Below, piece after piece: positions 1 to 64,000 of a stretch of DNA of 64,000 nucleotides. A model generated the notes under the pieces. The model was not told the origin of the DNA. It did no database searches and was given only the letters and a program-made list of their open reading frames with translations. Source of the DNA: an uncultured Pelagibacteraceae bacterium (GTDB lineage Bacteria > Pseudomonadota > Alphaproteobacteria > Pelagibacterales > Pelagibacteraceae); assembly GCA_902623415.1 (NCBI GenBank), contig CACNTU010000001.1:1-64000 (forward strand). The letters are read 5' to 3'. Every line of letters starts with the position of its first letter. Position 1 is the stretch's first letter. A program made the position numbers and the translations under genes.

Positions 1-575
1 GAATGCTGGTTGAGAAATCAATTTATGAAAGAGCTGTTAAAGAAGCTGTAGATGAAGCAAACAAAATTAAAGTAGATCAAGCCTTAAAAAAAGGAGATCA
101 TATAGGACCAGTAATTTCTAAAATTCAATATGATAAAATTATAAATCTTATTGAAAGTGGAATTTCTGAAGGTGCAACTCTTGCAGCAGGTGGGCCTGAG
201 CTACCAAACGGTTTGAACAAAGGATACTTTATAAAACCAACTATCTTTACAGATGTAACTAATGAAATGAGAATTGCTAAAGAAGAAATTTTTGGACCTG
301 TGTTATCTATAATTCCATTTGAAACTGAGGATGAGGCAGTCAAAATTGTAAATGATACTTCTTATGGTCTTGGAAATTATTTGCAAACTGAAGACAAAGA
401 AAAAGCACACAGGGTTGCTAAAAAATTAAGATCTGGATGTGTTTACATTAATGGAAATGGAGCAGATGCCGGAACTCCATTTGGTGGTTACAGACAATCA
501 GGTAATGGTAGAGAAGGAGGTGTTTGGGGCCTTGAGGAATATCTTGAAGTAAAGAATGTTACTGGTTGGAGTTAA
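1..575 (+). CDS. Aldehyde dehydrogenase family protein, C-terminal part (5' end outside window)
   Basis: ORF product contains EEIFGPVLSIIPFETEDEAVKIVNDTSYGLGNYL and GTPFGGYRQSGNGREGG, typical of the ALDH C-terminus; too short to be complete. Confidence 0.92.
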   Translation, partial: MLVEKSIYERAVKEAVDEANKIKVDQALKKGDHIGPVISKIQYDKIINLIESGISEGATLAAGGPELPNGLNKGYFIKPTIFTDVTNEMRIAKEEIFGPVLSIIPFETEDEAVKIVNDTSYGLGNYLQTEDKEKAHRVAKKLRSGCVYINGNGADAGTPFGGYRQSGNGREGGVWGLEEYLEVKNVTGWS

Positions 576-1710
576 CCGAATTTTTTAAATATCTTAGTCT
601 TCCGATAATTTCATCTCGATCCATGTAATAACCTTGTAAATGTCTATGTCCTGAGTTTGGATCATATTCAGTTCTACCGTGTAATAATCGTCTATTGTTA
701 AAAGAAAAAATATCACCTGGTTCTAATCTAAATTTAATCTGGAATTGATCGTCATGAAGTAAATTTCCAAATCTGTGATGAGCCTTGTAAACTTTATCCA
801 TCAAATCAGGATGACAGTCTAAAGCATCCATGGTTGCTACACTAAACCTAATATCATGGTAATCATTATCTTTTGTTAGAGATATCGCGGGTGCGTAATA
901 ACTTCTTACAGATTCTTGTGTATAATCCATGTCTCTAAATTTTAAATGAACGTTTACTAGCGTATCAAATATTTCTTTCTCATTTTTTCTTAAATAATCT
1001 GCAACTGCAAAGCCATCTACAGCGGACGAGTCTCCTCCTGTTGCAGAATTAACTAAACAATGAAGAAATTGATAACCAGGTGGTGTTTCAAACCATGGTA
1101 AATCCATATGATTTCTTAGGGCATGTGCTGTGTAAGCAGAATTATTTGGTTTAGGAATATTAATTACTTCAAAAGGTGTTTTAAAAAAAGTTTCTCTAGT
1201 ATGGCTAATTCTGTTTAAAATTTTAAATCCAGAATTATTTTCGGTTGGAGCATTTTTTACTATAGCAATTCCAGTGTGGTGTAAAAGCTCTAACCATCTG
1301 ACAAGTCCATCATCTGAACTCATAATTTCATCATGTTCAATCTCAATTGACTTCAGATTATTTTGTAAAGAGTTATCCCAAAGTTTATAAGGAGATTTAT
1401 ATTCTAAATTATTTTTTATAGTATAGCAGTTTTCTCTTAACCAATTTTGGTCATAATAACTTATGTGTTCACCTTCACTCCATTCAATTTCAAGCTTGCC
1501 TTCATTATTTACTGCAAATTTTTTTGGATTAATATTATTTGATACTTTTAAAATATTAAACATTCTATGACGTGAGTCTTTGTCATGTGCAGTCGGACAA
1601 TTGTCTCTTAGCCATAAATAATTAAATTTACTTTTTTTTCCATCACTCCAGTCAACTTCTAAATTTGTAGAATTTTTAGTTATATTTTTAATTGTAAAAT
1701 TTTGTTCCAT
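559..1710 (-). CDS. Gamma-butyrobetaine dioxygenase-like Fe(II)/2OG oxygenase (DUF971-like N-terminus plus TauD domain)
   Basis: N-terminal WSDGKKSKFNYLWLRDNCPT, then HMDLPW and GDIFSFNNRRLLHGRTEYDPNSGHRHLQGYYMDRD motifs of the BBOX/TauD family. Confidence 0.85.
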   Translation of the reverse strand: MEQNFTIKNITKNSTNLEVDWSDGKKSKFNYLWLRDNCPTAHDKDSRHRMFNILKVSNNINPKKFAVNNEGKLEIEWSEGEHISYYDQNWLRENCYTIKNNLEYKSPYKLWDNSLQNNLKSIEIEHDEIMSSDDGLVRWLELLHHTGIAIVKNAPTENNSGFKILNRISHTRETFFKTPFEVINIPKPNNSAYTAHALRNHMDLPWFETPPGYQFLHCLVNSATGGDSSAVDGFAVADYLRKNEKEIFDTLVNVHLKFRDMDYTQESVRSYYAPAISLTKDNDYHDIRFSVATMDALDCHPDLMDKVYKAHHRFGNLLHDDQFQIKFRLEPGDIFSFNNRRLLHGRTEYDPNSGHRHLQGYYMDRDEIIGRLRYLKNSVNSNQ

Positions 1711-2441
1711 TAATTTTTATAATTTGAATGTTCTCTTTCTAGTTTTCTTAATAAAGCAGCCCACTCTGTTTTTCCATCATAATTATAATCATCAGAGTCA
1801 CTCATGTTTTCCCAGAAATATGCAGCTTTCTGTTTATCTATTTCATGTTTGTTTAAACCCATGGCAAGATTTTTTACCTGAACTGAACATGCTTGCTCTA
1901 GATAATAAGCTCTGAAAAATGCTTCTGCAGCAGTTTTTCCTACTGTGTAATATCCATGATTTCTTGTAATCAGAATGTCGTGTTTACTAATAAGATTTTC
2001 AAACTTGCTTCCAAATTCTTCGTCCTCAACAAATTCATAATCAATATATCCAACAAGATGATTTAAATAAACTGCGGCCTGTGAAAGATACATCAAACCT
2101 TCTTTAGTACCTCCAACTGCCATCACATCGTTGGCATGTCCGTGAACATAAAAGTTTACATCATTTCTTTTATTAAAAATCCATTGAGCAAGATTAATGC
2201 ATCCGTCATTTAACCAAGGTCCGTTTGAATCTAATTTTTTTCCGTTTTGATCAATTTTAACTAAAGATGAAGCAGTAATCTCTTCATAAAACATTCCATA
2301 TGGATGAACAAAAGAACAATTTTTATCTTCAGCAGATCTTGCACCTGCACATTGATTTGCAAGATCAGTCATACCGTACATATGTAAAATTCTATAGAGA
2401 GCAGACAACTCTAGTCGCACATCTTTATCTGTTTGCGCCAT
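1710..2441 (-). CDS. Class II aldolase/adducin family protein
   Basis: ITRNHGYYTVGKTAAEAFFRAYYLEQACSVQ is the family signature region; overlaps the downstream oxygenase start. Confidence 0.88.
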   Translation of the reverse strand: MAQTDKDVRLELSALYRILHMYGMTDLANQCAGARSAEDKNCSFVHPYGMFYEEITASSLVKIDQNGKKLDSNGPWLNDGCINLAQWIFNKRNDVNFYVHGHANDVMAVGGTKEGLMYLSQAAVYLNHLVGYIDYEFVEDEEFGSKFENLISKHDILITRNHGYYTVGKTAAEAFFRAYYLEQACSVQVKNLAMGLNKHEIDKQKAAYFWENMSDSDDYNYDGKTEWAALLRKLEREHSNYKN

Positions 2442-2481
2442 ATATAAAATTCTTATTTAAAAAATAAGTAAAAGCAAATAA

Positions 2482-2522
2482 ATACAACTGTTATTTATTA
2501 AAACAATCATAAGTTGTATAAT
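2482..2522 (+). promoter_or_regulatory. Candidate promoter/operator: inverted repeat ATACAACT...AGTTGTAT (2482-2489 / 2512-2519) overlapping a TATAAT -10 box (2517-2522)
   Basis: Direct reading; lies in the divergent intergenic region between the aldolase and proV-like genes. Confidence 0.45.
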
Positions 2523-2566
2523 ATTTGTTTTACATATGATGACTGTAACTGTTAGAACATTACATC

Positions 2567-3592
2567 ATGTCAAAAATTGAGATCAACAACGTTTACAAAA
2601 TTTTTGGTAACAACCCTTCCTCTGTACTGCCAATGGTAAAAGATGGTGCAACAAAAGATGAAATTTTAGAGCAAACAGGTCATACCGTTGGATTAGATAA
2701 TGTTTCGCTTAAAATTGAAGAAGGAGAAACCTTTGTTTGTATGGGTTTATCAGGATCAGGGAAATCAACACTAATAAGACATTTAAATAGACTAATCGAT
2801 CCAACTGATGGTGAAATTTTAGTTGAGGGCACGAATGTTATGTCGCTTGATAAAGATAAGCTTATTGAATTCAGAAGACATAAAATGAGCATGGTATTCC
2901 AAAGATTTGGTTTATTCCCACACAAAACAGTGATTCAAAATGTTGGTTACGGGCTTGAGATGCAAGGAAAAGGTGAAGATGAAAGAAATAAAATCTCAAT
3001 GGAAAAAATCGATGCAGTTGGTCTAACTGGTTTTGAAAATCAATACCCTGCTCAATTATCAGGAGGAATGCAGCAACGTGTTGGTCTAGCAAGAGCGTTA
3101 GCTACTGATACAGATATTATGTTAATGGATGAAGCTTTCAGCGCTTTAGATCCTCTGATTAGAAGTGATATGCAGAAACAATTAATTGATCTTCAAGCAG
3201 AACTAAAAAAAACAATTGTATTTATTACTCACGATCTAGATGAATCATTAAGATTAGGTGATCATATCGGGATACTAAACTCTGGAAAATTAGTTCAAGT
3301 AGGAACTCCCGAGGAAATTATTATGAACCCCGCTGATGATTATGTAAAAGCTTTTGTAAAAGATGTGAACAGAGCAAAAGTTATCAAGGCAAAAATTATT
3401 ATGAAAACTGCTGATCAGGCTAATGACATAGATAAATCAAACTTAATAAAAGTAAATGAAGATGAATTTATAGAGGATTTTTTACCAAAAATCGTATGCT
3501 CTGATTCAAATTGTGAAGTGGTTGATAAAAGTGGAAATGTAAAGGGATACATTTCAAATCAAGAATTACAGTCTTCATTAACAAGATCATAA
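2567..3592 (+). CDS. proV: Glycine betaine/proline (QAT family) ABC transporter ATP-binding protein, ProV/OpuAA-like
   Basis: Walker A GLSGSGKST, signature LSGGMQQRVGLARALA, Walker B IMLMDEAFSALDPL; QAT-type N-terminus. Confidence 0.88.
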   Translation: MSKIEINNVYKIFGNNPSSVLPMVKDGATKDEILEQTGHTVGLDNVSLKIEEGETFVCMGLSGSGKSTLIRHLNRLIDPTDGEILVEGTNVMSLDKDKLIEFRRHKMSMVFQRFGLFPHKTVIQNVGYGLEMQGKGEDERNKISMEKIDAVGLTGFENQYPAQLSGGMQQRVGLARALATDTDIMLMDEAFSALDPLIRSDMQKQLIDLQAELKKTIVFITHDLDESLRLGDHIGILNSGKLVQVGTPEEIIMNPADDYVKAFVKDVNRAKVIKAKIIMKTADQANDIDKSNLIKVNEDEFIEDFLPKIVCSDSNCEVVDKSGNVKGYISNQELQSSLTRS

Positions 3593-3593
3593 A

Positions 3594-4055
3594 GTGTTAT
3601 TAAAAACTTTCGAAGTAAAAAAGGAATGGGTTGATTACAATAATCACATGAACATGGCTTATTATGTTCTTGTTTTTGATCAAGCATGGGAAGTTGCACT
3701 TGAAAAGTTTAAAATGGGAGGAACTGCAGCAAAAAATCTTGATAGAAGTACTATGGTTGTTGAAACAAATACTAAATACTTAAATGAAGTTAAAGAAGGT
3801 GAAAAAGTAAATGTTAATCTAACCTATTTCGACCATGACAAAAAAAGACTTCATTTAAAAATGGAAATGATTTCTCAAAAAACCAATAAACTTTCAGCCT
3901 CTATGGAATGGATATCGCTGTATATAGATTTAAGTAAAAGAAAAGTCACAGAATTTGAGGAGGAAAAAGTAAAATTAATGAGAGACTTTATTGAACAAAA
4001 TAATTCAAAATTTTCAACTGAAGGTCTTCTATTCACTTCTAAATTGAAGAGATAA
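3594..4055 (+). CDS. Hotdog-fold thioesterase, betainyl-CoA thioesterase-like (GTG start)
   Basis: VKKEWVDYNNHMNMAYYVLVFDQAWE is a 4HBT-type active-site region similar to carnitine-pathway thioesterases; follows proV by 1 nt. Confidence 0.75.
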   Translation: MLLKTFEVKKEWVDYNNHMNMAYYVLVFDQAWEVALEKFKMGGTAAKNLDRSTMVVETNTKYLNEVKEGEKVNVNLTYFDHDKKRLHLKMEMISQKTNKLSASMEWISLYIDLSKRKVTEFEEEKVKLMRDFIEQNNSKFSTEGLLFTSKLKR

Positions 4056-4095
4056 TTAAATATTCGAGAGATTTTTTTTTTGATATAGGTGCGTA

Positions 4096-5049
4096 ATGAG
4101 CACTGATAATAACTCAAAAGGAATTCTTTTAATAATTGCAGCAATGACTTTGTTTGCAATGCAAGACTCTTTAATTAAATTTATTTTTGAAAAAGCAGCA
4201 CTTTATGAGATTTTTTTTGGAAGGTATTTTGTTGCTGCAATTTTACTGTTTTGTTACATCAAATTTAGAGGTCAAAAAGTTTCTTTAAAAACCTATTATC
4301 CTTTTTTAACGTTTGTTAGAGTAATTCTTCATTTTTTAGCCTTTTCTGCATTCTTTATTTCTTTAACCTATATGCCTTTAGCTACAGCAAATGCTTTATT
4401 TTTCTCATGTCCATTTTTCGTATCGATTTTTGCAAAATTTTTTTTGAAAGAATTTATTGGTATCAGAAGATGGTCTGCAATTGTTTTTGGTTTTATTGGT
4501 GTATTTATTGTTTTAAATCCAAACTTTGATGATTTTGAATATAAAAGTCTACTACCGGTTTTGTGCGCATTTTTTTACGCAGCTTCAATGACAATAACAA
4601 AATATACATCTGATAAAGATGACGTTAATACTCAACTTTTTTATTTTTACCTAATAGCACTAATACTTTGTGGTATTATTTTTGTCTTTATGGGCAATGG
4701 TCAACTTAATGATCCTAATTTTGACCCCACTACTCAATTTATATTTAGAGAATGGTTTTCAAACTTTGATTATACTTGGAAGTTTATTTTATTTTTTGGT
4801 TTTGCTGCATCCATTGCTTTTGTATGTATTTTTTCTGCGTATATAGTTGCTTCACCTTCAGTTGTTTCATTGTTCGAATATTCTTTAATTATTATGTCTA
4901 TGATTCCAGGTTATTTTCTATTTAATGAAATACCTTCGGCTAGAACCTTCATTGGAGTTGCGTGCATAATAGCAGCCGGAATTTATATTTATATGAGAGA
5001 GCGAGTTAAAGATCAGTATATTGCAACTGAAACTCCAGTAAGAAGATGA
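4096..5049 (+). CDS. EamA/DMT family transporter
   Basis: Repeated hydrophobic helices and EamA-like pattern. Confidence 0.82.
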   Translation: MSTDNNSKGILLIIAAMTLFAMQDSLIKFIFEKAALYEIFFGRYFVAAILLFCYIKFRGQKVSLKTYYPFLTFVRVILHFLAFSAFFISLTYMPLATANALFFSCPFFVSIFAKFFLKEFIGIRRWSAIVFGFIGVFIVLNPNFDDFEYKSLLPVLCAFFYAASMTITKYTSDKDDVNTQLFYFYLIALILCGIIFVFMGNGQLNDPNFDPTTQFIFREWFSNFDYTWKFILFFGFAASIAFVCIFSAYIVASPSVVSLFEYSLIIMSMIPGYFLFNEIPSARTFIGVACIIAAGIYIYMRERVKDQYIATETPVRR

Positions 5050-6014
5050 ATAAAAACTATATACCGACAATCAATATATCTTCACTGATTAAAAATAATT
5101 TTGAAACTCAAAATGCATTTAAAACAATTAAAGAAATTGAAAAAGCTTGTATCAATATAGGTTTTTTTCAAATTACTGGTCATGGGATTAATCTAAAAGA
5201 AATTAAAAAAACTTGTGAAGTTGGAAATAAATTTTTTAATTTACCAGACAGCAAGAAAAGAAAATTATCACCTAAAAAATGGAATAACAAAAATAAAAAT
5301 TTATACAGAGGATATTTTCCTAATGATGTAAATGGAAAAGAAGGTTTGGATATAGGTGATTTAAAAGTAACTAAAAAATATTCTTCAAACATAAATAATC
5401 AGTACATAGAGCATCTTAATCTGAGTTTATGTTTTAATAAAAACTCGATTAATATTTTAAACAAATATTTTGATAATATTTATAGATTGAGTGAAACTTT
5501 ATTTAAAAGTGTAATAAAACTTAATAAAAAAAATCCTGATATTTCTAGTGCAGCTTTTTCAAGATTAAAAACATTAAGCACATTAAGATTTAATTATTAT
5601 CCAAATCAAACAAAACCAGTAGAAATATCAAAACAAGACGGGGTTGCGCTTGGATGTGAAACTCATGTTGATAGTGGAATATTTACAGTTCTCTATCAAG
5701 ATAGAAAAGGTGGATTACAAGTACAAAATAGAAAAAACAAAAAATGGTATGATGTACCATTTAATAAAAAGGCTTTAGTGGTAAATACTGGAAGAGCTTT
5801 GGAGTTTCTAAGCAAAGGCAAATTTAAAGCAACTAATCATAGGGTTTTGTGGAATAAAAGTAAGAGGCTCTCTGTTCCTTTTTTCTTTGAACCTTCCTAT
5901 GATTTCAAAATGAACCAATCATTTTTAAATGGAAGTAAATTCAAAAATAATGGTCTAATTTATGAGAAATTTCTTAACAAATCCTTAAAGAAATTTATTG
6001 AATATCAACGTTAG
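5046..6014 (+). CDS. Isopenicillin N synthase-like Fe(II)/2OG oxygenase
   Basis: GFFQITGHGI, THVDSGIFTVLYQDRKGGLQVQ and ATNHRVL motifs. Confidence 0.88.
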   Translation: MNKNYIPTINISSLIKNNFETQNAFKTIKEIEKACINIGFFQITGHGINLKEIKKTCEVGNKFFNLPDSKKRKLSPKKWNNKNKNLYRGYFPNDVNGKEGLDIGDLKVTKKYSSNINNQYIEHLNLSLCFNKNSINILNKYFDNIYRLSETLFKSVIKLNKKNPDISSAAFSRLKTLSTLRFNYYPNQTKPVEISKQDGVALGCETHVDSGIFTVLYQDRKGGLQVQNRKNKKWYDVPFNKKALVVNTGRALEFLSKGKFKATNHRVLWNKSKRLSVPFFFEPSYDFKMNQSFLNGSKFKNNGLIYEKFLNKSLKKFIEYQR

Positions 6015-6052
6015 TAATAATAAGGTTTAAATATAAAGCGATACATAACTCG

Positions 6053-6115
6053 TCGTTAAATTCAAAAATTTACGAAAGTGGGATCGGTCGTCTTTAAATT
6101 AATTTTTAAAGGAGG
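6053..6115 (+). promoter_or_regulatory. Structured 5' leader: hairpin TCGTTAAATT/AATTTACGA and SD-adjacent hairpin CTTTAAA-TTAATT-TTTAAAG followed by GAGG
   Basis: Inverted repeats read directly at 6053-6062/6067-6075 and 6092-6098/6105-6111. Confidence 0.4.
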
Positions 6116-6119
6116 CTTT

Positions 6120-7286
6120 ATGAACTTTGGATATTTTTGTAACACTACTAATTGGGATAAAAAACCTTATACCCAACTTTTAGATGAAGCTAGAGAGATC
6201 ACTGAATATTGTGATCAAAATAATTGGAATTCTATTTGGTATACCGAACATCATTTTAACCATGAAGGAATGGAGTCGTGCACCAATCCACTAATGATGT
6301 GCGCTGATGCTGCTGCAAGAACTAAAAATATTCGTTTAGGACAAGCTTGTAACGTAATTACATTTCATAATCCTATAAGACTTGCAGAAGATATTGCTAC
6401 CCTTGACCAAATGTCTAAAGGAAGAGTTGAAGTTGGTATTGGAAGAGGAGTTTATGGTAGAGAGGCCATTAACATGAACAAAGAAGCTGACTTAAAAGAC
6501 CAAGCAAAAAATTTTAGACTATTTTCAGAAACATTAGACATAATGAAAAAAGCATGGTCTGAAGACTTCTTTTCTCATCAAGGAGAATTTTATACCTATC
6601 CATCTCCTAATTTTATTTGGCAACACGATATGAGTCCTCCAAAAGAAAATGTTGTTGATTTAAAAACAAATGAATTAAAACAAATATCTGTATTACCAAA
6701 ACCTTATCAGAAACCTTTTCCACCAATATCACAAGTAGTTGATGGAGAAAGATCAATTCAATGGGCAGCAGAAAATGGTCTTAATACAATTATGTGGATA
6801 CCAACTGTAAAAGCTTTGAAAAAAAGATTTGAAATTTATAAAGAGGCAAAATCTAAAGCTGAAAATAGAGATGTACCACTAGGGGAAGGTATAAGTTTGG
6901 TTAGAGATATGTTTGTTGCAGAAACTATGGAAGAAGCTGAAAAAATGGCTGGAGAACATATTGTAAATTATATGAGATGGGTTTGTCATTGGAGAGGGTT
7001 GGGAAATCATATGGATCCAGATGAAAAATTACCAGAGACAAAAAATAAACTAGATTTATTAAATTATGAATTTCTTCATAAAAGAAATCTATTGTTTGGA
7101 ACACCTGAGTTTGTAATTGAAAAAATAAAAGAACTTCAACAAGAATTAAATCTTCAAAATTTACAAGTCTGGTCTAACTTTCCAGGAATTAAACACGAAG
7201 ACTGCATGAGAAGCATCAAATTATTTACAGAGGAAGTAATTCCAAATATAAAACCGATAGATACGAACATTCAAAGAGCTAGCTAG
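6120..7286 (+). CDS. LLM class (luciferase-like) flavin-dependent monooxygenase
   Basis: NSIWYTEHHFNHEG, LGQACNVITFHNPIRLAEDIATLDQMSKGRVEVGIGRG; start set at the ATG after GGAGG (6111-6115) rather than 6078. Confidence 0.9.
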   Translation: MNFGYFCNTTNWDKKPYTQLLDEAREITEYCDQNNWNSIWYTEHHFNHEGMESCTNPLMMCADAAARTKNIRLGQACNVITFHNPIRLAEDIATLDQMSKGRVEVGIGRGVYGREAINMNKEADLKDQAKNFRLFSETLDIMKKAWSEDFFSHQGEFYTYPSPNFIWQHDMSPPKENVVDLKTNELKQISVLPKPYQKPFPPISQVVDGERSIQWAAENGLNTIMWIPTVKALKKRFEIYKEAKSKAENRDVPLGEGISLVRDMFVAETMEEAEKMAGEHIVNYMRWVCHWRGLGNHMDPDEKLPETKNKLDLLNYEFLHKRNLLFGTPEFVIEKIKELQQELNLQNLQVWSNFPGIKHEDCMRSIKLFTEEVIPNIKPIDTNIQRAS

Positions 7287-7289
7287 TAA

Positions 7290-7874
7290 ATGGACTTAAA
7301 ACTTAGAAAATTTGCAAAATTTGTAGATAAAACTTTTATAGAGGGTGGAAAAAAAGCTAAAGAACCTGTTTTGTTAGTTTCAGTTGCAGCTGTTATAGAA
7401 AATCCTTGGGCCGGAAAAGGTTTTGTAGAAGATTTAAAACCAGAAATATTAGATCTTGCACCTCAATTAGGAGATCTTTTGGTGCCAGAGTTAACAAAAG
7501 AAATTGGATCAGGTGAAAAAATTTTAGCTTATGGGAAAGCTGCGATGGTTGGATTGAACGGTGAAATAGAACATGCGTCTGCATTTATTCATACTTTAAG
7601 ATTTGGAAATAAATTTAGAGATGCCGTTGGTGGAACTTCTTATTTAAGTTTTACTAACACTAGAGGTCCTGCGGGAGCAAAAATTTCAATTCCAATGATG
7701 CATAAAACTGATGCTGGATTAAGACCTTTTTATCTAACGCATGAATTTACAATTCACGATGCCCCTAATGAAGATGAAATAGTTGTAGCTATTGGAGGTG
7801 CTCCAACTGGACGAGCTCATGCAAGAACAGGTGACAGATATCAAGACATGAAAGAGATGGGCATCGATAAATAA
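7290..7874 (+). CDS. Amino acid synthesis family protein (DUF1185)
   Basis: Recognised family sequence, e.g. ISIPMMHKTDAGLRPFYLTHEFTIHDAPNEDEIVVAIG and GGAPTGRAHARTGDRYQDM. Confidence 0.8.
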   Translation: MDLKLRKFAKFVDKTFIEGGKKAKEPVLLVSVAAVIENPWAGKGFVEDLKPEILDLAPQLGDLLVPELTKEIGSGEKILAYGKAAMVGLNGEIEHASAFIHTLRFGNKFRDAVGGTSYLSFTNTRGPAGAKISIPMMHKTDAGLRPFYLTHEFTIHDAPNEDEIVVAIGGAPTGRAHARTGDRYQDMKEMGIDK

Positions 7875-8663
7875 TTGATGTCTTACAATTTTGATAACAA
7901 TCAAAATCATTATTATTTTAATAATAAAAATTCGTTACCAATAATTTTTATTCATGGGGTTGGTTTAAATCAGCAAATGTGGAAACCACAAATTGAATTT
8001 TTTAAAGATAATTCATTTATAACTTACGATCTGTTAGGACATGGAAAAACACCCTTTAAAGAGCCAAATTTATCAATGGAAAATTTTACTGATCAATTAT
8101 CAAATTTAGTAAATAACCTTAAGATAGATAAATTTAATTTAATCGGCTTTTCTATCGGCTCTTTGATTGCAATTGAATTTGCCTCAAAATATGAAAATTA
8201 TTTAAATTCCTTAACTCTAATTTCCACTACTTACAAAAGGACAGCTGAAGAAAGACAAAATGTAATTGATAGAGTGAATTTGGCAAAAGAAAATATGCCA
8301 ATATCTCAAATGGCAATGAAGAGATGGTTTTCAGATAAATACCTTGAACAAAATCCTGAGTTATATGATGAGTTTATGAAAATTCTTAACAAGAAAGGAA
8401 TTGATCAAGAAAATTTTATTAAATCTTATGAGGTGTTTGCAAACTATCAGGACAATCTTGAAAATATAAAAAATATAAAAACAAATACTTTAATAATAAC
8501 AGGATCGGATGACCCAGGATCTACACCTGATATGTCTAAAAATTTAAATAAAGATATAGAAAATTCAACCTATGTTGAAATCAAAAATGGAAAACATCTA
8601 TGCACTATTGAATATGCAGACGAAGTAAATAATGCAATAATGAAACATATAAATAATGCCTGA
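7875..8663 (+). CDS. Alpha/beta fold hydrolase (start TTG 7875 or ATG 7878)
   Basis: IFIHGVGLNQQMW, GFSIGSLIA nucleophile elbow, C-terminal catalytic His context NGKHLCTIE. Confidence 0.88.
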   Translation: MMSYNFDNNQNHYYFNNKNSLPIIFIHGVGLNQQMWKPQIEFFKDNSFITYDLLGHGKTPFKEPNLSMENFTDQLSNLVNNLKIDKFNLIGFSIGSLIAIEFASKYENYLNSLTLISTTYKRTAEERQNVIDRVNLAKENMPISQMAMKRWFSDKYLEQNPELYDEFMKILNKKGIDQENFIKSYEVFANYQDNLENIKNIKTNTLIITGSDDPGSTPDMSKNLNKDIENSTYVEIKNGKHLCTIEYADEVNNAIMKHINNA

Positions 8664-10137
8664 ATTAAAAAAATATCAAATGTTTATAGATGGTCAGTGG
8701 GTAGACTCTGATACAAAAAAAACTTTTGAAACTTTAAATCCAGAAAATAATAAGCCTTGGGCTACAGTTCCTGAAGCTAGCGCAAATGATGTAGATAGAG
8801 CTGTAAAAGCTGCACAAAAAGCTTTTGAAGGTGAATGGCCAAAGATGATTGCAAGAGATAGAGCAAAATATTTAAGAGCAATCGGAAATAAACTTAGAGA
8901 AAATTCTAAATTATTAGGAAAGATTGAAACAATTGATACAGGAAAACTGTACAGAGAAACTTATCAACAAGCAAAATACATTGCAGAGTATTATGATTAC
9001 TATGCAGGTTTAGCTGACAAAGTTGAAGGAACAGTTCTTCCAATAGATAAACCAAATATTCAAGCGATCACAACAAGAATTCCAATAGGTGTTATTGCAG
9101 CTATCATTCCTTGGAATTCTCAAATGTTTTTAACTGCAACAAAAGTCGCTCCTGCTTTAGCTATGGGCAATACAGTAGTAATTAAATGTTCTGAACTAGC
9201 ACCAGCAACTATGTTTGAATTTGCAAAGTTAGTTGAAGAAACTGGAATACCAAAAGGTGTTGTAAATGTAGTTTCTGGGTTTGGAGATCCATGTGGTAAA
9301 GCTTTAACTACTCACAATTTAGTTGAGAAAGTAGCTTTTACAGGAGGTCCTGAAACTGCAAGGCATATAATTAGAAACTCTGCAGAAAATTTATCTGAAG
9401 TAAGTTTAGAATTAGGCGGAAAAAGTCCTGTAGCTGTTTTTGATGATGCCAAACAAGAAAATGCAATTAATGGAATAACTGCTGGAATATTTGGAGCAAG
9501 TGGTCAAAGTTGTATAGCAGGTTCAAGGTTATACTTACAAAAAGGAATTTATAACGAATTTTTAGATAAGTTAGCATCAAGAGCAGAAAAAATTAAAATA
9601 GGTGCTCCTATGGACTCTGATACTGAAATGGGTCCACTAAGTAACTTCAAACAATTAGAAGTAATAGAAAAAAATATTAAATTAACTGTTGAACAAGGTG
9701 GAAAAATTAAATGTGGTGGTAAAAGACATCCTTTTTCAAATGAAGGTTATTATTTTCCTCCAACAATTATTGAGTGTGAAAATCATAATTTACCGGCTGC
9801 TGAGAATGAACTTTTCGGTCCTGTATTATCAGTGATGAAATTTGACACTGAAAAAGAGGTAATAGAATTAATGAACGACAATCAATATGGTCTTTCTTCA
9901 GGTGTTTATACTAGTGATCTTGCAAGAGGCATGAGGGTATCTAATGCTATCCGAGCAGGAATAACATTTGTAAATACTTATAGATTAATTTCACCTTCAG
10001 CTCCATTTGGGGGTATCAAAGATAGTGGATATGGAAAAGAAGCAGGAATTGACTCAATTAAAGACTACACAAGAGTAAAAACAACTTGGTTCTACACATC
10101 AGACGAACCCTCGCTAGACCCCTTCTCAATAAGATAA
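8656..10137 (+). CDS. Aldehyde dehydrogenase
   Basis: Full-length ALDH with LELGGKSPVAVFDDA and GASGQSCIAGSR catalytic Cys region. Confidence 0.93.
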   Translation: MPELKKYQMFIDGQWVDSDTKKTFETLNPENNKPWATVPEASANDVDRAVKAAQKAFEGEWPKMIARDRAKYLRAIGNKLRENSKLLGKIETIDTGKLYRETYQQAKYIAEYYDYYAGLADKVEGTVLPIDKPNIQAITTRIPIGVIAAIIPWNSQMFLTATKVAPALAMGNTVVIKCSELAPATMFEFAKLVEETGIPKGVVNVVSGFGDPCGKALTTHNLVEKVAFTGGPETARHIIRNSAENLSEVSLELGGKSPVAVFDDAKQENAINGITAGIFGASGQSCIAGSRLYLQKGIYNEFLDKLASRAEKIKIGAPMDSDTEMGPLSNFKQLEVIEKNIKLTVEQGGKIKCGGKRHPFSNEGYYFPPTIIECENHNLPAAENELFGPVLSVMKFDTEKEVIELMNDNQYGLSSGVYTSDLARGMRVSNAIRAGITFVNTYRLISPSAPFGGIKDSGYGKEAGIDSIKDYTRVKTTWFYTSDEPSLDPFSIR

Positions 10138-10244
10138 TCTGTACCAATTTACCCATCTAAAATAGGATAATTTTGTCATTGAATATTGATTGTATTCATA
10201 CTTAAATTAGATTTTATAAATTGTTAACAATAAAGAGGAAGATA

Positions 10245-11435
10245 ATGAGAAAACTATTTATCGCTGTATTTATGTTTGTATCAAGTTTTGGTTCAAATGT
10301 AATGGCAGACGGACATTCGATTAAAATGGGGATCATCTTAGGATTCACTGGTCCTATTGAATCTCTAACTCCAGCTATGGCTGCATCTGCAGAGCTTGCA
10401 TTTAAAGAAGCTTCTGATTCAGGTTCACTATTAGGCGGAAAAAAAATTGAGCCAGTAAGAGCAGACTCAACTTGTGTTGACTCAGCAGCAGCAACAGCTG
10501 CAGCTGAAGGGTTAATTTCAGGTGGTGTAGCTGCAATTATGGGAGCAGACTGTTCAGGTGTAACTGGTGCTATTGCAACTAACGTTGCTGTACCAAATGG
10601 TGTAGTAATGATTTCACCTTCAGCTACTTCTCCAGGATTAACAACTCTAGATGACAAAGGGTATTTTTTTAGAACTGCTCCATCAGATGCTAGAGGTGGT
10701 CAAATTTTAGCTGATATAACTAAAGACAGAAAAGTAAAAAGTGTTGCAATCACTTATACAAACAATGACTATGGTAAAGGTTTAGCTGATGTTTACAAAG
10801 CAGCAGTTGAAGCTCATGGTATTAAAGTTACAACTGTAACTGCTCACGAAGATGGAAAAGCAGATTACTCATCTGAAGTAGCAACTCTTGCTTCTGCTGG
10901 TGGTGATGCTGTAGCAGTTATTGGTTATCTTGACCAAGGAGGAAAAGGAATTATTCAAGCTTCTTTAGACTCTGGTGCGTTTGATAGATTTATTTTATCA
11001 GATGGTATGATTGGTCAATCTTTAGTTGATGCATTCGGAAAAGATTTAAGTAAATCATTTGGATCATTACCAGGTTCTACTGGTAAAGGTGCGGGTATAT
11101 TTGCTGAAGTTGCAAAAGCTGGAGGTGTAGAAGCTTCTGGTCCTTACACAGGTGAATCTTACGATGCAGCTGCTTTAATAGTTCTTGCAATGCAAGCAGG
11201 TAACTCTGCTGACAGAGCATCAATTGCAAAAAATGTAATGGATGTTGCTAATGCTCCTGGAACTAAAATTTATCCAGGTGAACTTAAGAAAGGTTTAGAC
11301 TTACTAGCAAAAGGTAAAAAGATTAATTACGAAGGTGCTACTGGAGTAACTTTTACTGAAGTTGGTGAAGCTGAAGGTTCTTTCTTAGAACAAGAAATTA
11401 AAGGCGGAAAATTCAAAACTAAAAAACAAAGATAA
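10245..11435 (+). CDS. LivK-like ABC transporter substrate-binding protein
   Basis: Signal peptide MRKLFIAVFMFVSSFGSNVMA, periplasmic binding protein type I fold sequence; start set at the ATG after GAGGA. Confidence 0.88.
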   Translation: MRKLFIAVFMFVSSFGSNVMADGHSIKMGIILGFTGPIESLTPAMAASAELAFKEASDSGSLLGGKKIEPVRADSTCVDSAAATAAAEGLISGGVAAIMGADCSGVTGAIATNVAVPNGVVMISPSATSPGLTTLDDKGYFFRTAPSDARGGQILADITKDRKVKSVAITYTNNDYGKGLADVYKAAVEAHGIKVTTVTAHEDGKADYSSEVATLASAGGDAVAVIGYLDQGGKGIIQASLDSGAFDRFILSDGMIGQSLVDAFGKDLSKSFGSLPGSTGKGAGIFAEVAKAGGVEASGPYTGESYDAAALIVLAMQAGNSADRASIAKNVMDVANAPGTKIYPGELKKGLDLLAKGKKINYEGATGVTFTEVGEAEGSFLEQEIKGGKFKTKKQR

Positions 11436-11456
11436 TTTTTATCTTAATTCGAAAAA

Positions 11457-11488
11457 CCCCAGTAATTTAATTACTGGGGTTTTTTTTT
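11457..11488. terminator. Bidirectional intrinsic terminator (10-bp stem CCCCAGTAAT/ATTACTGGGG, 3-nt loop, T-run on + strand, A-run on other side)
   Basis: Direct reading between the convergent LivK-like and MFS genes. Confidence 0.93.
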
Positions 11489-12636
11489 AAATCAGCTCTT
11501 ATCGTGGAAAGAGCTATGATAATTAGAAAAATCAAACATATTAAATTCATAGTTTTCCAGCTAGTTAAGCTAAGAAATACTCCAGCAGACAAACTGGCTA
11601 ATGCTTGTATAGAATAAACAATTAAATCATTATACCCTTGAGCTCTAAATTTTTCCTCTTCTCTGTAACACAAAACAAGTAAGCTTGTTCCTGAAATGAA
11701 TAAAAAATTCCACCCTAGCCCCAGAAAAATAAGTGCAACCATATAGTTAATATAATTCTGTTCAAATAAACTGGTAATAATTGTGACTAAAAACAATAAA
11801 ACTCCAATGTGCATTATTTTACTATGACCATACCTTTTAATTAAATTTCCTGTAACTAGTGAAGGTAAAAACATGGCTGCTATATGAAGCTGAATAACAA
11901 ATCCAGTCTTGCTTAAACTTATTTTCTCCATCAGATGCATACTTATAGGAGTTGCTGTCATTAAAAAAGTCATTACAGCATAGGCAAAAGCTGAAGCTAC
12001 GAGCGCCTGTAGAAATCTAGGTTGAGAGATAAGCTCAAAAAAACTTCTTCCAGTTTTATATTGATTACTAGATATCGTTTTTGGTTCCTGATAAAAAATT
12101 AAAAATATTGTTGATGAGATAGATAAAATGGCGAGTGCAATATAAGAACCAGCATACATATGATTTGAGATAAGTCCTTTAGAAATGTTTGCAATGTTTG
12201 GACCAATAAACGCCGAACCTATTCCTGCTAACAAAATGATAGAAATTGCTTTTGGTGCATAATCCTTATCCACAACCTCCACTGCTGCAAAACGATATTG
12301 ATGGCTAAAAGCTATTCCTCCACCAATTAAAAAGCATCCTAAATTATATAAGACAAAACTTTCTATAATTATAGAGTATGCAGTTAAAAGAGATGCAAAA
12401 CATGTACCTATTGATGCAAAAATAAAACCTAATTTTCGTCCAATTATACTCATTAGCTTTGCAGCAAAAAAAGCAAATAACGCAATTCCAACAACTGACA
12501 AAGCCATTGGAAGAGTTGCTAAAGATTTTATTGGACTAAATTTCGAACCAATTATACCACTTAAAAAAACGGTGACTGGAGCAGCTGTAAAAGCAAAGAT
12601 TTGGCTTAAAATGAGTAACGAAAGATTTTTATTCAT
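11467..12636 (-). CDS. MFS transporter
   Basis: About 12 hydrophobic segments with MFS-like pattern. Confidence 0.82.
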   Translation of the reverse strand: MNKNLSLLILSQIFAFTAAPVTVFLSGIIGSKFSPIKSLATLPMALSVVGIALFAFFAAKLMSIIGRKLGFIFASIGTCFASLLTAYSIIIESFVLYNLGCFLIGGGIAFSHQYRFAAVEVVDKDYAPKAISIILLAGIGSAFIGPNIANISKGLISNHMYAGSYIALAILSISSTIFLIFYQEPKTISSNQYKTGRSFFELISQPRFLQALVASAFAYAVMTFLMTATPISMHLMEKISLSKTGFVIQLHIAAMFLPSLVTGNLIKRYGHSKIMHIGVLLFLVTIITSLFEQNYINYMVALIFLGLGWNFLFISGTSLLVLCYREEEKFRAQGYNDLIVYSIQALASLSAGVFLSLTSWKTMNLICLIFLIIIALSTIRADLKKNPSN

Positions 12637-12707
12637 TAAAAGAATAAATACTTGTCAGCCATATACAAAGCCCAAGCAGCAGCAGCACCTAATATAATAT
12701 ATTTCAT
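12636..12707 (-). CDS. 23-aa putative small membrane protein MKYIILGAAAAWALYMADKYLFF
   Basis: Not in the ORF track; begins 5 nt after the livM stop, and its TAA overlaps the MFS ATG (TAATG). Confidence 0.55.
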   Translation of the reverse strand: MKYIILGAAAAWALYMADKYLFF

Positions 12708-12712
12708 TATGT

Positions 12713-14083
12713 TTACTTTATTTCTATTTTTTCTGGAAGTATACCTTTAGGTCGATACCTCATAATAAACAACAATCCTAATCCCATCAGTAAAAATCTG
12801 AAATAAGGAACACTTTCAATTAAATGAGCTTTAAGTGCATTTGTTTCAGGAATTCCCTCAGTGAAAAAGTTTATTAAGAATAATGATATTGGTGCAGCTT
12901 CAATCCATAAGAACCAAACAACAAATCCTCCTAAAATTGCCCCAAAATTATTTCCACTTCCTCCAACAATTACCATCACCCAAATCAAAAAAGTATATCT
13001 CATAGGTCTATAACTTCCTGGAGTAAATAAACCATCTTGTGTAACAAGCATTGCGCCTGCAATTCCAACAATTGCAGAGCCTAAAATAAAAATTAATAAA
13101 TGTTGCTTAACAACATTTTTACCCATTGCATTTGCAGCTTCCTCATTATCCCTAATAGCTCTCATCATTCTTCCCCAAGGAGAATAAAGAGCTTTTTGAG
13201 TTAAAATTAAAAGAATAATTACTACTACTAAGAACAATCCTGAATAACATAGTTTTACAAATACTGATGAACCTTCAATAACAAGTTGGTTTAAGGCAGC
13301 TTGTCTATCAGCTAAATTCTCAATTACACTTAATTTTCCTGCATTAAACTTTTCAACTAATTTAATAAACCAATCAGTTGTTTGAAGATCTACTTCATAA
13401 GGTGCAGGTCTTTTTAATCCAATAACATTTTTAACTCCTCTTGTGAGCCAATCTTCGTGTTTAATAATTGCAATAACAATTTCAGAAATAAGTAGAGTGG
13501 CAATTGCTAAATAATCTGCTCTAAGACCAAGCGCAACTTTTCCAACTATAAAAGCTAAACCCCCCGCAAAAAGAGCTCCAACTATCCAAGAAAATATAAT
13601 TGGTAATCCAAATCCTCCTAAGAAACCAGTTTTAGCTGGATCTACTGCTTCAATTGCTTCTATGCCTGGCTCTGCAGAAAATCTAATAAGCAAAATACCT
13701 GAAATTATTATTGCAGCTATGCTGTATGTTCTGATTTTTGATTTTTCAAATCTTTTTAAAATAAACCTTATAACTAATACCATTACTACTATGAGCCATA
13801 ATGACATTAGAATGTCGAAACCTCCTGCCCTCCATGCTTCTTGAACAGGATCGACAGATATCAATACTGCAGCTAAACCACCTAGAGCTGTATAACCCAT
13901 AATTCCAAAATTAATTAAGCCAGCATATCCCCATTGAATATTTGCACCCATTGTCATAACTGCAGAAATCAAACAAAGATTAAATATTGATAATGCTATG
14001 TTCCAAGACTGAAATATCCCAACCATCAGAATGAGCACCATCATGATACTATAGGCTGCAATTACATTTAGGTTTTTTCTCAT
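12713..14083 (-). CDS. Branched-chain amino acid-type ABC transporter permease (LivM-like)
   Basis: GRMMRAIRDNEEAANAMGKNV EAA-type loop; operon context. Confidence 0.9.
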   Translation of the reverse strand: MRKNLNVIAAYSIMMVLILMVGIFQSWNIALSIFNLCLISAVMTMGANIQWGYAGLINFGIMGYTALGGLAAVLISVDPVQEAWRAGGFDILMSLWLIVVMVLVIRFILKRFEKSKIRTYSIAAIIISGILLIRFSAEPGIEAIEAVDPAKTGFLGGFGLPIIFSWIVGALFAGGLAFIVGKVALGLRADYLAIATLLISEIVIAIIKHEDWLTRGVKNVIGLKRPAPYEVDLQTTDWFIKLVEKFNAGKLSVIENLADRQAALNQLVIEGSSVFVKLCYSGLFLVVVIILLILTQKALYSPWGRMMRAIRDNEEAANAMGKNVVKQHLLIFILGSAIVGIAGAMLVTQDGLFTPGSYRPMRYTFLIWVMVIVGGSGNNFGAILGGFVVWFLWIEAAPISLFLINFFTEGIPETNALKAHLIESVPYFRFLLMGLGLLFIMRYRPKGILPEKIEIK

Positions 14084-15090
14084 AATACTTTCCCCTTAAA
14101 TATTCCCGAAGGTCGATAAATTAAAACTATTACCAATATAGAGAAAGAGACTGCGAACTTATAATCTGTAGACAGTAACTGAACTAAACTATTTGGTTCC
14201 ATACTTTCTGGTAAAACATACATAAAAAATTTTTTATATGCATAAGTGAGGAGTATTTCAGAAAAAGCAATTACATATCCGCCTAAAAAAGCTCCAAATG
14301 GATTTCCAATTCCTCCAACAATTGCTGCAGCAAAAATAGGAAGCATATTATTAAAATAAGTAAAAGGTTTAAAACTTTTATCTAAACCATACAAAGCACC
14401 ACCAATAGTTGCTAAAATTCCAGCAATAACCCAGGTAACTAGAACTATTTTTTTTGGATCAATACCTGACAACAAAGCAAGATCTTCATTATCAGAATAA
14501 GCTTTCATACTTTTTCCAGTTTTGGTTCTATTTAAAAACCAAAATAATAAAGAGACTAAAACTATTGTCACAAAAATGGTTATTACTTGAGTTGATTTCA
14601 ATGCAAGACCTTCATTTAAACCCGTCATCTCCTTAAATTCACGAGCTTTAATAATAAATTTTTCTCCATCAAAAAATCTTCTATCGCCAGGTCCAATTAT
14701 AATTCTTACCACTGCTTGAGTTACAAACATTACACCAATACTTACCATTGCAAACTGAACTGGGGGACTTTTCTGATGTCTATAATATTTGAAGACAAAT
14801 TTATCTATTAAAAGCATGTAAAGAATCATGAAAATAATTCCAAATGGGATAGCCAACAGAGCAGTAGGTAGAACCCCTAAAGAAACACCTAAAGATTGAA
14901 AATACCATGTGAATAAGATCGTAGCCATGGTTCCAAAAGACATCATGTCACCAGTTGCAAAATTAGCAAATCTTAAAATTCCATAGATAAGTGTTACAAA
15001 TATTGCACCCAGTGCTAACTGAGAACCATAAGTTAATGCAGGAATGAAAATATAGTTTAATAAAAGGATTATTGCATTTACAAAATCCAT
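14080..15090 (-). CDS. Branched-chain amino acid-type ABC transporter permease (LivH-like)
   Basis: GKSMKAYSDNEDLALLSGID loop and ALGAIFVTLIYGILRFANFATGDMM N-terminus. Confidence 0.9.
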   Translation of the reverse strand: MDFVNAIILLLNYIFIPALTYGSQLALGAIFVTLIYGILRFANFATGDMMSFGTMATILFTWYFQSLGVSLGVLPTALLAIPFGIIFMILYMLLIDKFVFKYYRHQKSPPVQFAMVSIGVMFVTQAVVRIIIGPGDRRFFDGEKFIIKAREFKEMTGLNEGLALKSTQVITIFVTIVLVSLLFWFLNRTKTGKSMKAYSDNEDLALLSGIDPKKIVLVTWVIAGILATIGGALYGLDKSFKPFTYFNNMLPIFAAAIVGGIGNPFGAFLGGYVIAFSEILLTYAYKKFFMYVLPESMEPNSLVQLLSTDYKFAVSFSILVIVLIYRPSGIFKGKVL

Positions 15091-15091
15091 A

Positions 15092-15799
15092 TTACCCTCC
15101 TAAAAAAGAGCTTCTTACTCTTGGATCGTCTAATAATTCTTTTCCAGTTCCTGAATAACGATTTTCTCCAGTAACCAGAACGTAGCCTCTATCTGAAATG
15201 CTTAATGCTTGTTTTGCATTTTGTTCTACCATTAAAATAGCAACGTTTGTTCTTTTTACTTTTACAATATGATCAAATAATTCGTCCATCACAATTGGTG
15301 ATACACCGGCAGTTGGCTCATCTAACATTAAAACAGTAGGCTTAATCATTAAAGCTCTACCTAGAGCCACTTGTTGTCTTTGACCTCCAGAAAGTTCACC
15401 AACCATCTGATTTCTTTTCTCTCTTAAAATTGGGAACAATTCGTAAATTTCCTCGATTATATTTTTGATTTCATCCTCAACAAGAAATGCTCCCATTTCT
15501 AAATTTTCTTCAACAGTCATACCTGAAAAAACATTTTTAGTTTGAGGGACAAAAGAAATACCTTGTTTAACTCGATCTTGAGGAGATAATTTTGAAATAT
15601 CCTTACCATCAATCTTTACTGATCCAGATTTTAAATCCAGCAAGCCCAACATTGCTTTCATGGCAGTTGATTTACCAGCTCCATTAGGACCTAAAATAGA
15701 AACTATTTCACCTTTATTAACATTTACTGAACACGAACTAATAATGTCAGGACCATTACCATAACCACCTGTCATTTCTATTCCTTCAAAATATGCCAT
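15092..15799 (-). CDS. ABC transporter ATP-binding protein (LivF-like)
   Basis: LGPNGAGKST, LSGGQRQQVALGRALM, VLMLDEPTAGVSP. Confidence 0.92.
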   Translation of the reverse strand: MAYFEGIEMTGGYGNGPDIISSCSVNVNKGEIVSILGPNGAGKSTAMKAMLGLLDLKSGSVKIDGKDISKLSPQDRVKQGISFVPQTKNVFSGMTVEENLEMGAFLVEDEIKNIIEEIYELFPILREKRNQMVGELSGGQRQQVALGRALMIKPTVLMLDEPTAGVSPIVMDELFDHIVKVKRTNVAILMVEQNAKQALSISDRGYVLVTGENRYSGTGKELLDDPRVRSSFLGG

Positions 15800-16587
15800 T
15801 AATTTGTATCCTTTAATTTTGATCCTCTTCCAAGATAGCTTTCGATAACTTTCTCATCTTTTTTTGCTTCTTCAACACTTCCTTCAAATAATACTGACCC
15901 CTCAGCCATTACAATCACTGGATCACATAATCTTCCAATAAAATCCATATCATGTTCAATCATACAAAAAGTATAACCTTTTTCTTTATTTAACTTTTCT
16001 ATTGCAGTTCCAAGATCTTTTAACAAAGTTCTGTTAACTCCAGCCCCTACTTCATCTAATAATACTAATTTTGCATCAACCATCATGGTTCTTCCAAGTT
16101 CTAGTAATTTCTTTTGTCCACCTGAAAGGTTTCCGGCAAGCTCATTTGATAAATGTCCTAAATTTAAAAATTCAACAACTTCTTTCGCTTTCTCTTTAAC
16201 CACAGCCTCTTCTTGGGCAACTAAACCTGGTTTAAATAATGCTGTCATTATTTTTTCTCCAGATTGATTTCCTGGAACCATCATTAAATTTTCTAAAACA
16301 GATAAATTTGAAAACTCATGTGCAATTTGAAATGTTCTTAACAACCCTTTAGAAAATAATTCATAAGATGGAACATCAGTAATATTTTCATCATCAAAAA
16401 CAACATTACCACCAGAGGATTTTAAATTTCCAGCAATTAAATTGAATAAAGTGGTTTTACCAGATCCATTTGGTCCAATGATACCAGTGATAGTTCCTCT
16501 TTTAACTTTTATTGAACAATCTGAAACTGCAGCTAATCCACCAAAATATTTACTTAAATTATTAATCTCTAAAATATTTTCAGACAT
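15799..16587 (-). CDS. ABC transporter ATP-binding protein (LivG-like)
   Basis: IGPNGSGKTT, LSGGQKKLLELGRTMM, LLRTFQ. Confidence 0.92.
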   Translation of the reverse strand: MSENILEINNLSKYFGGLAAVSDCSIKVKRGTITGIIGPNGSGKTTLFNLIAGNLKSSGGNVVFDDENITDVPSYELFSKGLLRTFQIAHEFSNLSVLENLMMVPGNQSGEKIMTALFKPGLVAQEEAVVKEKAKEVVEFLNLGHLSNELAGNLSGGQKKLLELGRTMMVDAKLVLLDEVGAGVNRTLLKDLGTAIEKLNKEKGYTFCMIEHDMDFIGRLCDPVIVMAEGSVLFEGSVEEAKKDEKVIESYLGRGSKLKDTN

Positions 16588-16592
16588 TTGAT

Positions 16593-17360
16593 TTATTTAT
16601 TTAGTCTTTTGTGAATACTGTTTAAAGTTTTTTCTAAAGATTTATAAAATCCAGCTTTGGTTAATTCTTTAACACCTTGTTCATTTAAACCTTTTGGCGT
16701 TTGAGACTCTTTTACTAAATTCTTTAAATTTTCTTTTGAATTTACTACAGCATCTTCAGATAAAGCTAAAAATAAAGAAGTAATATATTTTTGAGCATTA
16801 TTTCTTTTTACCCCTCTTTTTACTAACCAATCAGTCATTACTCTCAACATCTCATAAAAAGGCGCCATTATGCCAGAGGTTGACCAAAAATTTATAGACG
16901 ATTTTTCGTTCTTAATTTCTACAGTTGTGCCCAAGTTATTGAAAAACGCTTTCACTTTTGAATTAGGGGGACAAATAGGTACAGGGCCTTTCTTTAACGA
17001 AATCGGAGGCAGAGGTATTGCTCTCACAATTTTTGCTCTTACTTTAATTGCTTTCTTTAATTGAGATAAAGTAATTGTCGAAATAAAACTAACAACGGTT
17101 TGGGTTGATTTAAATTTTAAATCTTTAATAATTTTTTCACCAACAGTAGGTGTAACAGATAAAAATACCCAATTAGACTGATCTACAATTTGCTGATTGT
17201 CCTTAGCAATAACTATTTTTTTATACTTTCTTTTTAGCCCATGAGCTATTTTTTTATTTCTTGGTGAAATAATTATTTTCTTATAAGAAATTTTTGATTT
17301 ACATATTCCAGTAATCACTGAAGCTGCAATTTTCCCCGTACCAATAAAACCTAAATTCAT
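16593..17360 (-). CDS. Pyrroline-5-carboxylate reductase-like NAD(P)-binding protein
   Basis: N-terminal LGFIGTGKIAASVITGI and P5CR-like IVRAIPLPP. Confidence 0.75.
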   Translation of the reverse strand: MNLGFIGTGKIAASVITGICKSKISYKKIIISPRNKKIAHGLKRKYKKIVIAKDNQQIVDQSNWVFLSVTPTVGEKIIKDLKFKSTQTVVSFISTITLSQLKKAIKVRAKIVRAIPLPPISLKKGPVPICPPNSKVKAFFNNLGTTVEIKNEKSSINFWSTSGIMAPFYEMLRVMTDWLVKRGVKRNNAQKYITSLFLALSEDAVVNSKENLKNLVKESQTPKGLNEQGVKELTKAGFYKSLEKTLNSIHKRLNK

Positions 17361-17392
17361 AATTTCGGATACTTTATATTGATTATATTGAA

Positions 17393-18304
17393 TTAATTAA
17401 CAAAAAAAGAACCTCTAATTCTTAGTAATTCTCTGCTTAATTCCTTGTTTTCTTTGAAGGGTTTTCTTCCATGAAGCCAGAAATAATTATTTGCAATCAC
17501 AGAGAATCCAACAGGTAACTTTGTAATTATTTTATTTTTACTTTCCTCTAATCCATCAGATAATCTTTGTAAAAAATTTCCTTGGTCCATATTTTGTGGT
17601 TCTGGAAATTGATCTATGTAGGATATTGTTGGTCTTCCCTCTTTATCATGCGAAAAGACTGGGTGCTCTACCTTGTAATCAATATTTTTACTTTTTGGTG
17701 ACCCCCAAACAAAATTTTGTCTCCCTACTGGATCATTATATAAATCATCACAATGCTCCCAGTCATCAAGGTGTAGCATAGCTGTTTCTCCACCTTCAAC
17801 ATTTTGCTCATCAATTTTTGTCATGATTAACCAATCTGTTACATCTTTAACATATGTCCCATCTGTATGAAGATCCATATTTCTATAAGCTTTTCTTAAG
17901 TAAGAGTCGCTAGTATCTTCATGTTTTACATGAAAACGAGCATAGTATTTTCCTGCCATTGCATCATGATTTGGTACACCAATTAAATGAGCTATTGCAG
18001 TTGATAACTTAACTAAAAATGTATCATTAATTTTTGCAGTTATATTTTTTGGTCCAATAATAAAGCAACCTGTAGATCTATCTCTAATAATTGAGTTCAT
18101 TAATTTACTTAATTTATTATCTGTTAAATCATCTAAACTTTTTGCTAAAGTAAATCTTGTAAATGGTTTTAACTCCAACGCTGTTAAATCAAATTTATTA
18201 AATGGGAAAATTAATTTATCTATAATATCATTATCTAAACTAATTTTTATAATCCTATTTGATTTATCGTGTTTTTGAATGTCTATGCCTGTAATTTTTT
18301 GCAT
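17393..18304 (-). CDS. glaH: CsiD/GlaH family glutarate 2-hydroxylase-like Fe(II)/2OG oxygenase
   Basis: NMDLHTDGTYV, MTKIDEQNVEGGETAMLHLDDWEH, YIDQFPEPQ and NNYFWLHGRKPF match the CsiD pattern. Confidence 0.85.
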   Translation of the reverse strand: MQKITGIDIQKHDKSNRIIKISLDNDIIDKLIFPFNKFDLTALELKPFTRFTLAKSLDDLTDNKLSKLMNSIIRDRSTGCFIIGPKNITAKINDTFLVKLSTAIAHLIGVPNHDAMAGKYYARFHVKHEDTSDSYLRKAYRNMDLHTDGTYVKDVTDWLIMTKIDEQNVEGGETAMLHLDDWEHCDDLYNDPVGRQNFVWGSPKSKNIDYKVEHPVFSHDKEGRPTISYIDQFPEPQNMDQGNFLQRLSDGLEESKNKIITKLPVGFSVIANNYFWLHGRKPFKENKELSRELLRIRGSFFVN

Positions 18305-18343
18305 TCTAAATTTTATTTTACCTTATTTTATAAATCAATCTAA

Positions 18344-18667
18344 TCAGATATAATTATTAAGTATTGCCATACAAATCGCTGAGAAAATTGTAGGATAAAC
18401 AAAGTTTTTTTTTGAAATAAAAAAAACAACTAAAGATAACAGCACAACAAGAAATCTACTTGAATAACTAGCATCTACCAAAATACCAGCTGGAAAAATT
18501 ATAGTTCTAGCTATTAGTGCTGCTAATGTTGCATAAGCTAAACAATTAAACCACTTAAAAAGTTTAGAGGTTTCTTTTATACCTTCAGATGTAAGAGCTC
18601 CCAAAAATCTAGACAAAAAAGTTGCTAGGGACGTAACAAGGATTGCGTAAACGATATTAGCTGACAC
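18344..18667 (-). CDS. azlD: AzlD family branched-chain amino acid export subunit
   Basis: Small 4-TM protein overlapping an azlC-like gene. Confidence 0.8.
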   Translation of the reverse strand: MSANIVYAILVTSLATFLSRFLGALTSEGIKETSKLFKWFNCLAYATLAALIARTIIFPAGILVDASYSSRFLVVLLSLVVFFISKKNFVYPTIFSAICMAILNNYI

Positions 18668-19361
18668 TGTGCTCTCCTACTAGATAAGCTATGGTTCCAC
18701 CAATTACACCTGCTAACAAAATTGACCACTCTGGTGAGAATAAATAAATAATTGGTCCCAATATAGTTCCAAGCAAAACTGATAGAGCTACCGGTATAGT
18801 CTTAGATGCCCCAACCATCATGCATAAAAAATAAACCGGATTAAGAATTGCTAATCCCATCATCATATCTTTATTCAAATACTCTGAAAAAGAGAAACCT
18901 ATAAATGTTCCAATAACCGATACACTTACAGTTGCACTTCCAATACCAATCCAATAATCAATTCTGTATTCTTTTGGAATTTTTTTATAATTACTTTTCA
19001 TGATTAGCCAAGCGGAAACAGCAATGAAATGACAAGAAAAGTAATACTTCCATTTAGGTTGACTTTTGTGCATCATCAACGGGAATAAGGATACAGCCAT
19101 AGGGTAAAGTCTTGCGTTAACAAACCAAACCGCCAAAAAAATATTTAACAGAGATGCTCCAATTAACATGGACTCAGCCATTACTAGTGAGCCCGGTAAA
19201 GCATAAGTTAAAACAGTTGAAAAAATACTTTCCTGAATATTAAAACCTAAATTTTTAAATAGAGCTCCAATAGCTATAAAACAACAAGTGAGAGCAATTG
19301 CAGGACTGTCGTGAGTAAATATAGATCTATATCCTTTGAAGAAAAAATTTTTATTAATCAT
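18657..19361 (-). CDS. azlC: AzlC family branched-chain amino acid export subunit
   Basis: AzlC-like sequence, ARLYPMAVSLFPLM region; paired with AzlD. Confidence 0.82.
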   Translation of the reverse strand: MINKNFFFKGYRSIFTHDSPAIALTCCFIAIGALFKNLGFNIQESIFSTVLTYALPGSLVMAESMLIGASLLNIFLAVWFVNARLYPMAVSLFPLMMHKSQPKWKYYFSCHFIAVSAWLIMKSNYKKIPKEYRIDYWIGIGSATVSVSVIGTFIGFSFSEYLNKDMMMGLAILNPVYFLCMMVGASKTIPVALSVLLGTILGPIIYLFSPEWSILLAGVIGGTIAYLVGEHSVS

Positions 19362-20146
19362 TATCCGCCTAGGAACAGTCTACCAACATCAGGATTTTGA
19401 AGTAAATCGTCTCCTTTACCTGCTATTGCAGTTTGCCCAGATACTAAAACGTATCCTATATCTGCAAACTCCAATCCTTTTTTGGCATTTTGCTCAACTA
19501 GAATGATTGTTTTTTTTTCATTTTGTTGAAGATCTCCTAAAATTTCAAAAACCATATCAATATATCTTGGTTCCAAACCAATTGAAGGTTCGTCAACAAG
19601 TAATACAGACGGTTTCATCACTAAAGCTCTTGATATTTCCAATAATCTTCTTTCTCCACCAGATAATACTTTTGCGGGTTGGCTTCTTCTGTTTCTAAGC
19701 CTTTCATATTTTTCTAATATTCTCTCTGCTTCTTCAAAAGATTCCTCTGTTTTATCTTTTATGTAGCCACCCATCAGTAAATTTTCCTCTACCGTCATAT
19801 CTGGAAAGACAGAATTGTCTTGTAAAATATATGCAATTCCAACTGACTTTAATTTTTCAGCTGGTGTTAGATTTGTAATTTCTTTACCATCTATTTCTAT
19901 TTGACCTGAAAAAATATTTGTAAACCCATATATCGAATGGAGTATTGTAGATTTACCTGCTCCATTCGGTCCAATCAAACATAATGATTGAGCCTTATTT
20001 ACAAACAAGTCAAAATTATGCAGAATTTCCATTTTTCCATATCCAGCATTTAAATTTTTAATTGTTAAATGTATTTCATCTGGAGATAGTTTTTTTAAAT
20101 CTTCCGGTGTTGGCGCTTTACCTAAAACTTCATATTGATTTGACAT
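19361..20146 (-). CDS. ABC transporter ATP-binding protein (LivF-like, second set)
   Basis: GPNGAGKST, LSGGERRLLEISRALV, LLVDEPSIGLEP. Confidence 0.92.
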   Translation of the reverse strand: MSNQYEVLGKAPTPEDLKKLSPDEIHLTIKNLNAGYGKMEILHNFDLFVNKAQSLCLIGPNGAGKSTILHSIYGFTNIFSGQIEIDGKEITNLTPAEKLKSVGIAYILQDNSVFPDMTVEENLLMGGYIKDKTEESFEEAERILEKYERLRNRRSQPAKVLSGGERRLLEISRALVMKPSVLLVDEPSIGLEPRYIDMVFEILGDLQQNEKKTIILVEQNAKKGLEFADIGYVLVSGQTAIAGKGDDLLQNPDVGRLFLGG

Positions 20147-20886
20147 TATTGCGCTCCTAAATATGCGTCGACAACTCGCTTATCGTTTTTAATTTCATCT
20201 GGCGATCCGTTTGCCAACATCTTGCCATGAGCTAGACAAAAAATATTTTCTGCTAATTGCATTATTACTCTCATGTTGTGTTCTATGACTAAAAGAGTAA
20301 TTCCAAAATCTTGGTTCACTTTAATTAATCTGTCTATAATTCCATTAATTAAGGTTGGATTAATGCCTGCGGTTGGCTCATCTAACAAAAGCATTTCCGG
20401 CTCATTCATTAGAGCCATAGCAAGCTCTAGTAGTTTTTGCTGACCAAAAGATAAATCTCCTGCTCTAAGTTTTCTCTTTTGATATAATCCAACAAAATTC
20501 AATAAATTTTCTGCTTTTTCTGTTAATTCCTGTGGTATTTTTGAAAATAATTTAAAAATACTTTCATCACTTCCTTTGTGACTGATAAGCATGTTGTCGA
20601 TGCAATTTAATTTTCCGTAAATTCTTGTCTGTTGAAACGTTCTTAATAAACCTAATTTTGCAATAACCGGAACTGGCAATTCAGAAACTTCTTTTCCATT
20701 AAACTTAATTGAGCCTTGGTCGATTGGATAAGTTCCAACAATTGAATTGAATAATGTTGTTTTTCCAGAACCATTTGGACCAATTAAACCAACTATCTTA
20801 CCTTTTTCAACATTCATTGAAATATCAACATTAGCTTTTACTCCCCCAAAAGATTTGCTGACATTATTTACTTCAAGAATACTCAT
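20146..20886 (-). CDS. ABC transporter ATP-binding protein (LivG-like, second set)
   Basis: GPNGSGKTT, LSFGQQKLLELAMALM, LLLDEPTAGINP. Confidence 0.92.
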   Translation of the reverse strand: MSILEVNNVSKSFGGVKANVDISMNVEKGKIVGLIGPNGSGKTTLFNSIVGTYPIDQGSIKFNGKEVSELPVPVIAKLGLLRTFQQTRIYGKLNCIDNMLISHKGSDESIFKLFSKIPQELTEKAENLLNFVGLYQKRKLRAGDLSFGQQKLLELAMALMNEPEMLLLDEPTAGINPTLINGIIDRLIKVNQDFGITLLVIEHNMRVIMQLAENIFCLAHGKMLANGSPDEIKNDKRVVDAYLGAQ

Positions 20887-21935
20887 TTTATCTCCACCTG
20901 CGCCTTTCGGTCTGCTTCATCTACAACTTCACCAAATCTCTCAGGATATTTTTCTCTTAACCATCCCATAATTCCTTCTGGGAAATAAATAACAATTACT
21001 ACAATTAAAACTCCAAGAGCCACATACTGCCATCCCAAGAAAAAAGTCCAAAAACCTTCTTTAAATATATGAAATACTGTTGCGCCAATAACTGGTCCCC
21101 ATAAAGTTCCTTTACCTCCTAATATTGCCATTAAAACCATAAACACACCCATTTCCCTTCCATCAAATGCTACATCAGTGGAGTCTATGTATCCAACTAA
21201 GCCACCCATAATTCCTCCAGCTAAACCACAGAAGAAGGCAGATATCATCCAACCAATTATTTTATATTTCATGGTCTCTATTCCCATGGCTTCTGCTTTA
21301 TCTTCATTATCTCTAATTGCATTTAAGATTAATTTAAATCTAGTGGTATAAATTGCTTTGACTGCAATGAATGTTAGTACCAAAACTAAGAAACTTAAAA
21401 AATAAAAGAATTCACCTCTCGCCTCTAAACTTCCTACATTAGGAAAAGGTGGAGTAGTAAAACCTTGTCCCGCACCAATGATTTCAATTCCTCCAGAAAT
21501 TTCTCCAGCTGCTACACCTAATCCAAGAGTACAGATAGCAAAGTAATGACCCCTTAAACCTAAAATTGCATATCCAATTAAACCAGCAACTATTGTTGGT
21601 ACAATTGCAGCAACTACAAGTCCAGCTGCCATTCCTTGAAAAAATTGAGCTGGTGTATGAACAAAAGTTTTTTCACCACCACTTTCAGTCCATTCAGCTA
21701 ATGGAAAAAACATTCCAACCTGGACCGAGGCACACAAATACATTCCCAATCCATAAAATAAAATATTTCCAAATGTGTTATAGCCCATTTCACCTCCTTG
21801 AATATTCCAGGTGATTGCAAGGACAATCAATATACATAGAATTGATAATTGCACTTTAAATGCAGGGAATATATAAGGAGCCGCTAGTCCAAAAATTAAT
21901 ATACCTATGTATAGTATTAAATTATTCTTGTTCAT
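20883..21935 (-). CDS. Branched-chain amino acid-type ABC permease (LivM-like, second set)
   Basis: LILNAIRDNEDKAEAMGIE loop. Confidence 0.9.
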   Translation of the reverse strand: MNKNNLILYIGILIFGLAAPYIFPAFKVQLSILCILIVLAITWNIQGGEMGYNTFGNILFYGLGMYLCASVQVGMFFPLAEWTESGGEKTFVHTPAQFFQGMAAGLVVAAIVPTIVAGLIGYAILGLRGHYFAICTLGLGVAAGEISGGIEIIGAGQGFTTPPFPNVGSLEARGEFFYFLSFLVLVLTFIAVKAIYTTRFKLILNAIRDNEDKAEAMGIETMKYKIIGWMISAFFCGLAGGIMGGLVGYIDSTDVAFDGREMGVFMVLMAILGGKGTLWGPVIGATVFHIFKEGFWTFFLGWQYVALGVLIVVIVIYFPEGIMGWLREKYPERFGEVVDEADRKAQVEIK

Positions 21936-22104
21936 ATAAACTCTTGATTTTATCTCTAAAATTCTGATCTACTGTAAAATAATGGCCATCTTCATCATGA
22001 ACACTTAATCCTGTGGAGTGATATTCATCTAAATGTTTTTTAAATTGATCTATGTCAACTTCAATAGATTTCCCTTGATTATCATTAATTTTAACTTTTC
22101 TCAT
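21922..22104 (-). CDS. 60-aa acidic soluble hypothetical protein between livH- and livM-like genes
   Basis: Overlaps both neighbours (ATGA-type junctions); no hydrophobic segment. Confidence 0.75.
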   Translation of the reverse strand: MRKVKINDNQGKSIEVDIDQFKKHLDEYHSTGLSVHDEDGHYFTVDQNFRDKIKSLYEQE

Positions 22105-22994
22105 TTTAGATACTCTCTTTTTCTAGAAAGTTTAAATCTTCTATAAACTAATATTAAAACTAATAATAAAAACACTGAACCAATTCTAAATTCTGTACCC
22201 AAAATATAATCTGCAAATTCTTCAAAAACTCCTAGTCCCATACCTGACATTGCAACACCTGGTAAATTTCCTAATCCTGCAACAATTACAATCATAAAAG
22301 ATCTGATTGTATAAGGTAGACCCATATAGGGATGGATAGTAAATGTTATTGAAATTAATGCTCCAGCAACACCACATAGAGCAGCATTTATTCCAAATGT
22401 TGCTGCATAAACTTTTTCTGTATCAACACCTAAAATCTTTGCGGCTCTTGTATTTTGAGCTGTAGCTCTAATAGCTCGGCCAAGCTTAGATTTTTTCATG
22501 TAAATTACTAAACAAACTGCAAACAAAATACTTATAAATGCTGAAAATATTTTTGAATTAGGTAACACAACATTGCTATCAAACAACATGGTTGTTCCAT
22601 AACCAGAGTTTGCAAGCACAACATCTGCACCAAATGCGAAATTCATTAGTTGCATGAAAAGAATACTTATTCCAAAAGTCGCCAAAATAGAGATAAATAA
22701 ATCCCTATCTACTACTTTATTAATTACTAGTTTGTAAATTGCTATACCAACAAAGTACATTATTACAGGCGCAACAATTACTCCCCATGCTGGATGAATA
22801 CCATAGAGGTACATAAAATATGCGATGTATCCACCTAAAATAACAAGGTCTCCTTGTGCAATATTAATAATATTCATTACACCCCATTGAAGTGCCATTC
22901 CATATGCTATTAATGCAAACAAAACTCCTAGAAGAATTCCATCCAAGCAAGCTTGAACAGTTATCATTGGATATTGAAATACAAGAAAATCCAT
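22101..22994 (-). CDS. Branched-chain amino acid-type ABC permease (LivH-like, second set)
   Basis: GRAIRATAQNTRAAKILGVD loop. Confidence 0.9.
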   Translation of the reverse strand: MDFLVFQYPMITVQACLDGILLGVLFALIAYGMALQWGVMNIINIAQGDLVILGGYIAYFMYLYGIHPAWGVIVAPVIMYFVGIAIYKLVINKVVDRDLFISILATFGISILFMQLMNFAFGADVVLANSGYGTTMLFDSNVVLPNSKIFSAFISILFAVCLVIYMKKSKLGRAIRATAQNTRAAKILGVDTEKVYAATFGINAALCGVAGALISITFTIHPYMGLPYTIRSFMIVIVAGLGNLPGVAMSGMGLGVFEEFADYILGTEFRIGSVFLLLVLILVYRRFKLSRKREYLK

Positions 22995-23016
22995 AAAAAG
23001 TATTTTTGGGTTATAT

Positions 23017-23044
23017 AAAAAAAAGCCCCCTATGACTAGGGGGC
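23017..23044 (-). terminator. Intrinsic terminator/attenuator (8-bp GCCCCCTA/TAGGGGGC, 4-nt loop, U-tract on minus strand) between the binding protein and permease genes
   Basis: Direct reading; stem 23025-23044, A-run 23017-23024 on + strand. Confidence 0.9.
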
Positions 23045-23058
23045 TTTAGTATTTTATT

Positions 23059-24297
23059 TTATCTTTCTGACCACTTAGGAATTGGATGTATCAACTTAGC
23101 TGATGCCCATTTTAATGGAGCAACAACTTTGTTTTCACAACTTCCTGAAGCATCACACATTACTTGGAAAAGTACCATTGGTTTGTCAACGTTCTGACCA
23201 CCAGGTGCAAATTTAATATTTCCATAGAATGTTTGCATATTCGTAGCTGCAAGAGCATCTCTTACTTTCTTTTGATCGAAAGAATTTGCTCTTTCAAATG
23301 CATCTTTGAATACCAATAAAGCAGCTGAAGATTCAGCAGATTGGTAAGGTGGATCATATCCAAACTCTTTCTCAAAGTCTGCAGCATAAGTCATACCATC
23401 TTTAAAGAAATCATCTTTATAAGTTAGTGACTTGTGCCATTGAGAAGCACAAAGAGCGTACTGTGAGTTCTTACCATGCTGTTTAGATAGCTTAGCCGCA
23501 TCACAGTGAGTCATAGCCAACATAGGAACATCAACTTTCATTTCAGCAATTTGTCTGATCGCAGTTAACGCACCTTTTGTGTGACCTGATACAACAAGTA
23601 CATCTGGTTTCATTTGTTTTACTTTAACCAATGTAGCAGCCATATCATTTAGCTCTTTAGGCAATTTATCGTCGATTATGATTTTAGAACCAGTTCTTTC
23701 TGCAGCATCTAAAATACCTAATCTAACATCCTGTGAAAATGCATCTTGTTCAAACGCTTGTGCAATTCTTACTGGTTTTCCACCATTTAACTCAACTGCT
23801 GTTTCGATAGCAACATCAAGATATAAGTTAGCTGGAGCTAATACAGCAAATAGATATTTGTAACCTTTTGTAAACAAAGATCTAGATGCACCATTTGCTT
23901 CAACCATTGGAACACCATACTTTTCAGTCACTGGCGCAATCGCTTTAGTTAAACCAGAACTGTAAGGGCCAAGCATAAACTCAACACCATCTTGTGAAAT
24001 TAATCTTTCTGCAAGCTGTGCAGCTCTCTTAGGGTTTGATTCATCATCGTAATAAATAATGTCAAACTTATAAGTCTTTCCACCAACTTTAACACCACCC
24101 ATGCTGTTAATTCTGTCAACGGCCATGTTGTAACCATTTTGAGTATGAACACCATTAGATGAGTATTTGCCAGTTAGGGAAATAGCAGCACCTAAAATAA
24201 TTTTGTCACCAACAACTTTTGCAAATGATGCAACTGAAGTTGAGAATAAAATTACTAATGCAGAAACAAAACTTAAAATTATTTTATTTAATCTCAT
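23059..24297 (-). CDS. LIV-type ABC transporter substrate-binding protein
   Basis: Signal peptide; ILGAAISLTGKYSSNGVHTQNGYNMAVDRIN. Confidence 0.9.
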   Translation of the reverse strand: MRLNKIILSFVSALVILFSTSVASFAKVVGDKIILGAAISLTGKYSSNGVHTQNGYNMAVDRINSMGGVKVGGKTYKFDIIYYDDESNPKRAAQLAERLISQDGVEFMLGPYSSGLTKAIAPVTEKYGVPMVEANGASRSLFTKGYKYLFAVLAPANLYLDVAIETAVELNGGKPVRIAQAFEQDAFSQDVRLGILDAAERTGSKIIIDDKLPKELNDMAATLVKVKQMKPDVLVVSGHTKGALTAIRQIAEMKVDVPMLAMTHCDAAKLSKQHGKNSQYALCASQWHKSLTYKDDFFKDGMTYAADFEKEFGYDPPYQSAESSAALLVFKDAFERANSFDQKKVRDALAATNMQTFYGNIKFAPGGQNVDKPMVLFQVMCDASGSCENKVVAPLKWASAKLIHPIPKWSER

Positions 24298-24383
24298 TTT
24301 ATTTCCTCTTTAATTAATTAATTATATAATGATTAAATAAAGAAATTTTATTTTATGCAAGTGGCAATAAAGGCCAAATCTAA

Positions 24384-24998
24384 TTAATATTGTTGAGTTA
24401 CAACAATTATTCCGGCAATAATTACTAAAACACTCGCAGAAATTGTATTAATTGTTTTTGGATTAGCAGTTATCCATTTAATTAGTTTCTGTGCAAGCAT
24501 TGCATAACCAATCAAAGATAAAAAATCTAAAACAATGTAAGTTGTAATTAAAATTACAAATTGTGCCAATAAATTTGAATTAAAGTCAATAAATTGAGGA
24601 AATATAAAAGGAAAAAACATCCAAGCTTTAGGACTTGTTCCAGCAACTAAGAAACCATCTCGAAAGAATGATAAGTTGCTTTTTTTTGTTTCACCTTCGC
24701 TTGAAATAGTTTTTGGACGTGATTTATAAATATCATAAGCAAGATATAAAATATAAATTACTCCTATCCATTTAAATATATTTAATATCGTTGAGTTCTC
24801 AGAAAAAAAAGATCCTATTACAAAAATTACTAAAGTTGCCTGTATAAAATTTGCTGTTACATCCCCTAACGCTGACCAAACACATTTTCCAACTCCATAA
24901 TTCATTGAATACGAGATAATCACAACTCTTGGGGTTCCTGGTGTAATGAATAGAAAAATTATTATCTGTAGATAAAGAATGAAATCTAAGGGGAGCAT
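24384..24998 (-). CDS. LysE/RhtB family amino acid exporter
   Basis: FLFITPGTPRVVIISYSMNYGVGKCVWSALGD pattern, six TM segments. Confidence 0.85.
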   Translation of the reverse strand: MLPLDFILYLQIIIFLFITPGTPRVVIISYSMNYGVGKCVWSALGDVTANFIQATLVIFVIGSFFSENSTILNIFKWIGVIYILYLAYDIYKSRPKTISSEGETKKSNLSFFRDGFLVAGTSPKAWMFFPFIFPQFIDFNSNLLAQFVILITTYIVLDFLSLIGYAMLAQKLIKWITANPKTINTISASVLVIIAGIIVVTQQY

Positions 24999-25052
24999 AA
25001 AAAAAGATAGTCCTTAAAAACCGGGAGCTAAAGATGGCTAAGAAGGACTATC
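24999..25052 (-). promoter_or_regulatory. Terminator-like 10-bp hairpin (GATAGTCCTT/AAGGACTATC) and 7 U residues directly abutting the LysE ATG
   Basis: Perfect inverted repeat 25006-25015 / 25043-25052, T7 on minus strand, then ATG at 24998. Confidence 0.55.
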
Positions 25053-25115
25053 TAAAACATAATATCAGAGGCTAAAAAAAATGCATTAAATATTTTTTTC
25101 AAATATAAAGGATTT

Positions 25116-25412
25116 ATGAAAAAAAAAGGTCACAGACCGGTTACTAGAGTCAAAAACCCAGAGCCCAAAATGGACAATCCGGATTGGATCATTTGGGCTG
25201 CCTGGGCAGATAGGATCACTTTCGAGGAAATTGAAAAAAAAACAGGAAAGAAAGAATCTGATGTAATTAAAATTATGCGAAGATCACTAAAACCATCTTC
25301 TTTCAGGTTATGGAGAAAAAGAGTAAACCAAAAAAGTATAAAACATCGAAAAAAATTTGAATATTCTAGAAAAGAAATAGCTAGTAAAATTAAAAAAGGT
25401 GACTATCTATAG
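25116..25412 (+). CDS. TIGR03643-family small conserved protein
   Basis: DWIIWAAWADRITFEEIEKKTGKKESDVIKIMRRSLKPSSFRLWRKRV recognised pattern. Confidence 0.8.
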   Translation: MKKKGHRPVTRVKNPEPKMDNPDWIIWAAWADRITFEEIEKKTGKKESDVIKIMRRSLKPSSFRLWRKRVNQKSIKHRKKFEYSRKEIASKIKKGDYL

Positions 25413-25415
25413 TCC

Positions 25416-25673
25416 ATGAAAAAAATTACCATGTATACAGGTCCGCTATGTAATTATTGTGAGGCTGCGAAAAGATTATTAACTAGAAATAATGTGCCTT
25501 ATAATGAAATTGATATTTCAAAAGTTGATGGAGCAATGGATGAAATGATTAAAAAAGCTAATGGAAAAAGAACTATTCCACAAATTTTTTTTGATGACCA
25601 GCATATCGGTGGTTATGATGAAGTAAGGGCATTAGAAAAAGAAAATAAACTTCAAGATCTTTTAAATAATTAA
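25416..25673 (+). CDS. grxC: Glutaredoxin 3
   Basis: YTGPLCNYCEAAKRLL active site, TIPQIFFDDQHIGGYDE. Confidence 0.93.
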   Translation: MKKITMYTGPLCNYCEAAKRLLTRNNVPYNEIDISKVDGAMDEMIKKANGKRTIPQIFFDDQHIGGYDEVRALEKENKLQDLLNN

Positions 25674-26902
25674 TTCCATTCTTCTAAAGCTAATTGTTTC
25701 TTAGCTAAAGAGCTTAAATCTTTTAATTTAACTCTATCTTTATATTTAATTTCGTAATCTTCAGACGCAAAATCTGGTGGACTCTTTCCTTCTAAAAATT
25801 TTTTTGATTGTTTTACCGTATAATCTAGATTTTTTTTACAATAAGGTGTTGCACCAACGTAAACAACATTTGAATAATTTTTTCCTGAATGCTTGTCTTC
25901 AACAGCATGAACAACATCTGGATGCCACCAAACAGTGTCACCTGGCTTCATTTTTGGAATTGAAACTAAACCTTTTAACAGTAATGAATGATAATCTTTA
26001 TTTACTGATAAAGCTCTACCAAGTTTTGATCCACACAATTCATTTTCTTGAACATCATCTAGTAATGCTCTGGTTAAAACATAAGCAATTCCTTTAGCAA
26101 TAGGTATTAATTGTAAAGTTCCATCGTTAGGACCTTGTTCTGTTAAAGCTGTCCAACCTTGAAATGTTCTAAATACATGTGCAACCGCAGGAGACTCAAA
26201 CTCTATTGTTCTATCTCTATACTTTGCTTCAAATGGATTATATTGTTCAAAGTTGTCAGAAAATATATCTCTATAAATTTTTTGATAATGACTATCGGTC
26301 CATCTTTCAATAGATCCAGCATCGCAATGAGGAGAAAGTCCCAAAGTATCATCACCTGGCTCTCTTCTTCTTACTCTATCTGCATAAGACAATTCTTTAT
26401 TTGGATCAAAAACTTTATATTCAGAGTTTTCAAATAACCAAAGATTATTTAGCCATTTTTTTACTTTAGCCATTTGCTCTGAGTGTCTTATTTCTATTTG
26501 TGTTTTTGACCAATAAAGGCCGTATATTTGGGGTTTACTTGATTTTAGATCACTAAAATATTTATCTAAATCAGCTTTCTTCCTTTGATCATCGTAATAA
26601 TTATTTTCATCAATATACTTCTCTAATTCTAAATTTAAATTTTCAATAAATTTGTCTTCAAAAACATCTCGGATTATTACACAGCCTCTTTTTTTTATAT
26701 CTGATATTACCTTTGTGTTTTTTTGATCTAGCTCATTAATACTAATTTCTGGAATTATAGATTTATTGTTTTTTTTGAGATTTAATATTTCTTGTATTTC
26801 AGCTTCTATGAACTTTTGAATTTTGGCAAAATTTTCTTTATAATTTGTTGAGTGATTTCTTAGCTCTTCTTTAACTTTCTCAATATCAATATTTTCAAAC
26901 AT
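25670..26902 (-). CDS. DUF1479/YbiU family Fe(II)/2OG oxygenase-like protein
   Basis: SPHCDAGSIERW, GDTVWWHPDVVHAVED, YVGATPYC. Confidence 0.85.
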   Translation of the reverse strand: MFENIDIEKVKEELRNHSTNYKENFAKIQKFIEAEIQEILNLKKNNKSIIPEISINELDQKNTKVISDIKKRGCVIIRDVFEDKFIENLNLELEKYIDENNYYDDQRKKADLDKYFSDLKSSKPQIYGLYWSKTQIEIRHSEQMAKVKKWLNNLWLFENSEYKVFDPNKELSYADRVRRREPGDDTLGLSPHCDAGSIERWTDSHYQKIYRDIFSDNFEQYNPFEAKYRDRTIEFESPAVAHVFRTFQGWTALTEQGPNDGTLQLIPIAKGIAYVLTRALLDDVQENELCGSKLGRALSVNKDYHSLLLKGLVSIPKMKPGDTVWWHPDVVHAVEDKHSGKNYSNVVYVGATPYCKKNLDYTVKQSKKFLEGKSPPDFASEDYEIKYKDRVKLKDLSSLAKKQLALEEWN

Positions 26903-26907
26903 TAAAT

Positions 26908-27282
26908 TTAGCTCTTAGGTTTAAAAACTAAACATACCCCATTGTTACAAAATCGTTTTCCTGTAGGCTCAGGTCCATCATCGAATATATGCCCATGATG
27001 GCCTCCACATTTTTTACAATGATATTCGGTTCTTGCATAACCTATGTGGTGATCTGTTTTGGTTTCAAATACGTCTGGCAAAGATTCATAAAAAGAAGGC
27101 CAGCCTGATCCGCTCTCATATTTTGTTTTTGAATCAAATAATTTTTCACCACAGTTTGCACAATGAAAACTTCCTTCCCTTTTTTCATGATTAAGTTCAC
27201 TTGATCCAGCACGTTCAGTACCTTCCTCAAATAAAATTAATTTTTGCTCAGCAGTTAAATTTGGATTTATTTTTTTCGTCAT
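26908..27282 (-). CDS. msrB: Peptide-methionine (R)-S-oxide reductase
   Basis: CANCGEKLFDSKTKYESGSGWPSFYE and GKRFCNNGVCLVF. Confidence 0.95.
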   Translation of the reverse strand: MTKKINPNLTAEQKLILFEEGTERAGSSELNHEKREGSFHCANCGEKLFDSKTKYESGSGWPSFYESLPDVFETKTDHHIGYARTEYHCKKCGGHHGHIFDDGPEPTGKRFCNNGVCLVFKPKS

Positions 27283-28178
27283 GATCCTATATATTTAGCA
27301 CAAGATTGATGTAACATAGAGTGTAATTCAACAAGTTTATTAAAATCTTTATTATAACCACCACCCAAAACCCCACAAAATGGTATTCGTCTAGAAAAAA
27401 AGTTTTCTACTACTAGCTCATCTCTTAATTTAATACCCTCATCAGAAATTTTTAATTTTCCTAATCGGTCATTAAAATGAATATCTACGCCAGCAATATA
27501 AAAAACAAAATCAAAATTTTCTTGATTTAGCTCTTTTAAATAATGTTTAAGTGTTTTGATATAAGCGTCATCCTCTAAGTTATCCTCAAGTTCTACATCT
27601 AAATCACTGTTTGATTTTTTTGCTGGATAATTAGTTTTAGAATGCATACTGAATGTAAATACACTTCTATTATCTTTAAAAATTTCTGAATTACCATTTC
27701 CTTGATGAACATCTAAATCAATAATTAAAATTTTATTAGCAAGACCTCTATTAAGTAAATAATGTGACGCAACTGCAACATCATTAAATACGCAATAACC
27801 CGCTCCTCCATCATAACTTGCGTGGTGACTGCCACCAGCAGTATTACATGATATGCCATAATTGATTGCAAGTTTAGATGCTAAAACAGTACCACCTGTA
27901 GCAACTAAAGACCTTTGAACAACACTATCAACAAGTGGAAATCCAATTTTTTTTATTCCCTCTTTACTTAAAGTTTTATTTTTAATGTCTGAAATATAAT
28001 TTTTTGCATGCGCGAAGCTTAATGTTTCAAATGAGCAAGGTGATGGTTTGTGAAATTTTTTTACTATTTTATTTTGGATTAAGTAGTTTGCTAGTTCTCC
28101 AAATTTATTAATTGGAAATTTGTGATCATCACCAATTTTAGCAAAATAATCCTCGTGATTAACAACAGGTAACTCCAT
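27279..28178 (-). CDS. Histone deacetylase/acetoin utilisation family protein
   Basis: GGSHHASYDGGAGYCVFNDVAVA, IIDLDVHQGNGNSEIF; start moved to MELPVVNHEDYF. Confidence 0.9.
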   Translation of the reverse strand: MELPVVNHEDYFAKIGDDHKFPINKFGELANYLIQNKIVKKFHKPSPCSFETLSFAHAKNYISDIKNKTLSKEGIKKIGFPLVDSVVQRSLVATGGTVLASKLAINYGISCNTAGGSHHASYDGGAGYCVFNDVAVASHYLLNRGLANKILIIDLDVHQGNGNSEIFKDNRSVFTFSMHSKTNYPAKKSNSDLDVELEDNLEDDAYIKTLKHYLKELNQENFDFVFYIAGVDIHFNDRLGKLKISDEGIKLRDELVVENFFSRRIPFCGVLGGGYNKDFNKLVELHSMLHQSCAKYIGS

Positions 28179-28180
28179 GG

Positions 28181-29131
28181 TTACTCTAGAACTCTGATAG
28201 GCTTTCCATTTACACAAGCCTCTAATCCTTCGATCATTTGATTATAAAAAATACTATAATTTTCAGCTGTAACATAACCAATGTGTGGAGTAAGCAATGC
28301 ATTCGGTAAAAATCTAAGCTTATTATTTTCAGGTAAGGGCTCTTTTTCATATACATCAATTCCTGCACCAGCAATTACATTAGTTGATAATGCAATAATT
28401 AAATCATCCTCATTTACAATAGGTCCACGAGATGTGTTTATTAAAAAAGCTGTTTTTTTCATTTTATCTAATTCTTTTAAAGTAATGCAGTCTTTGTATT
28501 TTTCACCTCCTTGAACATGAATTGAAAGAACATCAGAATTTGTAATTAAATCTTCTTTACTGCAAGGTAGTACGTCTAATTCTTTACACTTATCTAAGTT
28601 AAGGTTTTCACTCCAGGCCATTACTTGCATACCAAAAGCCTTTCCGATTTTAGCAACTTCTGTACCTACTCTGCCTAGACCAATTAAGCCTAGGATTTTT
28701 CCTTTTAATTCTACTCCGATAGTAGTTTGCCAATATCCTTGATACATATTATCGAACTCTTCTTTAAAGTTTCTAGCTAAACCAAGAATTAGTGCCCAAG
28801 TTAATTCGGGCGTTGGGTTAATATTTATATCTGTACCGCAAACTATGATTTTTCTTTTCTTTGCAGCTTCTAAATCAATAGATCTATTACGTAATCCGCT
28901 TGTGATTACAAATTTTAAATCATTTAAATTATCAATTAAATTTTTTGTAATTGGAGTTCTTTCTCTCATTATTAGTAAAGCTTCAAAATCAGCCAACTGA
29001 TCAATTGCATCTGCTTCATCTAAAAAAGGTTCGCTAAAAATCTTAAATTCATATTTTCCAGATAGTTTTTCCAAATCTACAAATTGTTGAGCAACATTTT
29101 GATAATCATCTAATATAGCGACTTTAAGCAT
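28181..29131 (-). CDS. D-2-hydroxyacid dehydrogenase family protein
   Basis: GKILGLIGLGRVGTEVAKIGKAFGM, NTSRGPIVNEDDL, LLTPHIGYVT. Confidence 0.92.
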   Translation of the reverse strand: MLKVAILDDYQNVAQQFVDLEKLSGKYEFKIFSEPFLDEADAIDQLADFEALLIMRERTPITKNLIDNLNDLKFVITSGLRNRSIDLEAAKKRKIIVCGTDININPTPELTWALILGLARNFKEEFDNMYQGYWQTTIGVELKGKILGLIGLGRVGTEVAKIGKAFGMQVMAWSENLNLDKCKELDVLPCSKEDLITNSDVLSIHVQGGEKYKDCITLKELDKMKKTAFLINTSRGPIVNEDDLIIALSTNVIAGAGIDVYEKEPLPENNKLRFLPNALLTPHIGYVTAENYSIFYNQMIEGLEACVNGKPIRVLE

Positions 29132-30026
29132 TTTTAACTTTCTTATTTGATAACAATATTCCTGTAATAATAAAGCAAGCGCCTAAAATATGATAAAACA
29201 TAAATTTTTCACTAAAAAAAATCATCGCCATTATTGCGCTCAAAATTGGCATTAGGTGTAAAAAAACACCAGAGCGATTAGCACCAATCATGGATATTCC
29301 TTTTATCCATAAAAGAAAAGATGCCAAACCTGGAAACAAAACTACATAGGATAAAATTAAGATAAAAGGTAATTCTAAATTAATTCTAAAGCCAATTTGA
29401 TATTCAATAAAATAAACTGGTATCAAAAATATTAGACCAAAAGTAATTACTACTTGAAGTAATGATATTTGAGATAACTCATATTGTTTTCCTTTTAATA
29501 AAGTTGAATATAATGCCCATGAAAACATTGCTATAACCATGGTTATGTCCCCTTTATTAAAATCTAAATTTTTTAATATCTCTATATTTGCTTTTGTTAT
29601 AATCATAATTACACCTGCAAAAGAAAATACTACCCCTATAATTTGAAAAATATTTGTCTTTTCAATTTTTAAAATTGAAGAAAACAACATGATCATCACA
29701 GGTATCGTTGAAATCATTAAAACTCCACTAATCACCTGAGTAAAATTTAATGAATAATAAACAATTGAATTAAATACCGTTATACTAGTAACTCCCAAAA
29801 CAGTAAAAAGTTTATAGTTTTTAATTATATAGTTTCTTTTCTCTAATATTTCAGGAATTGTAAAAGGTGCTAAAATTAACCAAGCAAAAAGCCATCGATA
29901 AAAATTTAATGAAAAAGGAGGAACTTCATAAAAACTTGCAAGTTTACCTACCACAAAATTTCCTGCCCAAAAAGTTACTGTTAAAAATAGATATAAATAA
30001 GCTAAAAAATTATTATCTTTAGTCAC
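29124..30026 (-). CDS. EamA/DMT family transporter
   Basis: FWAGNFVVGKLA and repeated TM segments. Confidence 0.85.
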   Translation of the reverse strand: MTKDNNFLAYLYLFLTVTFWAGNFVVGKLASFYEVPPFSLNFYRWLFAWLILAPFTIPEILEKRNYIIKNYKLFTVLGVTSITVFNSIVYYSLNFTQVISGVLMISTIPVMIMLFSSILKIEKTNIFQIIGVVFSFAGVIMIITKANIEILKNLDFNKGDITMVIAMFSWALYSTLLKGKQYELSQISLLQVVITFGLIFLIPVYFIEYQIGFRINLELPFILILSYVVLFPGLASFLLWIKGISMIGANRSGVFLHLMPILSAIMAMIFFSEKFMFYHILGACFIITGILLSNKKVKNA

Positions 30027-31268
30027 TTAACTAAATCTAAGCGAACTATAAGGTTTTAAATCTAAATTTGTATTTTCGTTCGCTATCATCCCTGAAACAA
30101 TCTTTCCAGAAATTGGACCTAAAGTCCATCCTAAATGATGATGCCCAAAACAATAATAAATATTTTTGTAATTTTTTGATGGCCCCATAACAGGTAAAAA
30201 ATCTGGTAAAGTTGGCCTAAATCCTAGCCACTCATCCTCATGCTCAGGTAAATCACCAAGCATATATTTTGCATTATTTATCAAATTTTTAATTCTTGAT
30301 TTAGATAATGGATTATCTAATCCACCAAATTCTACAGTTCCAACAACTCTTAAACCTTGTTCCATCGGTGTAATTCCAAATCCACGGTTGGAAAATATAA
30401 CGGGTCTACTTAATAAATGATCACAATTTTTAAAATGAACATGATATCCACGCTCTGTATCTAAGGGTATTTTTTCACCAAGATTATCTGTTAATTTTTT
30501 TGAAAAAGCTCCACAAGCAATTACTGCTTTATCAAAAACATAACTTTGAGTTTCAGTTTTAAAAACTGGTTTTTCTTGATCAAAAATAATATCTTTAATA
30601 TTCACTTTATTAAATTTTCCACCTTTTTTTAAAAATAAATCAAATAGTTTTAAAAGAATTCTTTTTGGATTTCTTGCATGTCTTGCATAAGGATAATATA
30701 CGCCTGCATGGTAAAATGGTTTAATATGGGGTTCAAGATCGTGTATTTCAGCTTTGTTAACTAATTGTTGTTCAACACCCAACTCTTCTCTTACTTTAAT
30801 TTCTAATTCTCTACTTCTTAAATCTTTATCGTTCCATATATAAAGAATTCCTTTGTTTTCAACCAAACCTTCCAAGTCTACCTCCTCAAATAATTCATCA
30901 TATGCAGGTAAAGCTAGATCTAAAATTTGATGCATATTTTTAGCAGTATGCATCATCTTAGTTTTAGTTGTATTCATTATAAATTTTATAAACCAAGGAA
31001 TCATTTTGGGAACATAATTCCATTTTAAAGCAAGTGGACCTGAAGAACTGAGTAACATAGCTGGGACATCTGCTAGAACATCAGTTCTGTTTAAAGAAAG
31101 AGATGCATATGGTGAAAAGTGACCTGCATTACCATAAGAGGCGGCTTGGCTACCTGGGTTATCTCTATCAAAGATAGTTACATCGAAACCTTTTTTTTGA
31201 AGAAACAAAGCATTAGACACACCTTGAATCCCTGCTCCAACTACTCCTACCATAGTATTTTTATTCAT
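30027..31268 (-). CDS. FAD-dependent D-amino-acid dehydrogenase (DadA-like)
   Basis: VGVVGAGIQGVSNALFLQKKGFDVTIFDRDNPGSQAASYGNAG and C-terminal GHHHLGWTLGPISGKIVS; start at MNKNTM. Confidence 0.85.
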   Translation of the reverse strand: MNKNTMVGVVGAGIQGVSNALFLQKKGFDVTIFDRDNPGSQAASYGNAGHFSPYASLSLNRTDVLADVPAMLLSSSGPLALKWNYVPKMIPWFIKFIMNTTKTKMMHTAKNMHQILDLALPAYDELFEEVDLEGLVENKGILYIWNDKDLRSRELEIKVREELGVEQQLVNKAEIHDLEPHIKPFYHAGVYYPYARHARNPKRILLKLFDLFLKKGGKFNKVNIKDIIFDQEKPVFKTETQSYVFDKAVIACGAFSKKLTDNLGEKIPLDTERGYHVHFKNCDHLLSRPVIFSNRGFGITPMEQGLRVVGTVEFGGLDNPLSKSRIKNLINNAKYMLGDLPEHEDEWLGFRPTLPDFLPVMGPSKNYKNIYYCFGHHHLGWTLGPISGKIVSGMIANENTNLDLKPYSSLRFS

Positions 31269-31311
31269 AAGTTTGTTATACAATTAAAAATTAAATTAAG
31301 AGAGTGACAAA

Positions 31312-32436
31312 TTATGCAATCATTTGTTTATGATTAATTTTTGCACTCAATACTATACCAAATCCAATCATAGTAGCTAACATTGAGGAACCTCCATACG
31401 ACATAATGGGCAATGGAGAACCAACTATAGGTAGAAGACCCAAAACCATAGATAAATTTACTATAATATAAATAAAAATTGCAAAAGCATAACCAAAACA
31501 AAAAAGTCTAGCAAAATTGCTTCTCGAAATTGCACCTATTCTTATAATTCTAAAAATTATTATTGAGTATAATATCAAAAGACCAACTGAGCCTATAAAA
31601 CCAAACTCTTCTGAAAATAAAGTGAATATAAAATCTGTATGTTTTTCAGGTAAAAAATCTAAATAGCTCTGCGTTCCTTTTAAAAAACCTTTTCCATTAA
31701 GGCCACCTGAACCAATAGCTATTTTTGACTGTATAATTTGATATCCAGCTCCCAATGGATCTCTATCTGGATCTAAAAAGGTTAATATTCTTAGTTTTTG
31801 ATATGGTTTAAGAAATGAAATTATAAATGGCAGAGAAATTAAGAAAGTTATAAATGAGTAAATAAAATATTTGATTTTCATGCCTCCTAACCACAAAATA
31901 ATTAATCCACTTAAAGCAATTAATATAGATGTACCAAGATCAGGTTGAGAAATTACAAAAATTATTGGAATTATTATAATCGATAACACAATAGTTATGC
32001 TAGTAAATGAATTAACATTTTCTATTTTTAATCTATGAAAATATTTTGCAAGACACATTATGATTGCTACTTTCATAAGTTCTGATGGTTGTAGAACAAA
32101 TAAATAAAGATCCATCCACCTTTGTGAGCCAGAGGACTTAATTCCAAAAAATGAAACATAAACTAATAAAAGTATTACTATAAAGTAGATTATATAAGAA
32201 AAATTATGCCAAAATTTTATATTAAAGAAAGCTACAAAAATCATTAAAGGAAAAAAAACCGCAAGTTTTACAAAATGATTTTTTGTATGAAAAAGTATTT
32301 CACCACCATCTGTAGAATACATAACAACAATACTTAATACAGAAAGAAGAATAACAGAAATCAATAATATATAGTCTAGGTTTTTTATTTTTTGAAATAA
32401 TGTAATCTCATTATTCAATCTATCATGCTGAAACAT
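31312..32436 (-). CDS. rodA: Rod shape-determining protein RodA (SEDS family)
   Basis: SEDS motifs; LPEKHTDFIFTLFSEEFGFIGS, PLPIMSYGGSSM. Confidence 0.95.
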   Translation of the reverse strand: MFQHDRLNNEITLFQKIKNLDYILLISVILLSVLSIVVMYSTDGGEILFHTKNHFVKLAVFFPLMIFVAFFNIKFWHNFSYIIYFIVILLLVYVSFFGIKSSGSQRWMDLYLFVLQPSELMKVAIIMCLAKYFHRLKIENVNSFTSITIVLSIIIIPIIFVISQPDLGTSILIALSGLIILWLGGMKIKYFIYSFITFLISLPFIISFLKPYQKLRILTFLDPDRDPLGAGYQIIQSKIAIGSGGLNGKGFLKGTQSYLDFLPEKHTDFIFTLFSEEFGFIGSVGLLILYSIIIFRIIRIGAISRSNFARLFCFGYAFAIFIYIIVNLSMVLGLLPIVGSPLPIMSYGGSSMLATMIGFGIVLSAKINHKQMIA

Positions 32437-34359
32437 TTAAACAGTAATCCTCTCAAAATTTGATTGTTTATTTCTTAAATCATGTCTGTCTATGATTAAT
32501 TTAAATAATTTTTTTGCAATTGGTGCTGCAGCCTTACTTCCTGAACCACCATGCTCAACAATTATACTAAGCGCATATCTTGGGTTAACATATGGGCCAT
32601 AAGCAACATACAAAGCATGATCTCTATCTTTGTATGGTATTTGCTCTAATTCTAAATCCAATTCCCTCTCCCTTTTACTAATTCTCTTTACCTGAGCTGT
32701 TCCTGTTTTTCCTGCAAATTGATATCTAGGATCATCAATTCTTGATTTATAAGAGGTTCCAAATCTTTCATTAGTTGAAGCAAACATAGCTTCTTGAACA
32801 ATCTTAATATTTTTTTGGTTTTTAAATAATTTTTTGTCCAACAATTCCTCAGAATCAGTATCAAATAATAACCCACTCTCCATTGATTGTTTTGCATCCT
32901 CATAAGAAATTGGATTACTATCCACAATGATTTTCGGTTTTACAGCGAAGCCTCCATTTGCAATTTGTGCAGTCATCATACAAAGTTGTAAAGGAGTTGT
33001 TTGTGTGTAGCCTTGACCAATACCTGTTATTAAGGTCTCTCCTAATACCCAGCCTTTACCAAGATTGTTTTTTTTCCATTTTGTATTTGGAAATAATCCT
33101 TTTTTTTCATTATCAAAATATTCTCCAAGTACTTTTTTACCTAAACCAAACTTTTCAGCTGTAATTTTTAATCTATCAACACCTAATAACCTAGCAACCT
33201 CATAAAAATATGTATCACATGATTGTTTCATTGCATTTTTTAAACTTACCCAACCATGTCCTTTTTCCTTCCAACAGTGAAATGTTTGTCCATATAACTC
33301 CATTTTTCCTGTGCATTTAACCTTAAACTTTGTGTCTATTACCTTGTTTTCTAAAGCTGAAAGAGCGACGATTGGTTTTATTGTTGAACCTGGCGAGTAT
33401 AGACCCGAAAGAGTTTTGTTTATGAGTGGTTTTAATGGATTATTTCTAATTAATTGCCACTCATCTTGACTTATTCCGAATAAAAATAAATTCGGATTAT
33501 AAGATGGAGATGAATACATGGCTATTATATCTCCAGTATAAATATCCATTACACTTATAGATCCTGCTTTTTCATTTAACAATTCTCCACAAGCTTTTTG
33601 TATTTCTGTATCTACAGTTAAACGTATTTTTGATCCTTGCACACCTTTTTGATGCTCGAGTTGATTAATTCTTTTACCGTAAGCATTAACTTCATATCTT
33701 TGAATGGCATTTGTTCCAATTAAATAATTTTCAAGTCTTTTCTCTAAGCCTAGTTTTCCAATTTTCATTCCTGGTACAAATCTTTCTTGGATAATTTCAT
33801 TTTCTAAAATTTCTTGTTCATTTGGTTGACTCACATATCCAAGAACATGTGTGTATACATCATTAAATGGGTAGTTTCTGGAGATTGTCATTACTGGTTT
33901 AACACCAACAAGATCGTATAAATAATTATTAATTTTTACAAATTGACTCCAGCTTAAATTTTCAGAAACAATAATACTATCCCACGGTTTTAACTCTGCT
34001 TTTAATTTATTTATTCTTGCAATTCTTTTATCACTAAGATTTAAAAGATTTTTTAATCTAACTAATAAATAATTGAAATTCTCAACTTGCTCTGGAATTA
34101 TGTGTAATTGATAAACTTTTAAATTTCCTGCAATTACATTTCCAAAATAATCAACTATATTCCCTCTTGTAGGCGGGAGTTTCCATTCTCTAATTCTATT
34201 CTTGTCTGAAAGAGTAAGATATTTTTTGTTTTCGTTTATTTGGAGAGAAAATAAACGAGCAATGATACCAGTAAAAACTACTACTTTTGCTGCTCCTATT
34301 ATGAACATCCTTCTATTAATTACATCAGTTTTTCTTATTCCTGAATTAGATTTAATCAT
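32437..34359 (-). CDS. mrdA: Penicillin-binding protein 2
   Basis: LYSPGSTIKP (SxxK), SCDTYFYEVA, AGKTGTAQ. Confidence 0.95.
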   Translation of the reverse strand: MIKSNSGIRKTDVINRRMFIIGAAKVVVFTGIIARLFSLQINENKKYLTLSDKNRIREWKLPPTRGNIVDYFGNVIAGNLKVYQLHIIPEQVENFNYLLVRLKNLLNLSDKRIARINKLKAELKPWDSIIVSENLSWSQFVKINNYLYDLVGVKPVMTISRNYPFNDVYTHVLGYVSQPNEQEILENEIIQERFVPGMKIGKLGLEKRLENYLIGTNAIQRYEVNAYGKRINQLEHQKGVQGSKIRLTVDTEIQKACGELLNEKAGSISVMDIYTGDIIAMYSSPSYNPNLFLFGISQDEWQLIRNNPLKPLINKTLSGLYSPGSTIKPIVALSALENKVIDTKFKVKCTGKMELYGQTFHCWKEKGHGWVSLKNAMKQSCDTYFYEVARLLGVDRLKITAEKFGLGKKVLGEYFDNEKKGLFPNTKWKKNNLGKGWVLGETLITGIGQGYTQTTPLQLCMMTAQIANGGFAVKPKIIVDSNPISYEDAKQSMESGLLFDTDSEELLDKKLFKNQKNIKIVQEAMFASTNERFGTSYKSRIDDPRYQFAGKTGTAQVKRISKRERELDLELEQIPYKDRDHALYVAYGPYVNPRYALSIIVEHGGSGSKAAAPIAKKLFKLIIDRHDLRNKQSNFERITV

Positions 34360-34870
34360 TTTTTTGATATGAAATTCTTTCGTTTAAAAAATTAAAAAAT
34401 AAAAAAAATATTGGATAAAATAAAAAAGTAAAACCTGAATTAATTAAATAATTAGTGTAATCAATTTTAATTAAAAAGATTAAATCTAAAATAATTACTT
34501 GAATTGAATTAATTAATAAAATTGTGAATAATAATGATATCCAGTCCTTCATAAAGTTGGGAGATAAAGTAATATTTCTTATATAAGCTGTTACTGAGCA
34601 AAGAATAAGATAACAAAAACTACTAATTCCTATTGGTATACCTATTACAACATCATTAATTATACCTGCAAAGAAAATTGCTAGATAACCTAATTGATCA
34701 GGATTTCTTAAAGTCCAAAAGAAAATTAGTAGATGAACAAAATTAAAAGAAAAGTAATCAAGTTTTAAGTAATTAAAATCAAATTCATTAAATACAGAAA
34801 AAAATAACATTATAAATGGTAAATAGGATAAGAATATTTTTAAAAAAGGACTTTTATTAAGTGATGACAT
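34352..34870 (-). CDS. mreD: Rod shape-determining protein MreD
   Basis: Position between mreC and mrdA; hydrophobic, PDQLGYLAIFFAGIINDVVIGIPIG. Confidence 0.85.
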   Translation of the reverse strand: MSSLNKSPFLKIFLSYLPFIMLFFSVFNEFDFNYLKLDYFSFNFVHLLIFFWTLRNPDQLGYLAIFFAGIINDVVIGIPIGISSFCYLILCSVTAYIRNITLSPNFMKDWISLLFTILLINSIQVIILDLIFLIKIDYTNYLINSGFTFLFYPIFFLFFNFLNERISYQKND

Positions 34871-34872
34871 TA

Positions 34873-35718
34873 TTATTCTCTTCCTATTTTATAAGAAACT
34901 ATTTTTACATAGTTGAGTTGTGTAAAATCAGAAAAAAAATTAATTTTTCCTTCTGAGATATTGTTAATTTTTCCAATTGGTATGCCAGGTTTGAATAAAC
35001 CACCAAGACCTGAGGTATAAGCAAAAATTTCTTTATTTTTAAAATCTTCTCTATATTCTTCTTGAGTGTGTTCAATTTTTCCAAAATCACTTCCTGTACC
35101 AGAAATTACAGCTTGTATGTCATCTGGCTCTAGAACAGATGGTATTTTACTATTAAGGTCAGACAATAGTAATGCTCTTGAATTAGTATAATTTACTTCA
35201 ATTATTTGGCCAACTAAATAAACATCATCAATAACTGCCATTCCAATTTTTACTTTATCTTTTGTGCCTTTATTCAATACTACTGATTTTAAATATGGAC
35301 TGTCTTTATCAATTAAAACTCTAGCAAATATTTCTTTTGAACTTATGCTTTCGTCAAGTAAGTCTCTAAGCTTTTTATTTTCTGCAGTTAAAAACTCATT
35401 TTGTAATTTAAGTTGGTCGGAATTTTCTATTTTAATTAATTCTTTCTGATGACTTTCATACAAATCCATATGGGATTTGAATTTTGAAGATATTTCTTTT
35501 AATTTATTTTCTGGGATTGAAGCGATATGAGATGATCTATAAATTACTTCATTAATTCCTAATTTAACATATTGTATTGCTTTAAAATCAAAATTACTTA
35601 AAACAATTACAAAAATTGATAAAACAATTAAAGTTAGTAAAGAAAATTTTTGTTTATCTTTTTTTTTTAAAAAAGCTGACCTAATGGCAATTACAAAATC
35701 ATCTCTGCCAGTAGCCAT
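34873..35718 (-). CDS. mreC: Rod shape-determining protein MreC
   Basis: Single TM plus MreC-like domain; LLSDLNSKIPSVLE. Confidence 0.92.
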   Translation of the reverse strand: MATGRDDFVIAIRSAFLKKKDKQKFSLLTLIVLSIFVIVLSNFDFKAIQYVKLGINEVIYRSSHIASIPENKLKEISSKFKSHMDLYESHQKELIKIENSDQLKLQNEFLTAENKKLRDLLDESISSKEIFARVLIDKDSPYLKSVVLNKGTKDKVKIGMAVIDDVYLVGQIIEVNYTNSRALLLSDLNSKIPSVLEPDDIQAVISGTGSDFGKIEHTQEEYREDFKNKEIFAYTSGLGGLFKPGIPIGKINNISEGKINFFSDFTQLNYVKIVSYKIGRE

Positions 35719-35723
35719 TTTTC

Positions 35724-38329
<2,606 letters not shown>

Positions 38330-38361
38330 AACTAAAATTTTTAGAAAATCTATAATACAAT

Positions 38362-38400
38362 CTATGAGAGAGATTGCAAAATAATTAATAAAATTATCAT
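38362..38400 (-). CDS. Candidate leader peptide MIILLIILQSLS upstream of leuA
   Basis: 12-aa ORF, 8 of 12 residues Ile/Leu; stop codon lies at a CAATCT/AGATTG hairpin; no clear SD. Confidence 0.3.
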   Translation of the reverse strand: MIILLIILQSLS

Positions 38401-38432
38401 TTTTTAATGGACCATTTTAGGCTTACTAAAAA

Positions 38433-40115
38433 TTAATTATAAATAGACTCAATTTTAGGCATTAACCGTAAAAGCTCTTTTGTATATTCATGTGTTGGTT
38501 TTAAAAATAAATCCTCAGTTTTTGTAACTTCACATAGTTTTCCATCTTTTAAGACACCAATTCTATCACACATTTGTCTAACAACGGGTAAGTCGTGACT
38601 AATAAATAAAATTGTTAAATTTAATTGTTCTTGAAGATCTTTAAGTAAATTTAATATTTGCGCTTGGATACTTACGTCCAGAGCAGAGGTAGGTTCGTCA
38701 CAAACTAAAAGTCTTGGTTGTGTGGCAAGTGCTCTTGCAATTGATATTCTCTGTCTCTGTCCTCCTGAAAATTCATGCGGATATCTATCTGCAGATTTTT
38801 GAGTTAATTCTACAGACTCCAGTAAATCATAAATATAATTATTTAAATCTAAAGTAGATATAGATGGGTTATGAAGTGTGATTGGTTCTGCAATTATGTC
38901 TTTTACTTTTAATCTTCCATTTAGTGAAGAATAAGGATCTTGAAATATCATTTGAATTTGTTTCCTAAATTTCATTAATTCAGATCTTTGTTTTATTTTT
39001 GTGATACAAACATTGTCAAAGAAGATATCTCCAGAAGTAGGTTTAAATAAATTTACAATCATTTTTGCAATTGTAGATTTTCCACTTCCACTTTCTCCTA
39101 CTAAGCCGAAAGACTCACCTTCTTTTATTTCAAATGAAACATCATTAACAGCCATCACAGAATTCTTAGAACTTTCTGTAAAAAAATTATCGTCAAAACT
39201 TTTACTAAGATTTTTTATCTGTACTAAATCTTGATCTATTATTTCTTTTTTTGTCCATCTATTTAATATTTTGATATTATTTTCTTTTTTGTCACTTTTT
39301 TCTTTTTCAACTATTACAAATCTTGAAATTTTTTTGTTAGTTGGTGGAACTGAACTTACTAAGCTTTTAGTATAATTTTCTTGTGGTTTAGTTAATATTT
39401 TTTTTGTTTCACCAATTTCAACTAAATTGCCACTTTTCATAACTGCAACCCGGTCTGCAGTCTCAGCTATAACCCCCATGTCATGAGTAATTAAGATGAC
39501 TGCAAGGTTTCTTTCTTTTGTTAATTTTTTAATTAGTTCTAAAATTTGAGATTGAATTGATACATCTAATGCTGTTGTTGGTTCATCTGCAATTAACAAC
39601 TCTGGCTCACAACATAGAGCTAAAGAAATTACTACTCGCTGTCTCATTCCACCTGAGAATTGGTGAGGATAATTATCAAATCTTGTCTCTGCATCTTTTA
39701 TACCAACTTCTTTTAATAAATTTATTGATTTATTTTTTGCTTCTTCCTTGCTTAATTTAAGATGAGTTTGAATTGTTTCAATTAACTGTTCCCCCACTGT
39801 AAGAATTGGATTAAGTGAAGTTTGAGGATCTTGGAATATCAATCCAATTTTATTTCCCCTATATTTAACAATACTGTCAGAATTTTCATGAATGTTTAGA
39901 TCTCCTAAAATAACTGAGCCACTTGAAACCTTACCCGGTTCATCAATTAAATTTATAATAGCATTTCCTACTGTACTTTTTCCTGAGCCAGATTCTCCAA
40001 CTAAGCCTAAAATTTCTCCTTTGTTAACCTCAATATTTACATTCTTAGCAGCGTAAACTGTTTCTTTTCTCATTTGATAATCAACACTAAGATTGTTTAT
40101 TTTTAAAAATGTCAT
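38433..40115 (-). CDS. Dipeptide/oligopeptide ABC transporter, fused double ATP-binding protein (DppD-DppF/YejF type)
   Basis: Two Walker A (GESGSGKST) and two signature motifs ([24 protein letters not shown]); start moved to MTFLKINNL. Confidence 0.93.
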
Positions 40116-41041
40116 TTTTTTAATTTTGGATTTAAAGTATCTCTCATCCAATCCCCTAATAAATTTATTGAAAATGCTAAAATAACCAAGAAAATTGCTG
40201 GAAAAAAAGTTATCCACCATTCTCCTGAAAATAAAAAATCATTACCAAGTCTTATCAGTGTCCCTAAAGAAGGTGTTGTTGGCGGTACACCAACTCCTAA
40301 AAAACTTAATGTAGACTCAGCTAAAATAGCAAGAGCTAAACCAATAGTTCCAATTACTAACACCGGTCTTAAAATATTTGGTAAAATATGTTTAAACATA
40401 ATAATTATATTTGAAACTCCAATTATTGTTGATGCTGATACATAATCTTTATTTTTTTCTACCAAAGTTGCAGCTCTAGAAACTCTTGCAAATTGTGGCC
40501 ACTCTGAAATACCGATTGCAAATATTAAAACATAAATTGCCATTTCATCATGCATTTCTCTTGAGATTAATCCTCTTGCTATTCCGTCTACTAATAATGC
40601 CATCAAAATACTTGGCACTGTTAACTGAACATCAGTTAACCTCATTACCATCATTTCGTATTTTCCTCCAAAAAATCCAGCTGTTAATCCCAATCCAACT
40701 CCAAGGATTAAACTAAAAATTATCGCTGAAAAACCTACAATTAAAGAAATCCTACATCCATACAAAATTGTCGATAGCATATCTCTTCCTTGTCCATCGG
40801 TACCTAAAATGAATTTAGCTAGACCATCTTCTGTCCATGATGGTGGTGTGAATGCATCCATAAGAGATAGAGATGATGGATCAAAAGGATTGTAGGGAGT
40901 AATGAGCTCAACAAAAAAAGAACAGAAAAAAATTATAAATAAAATAGTAGATGATACAATCGCAGTAGGAGATTTAATGAAGCTATGATAAGTATCACTA
41001 TCTTTTATTCTTTCCCAAGTACTTAATGATTTGTTATCCAC
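40112..41041 (-). CDS. Peptide ABC transporter permease (DppC-like)
   Basis: DppC/OppC family loop; LGTDGQGRDMLS. Confidence 0.92.
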   Translation of the reverse strand: MDNKSLSTWERIKDSDTYHSFIKSPTAIVSSTILFIIFFCSFFVELITPYNPFDPSSLSLMDAFTPPSWTEDGLAKFILGTDGQGRDMLSTILYGCRISLIVGFSAIIFSLILGVGLGLTAGFFGGKYEMMVMRLTDVQLTVPSILMALLVDGIARGLISREMHDEMAIYVLIFAIGISEWPQFARVSRAATLVEKNKDYVSASTIIGVSNIIIMFKHILPNILRPVLVIGTIGLALAILAESTLSFLGVGVPPTTPSLGTLIRLGNDFLFSGEWWITFFPAIFLVILAFSINLLGDWMRDTLNPKLKK

Positions 41042-42017
41042 TTGAAGTATCTCCTTTAACTCTTATTCTTGGATCAATTAAATAATAGAGAATATCGACT
41101 ATAAAATTAATCATCACGAAAACGAAAGCTATAAAAACCAAATAAGCTGACATGATTGGTATATCAACGAATTGTACTGCTTGAATAAATAAAAAACCCA
41201 TTCCAGGCCATTGAAAAACAGTTTCGGTAATAATTGAAAACGCAATTAGAGTTCCGATATTTATTCCTGCTATAGTTATTACTGGTATCAATCCATTTTT
41301 TAATGCATGTTTATACTTAATTCTGTTTTCACTTATGCCTCGAGCACGCGCAAATTTAATATAATCTGTTTGTAATATTTCCATCATCTCTGCTCGTACA
41401 AGTCTGATGATATAAGTCATTTGGAAAAGACTTAATGTTACTGAAGGAAGTATGATTGCTTTAAGTCCAGAGAATGTTAAAAATCCTGTAGTCCAAAAGC
41501 CTAAATCAACAACTTCTCCTCTTCCAAAGGAAGGTAATATTCCTAAGATTACTGCAAACAAATATATAAATAATATACCAATTACAAATGTTGGGAGTGA
41601 AACTCCCAATAAGGAGATGGCTAATACAAAATCGCTTAAAAAGCCTTTTCGATTTATGCCGGTATAAACTCCTAATAATGTACCAGTTATAAGAGCAATT
41701 AATGCAGAAATAACAACAAGTTCAATAGTTGCAGGCAATCTTTCAACTATTAATTCTGAAACAGGTCTTCTTAATTGATATGAAATTCCAAACTCACCCT
41801 TTGAAGCATTAACTATAAATCTCGAAAATTGAACATGAATTGGATCCATCAAACCTAATGTTTCTCTTAATTCTGCTCTTTCCTCATCAGAAGTCTCTTC
41901 TCCAACCATGTTATTAATCGGATCTCCAACAAAATTAAATAAAGAGAAAGACACAAAGGCGACAACCAACATCACCAAAGCAGATTGAAACAGCCTTTTA
42001 AAAAAATATTTTATCAA
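41034..42017 (-). CDS. Peptide ABC transporter permease (DppB-like; TTG start)
   Basis: DppB/OppB N-terminus; FARARGISENRIKYKHALKNGLIPVIT. Confidence 0.92.
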   Translation of the reverse strand: MIKYFFKRLFQSALVMLVVAFVSFSLFNFVGDPINNMVGEETSDEERAELRETLGLMDPIHVQFSRFIVNASKGEFGISYQLRRPVSELIVERLPATIELVVISALIALITGTLLGVYTGINRKGFLSDFVLAISLLGVSLPTFVIGILFIYLFAVILGILPSFGRGEVVDLGFWTTGFLTFSGLKAIILPSVTLSLFQMTYIIRLVRAEMMEILQTDYIKFARARGISENRIKYKHALKNGLIPVITIAGINIGTLIAFSIITETVFQWPGMGFLFIQAVQFVDIPIMSAYLVFIAFVFVMINFIVDILYYLIDPRIRVKGDTSSG

Positions 42018-42034
42018 TTTGTGAAGGTTTAAAC

Positions 42035-42068
42035 TTACAAGCCCTTTAAAAATTTAAAGGGCTTGTAA
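42035..42068 (-). repeat. 16-bp perfect inverted repeat (TTACAAGCCCTTTAAA/TTTAAAGGGCTTGTAA) between dppA- and dppB-like genes, no U-tract
   Basis: Direct reading. Confidence 0.9.
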
Positions 42069-42078
42069 TAATTTTTAA

Positions 42079-43641
42079 TTAGTTAAAACTAGCAGTTCTG
42101 AATAACGGCTCGTTATTCGGTCTGATAGGAACGTTAACATTGCTTTTAGATGCCCAAGATATTACTTGGTGATGTAAAGGAAGATAAGAAATATCATCTT
42201 TTACAATTTTCCAAGCTTTTGCAATTGCAGCATTTCTTTTATCTAAATCAACTTCACCTTCCATAACTCTAATTGCAGCATCAACATCAGCATTACTAAA
42301 GTTAACTTTGTTCCAGCTAGCACCAGTTTCATAAAGGTAATGGAAAACATAGTGACTATCTAAAGTTGGAACACCCCATCCTAGCATATAGAAATCACCT
42401 TGATCATCTTTAAGCTCTTTGAAGTGTTTACTTTTAGTTTGAGCAAATAAGTTAACGTTAACTCCAATTTTACCTAACATTCCAACAACTGCAGTACAAA
42501 TTGCTTCATCGTTTACATATCTGTCATTAGGACATCTAAGTTCAACGTCAAAACCATTAGGATAACCCGCATCAGCTAAAAGTTTTTTTGCAGCATTAAC
42601 ATCGTAAGGTAATCTTTTATCAAGATCAGCTGTATATCCATTTACACCTGGGAAAGTTATAATTCCTGCTGGTTCACTTAAACCTCTCATAACTTTTTTC
42701 TTGATCGCTTCAATATCAATTGCTTGATAAAGAGCTTGTCTTACTTCTTTTTTCTTAAATGGATTATCACCTGTGTTTCCAGTTCTTAATTTGTCAGCTG
42801 CTTGATCCATACCTAAGAAAATTGTTCTCATTTGAGCTGTACTTTCAACTTTATGACCTGAAGAAGATCCGATTCTTTTTAAGTCTTGGACAGGAGCATC
42901 GGTAACTATATCAATTTCACCAGATAATAAGGCTGCTACTCTTGTAGCTGCATTTTTAATAGGCATTAATTCAATTTGAGTTACTTTTTTGTCCTTCATT
43001 TCACCCCACCAATGTTTATTTCTTTTAAACACTGTCTTGGTGTTAGGCTCTCTTAAAGTTATTTTAAAAGGACCAGTTCCCATAGCATTAGTAGCAGAGA
43101 AAGTTTCTTGTCCTGCATCCCAATTTTGTGGAGACATTGCAAAGTTTTTCTCTGACCAAGCTTTAGACATTATAAAAATGTTAGACAATTGGTTTAAAAG
43201 AATAGGGTTAGGTTTACTTGTAGTTATTTTAACAGAGTAATCTCCAACCGCTTCAACATTAGCAACAGTGCTGATGTATTCTTTAAAGTCAGATGTTCTT
43301 TGCTTAGCTCTTAATATACTAAAAACAACATCTGCTGATGTCATTCCAGAACCATCTGAAAACTTAGCATCTTCTCTTAAAGTAAAAATCCAAGTATTTG
43401 GATCAGTAGCTTTCCATTTTGTTGCTAAAGCAGGCCCTATTTTCATGTCCAAGCCTCTTTGAACTAGAGCTTCATAAACTTGTCTAGATACTTGAGTAGT
43501 TGGACCCTCATTTTGCGCATGTGGATCTAGTGTTAAACTGTCTCCTTGCATAGACCATTTAATAGTTTTTGCCCATGCTGAAGAAAATCCGAATACTAGA
43601 ACTAATGACAATAGTATTCTTACTATATTTTTAGTCTTCAT
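42079..43641 (-). CDS. Peptide ABC transporter substrate-binding protein (SBP family 5)
   Basis: Signal peptide; GDSLTLDPHAQNEGPTTQVSRQVYEALVQ. Confidence 0.93.
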   Translation of the reverse strand: MKTKNIVRILLSLVLVFGFSSAWAKTIKWSMQGDSLTLDPHAQNEGPTTQVSRQVYEALVQRGLDMKIGPALATKWKATDPNTWIFTLREDAKFSDGSGMTSADVVFSILRAKQRTSDFKEYISTVANVEAVGDYSVKITTSKPNPILLNQLSNIFIMSKAWSEKNFAMSPQNWDAGQETFSATNAMGTGPFKITLREPNTKTVFKRNKHWWGEMKDKKVTQIELMPIKNAATRVAALLSGEIDIVTDAPVQDLKRIGSSSGHKVESTAQMRTIFLGMDQAADKLRTGNTGDNPFKKKEVRQALYQAIDIEAIKKKVMRGLSEPAGIITFPGVNGYTADLDKRLPYDVNAAKKLLADAGYPNGFDVELRCPNDRYVNDEAICTAVVGMLGKIGVNVNLFAQTKSKHFKELKDDQGDFYMLGWGVPTLDSHYVFHYLYETGASWNKVNFSNADVDAAIRVMEGEVDLDKRNAAIAKAWKIVKDDISYLPLHHQVISWASKSNVNVPIRPNNEPLFRTASFN

Positions 43642-43723
43642 TATTCCCCTCGTTTTTAAAATTTATTTAAAAAAGTATAAGTGAAATAATTGAATTATAG
43701 TAGCAATAATTTACTGATAAAAT

Positions 43724-44764
<1,041 letters not shown>

Positions 44765-45313
44765 TTAATTAAATATTTTAGCACCCCTAGTCATTGCTAC
44801 TGCCCCAGTTCTCGAAGTACTAATAAGTCCTAAGGGCTTTAATTTTTTATTCATTTTATCAATTTCTCTTCTAAGAGCAGTTATTTGAATTACTGCTGAA
44901 GTTTTTGTTTCATCTAATATTACGGGATTAAATTTTTTACAAGCATTTAAGCATTTTTCAATTTTATTTCTTTTTCCCACAACTTTAAATAAAGCCATTT
45001 CTTTAAAAATTACGCCTTTATCCTCTCTTTTAAATTCAGCAACTTTATGAACAGGCACTAACTTTGTTAATTGGAGTCTTATTTGATCAATTACTTGAGG
45101 TGTTCCAGTGGTAACAATTGTTATTCTTGAAATATTTTTAACCGCATCAACCTCTGCAACAGCTAACGACTCGATGTTGTAACCTCGACCAGAAAATAAA
45201 CCAACTACTCTTGCCAAAACTCCAGCCTCATTATCTACCCATACTACAAAAATATATGTATCTGGTTTTTGTTTCTTCGTAGGTATGCTGTAAGCTGATT
45301 TTGATTGCGGCAT
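44765..45313 (-). CDS. ilvH: Acetolactate synthase small subunit
   Basis: ACT domain DNEAGVLARVVGLFSGRGYNIESLAVAEV. Confidence 0.95.
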   Translation of the reverse strand: MPQSKSAYSIPTKKQKPDTYIFVVWVDNEAGVLARVVGLFSGRGYNIESLAVAEVDAVKNISRITIVTTGTPQVIDQIRLQLTKLVPVHKVAEFKREDKGVIFKEMALFKVVGKRNKIEKCLNACKKFNPVILDETKTSAVIQITALRREIDKMNKKLKPLGLISTSRTGAVAMTRGAKIFN

Positions 45314-45318
45314 TATTG

Positions 45319-47085
45319 TTATACTAAGGCTTTGCCTTTTCCTTTGATTTTATTTTCCTCTTGATCATTTGGGCCCAAGATCATTTGGTTATGAGGTTTT
45401 CCAGATGGTATCATTGGGAAGCAATTCTCGTTAGGATCCACATGACAATCAAATATAACTGGTCCATCATAATCGATCATTTCTTGAATTTTATCATCAA
45501 GATCATCTGGATTGTCTGCTTTAATTCCTTTACATCCATAAGCTTCTGCCATCTTCATAAAATCAGGTAACGCTTCAGAATAACTTTCAGAATAATTTTT
45601 TTCATGTAGTAATTCCTGCCATTGTCTAACCATTCCCATATATTGATTATTTAAAATAAATATTTTTATAGGAAGATTATATTGAACTGCGGTAGACATT
45701 TCTTGCATTGTCATTAAAACTGATGCCTCTCCAGCAATATCAATAACTAATTTTTCAGGATGAGCAATTTGAACACCAACTGCTGCTGGCAATCCATACC
45801 CCATAGTTCCTAAGCCTCCAGATGTCATCCATCTATTTGGTTTATTAAATTTATAATGCTGAGCAGCCCACATTTGATGTTGTCCAACCTCGGTAGTAAC
45901 ATAAGTATCTTTACTCTTAGTTAATTCATATAATCTTTGAACGGCATGTTGAGGTTTTATGCTTTCATCACTATTTATAAAATTAAGAGAATCCTTTTCT
46001 CGCCATTTTTCAATTTGTTCCCACCACTTAGCTATATTTGATTTATTTGATTTGCTGTGACCATTTTTTCTTTTAGCAATTGTTTTATTAATTTTACTTA
46101 TTACACTCGTGACGTCTCCAACTATTGCAAGATCCACTTTGATAATTTTATTAATTGACGATGGATCTATATCAATATGAACCTTTTTTGAATTTGGTGA
46201 AAACTCATCAATTTTTCCAGTAATTCGATCATCAAATCTTGCACCAATATTAATTAATAGATCACAATCATGCATAGCATTATTTGCTTCATATGTACCA
46301 TGCATACCAAGCATTCCTAAAAATTGATTATCATCTCCGGGGTAAGCGCCTAATCCTTGAAGTGTAGAGGTTATAGGAAAGCCAGTTAGCTGCACAAATT
46401 CTCTTAGAGCATGACTTGCTTTTGGACCTGAGTTAATTACTCCTCCGCCACTATAGATGATTGGTTTTTTGGCCTTGCTTAATAATTTTACTAATTCAAC
46501 AATTTGGTCTTGAGAAAATTTATTATGAGATTTTCCGTTTAATTTATTTTCTTTGTTTGGTTTTTTATATTTCGCTTTTGCAAATTGAATATCTTTTGGA
46601 ATATCGATTAAAACTGGTCCAGGTCTTCCAGTTGTTGCAACTCTAAAAGCTTCATGCATAACTTTAGAAAGATCATTAATATCTTTTACTAACCAATTGT
46701 GTTTCGTACAAGGTCTTGTAATTCCTGTAGTATCACATTCTTGAAAAGCATCAGTTCCAATTAAATGTGTTGGAACCTGACCAGAAATACAAACTAACGG
46801 TACTGAGTCCATATAAGCATCTGTTAAAGCTGTAACAACATTGGTTGCACCAGGACCCGATGTAACTAAAACTACACCTGGTTTTCCTGATGACCTCGCA
46901 TAGCCTTCAGCTGCGTGACCAGCACCTTGTTCGTGTCTAACTAAAATGTGTTTTATAGAAGGATGATTTTTTAATTCATCATAAATCGGTAACACTGCGC
47001 CACCTGGATAACCAAAGATATGTTCTACCTTTTGGTCTTCAAGACATTTAAATACAATTTCTGCTCCAGTTAATAATTTTGGCAT
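45319..47085 (-). CDS. ilvB: Acetolactate synthase large subunit
   Basis: VEHIFGYPGGAVLPIYDEL, TSGPGATNVVTALTDAYMDS; TPP-binding domain. Confidence 0.96.
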   Translation of the reverse strand: MPKLLTGAEIVFKCLEDQKVEHIFGYPGGAVLPIYDELKNHPSIKHILVRHEQGAGHAAEGYARSSGKPGVVLVTSGPGATNVVTALTDAYMDSVPLVCISGQVPTHLIGTDAFQECDTTGITRPCTKHNWLVKDINDLSKVMHEAFRVATTGRPGPVLIDIPKDIQFAKAKYKKPNKENKLNGKSHNKFSQDQIVELVKLLSKAKKPIIYSGGGVINSGPKASHALREFVQLTGFPITSTLQGLGAYPGDDNQFLGMLGMHGTYEANNAMHDCDLLINIGARFDDRITGKIDEFSPNSKKVHIDIDPSSINKIIKVDLAIVGDVTSVISKINKTIAKRKNGHSKSNKSNIAKWWEQIEKWREKDSLNFINSDESIKPQHAVQRLYELTKSKDTYVTTEVGQHQMWAAQHYKFNKPNRWMTSGGLGTMGYGLPAAVGVQIAHPEKLVIDIAGEASVLMTMQEMSTAVQYNLPIKIFILNNQYMGMVRQWQELLHEKNYSESYSEALPDFMKMAEAYGCKGIKADNPDDLDDKIQEMIDYDGPVIFDCHVDPNENCFPMIPSGKPHNQMILGPNDQEENKIKGKGKALV

Positions 47086-47137
47086 TAGGCAATCTAGCTG
47101 AAGTTGTACTCATTGGTCAAGTTTAAGAATGAAAATT

Positions 47138-48046
47138 TTAAATTTTTTTCAAAAAATTATTTATGTCTTGTGGCTTCAGTTTCATCCAACTGATCATGTT
47201 ACCTCTAGCCCAAGTACTTTGTCTTTTGGCGTATTGTCTAGTTTTTATGGCTATTTTATCTCTAGTATCATTCAAATTTTTTTGTTTTTTTAAATATTCT
47301 CTAATTTCATTAACTCCGATGGCCTTGTTAGCACTTTTATCTTTTCTAACTCTTAACTTTATGAAATCTTTTACTTCTTTTATTGCTCCATTTACTATCA
47401 TCTCGCTTGTTCTTACATTGATGCTCTCAATTAATTCTTGTCTAGGATAATCAATATAAACTTTAAAAAAATCATCTTCCATGAAGTTTGATTTTGTGTT
47501 TTTAAACCATTCATGTAGAGATTTTTTTGTAAATTTTTTTACTTCATAAGCTCTGATAGATCTTTGAGTATCTGTAGGGTTTATTTTTCCTTTTGAGGAT
47601 GGATCTAATTTTAGAAGTTTTTCATAAAACTTCTTTTGTCCAATTTTTTTTTGTAATTCTCTAATTTGAGTTCTTAATTTTAATGAAATATAAGGTATTT
47701 TAACTAAACCATCAGTTAAAGCTTTAAAGTACAAACCTGTGCCTCCAACAAGAATTGGAGTTTTTTTTCTTTTTTGAACTTCCTTAATTTTTTTAATTAC
47801 TAGCTTAAGCCAATCACCTGTAGAGAAGTTTTTTGTTACATTGTGAAAACCATATAAGTGATGTTTTATTTTATGATATTTTTTAGGATCTGGTCTAGCT
47901 GATAAAATTTTTAGCTGTTTGTATACTTGCATGCTATCTGCATTAATAATCTCTCCATCTACTTTTTTTGCAACTTTAATTGCAAAACTTGATTTTCCTG
48001 ATGCCGTAGGTCCAGATATTAATATTATCTTGGATTTTAAATCCAT
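47138..48046 (-). CDS. miaA: tRNA dimethylallyltransferase
   Basis: ISGPTASGKSSFAIKVA, NADSMQVYKQL, VGGTGLYFKAL. Confidence 0.95.
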   Translation of the reverse strand: MDLKSKIILISGPTASGKSSFAIKVAKKVDGEIINADSMQVYKQLKILSARPDPKKYHKIKHHLYGFHNVTKNFSTGDWLKLVIKKIKEVQKRKKTPILVGGTGLYFKALTDGLVKIPYISLKLRTQIRELQKKIGQKKFYEKLLKLDPSSKGKINPTDTQRSIRAYEVKKFTKKSLHEWFKNTKSNFMEDDFFKVYIDYPRQELIESINVRTSEMIVNGAIKEVKDFIKLRVRKDKSANKAIGVNEIREYLKKQKNLNDTRDKIAIKTRQYAKRQSTWARGNMISWMKLKPQDINNFLKKI

Positions 48047-48048
48047 TA

Positions 48049-49467
48049 CTAGTCTAGCTTAACACCAATGTATCGTCTTTGATTTTGATTATTATAGATT
48101 GCGAGTAAAACTGTCTTTTGATTTGAATTAAGAACTTCTTTAGTAATATCTCTTAAGTCATTGGCTGATCTAATTTTTTTCTTCTGAGCTTCAATAATAA
48201 TACTGTTAAGCTCTATTGAATTTGCTACAGGGCTGTTGTTTGCAATTTTAGTAATAACAAGTCCTGTAGTTTGGTTTGGTAAATTTCTATTTTTTATATC
48301 ATCTTTAGTCAATGGTCTTACTGCAATTCTTAGACTTTCAATTATTTCCTCATTATTATTTTGTTTTTCAGTTTCTTGATTTTTACTTATTTTAAAATCA
48401 TCTGAAGTTTCTAATCTTCCTAAAATAACATTTTTAATAATCTCTTTTTTGTCTCTCCAAATTTTAACGTCAACTTTTTTTCCAACTTCTGTTCGTGCAA
48501 CAATCGCTGGAAGTTCTTTCATTTGATTTATTTTTTCTCCATTAAACTCTAAAATAATATCGCCAGCTTGAATTCCCGCTTTTTCTGAAGGACTATTTTC
48601 TGCAACACTTGCAACAAGTGCTCCTCGTGCTTTATCTAATTTTTCAACTTCGGCAATTTCTTTTGTCACATCTTGAATTCTAACACCCAGCCAACCTCTT
48701 TTTGTTTCGCCAAATTCGATTAATTGTTTAATTACAATTTGAGCACTGTTTGATGGTATGGAAAATCCAATACCAATAGAACCGTTACGTCCAAGAATAG
48801 CTGTATTAATTCCAATTACATTTCCTTCCATATCAAACAAAGGTCCACCAGAATTTCCAGAATTTATAGATGCATCTGTTTGTATAAAATCTTCATATCT
48901 TGATAAACCAATTGATCGATTTCTAGCTGAGATAATTCCAGCTGTAACGGTTCCACCTAAACCAAATGGATTTCCAATTGCTAAAACCCAATCTCCAATT
49001 CTGGCTTTATCTGAATCTCCAAATGCCACTGGGATAAATTTTTCATCTGTTTCTAATTGTAAAACTGCAATATCCATAAGCGGGTCAGCACCTAAAACCT
49101 TAGCTTTAAATTCTTGGTCACCATTTACCCTAACAATAATGTCGTCAGCATCTTGGATAACATGATTATTCGTAATGACTATCCCTTTCTCGTCTATTAT
49201 AAACCCAGAACCTAAAGCGGCTGATTGTCTTTCTTGAGGTGTCCCAAATTCTTTAAACATGTCCTCAAAAGGAGACCCTGGAGGGAATTGAAAAGGAAAA
49301 GGATTAGAAGTTGTTGTGATAGTGGTTGTTGTAGAAATGTTTACCACAGATGGCATTAATTTTTCAGCCAGATCTGCAAATGATGCAGGAACTGGTTTAG
49401 AATTCACGTTCAATGAAAAAGTAAATGAAATAACTAGCGTTAAGAATATAAATTTAATCTTATTCAT
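48049..49467 (-). CDS. DegP/HtrA-type periplasmic serine protease with PDZ domains
   Basis: ITNNHVIQDAD, GNSGGPLFDMEG, PDZ-like segments. Confidence 0.94.
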   Translation of the reverse strand: MNKIKFIFLTLVISFTFSLNVNSKPVPASFADLAEKLMPSVVNISTTTTITTTSNPFPFQFPPGSPFEDMFKEFGTPQERQSAALGSGFIIDEKGIVITNNHVIQDADDIIVRVNGDQEFKAKVLGADPLMDIAVLQLETDEKFIPVAFGDSDKARIGDWVLAIGNPFGLGGTVTAGIISARNRSIGLSRYEDFIQTDASINSGNSGGPLFDMEGNVIGINTAILGRNGSIGIGFSIPSNSAQIVIKQLIEFGETKRGWLGVRIQDVTKEIAEVEKLDKARGALVASVAENSPSEKAGIQAGDIILEFNGEKINQMKELPAIVARTEVGKKVDVKIWRDKKEIIKNVILGRLETSDDFKISKNQETEKQNNNEEIIESLRIAVRPLTKDDIKNRNLPNQTTGLVITKIANNSPVANSIELNSIIIEAQKKKIRSANDLRDITKEVLNSNQKTVLLAIYNNQNQRRYIGVKLD

Positions 49468-49468
49468 A

Positions 49469-49654
49469 TTAACTCTTAATAAAATAAATAATTATAAAAC
49501 CTATTAGTGCAAAAATAAGTCCACCTGATCTAAGCTGACTATCTTTAACAAGTTCTAATTTTTTCAACATACTTTTCATTTTTGCTGGAAATAAGGCGTA
49601 CAAAATTCCTTCAATAAATAAGAAAAGACCAAAAGCTATAACTAGCTCACGCAT
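49469..49654 (-). CDS. DUF2065 family small membrane protein
   Basis: 60 aa, two TM; position between hflC and htrA. Confidence 0.8.
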   Translation of the reverse strand: MRELVIAFGLFLFIEGILYALFPAKMKSMLKKLELVKDSQLRSGGLIFALIGFIIIYFIKS

Positions 49655-49661
49655 TTAAGAA

Positions 49662-50534
49662 TTATTGTTGGATTTCAGGTTTTATATTTCCAAAAAATTT
49701 AAAAAATTCACTATCAGGTGATAAAATTAAAGAAGTTTCACCACCAATAAGAGCTTTTTCATATGCTTGCATAGCTCTGTAGAAAGCAAAAAATTCTGGA
49801 TCTTGGCCAAAGGCATCAGCAAATATTTTATTTCTTTCTCCGTCACCTTCACCTTTCATAATCTCAGATTGCTTTTGAGCATCTGCCAAGATTACAGTAA
49901 CTTTTTTGTCAGCAGTTGAAGTAATCGTAACTGCCATCTCCGCACCTTTTGCTCTAAATTCTTTTGCTTCTCTTTCCCTCTCAGTCTGCATTCTTCTATA
50001 AATTGCATCACTGTTAGCTTGAGGTAGATCTGCTCTTTTAATTCTGACATCAACAATATTAATTCCAAAGTTTTGTGCTTCGTTATTAACACCCTCTTTA
50101 ATTAAAGCCATTTGCTTAGATCTATCTTTAGATAATAATGTTTGTAGTTCCTCTTGACCTAATACATTTCTTATTCTTGAATTTATAATTGTTGATAATC
50201 TTGATCTTGCAACTCTCTCGTTTCCAACTGAAATGTAAAATTTTAATGGGTCTACAATCTGGAATCTTGCAAATGCATCAACTATTAAACGTTTCTGATC
50301 TGATGCAATTACCTCTTCTGGGGGAGCATCTAAATTTAAAATTCTTTTATCTAAATAAACTACATTCTGAATAAATGGAATTTTAAAGTTTAATCCTGGC
50401 TTCATTATAATTCTTTTTGGATCACCAAATTGAAGAATGATTGCCTGGTTAACCTCTTTTACTATAATTACCGATAAAAAAGCTACAACACCTATTGCAA
50501 CTAATACTCCTGCTAATATTTTTCCAGCTTTCAT
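49662..50534 (-). CDS. hflC: Protease modulator HflC
   Basis: SPFH/band-7 protein; EREREAKEFRAKGAEMA. Confidence 0.93.
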   Translation of the reverse strand: MKAGKILAGVLVAIGVVAFLSVIIVKEVNQAIILQFGDPKRIIMKPGLNFKIPFIQNVVYLDKRILNLDAPPEEVIASDQKRLIVDAFARFQIVDPLKFYISVGNERVARSRLSTIINSRIRNVLGQEELQTLLSKDRSKQMALIKEGVNNEAQNFGINIVDVRIKRADLPQANSDAIYRRMQTEREREAKEFRAKGAEMAVTITSTADKKVTVILADAQKQSEIMKGEGDGERNKIFADAFGQDPEFFAFYRAMQAYEKALIGGETSLILSPDSEFFKFFGNIKPEIQQ

Positions 50535-50535
50535 C

Positions 50536-51636
50536 TTAATTTGTCGCTTTCTTTTTTAACTCAGGCAAAGGTAAGTATGGAACTACACCTGATCCTGCAT
50601 TTTTTTCTATAATTACTTTATCAATATCTGCTAGAACTTTTTCCATAGTTTCTAGATACATTCTTTCTTGAGTAACTGCTTTCGCATTTTTATACTCATT
50701 GTAGATAGATATAAATCTGCTTGCTTCACCTTCAGCTTTTGCAACAACCTCTTTTTTATATGCTTCTGCGGCTTGTAAAATTTTTTGCGCTTCCCCTCGT
50801 GCTCTTGGAATTACATCATTTGCATAGGCTTCAGCCTCGTTTTTTGACCTTTCCATGTCTGCTCGTGCAGCCTGCACATCTCTAAATGCATCAATTACTT
50901 GATCAGGTGGGTCAGCCTTTTGCGTTTGAACTTGTGTAATTTGAATTCCACTTTCGTAATCGTCTAAAATACTTTGTATTATATTTTGTGTCTCAACCTC
51001 GATTTTAGATCTTCCCTCTGTTAAAATTGGTTGTATATCACTCTTTGCTATCACCTCTCTCATTGCAGTTTCAGCAGCTGCTTTAACGGTACCTTCTGGG
51101 TCTTGAATTTTGAATAAAAAATTACCAGCATCTTTAATTACCCAGAATACTGAAAAATCTATATTAACAATATTTTCATCTCCAGTTAACATCAAGCTTT
51201 CTTGTGGTACATCAGCAACCCCACCACCTGTAGAAAAACCACTGTCTCTTTCAGATCTAAATCCTATATCCATTCTATTAACCTTAGTAACTTTTGGTGT
51301 TTGAACAGTCTCAACAGGAAAAGGTATATGATAGTTCAAACCAGGCTGTGTAGTTTTTACAAACTTACCAAATCTTAATACAACGCCTTGTTCATCGGGC
51401 AATACTCTATAAAGCCCACTTGCTAACCATACAAAAACTAAAACTAATAAAATTAGACTTATTGATTTTCCTCCTGAAGTTTTTCCTCCAGGTAAAAATC
51501 TTTTAATTTTATCTTGAAGATCTCTAATTAATTCGTCTACATTTGGTGGTGTAGGACCTCTACCTGATCCATTTCCACTACCACCTCCACCAGGAGGTGC
51601 TCCCCAAGGACTTTGACCTTTAAAATCGTCTGACAT
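50536..51636 (-). CDS. hflK: FtsH protease activity modulator HflK
   Basis: Gly-rich N-terminus, band-7 domain; NEAEAYANDVIPRARGEAQKI. Confidence 0.93.
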   Translation of the reverse strand: MSDDFKGQSPWGAPPGGGGSGNGSGRGPTPPNVDELIRDLQDKIKRFLPGGKTSGGKSISLILLVLVFVWLASGLYRVLPDEQGVVLRFGKFVKTTQPGLNYHIPFPVETVQTPKVTKVNRMDIGFRSERDSGFSTGGGVADVPQESLMLTGDENIVNIDFSVFWVIKDAGNFLFKIQDPEGTVKAAAETAMREVIAKSDIQPILTEGRSKIEVETQNIIQSILDDYESGIQITQVQTQKADPPDQVIDAFRDVQAARADMERSKNEAEAYANDVIPRARGEAQKILQAAEAYKKEVVAKAEGEASRFISIYNEYKNAKAVTQERMYLETMEKVLADIDKVIIEKNAGSGVVPYLPLPELKKKATN

Positions 51637-51687
51637 ATGCCAAAGTATATAGTGTCTTTATTACAAAAAACAAGTAATGATACTTTT

Positions 51688-52512
51688 ATGACTGATAAAA
51701 AACCTGAACTTAGTGCCGCAATGAAAAGTAAGCTAGAGCCTAAAAAATTCACTAAAAATCCAATTCTTGGAACAAAGTTTACAATTGCAATCTCTAGTGC
51801 AAAAGGTGGTGTTGGAAAATCTACTTTTGCAACGAATCTTGCTTTAGCATTGAAAAAAGTTGGATGCAAAGTTGGTCTTTTAGATGCAGATATTTATGGT
51901 CCATCAATTCCAAAAATGTTCGATATTAATGAAAAACCAAAAAGTGATGGTCAAAAATTAGATCCAATTACAAAATATGACATTCAATGTATGTCGATTG
52001 GTTTTTTAGCTGATCAACAAACTCCAATGATATGGCGTGGTCCTATGGTAACAAGTGCAATTAAAACTTTTACTCAGAAAGTAAATTGGAAAGATTTAGA
52101 TTTTATCATAATCGATATGCCCCCAGGAACTGGCGATACTCAACTTACATTTTCTCAAGAAATAAAAATGGATGGTGCAATAATTGTAAGTACACCTCAA
52201 GAAGTAGCTCTTTTAGATGTTAAAAGAGGAATTAAAATGTTTGATAAATTAGGAGTTAAGATTTTGGGTTTAGTTGATAACATGAGTTTTTTTATTGGAG
52301 ACGATGGAAAAAAATATAAAATTTTTGGAGAAGGTGGGGTAAAGAAAACTGCAGAAGAATTTCAAAAAGAATTTTTAGGAGAAATTCCAATTAATCCTGA
52401 AGTTGGTAAAACTGGTGATGAAGGAAAACCAATTGTAGAGGCTAGCCCAGAAAATGAAATTTCTAAAATATATTTAAATTTTGCTGAAAAAATTAAATCA
52501 ACTTATCTTTAA
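51688..52512 (+). CDS. Mrp/ApbC family iron-sulfur cluster carrier ATPase
   Basis: [39 protein letters not shown]; start inferred at MTDKKPELS (ORF track starts 51637). Confidence 0.92.
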
Positions 52513-53440
52513 GATCAAAAGCAGTCATTAATTCATTCCACTCTCTTTTAGAAAGGCCAGAACTTTCAACGTCTACATTTTCACCTTTAATAAGTTTTTG
52601 AATAATTAATTTTCCTTTTGCAGAAACCTCGGTACCACCAACTCTATAATCCATAAATGCATCATAAGTTATAGGGACCCATTTTTTTAAAGTATCTAGT
52701 ATTATATCAGCATAAATTCTAATTTCATATTGAGCATGACTATCAGCTCTCAATCTCAAAAAATTCATTAAGTTTAATAAATCAGTTTTCCAATACCATT
52801 GCGTATATGTATTTAGTGTTAAATTCATTCTTGCAAGTTCTCTTGCTAAACCTTTTTTATTTTCATCAATAGTTGATCCATCAAATCTTTCATTAAGCAT
52901 AGTCTCATAATTATCATAAGTTCTCTCTGCATCACTTTTTAAAAGTTTCAAAACTTCCTTCGCCTGTTTTCCTTCTAAGACATCTCCTCTACCCTGTCGG
53001 TTACTAGTTGATTGAGCAGCTAAATTTTCTTGTGATGGCAAATAAAATTCTTTATCTAAAATTGAATATCTAGCAGAATATTCATTAACATTTGCAGTTC
53101 TATGTCTAATCCATTGTCTTGCAATAAATATTGGAAGCTTAACATGGTATTTAATTTCACACATTTCGAATGGAGTGCTGTGCCAATGCCTCATCAAATA
53201 TTTTATTAAACCTTTATCAGTTGAAACTTGTTTGGTTCCTTTTCCATACGATACTCTAGCTGATTGAACTACGGATGTGTCATCACCCATATAATCAACA
53301 ACTCTTACAAAACCATGATCCAAAGCTGGAATTGCTTCATATAGTATTTTTTCAAGCTCAGGAGCAGTAACTCTTTTTGTTTTAGTGCTTTGAGATTGTT
53401 GATTTTTAATCTCATTTATCTGTTCTTTTGTAAGTTTCAT
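52493..53440 (-). CDS. thyX: FAD-dependent thymidylate synthase
   Basis: ThyX signature [15 protein letters not shown]. Confidence 0.95.
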
Positions 53441-53569
53441 TTATAATATAAAAAGTGTTTATTGAAATTATTTAAGAAATTTTGAACTATTGTAAAATAG
53501 TATTTTTGGTGAATTTAAAAATATACACAAATTTAAAATTATGTAATTTGTACTTTTTACATAAAACAT

Positions 53570-54778
53570 ATGATATTTAACAAAAATTTAGGTAATATTA
53601 TTATAAGCTCAACTCCAGGGCTAATATCAATTTTTTTATCTTTTTTTACTATACCGATTTATCTCAAATATTTGGGTCTTGAGAAATACGGAAATTTCTT
53701 AATTTTACATATTCTATTGTCGGTAGTCATGATCACTAATTTTAATCTTGGAAAAATTGCGTCAATTAAGATGCAAAAAGTTATAAATAAAACTAAAAAT
53801 TCAATTATATCAACCACTATAGTTACGAGTGTTATTTCAAGTGCATTAGTATGTTTGTTTTTTTATTTAATTTATGTATTTTTAATAAATTTTAACAACA
53901 ATTTGACTTTCAATAATTATAAAATTTTATTTTTTGCACTTTTTCTTTCTAACTTATATGTGACTTTAGAAAATATATCTAAAGGTCTAAAATATTATTT
54001 CTTAAGTAGTTTTGGTAATTTAATTTTTTACAGTTTTTCTTTATCTTTACCTGCTTTATTTATTTTATTTGATTTTAAAAGTTATGAAAATGTAAATTCT
54101 TTATTTAATATTTCATTATATATTAAAATTTTTGGAATTTTATTAATATTGTTTACTTTAATTTATAAAAAACTTCTTAATTTTAATTTTTCATCACTAA
54201 TTCTTAAAGATTTTCTTGCTTATGCAAAATGGCAAACCTTATCCTCAACATATGTTCAAATTTTTGATTTTTTTGATAAATATTTGATCAAAATATTTTT
54301 AGGAGCAGCTAGTTTAAGTTTATATTCTGTACCTCAACAAATTGCTAGTAAATTATCAGTTATATCTGACGGATTAATATCAGTCTTTATTCCAAAAATT
54401 GCTTCAAGTAAAAATAAAAAAAAAACTTTTGAAATTCTAAATTCAAACTTTTATGGATTTTTTTACACAGTAGGATTTTTTTTAATATTAGTAAATCCTT
54501 TTATTGATGAGCTTTTAATTTGGTGGTTAAAAGTGAATGCTTCTTTAGATATGATTTACTTATTTAAAATATTTTTAATGACCTCTTTTTATATTTGCAT
54601 TACTCATATAATTTCGACTTTTTTAGATACACAAAATCTTTCCAAAAAAAATTCTGAAATAGAAACTTTTATTTTAATTTTTTTTATAATTGGATTGATC
54701 ATATCTGTTTACTATAAAAATATAAATTTCTTTGCATACACTATATTATTCAGATCATTAATTACTTTTTACCAATAG
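53570..54778 (+). CDS. Polysaccharide flippase-like (Wzx/MATE-type) membrane protein
   Basis: Multi-TM, N-terminal STPGLISIFLSFFTIPIYLKYLGLEKYG typical of flippases. Confidence 0.82.
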   Translation: MIFNKNLGNIIISSTPGLISIFLSFFTIPIYLKYLGLEKYGNFLILHILLSVVMITNFNLGKIASIKMQKVINKTKNSIISTTIVTSVISSALVCLFFYLIYVFLINFNNNLTFNNYKILFFALFLSNLYVTLENISKGLKYYFLSSFGNLIFYSFSLSLPALFILFDFKSYENVNSLFNISLYIKIFGILLILFTLIYKKLLNFNFSSLILKDFLAYAKWQTLSSTYVQIFDFFDKYLIKIFLGAASLSLYSVPQQIASKLSVISDGLISVFIPKIASSKNKKKTFEILNSNFYGFFYTVGFFLILVNPFIDELLIWWLKVNASLDMIYLFKIFLMTSFYICITHIISTFLDTQNLSKKNSEIETFILIFFIIGLIISVYYKNINFFAYTILFRSLITFYQ

Positions 54779-54780
54779 CT

Positions 54781-55965
54781 TTGGTTACAGGGCCATTTTT
54801 ACCCGATTTAATTGTGGTAATTTGCTCATTATTATTTTTATTTGATAGTTTTAGGCTAAAATTGTTAAAATATTACAACAATAATTTTTTTAAGATTTTT
54901 ATTTCTTTTTTTATAATACTAAATTTAAGTACGATATTTTCAGAAAACTTTGCACTTTTTAAATATTCAATTGGATATATTCGATATGGTCTATTTTCAA
55001 TTTTTTTATTTTATGTATTAAAAAACATAGAGCATTCAAAATTATATTTAAGTTATTCAATAATATTTACTTTTGTATTACTTTTATTTGATGGATATTT
55101 TCAATTTATTTTCAATAAAAATATTTTTTTATTTGAATTACAAAAATATCATGAGTATTCATTTTATGTTACAAGTTTTTTTAATGATGAAAAAAAACTA
55201 GGGAGTTTTTTTGCAAAAATGTTTCCTTTATTTCTTTTTTCAATAATCCTGTTTCGAGATAATTTGAAGAAAAAAAATTTAGAAAAAATTGTTTCATTTG
55301 TTATTCTCTTGATTTTTTTATTAGTAATTTTAACCACCGAAAGAGTTTCAATATTTATGTTCACAGTACTAATTTTATTAGTATTTCTAAAATCAAATCT
55401 TTTATTCAAGCCAAAAATTTTATTTTTTAGTATTGCTGTTTTGTTGACGGCAGTTTTATTTTATTACCAGCCTGAGATTTTAAATAAAATTAAAAGTGTT
55501 TTATATTCAACAGGTTTAGCTCATCCTGGTTATTCGACTGAAGGAAAAATTTTAGGAGAATATGATGAGGGTAAATTTATTTTTTCAAAATATCACCATC
55601 TTCAAATTATTACTAGTATAAACCTATTTTTAGAAAACTCACTCTTTGGAATTGGACCAAAAAATTTTAAAAATGTAGTTCTTACAGGTTGGCATCCACA
55701 TAACTATTCTTTTCAAATTTTGGCAGAAATAGGAATATTTGGTTTTATTATATTTGTTTCTACTTTCTTTTTATTAATTTTTAAATTCTTAAAAAGATTT
55801 TTTAACTTCAAAAATAACGACATAAACAATGAATTGAATGTTTATATAATTGCTGGATTTTTGTTAAATTTATTTCCAATACCAAGTGGTGATTTTTTTA
55901 ACAATTGGGTAAATATTTTAATTTATTTTCCAGTAGGTTATTATTTGTATTTAAATGAAAAATAA
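54781..55965 (+). CDS. O-antigen ligase/polymerase-like membrane protein (start codon uncertain)
   Basis: Multi-TM; FGIGPKNFKNVVLTGWHPHNYSFQILAEIGIFGF Wzy/WaaL loop. Confidence 0.82.
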   Translation: MVTGPFLPDLIVVICSLLFLFDSFRLKLLKYYNNNFFKIFISFFIILNLSTIFSENFALFKYSIGYIRYGLFSIFLFYVLKNIEHSKLYLSYSIIFTFVLLLFDGYFQFIFNKNIFLFELQKYHEYSFYVTSFFNDEKKLGSFFAKMFPLFLFSIILFRDNLKKKNLEKIVSFVILLIFLLVILTTERVSIFMFTVLILLVFLKSNLLFKPKILFFSIAVLLTAVLFYYQPEILNKIKSVLYSTGLAHPGYSTEGKILGEYDEGKFIFSKYHHLQIITSINLFLENSLFGIGPKNFKNVVLTGWHPHNYSFQILAEIGIFGFIIFVSTFFLLIFKFLKRFFNFKNNDINNELNVYIIAGFLLNLFPIPSGDFFNNWVNILIYFPVGYYLYLNEK

Positions 55966-57040
55966 CTTTATTATAATAAATTTTTTTAGAGTTACAGATC
56001 CTTATTCTGGTGGATCTGAAGTTTCTTATAACTTTTTCAAAAACATACCTAGTAAAAATAAAATATTATTTCAATATTCAGATAACAAAAAAAACTATAA
56101 AAATGTTAAATCAATTTTTATCAAAAATTCAAAATTGCATAAAGTTTTAAACTTAACAAAATTGGCAAATGAAATTAAGAAATATTGTAAAAATAAAAAA
56201 AAAATAGTTATTATAATTGAGGGTGCTAGTTGGGCTGGATATGTATATTTACTCTATCAGTTATTAAAGAACGATTTAGTGAATGCTAAATTTATATATC
56301 ACTCCCAAAATATTGAATATCTAATTCGTAAATATAAACAAAACTTTTTAATAACTTATTTAACAAAATATTTTGAAAACTATATTGCTAATAAATTTGA
56401 TATTTTTACGTGTACCTCAAAAGAAGAAAAAAAAATTATTGATAGAATTTACGGAATAAAATCTGACGTTCTTTCAAATGGAATAGAATTGCCCAAAAAT
56501 ATTAATAGACTAAAACCAATCAAGAAAAAGTATGATTATATCTTCTTTGGAGGAAATATTGACTTTTATCCAAACTACGATGCTCTCAAAACTTTAGTTA
56601 AAGAAATAATGCCGAATGTAAATAACCAAAATCCATCTATAAAGTTAATTGTAAGTGGAAATAAGTCCTTGCCATTTAATGAAAATTTTCTTGTTAATGT
56701 TGGATTTCTTTCAAAAAATAAATTTTTAAAATATCTTAAAGGTGCATCTTTATTTGTAAATCCAATGCAAATTACATTTGGAGTGCAAACCAAAACACTT
56801 CATGCTCTTGCACTTGGAAAAACAATAATTGCAACTAATGATGGTGTGGCTGGTATAAAAAAAAATTTAAGATTTAATAATATTTTTATTTGCAATAACA
56901 GTCAACAATTTGCCCAAAAAATATTAGTAAAATTAAAATCAAAAAAAACAAATAAACCGGTGAGTAAATATTATTCAAAATTATATAAAATGAAAAATAT
57001 AGTAGATAAATTTTTTATAAAACACAATTTATTAAATTAA
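55955..57040 (+). CDS. Glycosyltransferase family 4-like
   Basis: YDYIFFGGNIDFYPNYDALKTL...LFVNPMQITFGVQTKTLHALALGKTIIAT. Confidence 0.82.
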   Translation: MKNNFIIINFFRVTDPYSGGSEVSYNFFKNIPSKNKILFQYSDNKKNYKNVKSIFIKNSKLHKVLNLTKLANEIKKYCKNKKKIVIIIEGASWAGYVYLLYQLLKNDLVNAKFIYHSQNIEYLIRKYKQNFLITYLTKYFENYIANKFDIFTCTSKEEKKIIDRIYGIKSDVLSNGIELPKNINRLKPIKKKYDYIFFGGNIDFYPNYDALKTLVKEIMPNVNNQNPSIKLIVSGNKSLPFNENFLVNVGFLSKNKFLKYLKGASLFVNPMQITFGVQTKTLHALALGKTIIATNDGVAGIKKNLRFNNIFICNNSQQFAQKILVKLKSKKTNKPVSKYYSKLYKMKNIVDKFFIKHNLLN

Positions 57041-58480
57041 TTCTCTAAAATTAACTTTATTAAAATATCTAAATACTTTCTTAAATAAAAAAACTGAACT
57101 TGTTCTAATTAATCTTTTTAATCTAAAAAAAGTATCTGTTCTCAAGCGCCACAACCATTCTAAGTTTAAATTTTCGATTTTTTCCGGAACTATCTCCTCC
57201 TCACCTGCTGCCATAGCGACACCACCACCTAGACAAAAAATAAATATTTTTTTATTTTTATTAAATCTTAAAATATTTTTTGCAATTATTTCTTGTTTTG
57301 GGGTTGATATATTTAAAAAAATAACTGAATTATCATTTACACTCAGCCTAAATTTTGAAGTTTCAAAAAAATTTTTGAAGAATGGTAACTTAATATAACC
57401 TACTTTTTTGTTAAATTTTTTTCGTATGTAATCAATTTGATTTTTACTTTCTTTACCGCACAAATAAATATTTGTTATATTTTCTGGTAAATTTACTTTT
57501 TCAATAACTTTTCTTCCTGCTGTTTTATTATAATTTTTAATAATAAATTTAGAACATACTCCATCAATCCAAAAGATTACGTTTTTTGAATTTAGATATA
57601 GTATATTTAAATATGACAAAGAGGCCATATTTAGAGCTACAAAAATAAATGATTTATCAAATTTTAAATTATTAAAGTCTAATATATATTTAAATCTTAT
57701 AGGATAAATATTTTTAATTCTAATTTTATATTCTTTAAATAAATAATATGTTGATAATCTAAAAGTGCTCATTAATGATTTAATTAAATTAAATTTTTCA
57801 TAATCATAATAGACTTTATATGCATTGATAAATTTCATTATAATATTTGAGGATAAAGATAAATTTCTTTTTCTATATAAAGTAACAGTTTTATAATCAC
57901 CATATAGAGTGGTAATTCTTTTTACTATTTTGAGCCAACATACATAATCTTCTTTAGTACTTATATCTGGAAAAGGATTTTCTTTCGAAATTTTTGCTGA
58001 AAGCATCACTGTGGACAAACCAATGTCACAAGATTTTATTAATTGACGGTAATTTAAAGATTTAGATAAAAACTTTCCTAAAATTCTTTCTTTCTGATCT
58101 ATTAAATAATAAGAGTTATGTATAAAATCTAATTTTTTTTCTTTAATTATTCTGACTTGATGTTCAACCTTATGAGGTAACCAGAAATCATCTGCATCTA
58201 GAAAACTTATATATTTACCAGTTGCTTTTTGAATACCCAAATTCCTAGCTGAACTAACTCCTCCGTTTTTTTTATGAAATAAATTTATCTTATTTGGATA
58301 TTTTTGCTTTAATGCAATTAATTTTTCATAAAAATTTTTATCACTTCCATCGTTTACAATAATTATCTCTATATTTTGGTATGTTTGATTTAAAACTGAA
58401 TAAATACAATCATCAAAATAATCTTCTTCATTATAAAAAGGAATTACAACTGAAACTAAATCCTGTTCTTCGGGTTTCAT
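57032..58480 (-). CDS. Fusion glycosyltransferase: N-terminal GT2 plus C-terminal WecG/TagA/CpsF (GT26)-like domain
   Basis: N-term VSVVIPFYNEEDYFDDCIYSVLNQTYQNIEIIIVNDGS; C-term STPKQE, CLGGGVAMAAGEEEIVPEKIENLNLEWLWRLRTDTFFRLKRL. Confidence 0.8.
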   Translation of the reverse strand: MKPEEQDLVSVVIPFYNEEDYFDDCIYSVLNQTYQNIEIIIVNDGSDKNFYEKLIALKQKYPNKINLFHKKNGGVSSARNLGIQKATGKYISFLDADDFWLPHKVEHQVRIIKEKKLDFIHNSYYLIDQKERILGKFLSKSLNYRQLIKSCDIGLSTVMLSAKISKENPFPDISTKEDYVCWLKIVKRITTLYGDYKTVTLYRKRNLSLSSNIIMKFINAYKVYYDYEKFNLIKSLMSTFRLSTYYLFKEYKIRIKNIYPIRFKYILDFNNLKFDKSFIFVALNMASLSYLNILYLNSKNVIFWIDGVCSKFIIKNYNKTAGRKVIEKVNLPENITNIYLCGKESKNQIDYIRKKFNKKVGYIKLPFFKNFFETSKFRLSVNDNSVIFLNISTPKQEIIAKNILRFNKNKKIFIFCLGGGVAMAAGEEEIVPEKIENLNLEWLWRLRTDTFFRLKRLIRTSSVFLFKKVFRYFNKVNFRELI

Positions 58481-59451
58481 TTCCTAAATTTCAAATACTC
58501 ACTGTTAACAAATTTAAAAAGTTTCTCCATACCTTTTTCTGTTGAGGTTTCTGGCGACCAATTTAATATTTTTTTAACTAGCGTATTATCACTAGACCTT
58601 GAGTCTACCCCTTTAGGTTTGGAAATATCAAAAACTCTTTTAACTTTATGTTTTGTAATTTTTTCTAAAATTGAAACTAATTTATTTATGGTCACATGTT
58701 TATCATTTCCAATATTTATTGGTTGTCTATATTTACTTTTAAAAAGTAAATCTGTACCTTTAATACAGTCATCAATATATAAAAAGCTTCTTATTTGTTT
58801 CCCATTACCCCATATTTCAATTTTATTTTTTTTTTTATGAATAGATTCCGCAAATTTTCTTGATAACGCTGCGGGTGCTTTCTCTCTCCCATCTCTCCAA
58901 CTACCATATTCACCATATACATTGTGATATCTAGCAATTCTAACCTCCAATCCAAAATCTTCATAAAAATGTCTACACATCCTTTCGTTAAATAATTTTT
59001 CCCATCCATATCCATCCTCAGGGTCCGCAGGATATGCATCACTCTCTTTTAGTTTTGGAAGTTTATAATTTTTTTGTCTAAACGAGGGATAAATACATGC
59101 TGAAGACGAATAAAAAAATTTTTTAATATTATATTTCTTTGATGATTTAAGAAGATTTATGTTAATGACGGAAGATAACATACAAAGAGCTTTGTTATTT
59201 TCTATAAATCCCATACCACCCATATCGCAAGCTAAATTAAAAACATAATCAACTTTTTTTGTAATTCTATCTGAAACCAAAGGGTCTCTACAATCCGCAA
59301 CTATATTTTTAATTTTAGGGTTAAATTGGAACCAGGAATTTTTTTTTTTAATATCTACGCAAATAACATTATATCCTTTATTATGGTAAAAGTTTGCTAG
59401 ATGACCTCCAATAAACCCTCCTCCTCCTGTAATTAAAATTTTCTTTTTCAT
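58477..59451 (-). CDS. GDP-mannose 3,5-epimerase-like NAD-dependent epimerase
   Basis: NLACDMGGMGFIENN, FFYSSSACIYPSF, KESDAYPADPEDGYGWEKL, GREKAPAALSRKFAES resemble plant GME motifs. Confidence 0.8.
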   Translation of the reverse strand: MKKKILITGGGGFIGGHLANFYHNKGYNVICVDIKKKNSWFQFNPKIKNIVADCRDPLVSDRITKKVDYVFNLACDMGGMGFIENNKALCMLSSVININLLKSSKKYNIKKFFYSSSACIYPSFRQKNYKLPKLKESDAYPADPEDGYGWEKLFNERMCRHFYEDFGLEVRIARYHNVYGEYGSWRDGREKAPAALSRKFAESIHKKKNKIEIWGNGKQIRSFLYIDDCIKGTDLLFKSKYRQPINIGNDKHVTINKLVSILEKITKHKVKRVFDISKPKGVDSRSSDNTLVKKILNWSPETSTEKGMEKLFKFVNSEYLKFRK

Positions 59452-59475
59452 TATAGTTTTTAAATTATATATTAT

Positions 59476-60987
59476 TTGATTATGATTAATTTATTAAGTT
59501 ATTTTAAAAAATACCTAATTCATACAAAATTCTTTGTAATTTTATTTTTATTTTGGGTCTCACTAAATACAGGTTCAAAATATTTAGATTTAGAGTTTCT
59601 AAAATACAACTTTTCCGAAAACAAATTAAATTTTATTAGATCATTTCTACCCTATTTAGTTTTAATCTACTTAATAATTGATTTAGTAGTTCTTAGAAAA
59701 AAAATTTCACTAAATTTTGATAGTGTTTTTAAGCTATTTCTAGCTTATGGATTATTTCAGATTCTGGGACTAATTTATTATAAACAAAACCTTTATGAAC
59801 ATTATTGGGTAATATGTCTTAGTTCATTAATTTTTTATTATCATTTGATAGTACAAGAGAAATCTGAAGAGTTGATAAGGTGTGTATTTTTATTAAATGT
59901 ATTTCTTGCTTTTGTTGTTTTTACTATTTTTATTTTTATTACTTTTAAAGAAAATATATTTTCCTCAAATTTACTCTATCACAGTAACGCTTTTGTGATG
60001 TTGTATCAAAATGAATCCCTGCCAAGATCTAGTGGATTATCTAGAATGGGCTTAATTATTTTTTTACTTTTTAATGCTCTATATTTATCAAAAAATTATC
60101 CTACAAAATTAAATTTATTATTTATTATTGTTAATGTTTTAATAATTTCTATTATTTTGTTACTTCAATCTAGGGGTGCCATCTTAGCCTTTATCATAAT
60201 TTTCATATTAATTAATATTTTATATAAATTTGAGAGTATAAAATTTAGATTAAAGTATTTAATTTTTTTTTTATTTATACCTTGTCTAGTCTTCATTATT
60301 TATCCAAATAGTAAAATTCTTTTGATAGATAAATTCGGAAATGATGAAAAAATTACATTATCACCTAAAAAAGATATTAGAATAAAAAATCTAGAAGTTG
60401 GATTAAGAGAAGATTTAATTTCAAATTTGGAGATTGATAGTACCTTAAAAAACAAAATTTATACTTACTCAAATAATAGACTAAATGCCTGGGAATACTT
60501 GCTTCATATGTTTTTCAAAAATCAAATTAGCGAAAATATGAAGAAGAAGTTAAATTCATCAAATTATGACCCAATGAATTTTTTGAAAAAAAATTCAAGA
60601 AATCTTATTACAGGACATGGACCACAAGCTGATAGACATTTTCTTCATAATAAAATTTCGAATGTTTCAGAAACCGTCCAAGGACCTTTTGGTGCACATG
60701 CATCTAATGGATATATTTATAGCTTAATATGCTCGGGAGTTTTAGGATTTATATCTTTTAGTATGATTAATATAATAATTTTATTTAAAATATTTAAAAT
60801 TCTTTTTCATAAAAAACTTTTAATTTTAAATGATGACCCTATGTTATCCTCATCTATATTAATAATAGTTTTCTTATTATTCAGAACACTAATAGAAAAT
60901 TCATTTAGTGTATTTGGCGTTGATCTTTTGATTTTAATATCAGCTTATTTGATTGTTAATCACAAATATAAGGAGATGAATATTTGA
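59476..60987 (+). CDS. O-antigen ligase/polymerase-like membrane protein
   Basis: Multi-TM with LLQSRGAILAFIIIF and large periplasmic loop GHGPQADRHFLHN. Confidence 0.78.
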   Translation: MIMINLLSYFKKYLIHTKFFVILFLFWVSLNTGSKYLDLEFLKYNFSENKLNFIRSFLPYLVLIYLIIDLVVLRKKISLNFDSVFKLFLAYGLFQILGLIYYKQNLYEHYWVICLSSLIFYYHLIVQEKSEELIRCVFLLNVFLAFVVFTIFIFITFKENIFSSNLLYHSNAFVMLYQNESLPRSSGLSRMGLIIFLLFNALYLSKNYPTKLNLLFIIVNVLIISIILLLQSRGAILAFIIIFILINILYKFESIKFRLKYLIFFLFIPCLVFIIYPNSKILLIDKFGNDEKITLSPKKDIRIKNLEVGLREDLISNLEIDSTLKNKIYTYSNNRLNAWEYLLHMFFKNQISENMKKKLNSSNYDPMNFLKKNSRNLITGHGPQADRHFLHNKISNVSETVQGPFGAHASNGYIYSLICSGVLGFISFSMINIIILFKIFKILFHKKLLILNDDPMLSSSILIIVFLLFRTLIENSFSVFGVDLLILISAYLIVNHKYKEMNI

Positions 60988-61976
60988 AAAAAAAAATTTT
61001 TATATGGTGTTCAGACATAAATAAACAAAGTGGAGAAGGTATTTTAGCTAATAAATTTATTAAGGATATTAAAAAATATAATCCTGAATTTCATTTAGTA
61101 ATAAAAAGTATATCTCCAAAAAAAATATTTTTTTTGAGAAAAGTTTTTGGTAAATTTTCTGATAGATTTATTGTGCCAATTTACGGTGTCGTAAACTTAT
61201 GGCTAATATACTTATTTAAAGAAAATAAAAAGATTTGTTTTGTTAACTATCTTCCCTTATGGAATTTTTTAATATTTATTTTTTTACCTCCTAAAACAAT
61301 TTTGGGCCCTGTGACAGGTGGTGGAAAAATTTTAAAAGGATCTTTTTTTAATTTTTTAATAAGAAAAATTATATTTAATATTTTATATGAAATTAGTATA
61401 AAATTTATAAACTTAAGACACAAAAAAATACTATTTTCAACTGATCTTTTAAAAGATAAATTTAAATCTTTTAATAAAGTTTACAGCAACTATGTATTAA
61501 AAGATTTTAAATATAGTGATCATAAAAAAAAAAGAATATATGATTTAGTGGTATATTTAAGAGACCATCAAAATAAAAGAACAGACTTAATAACAAAACT
61601 AATACAAAACTTGAGTGATAAATATAAAATTGTAACTGTTGGCAAATCAGTAAATGACAAAAAAATTAAAAATATAAAAAAAATTAATAGAAAGAAATTT
61701 TATATTTTACTTCAAAAAACTAAATATTCTTTTTTATCACCTGAGAATAAATATTCATTTTTTGCTCTTGATTGTTTGAGTAATGGTGTGCATGTTTTTT
61801 ACAATAAAGAGGATATTCCTCTAAAAGAAATCAAGGTTAATATGACACCCCTGAATTATAATAATTTCAAGCATTTTTTAAAAATAGTTAAAAAAAAATT
61901 AAATAAATCCTGGTCTAAACCAAAAAAAATTAAAATTAATAAAAAAGAAAACTTTTTATCTTACTTTAAAATTTAA
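60984..61976 (+). CDS. Putative glycosyltransferase (GT4-like N-terminal features)
   Basis: ILGPVTGGGKILKG resembles the GPxGGG motif; overlaps the upstream Wzy-like gene by 4 nt. Confidence 0.55.
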   Translation: MKKKIFIWCSDINKQSGEGILANKFIKDIKKYNPEFHLVIKSISPKKIFFLRKVFGKFSDRFIVPIYGVVNLWLIYLFKENKKICFVNYLPLWNFLIFIFLPPKTILGPVTGGGKILKGSFFNFLIRKIIFNILYEISIKFINLRHKKILFSTDLLKDKFKSFNKVYSNYVLKDFKYSDHKKKRIYDLVVYLRDHQNKRTDLITKLIQNLSDKYKIVTVGKSVNDKKIKNIKKINRKKFYILLQKTKYSFLSPENKYSFFALDCLSNGVHVFYNKEDIPLKEIKVNMTPLNYNNFKHFLKIVKKKLNKSWSKPKKIKINKKENFLSYFKI

Positions 61977-63274
61977 TTTTAAAATATTAATTGCAAGCAT
62001 AATATAAATAACAAACAGCCCAGAAACTTGAAATAAAATTCGGTCTAATGAATTATCTATCCACCACTGAATACCATAAATATGACTTGATAGACTAAAG
62101 AAAATTCCTAAAATTAAAAAAAGATATAGCAACATATTAATTTTTAAAAAGTTTATAAACTGATTATCTTTGTGATTAATTTTTTTATTTCTTGAAATAA
62201 AAAGCATCGAGAGAAAAATAAATATCAATATTTTATATTTAAAAACTGCAATAATAAAACCTGTAAAAATTGAAATAATATAATTGATTAAATCATTAAT
62301 GGTAATCGCAAGGTTTATATTCCCACCATGTGTAAGATTAATATCTAAATAATATAAAAATAATAATTTTTTAATAAGTAATAAAAAGATTGATAAAAAT
62401 ATAAATAAAACAATTTCTATTTTTTTAGGAAATTTGTTTATCATTAAAAATTTAGAAATAATAAATACAATTAAAAATAAGTAACCCTCATTTTTAATCC
62501 AAGGTAATAAATTTAGTGAAATAAAACAAATAATTAAACTTAGTCTATTTTGATATAAAATATAATTATAGGTATTTTTTGATGCAAACATCAAAAGTGA
62601 AAAAATCAAAATTTCCTGATATCCTTTAAATAAAAAATTATCAAAACTGACTAGCAAAACTATTGTGATTATCAAAGTCTTAATATTTTTTTTTACATTT
62701 AGAAGATCACAAATTGAAAATATAGATAGCAAAAAACGAATACATAAATAAACCTTCCACTATACTCATAATTTAATAATGAATTTTTCCAAAAAAATCC
62801 CCATAAGTATGATCCTAAATGAGGATAGTAATCCACACCAAGTATTTTATCTAAATCAAAAAAATTATAATTATAGAAAAAGCTTTGCGATTTATAAAAC
62901 CAATTTTTTTGGCTATCCCAGCTTAATGTTGGGTCTTTGGCTATGAAAATAAAAATAATTAAATTTATTAATATAAAATATAAAAAATTTATTTCATTAA
63001 ACCTTGAAAAAAAAGTTTTATCCCTAAAAAATAAAACTAAATTAAAACTTAGAGACAAGAATACTAAAAATATAAAATAATAAGATAAATTAATTTTAGT
63101 AAAAGATAGAAGCAATAATAATACAAAATTTATTAATAAATTAATCAATAAAAAATCGTATTTATAAAATTTATACTTCAGTAAATATTGATCTGAAAAA
63201 TTAACTGTCAAAGGGAATATTGATAAGATCAAAAAAGTTAAAAGACTTAATACAATTCCTGCTAATTCAATCAT
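61956..63274 (-). pseudogene. Multi-TM glycosyltransferase-like (GT39/ArnT-like) membrane protein split across two overlapping frames (62699-63274 and 61956-62732)
   Basis: The two ORFs read as N- and C-terminal halves of one protein; frame change at the A6/T6 run 62731-62736. Confidence 0.55.
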
Positions 63275-63662
63275 TTTTTTTTAAATAAAGGCAATTTTTG
63301 TATTTATCTAAAATAGTAAAATCACTTAAATTAATTTTACTATTTTGATCATTATAATTTAAAAGAATTAAATAATTATCATAGTATTCAGTTTTAGGTT
63401 TATGAATAAAAATATCAGATGATGGATGAGTCTCATCATTTACTATTTTAATATTTTTTTTGGGTTTAAATTTTTTCTCTATGTATTTTATATATCCATA
63501 AGAACTTCTTTCACAAAAACCATAATTTTTTGTTAGCCTAGTTTCATGATCATATTTTAAAATTATGTAAGTGCTCTCAAAAGCTTTGAAATGAACAATC
63601 AAAAAAAATAATAACAAAAAATAAATATAAAATTCATTTGAAGAAATTTTCATTAATAACAA
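63267..63662 (-). CDS. Hypothetical protein, one N-terminal TM segment
   Basis: ORF only; overlaps neighbour. Confidence 0.6.
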   Translation of the reverse strand: MLLMKISSNEFYIYFLLLFFLIVHFKAFESTYIILKYDHETRLTKNYGFCERSSYGYIKYIEKKFKPKKNIKIVNDETHPSSDIFIHKPKTEYYDNYLILLNYNDQNSKINLSDFTILDKYKNCLYLKKND

Positions 63663-63668
63663 TTCAAC

Positions 63669-63697
63669 TTGTATTAGAGTTAATAACTTAATATATT
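63669..63697 (+). promoter_or_regulatory. Predicted sigma70-type promoter of ssrA (TTGTAT - 17 bp - TATATT)
   Basis: -35 at 63669-63674, 17-nt spacer, -10 at 63692-63697; predicted start near 63704. Confidence 0.6.
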
Positions 63698-63703
63698 ATT
63701 ATT

Positions 63704-63966
63704 GTTGGTTTTCCAACTATGACGATAAACGAATTTCGTAATAACCATTGCGGACGTGGGGGCGGTACCCACCACCTCCACCAATTAATAATATGGGGGT
63801 GAACTAGATTCGACGAGTGACTAAAGGCTATTCTTTCGTTCGGGATTGTTCCACCGTAACGGGCTAATTTATAATTGCTAACGAAAGTTATGCACTTGCT
63901 GCTTAATTGACATTGTTAATTAAGTAAACGGGGTTTGGGGCACCTGGCAACAGAACGCCCCTTTAT
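63704..63966 (+). ncRNA. ssrA: Circularly permuted two-piece tmRNA: acceptor piece (3' end CCA at 63781-63783), 11-nt intervening segment (63784-63794), coding piece from 63795; tag ORF 63877-63906 = ANESYALAA
   Basis: Acceptor stem GGGGGTG/CACCTCC with G3.U70, discriminator A plus CCA; T-arm stem GTGGG/CCCAC; GATTCGACG D-arm region; tag GCTAACGAAAGTTATGCACTTGCTGCTTAA; P2-type pairing AACGAA...AATAACC with GGCTATT...TTCGTT. Confidence 0.93.
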
Positions 63967-64000
63967 TGAAAAAACTTTAATTTAGTTTAGTGATAAGTAA

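Follow-up and report, generated by a model that had tools for sequence, protein, structure and literature searches.

The locus studied here raises the question of which compound might be broken down by the enzymes of four adjacent genes in a SAR11 bacterium, a member of a group whose cells are among the most abundant in the surface ocean and which carries few catabolic genes. The stretch of DNA that was analysed (64,000 nucleotides, hereafter the window) comes from contig 1 of a SAR11 (Pelagibacteraceae) genome, G000, of 893,819 bases and 71% completeness. A preliminary description had assigned the four genes, together with that of a binding protein that follows them, to a possible pathway cleaving the ring of N-methylpyridinium compounds, by analogy with the trigonelline (Tgn) pathway of Acinetobacter.

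Gene content of the locus

Five open reading frames, described earlier with the same boundaries and families, were recovered in the ORF list and by Pfam (Table 1). The first four (6120-10137) are indeed tightly spaced and co-directional, as had been stated: at most 3 bases separate the genes of the LLM-class monooxygenase (LLM), the DUF1185 protein and the hydrolase, and the hydrolase and dehydrogenase genes overlap by 8 bases. An AGGAGG-like ribosome-binding site lies upstream of the ATG at 6120, and a gap of 107 bases separates the end of the dehydrogenase gene (10137) from the binding-protein gene. The DUF1185 assignment reached 218 bits with PF06684, against a gathering cut-off of 27.

Table 1. 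Features of the operon and its surroundings, in window coordinates
Feature	Position	Strand	Evidence
EamA/DMT-type permease, overlaps the 2OG oxygenase gene	4096..5049	+	ORF list, family by sequence inspection
2-oxoglutarate/Fe(II) (2OG) oxygenase, directly upstream, operon membership uncertain	5046..6014	+	PF03171/PF14226
LLM-class flavin monooxygenase, proposed ring-opening enzyme	6120..7286	+	PF00296 E=1e-46
DUF1185/AA_synth protein, TgnF-like clade, proposed accessory role	7290..7874	+	PF06684 E=6e-65
Alpha/beta hydrolase, PcaD/TgnD type	7875..8663 (ATG at 7878)	+	PF00561 E=5e-22
Aldehyde dehydrogenase, TgnC type	8656..10137	+	PF00171 E=5e-161
LIV-type binding protein	10245..11435	+	PF13458 E=3e-32
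livM-livH-livF-livG, core LIV transport block bordering the variable slot	12713..16587	-	conserved block

Distribution of the operon among SAR11 genomes

The order LLM-DUF1185-hydrolase-dehydrogenase was kept in 62 of 62 SAR11 loci, these being all the members of a set of 80 named loci that have 3.9 kb or more of sequence downstream of the LLM gene; therefore, the arrangement is not due to chance. In near-identical loci, the LLM is 99% identical to that of the window. Among 101 relatives, the LLM gene was found in 37 and the DUF1185 gene in 38, with 34 genomes carrying both, 3 and 4 carrying one of them singly, and 60 carrying neither. In the genus to which the window belongs, the LLM gene occurs in 23 of 61 genomes. 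It is present in 6 of the 22 genomes with a completeness of 90% or more, so its absence does not merely reflect incomplete assemblies. The four-gene operon is an accessory element, carried by about one third of the SAR11 examined. A phylum-wide sample of 398 genomes contained no strong LLM relative besides the window's own. In other genomes, LLM relatives with 32-44% identity lack a neighbouring DUF1185 gene, which indicates that membership of the LLM clade does not in itself imply ring-opening chemistry.

The surroundings of the operon vary. Among window-like loci, the 2OG oxygenase gene lies upstream in 40 of 40 and the EamA/DMT-type permease gene in 37 of 39. In more distant SAR11 loci the oxygenase gene accompanies the operon in only 8 of 33; the permease gene, also rarer there, encodes a possible transporter for the operon.

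The LIV binding protein (10245-11435), which had been counted as part of the pathway, does not belong to the conserved unit. It is encoded in all 22 of the genomes with at least 90% completeness, the same set in which six have the LLM gene. In the 101 genomes, 25 carried both genes, 12 the LLM gene only, 54 the binding-protein gene only and 10 neither, with no positive association between them (odds ratio 0.39, p=0.08). The block SBP-livMHFG-proC is also found in operon-free genomes, with other genes upstream in the same slot (L263-L268). The operon adjoins the LIV block in 52 of 62 loci, and the simplest reading of this proximity is a variable slot beside a core transport locus. The binding protein is not evidence for the pathway, since it is a core SAR11 gene product whether the operon is present or absent. 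The LIV transporter could act as a putative importer of the operon's substrate.

Relationship of the encoded proteins to the Tgn pathway

On a plasmid of Acinetobacter sp. PK01, genes annotated tgnA, tgnB and tgnC are preceded by genes for a DUF1185 protein (annotated 'amino acid synthesis family protein') and an alpha/beta hydrolase; an SSADH gene lies farther along. Plasmids of Klebsiella, Rhizobium and Leisingera have a largely similar set. DUF1185, the hydrolase and the TgnC-type dehydrogenase accompany an LLM gene in other alphaproteobacterial Tgn-type clusters as well. The preliminary description had regarded DUF1185 as an addition of unclear role beside the other enzymes; as Tgn clusters carry it too, the analogy is firmer than was then recognised.

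The first DUF1185 structures gave no more than a loose hint of a role in amino-acid metabolism (PMC2954203); another publication records that TgnF, a DUF1185 homologue, stimulates the TgnE-dependent oxidation of succinic semialdehyde (PMC7913881). The window protein is 57% identical over 193 aa to the DUF1185 protein of the PK01 Tgn cluster. The DUF1185 tree splits with 100/100 support into two clades. One is remote; the other, to which the window protein belongs, is dominated by proteins encoded in Tgn clusters, in those of the second rhizobial type and in further hydrolase-linked clusters. Within its fully supported clade, the window protein lies outside the Tgn subclade, beside that of G299, a larger alphaproteobacterium (82/73, weak). 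One DUF1185 clade is now tied to ring-opening operons.

The dehydrogenase is 50% identical to TgnC and 34% identical to the Tgn-linked SSADH of PK01, and in a tree with some long-branch outgroups it lies inside the TgnC-type group (98/98), apart from SSADH. As far as kinship goes, and only so far, it is TgnC-type. The hydrolase shares 27% identity with TgnD over 265 aa, and both score with PcaD-family models; its best NCBIfam model is PcaD-type, below the cut-off, and it has a weak likeness to RutD. An alignment of 13 cluster hydrolases revealed the nucleophile Ser93, a near-invariant acid Asp213 and His241. Arginines 122, 133 and 150 are invariant in all 13 and may serve as carboxylate holders, though PcaD has similar residues.

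The monooxygenase tells a different story. It retains the luciferase-type EHH motif and has an extra stretch near residues 165-190, and its similarity to the annotated TgnB of PK01, a comparison that had been proposed for 6120-7286, amounts to 33% identity across only 149 aa. In the LLM tree, in which some outgroup branches are long, G299 joins SAR11 and another family of the same order in a single clade (100/97). The TgnB-type and second rhizobial-type sequences make up a different clade (100/100), which is not its sister. The identification of the window LLM as a TgnB was rejected on the grounds of this separate, supported clade, and trigonelline itself is therefore not indicated as the substrate. 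The earlier account had named clustering of the LLM with an unrelated characterised subfamily as grounds for refuting its reading, and no such match was seen: none of the curated NCBIfam LLM subfamilies scored above its cut-off (best 103.5 bits vs 462). NCBIfam likewise gave no subfamily for the window DUF1185 protein, and the AlphaFold models were too poor for use (mean pLDDT of 38 for the LLM and 50 for DUF1185). The likeness to the Tgn system thus stood for DUF1185 and the dehydrogenase, both in Tgn-type groups, and fell for the LLM. Judged by sequence, most of the toolkit is Tgn-like and the oxygenase is of different origin.

Flavin supply and an additional ThDP enzyme

The preliminary description had seen no flavin reductase in the window, and this absence extends beyond it: a PF01613 search detected no flavin reductase in the SAR11 carriers G000 (71% complete), G012 (complete), G004 and G022, whereas 13 of 14 control genomes were positive. 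Proteins of the PF03358 family (FMN_red) occur in SAR11 both with and without the operon, and may be natural candidates for the supply of FMNH2 to the LLM. In G299, a flavin reductase gene lies directly upstream of the LLM gene, followed on that side by one for a carnitine/glycine-betaine-monooxygenase-like Rieske protein; a pipecolate-oxidase-like protein also flanks the cluster. The upstream reductase and Rieske protein are in keeping with a two-component enzyme and with quaternary nitrogen as a theme.

Several carriers (among them L044, L045, L047, L048, L050-L053, L055 and L057) have a gene for a ThDP enzyme of 562-567 aa between the LLM and DUF1185 genes. This insertion after the LLM gene is a new observation. 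The enzyme scored best with the model for sulfoacetaldehyde acetyltransferase (Xsc), at 399.5 bits against a cut-off of 620, and about the same, also below cut-off, with that for acetolactate synthase. The 80 loci closest to the window all lack it, and no orthologue was found in the window lineage or in the complete G012 genome, where the best matches are 28-32% identical. A separate cluster, L201 of G216 (ThDP-DUF1185-reductase), seems to represent a parallel pairing, and the matches to the SAR11 ThDP gene at E<=1e-30 did not include the ThDP gene of this cluster.

Proposed function and alternatives

We propose that the accessory operon at 6120-10137 is catabolic and would open a dissolved N-heterocycle, with a divergent Tgn-like build and a different monooxygenase; we rate the chances of this reading as about even. 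The operon probably lets SAR11 feed on a dissolved nitrogen-ring compound. The steps proposed are drawn by analogy with the Tgn pathway, each being assigned from the enzyme's family. With FMNH2 from a reductase encoded elsewhere, the LLM would insert oxygen and cleave the ring, giving either an N-formyl-enamine aldehyde or a hydroxylactone, the TgnC-type dehydrogenase would convert the aldehyde to the acid, and the TgnD/PcaD-type hydrolase would release formate and the amine part. The TgnF-like DUF1185 protein might accelerate the tautomerisation or hydration of the enamine or oxo-acid product.

This proposal is supported because DUF1185, the hydrolase and the TgnC-type dehydrogenase travel with an LLM gene in Tgn clusters, because DUF1185 and the dehydrogenase group with Tgn-type proteins in the trees, because G299 unites an LLM of the SAR11 clade with these genes and an upstream flavin reductase, because the LLM and DUF1185 genes co-occur across the 101 genomes, and because TgnF acts in the Tgn pathway. 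It is weakened by the position of the LLM outside the TgnB clade, with its extra stretch, by the LLM relatives that have no DUF1185 neighbour, and by the absence of a PF01613 reductase in G000 and its three relatives and of an SSADH in the operon. Given how abundant SAR11 are, how few catabolic genes they keep and that about a third carry the operon, the dissolved nitrogen compound would be one worth competing for.

As for the substrate, our guess is that a carboxylated N-methylpyridinium such as homarine, which is abundant in the sea, is the most plausible. In a narrower form of the proposal, which we hold tentatively, the locus would be a homarine operon, the SAR11 version of a pathway described in 2026, leading to N-methylglutamate or to methylamine and a C5 acid. 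Cleavage between C5 and C6, oxidation and deformylation would yield N-methyl-dehydroglutamate, one reduction short of N-methylglutamate, but no reductase was identified for this last step. A ring carboxylate next to the nitrogen would leave an alpha-oxo or alpha-imino acid, and an alpha-oxo acid would be a natural substrate for a ThDP enzyme, which could explain the presence of that enzyme in some carriers. The setting is marine, no LLM gene other than that of the operon was found in G000, and a published homarine pathway is reported to involve Mgd. However, SoxB-like genes occur in carriers and non-carriers alike, Mgd was not separated from sarcosine oxidase, and the five-gene cluster L220, with its PucR-type regulator, uses an LLM of another clade. 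SAR11 are reportedly named among the carriers in the 2026 abstract on homarine catabolism; if that abstract does list them, the operon may already be known. The operon comprises four defined genes, is naturally present in some SAR11 and absent from others, and poses a clear question about the reductase partner, so that homarine and its kin lend themselves to direct tests.

It is possible, though doubtful, that SAR11 open the ring of an abundant dissolved N-heterocycle by a separate pathway, combining an LLM of a new clade and a reductase encoded elsewhere with, in several lineages, an added ThDP enzyme that acts on an alpha-oxo acid not formed in the trigonelline pathway.

Somewhat less probable than homarine is the opening of another N-heterocycle or N-methylated cyclic amine, of the picolinate, N-methylproline/stachydrine or pyrimidine type. 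The weak likeness of the hydrolase to RutD and the pipecolate-oxidase-like neighbour in G299 would suit it, and the Rieske protein there, whose nearest relatives are carnitine and glycine betaine monooxygenases, leaves room for other amines, quaternary or cyclic, but these flanking genes come from one genome only.

We consider a type II Baeyer-Villiger route unlikely. In this scheme, the LLM would oxidise a cyclic ketone, an enol-lactonase-like hydrolase would open the lactone and the dehydrogenase would finish the sequence. 3,6-diketocamphane monooxygenase (4uwm) is the only full-length match (residues 38-377, E=1.9e-17) among the top solved structures, and the best model for the hydrolase is the enol-lactonase PcaD; however, TgnD shares the PcaD likeness, and the scheme does not account for DUF1185, whose close relatives are in Tgn-type clusters. 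Breakdown of a sulfonate, in which the LLM would desulfonate and an Xsc-like ThDP enzyme take the aldehyde, is very improbable: Xsc is the best-scoring model for the ThDP protein found in other SAR11 strains, but the score is far under its cut-off and about equal to that with acetolactate synthase, the window lineage lacks the gene, and DUF1185 and the TgnC-type dehydrogenase would go unexplained.

Comparison with known systems

The closest known system to the proposed N-heterocycle operon is the Tgn system of Acinetobacter (tgnA-B-C, tgnD, tgnF, tgnE), with which it shares an LLM, DUF1185, a PcaD-like hydrolase and a TgnC-type dehydrogenase in one operon. It differs in gene order and in drawing its LLM from another clade; a TgnA-type reductase is encoded neither in the operon nor in the four searched genomes, the window ORF list shows no further aldehyde dehydrogenase (SSADH) in or just after the operon, and the cytosine-permease-type transporter is not beside it. 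A second LLM/DUF1185 cluster, found in rhizobia, Agrobacterium and another alphaproteobacterium (L036, L159, L220), has the same four protein families; its LLM is sister to TgnB and about 26% identical to that of SAR11. In L220 the order is reductase-LLM-DUF1185-hydrolase-dehydrogenase, and the cluster has its own ABC transporter as well as the regulator. The G299 cluster combines an LLM of the SAR11 clade (55%) with DUF1185, hydrolase and dehydrogenase. The type II Baeyer-Villiger LLM mentioned above, a full-length sequence match, belongs to the camphor pathway, and we know of no DUF1185 partner for it. Finally, the homarine catabolic pathway has in common with the SAR11 operon its marine setting and the N-methylpyridinium class of substrate proposed here.

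Gene context of the operon

The genes at window 559-4055, a short way 5′ of the operon, would share a quaternary-amine theme. The 2OG/Fe(II) oxygenase gene adjoins the operon in all 40 of the closest loci tested and in few distant ones; it may have been added in this lineage only. In many SAR11-order genomes, a ThDP enzyme of the Xsc/acetolactate-synthase superfamily is inserted between the LLM and DUF1185 genes (three examples are tabulated; further loci also carry it); the window lineage lacks this enzyme. Downstream, 12 kb holds two LIV-type ABC transporter operons, and the glutarate dioxygenase gene closes the liv-proC block; this block recurs in several SAR11 genomes.

Features of the window and of comparison loci (L) and genomes (G)
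Feature	Position	Remark
γ-Butyrobetaine-dioxygenase-like protein, class II aldolase, lone ProV-like ATPase	within window 559-4055
Carnitine-dehydrogenase-type thioesterase	window 3594-4055	adjoins the preceding genes
2OG/Fe(II) oxygenase	window 5046-6014	overlaps EamA permease gene
First LIV-type operon	window 12713-16587
GlaH/CsiD glutarate dioxygenase	window 17393-18304	455 bits (cut-off 333)
Second LIV-type operon	window 19361-24297
Its binding protein	window 23059-24297
ThDP enzyme	L044:8936-10636; L045:5634-7334; L053:7300-8997	between LLM and DUF1185
DUF1185, α/β hydrolase, amidohydrolase, two multi-domain RidA-type (PF01042) proteins	L213:870-7043	no LLM gene
Tandem DUF1185 pairs	G436:C7:43431-44536; G361:C27; G416:C11	among others

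DUF1185 in other settings

The L213 gene set hints that the DUF1185 clade seen there acts on enamine or imine intermediates. Many larger alphaproteobacteria carry adjacent tandem pairs of DUF1185 genes, which probably represent the remote clade of the DUF1185 tree.
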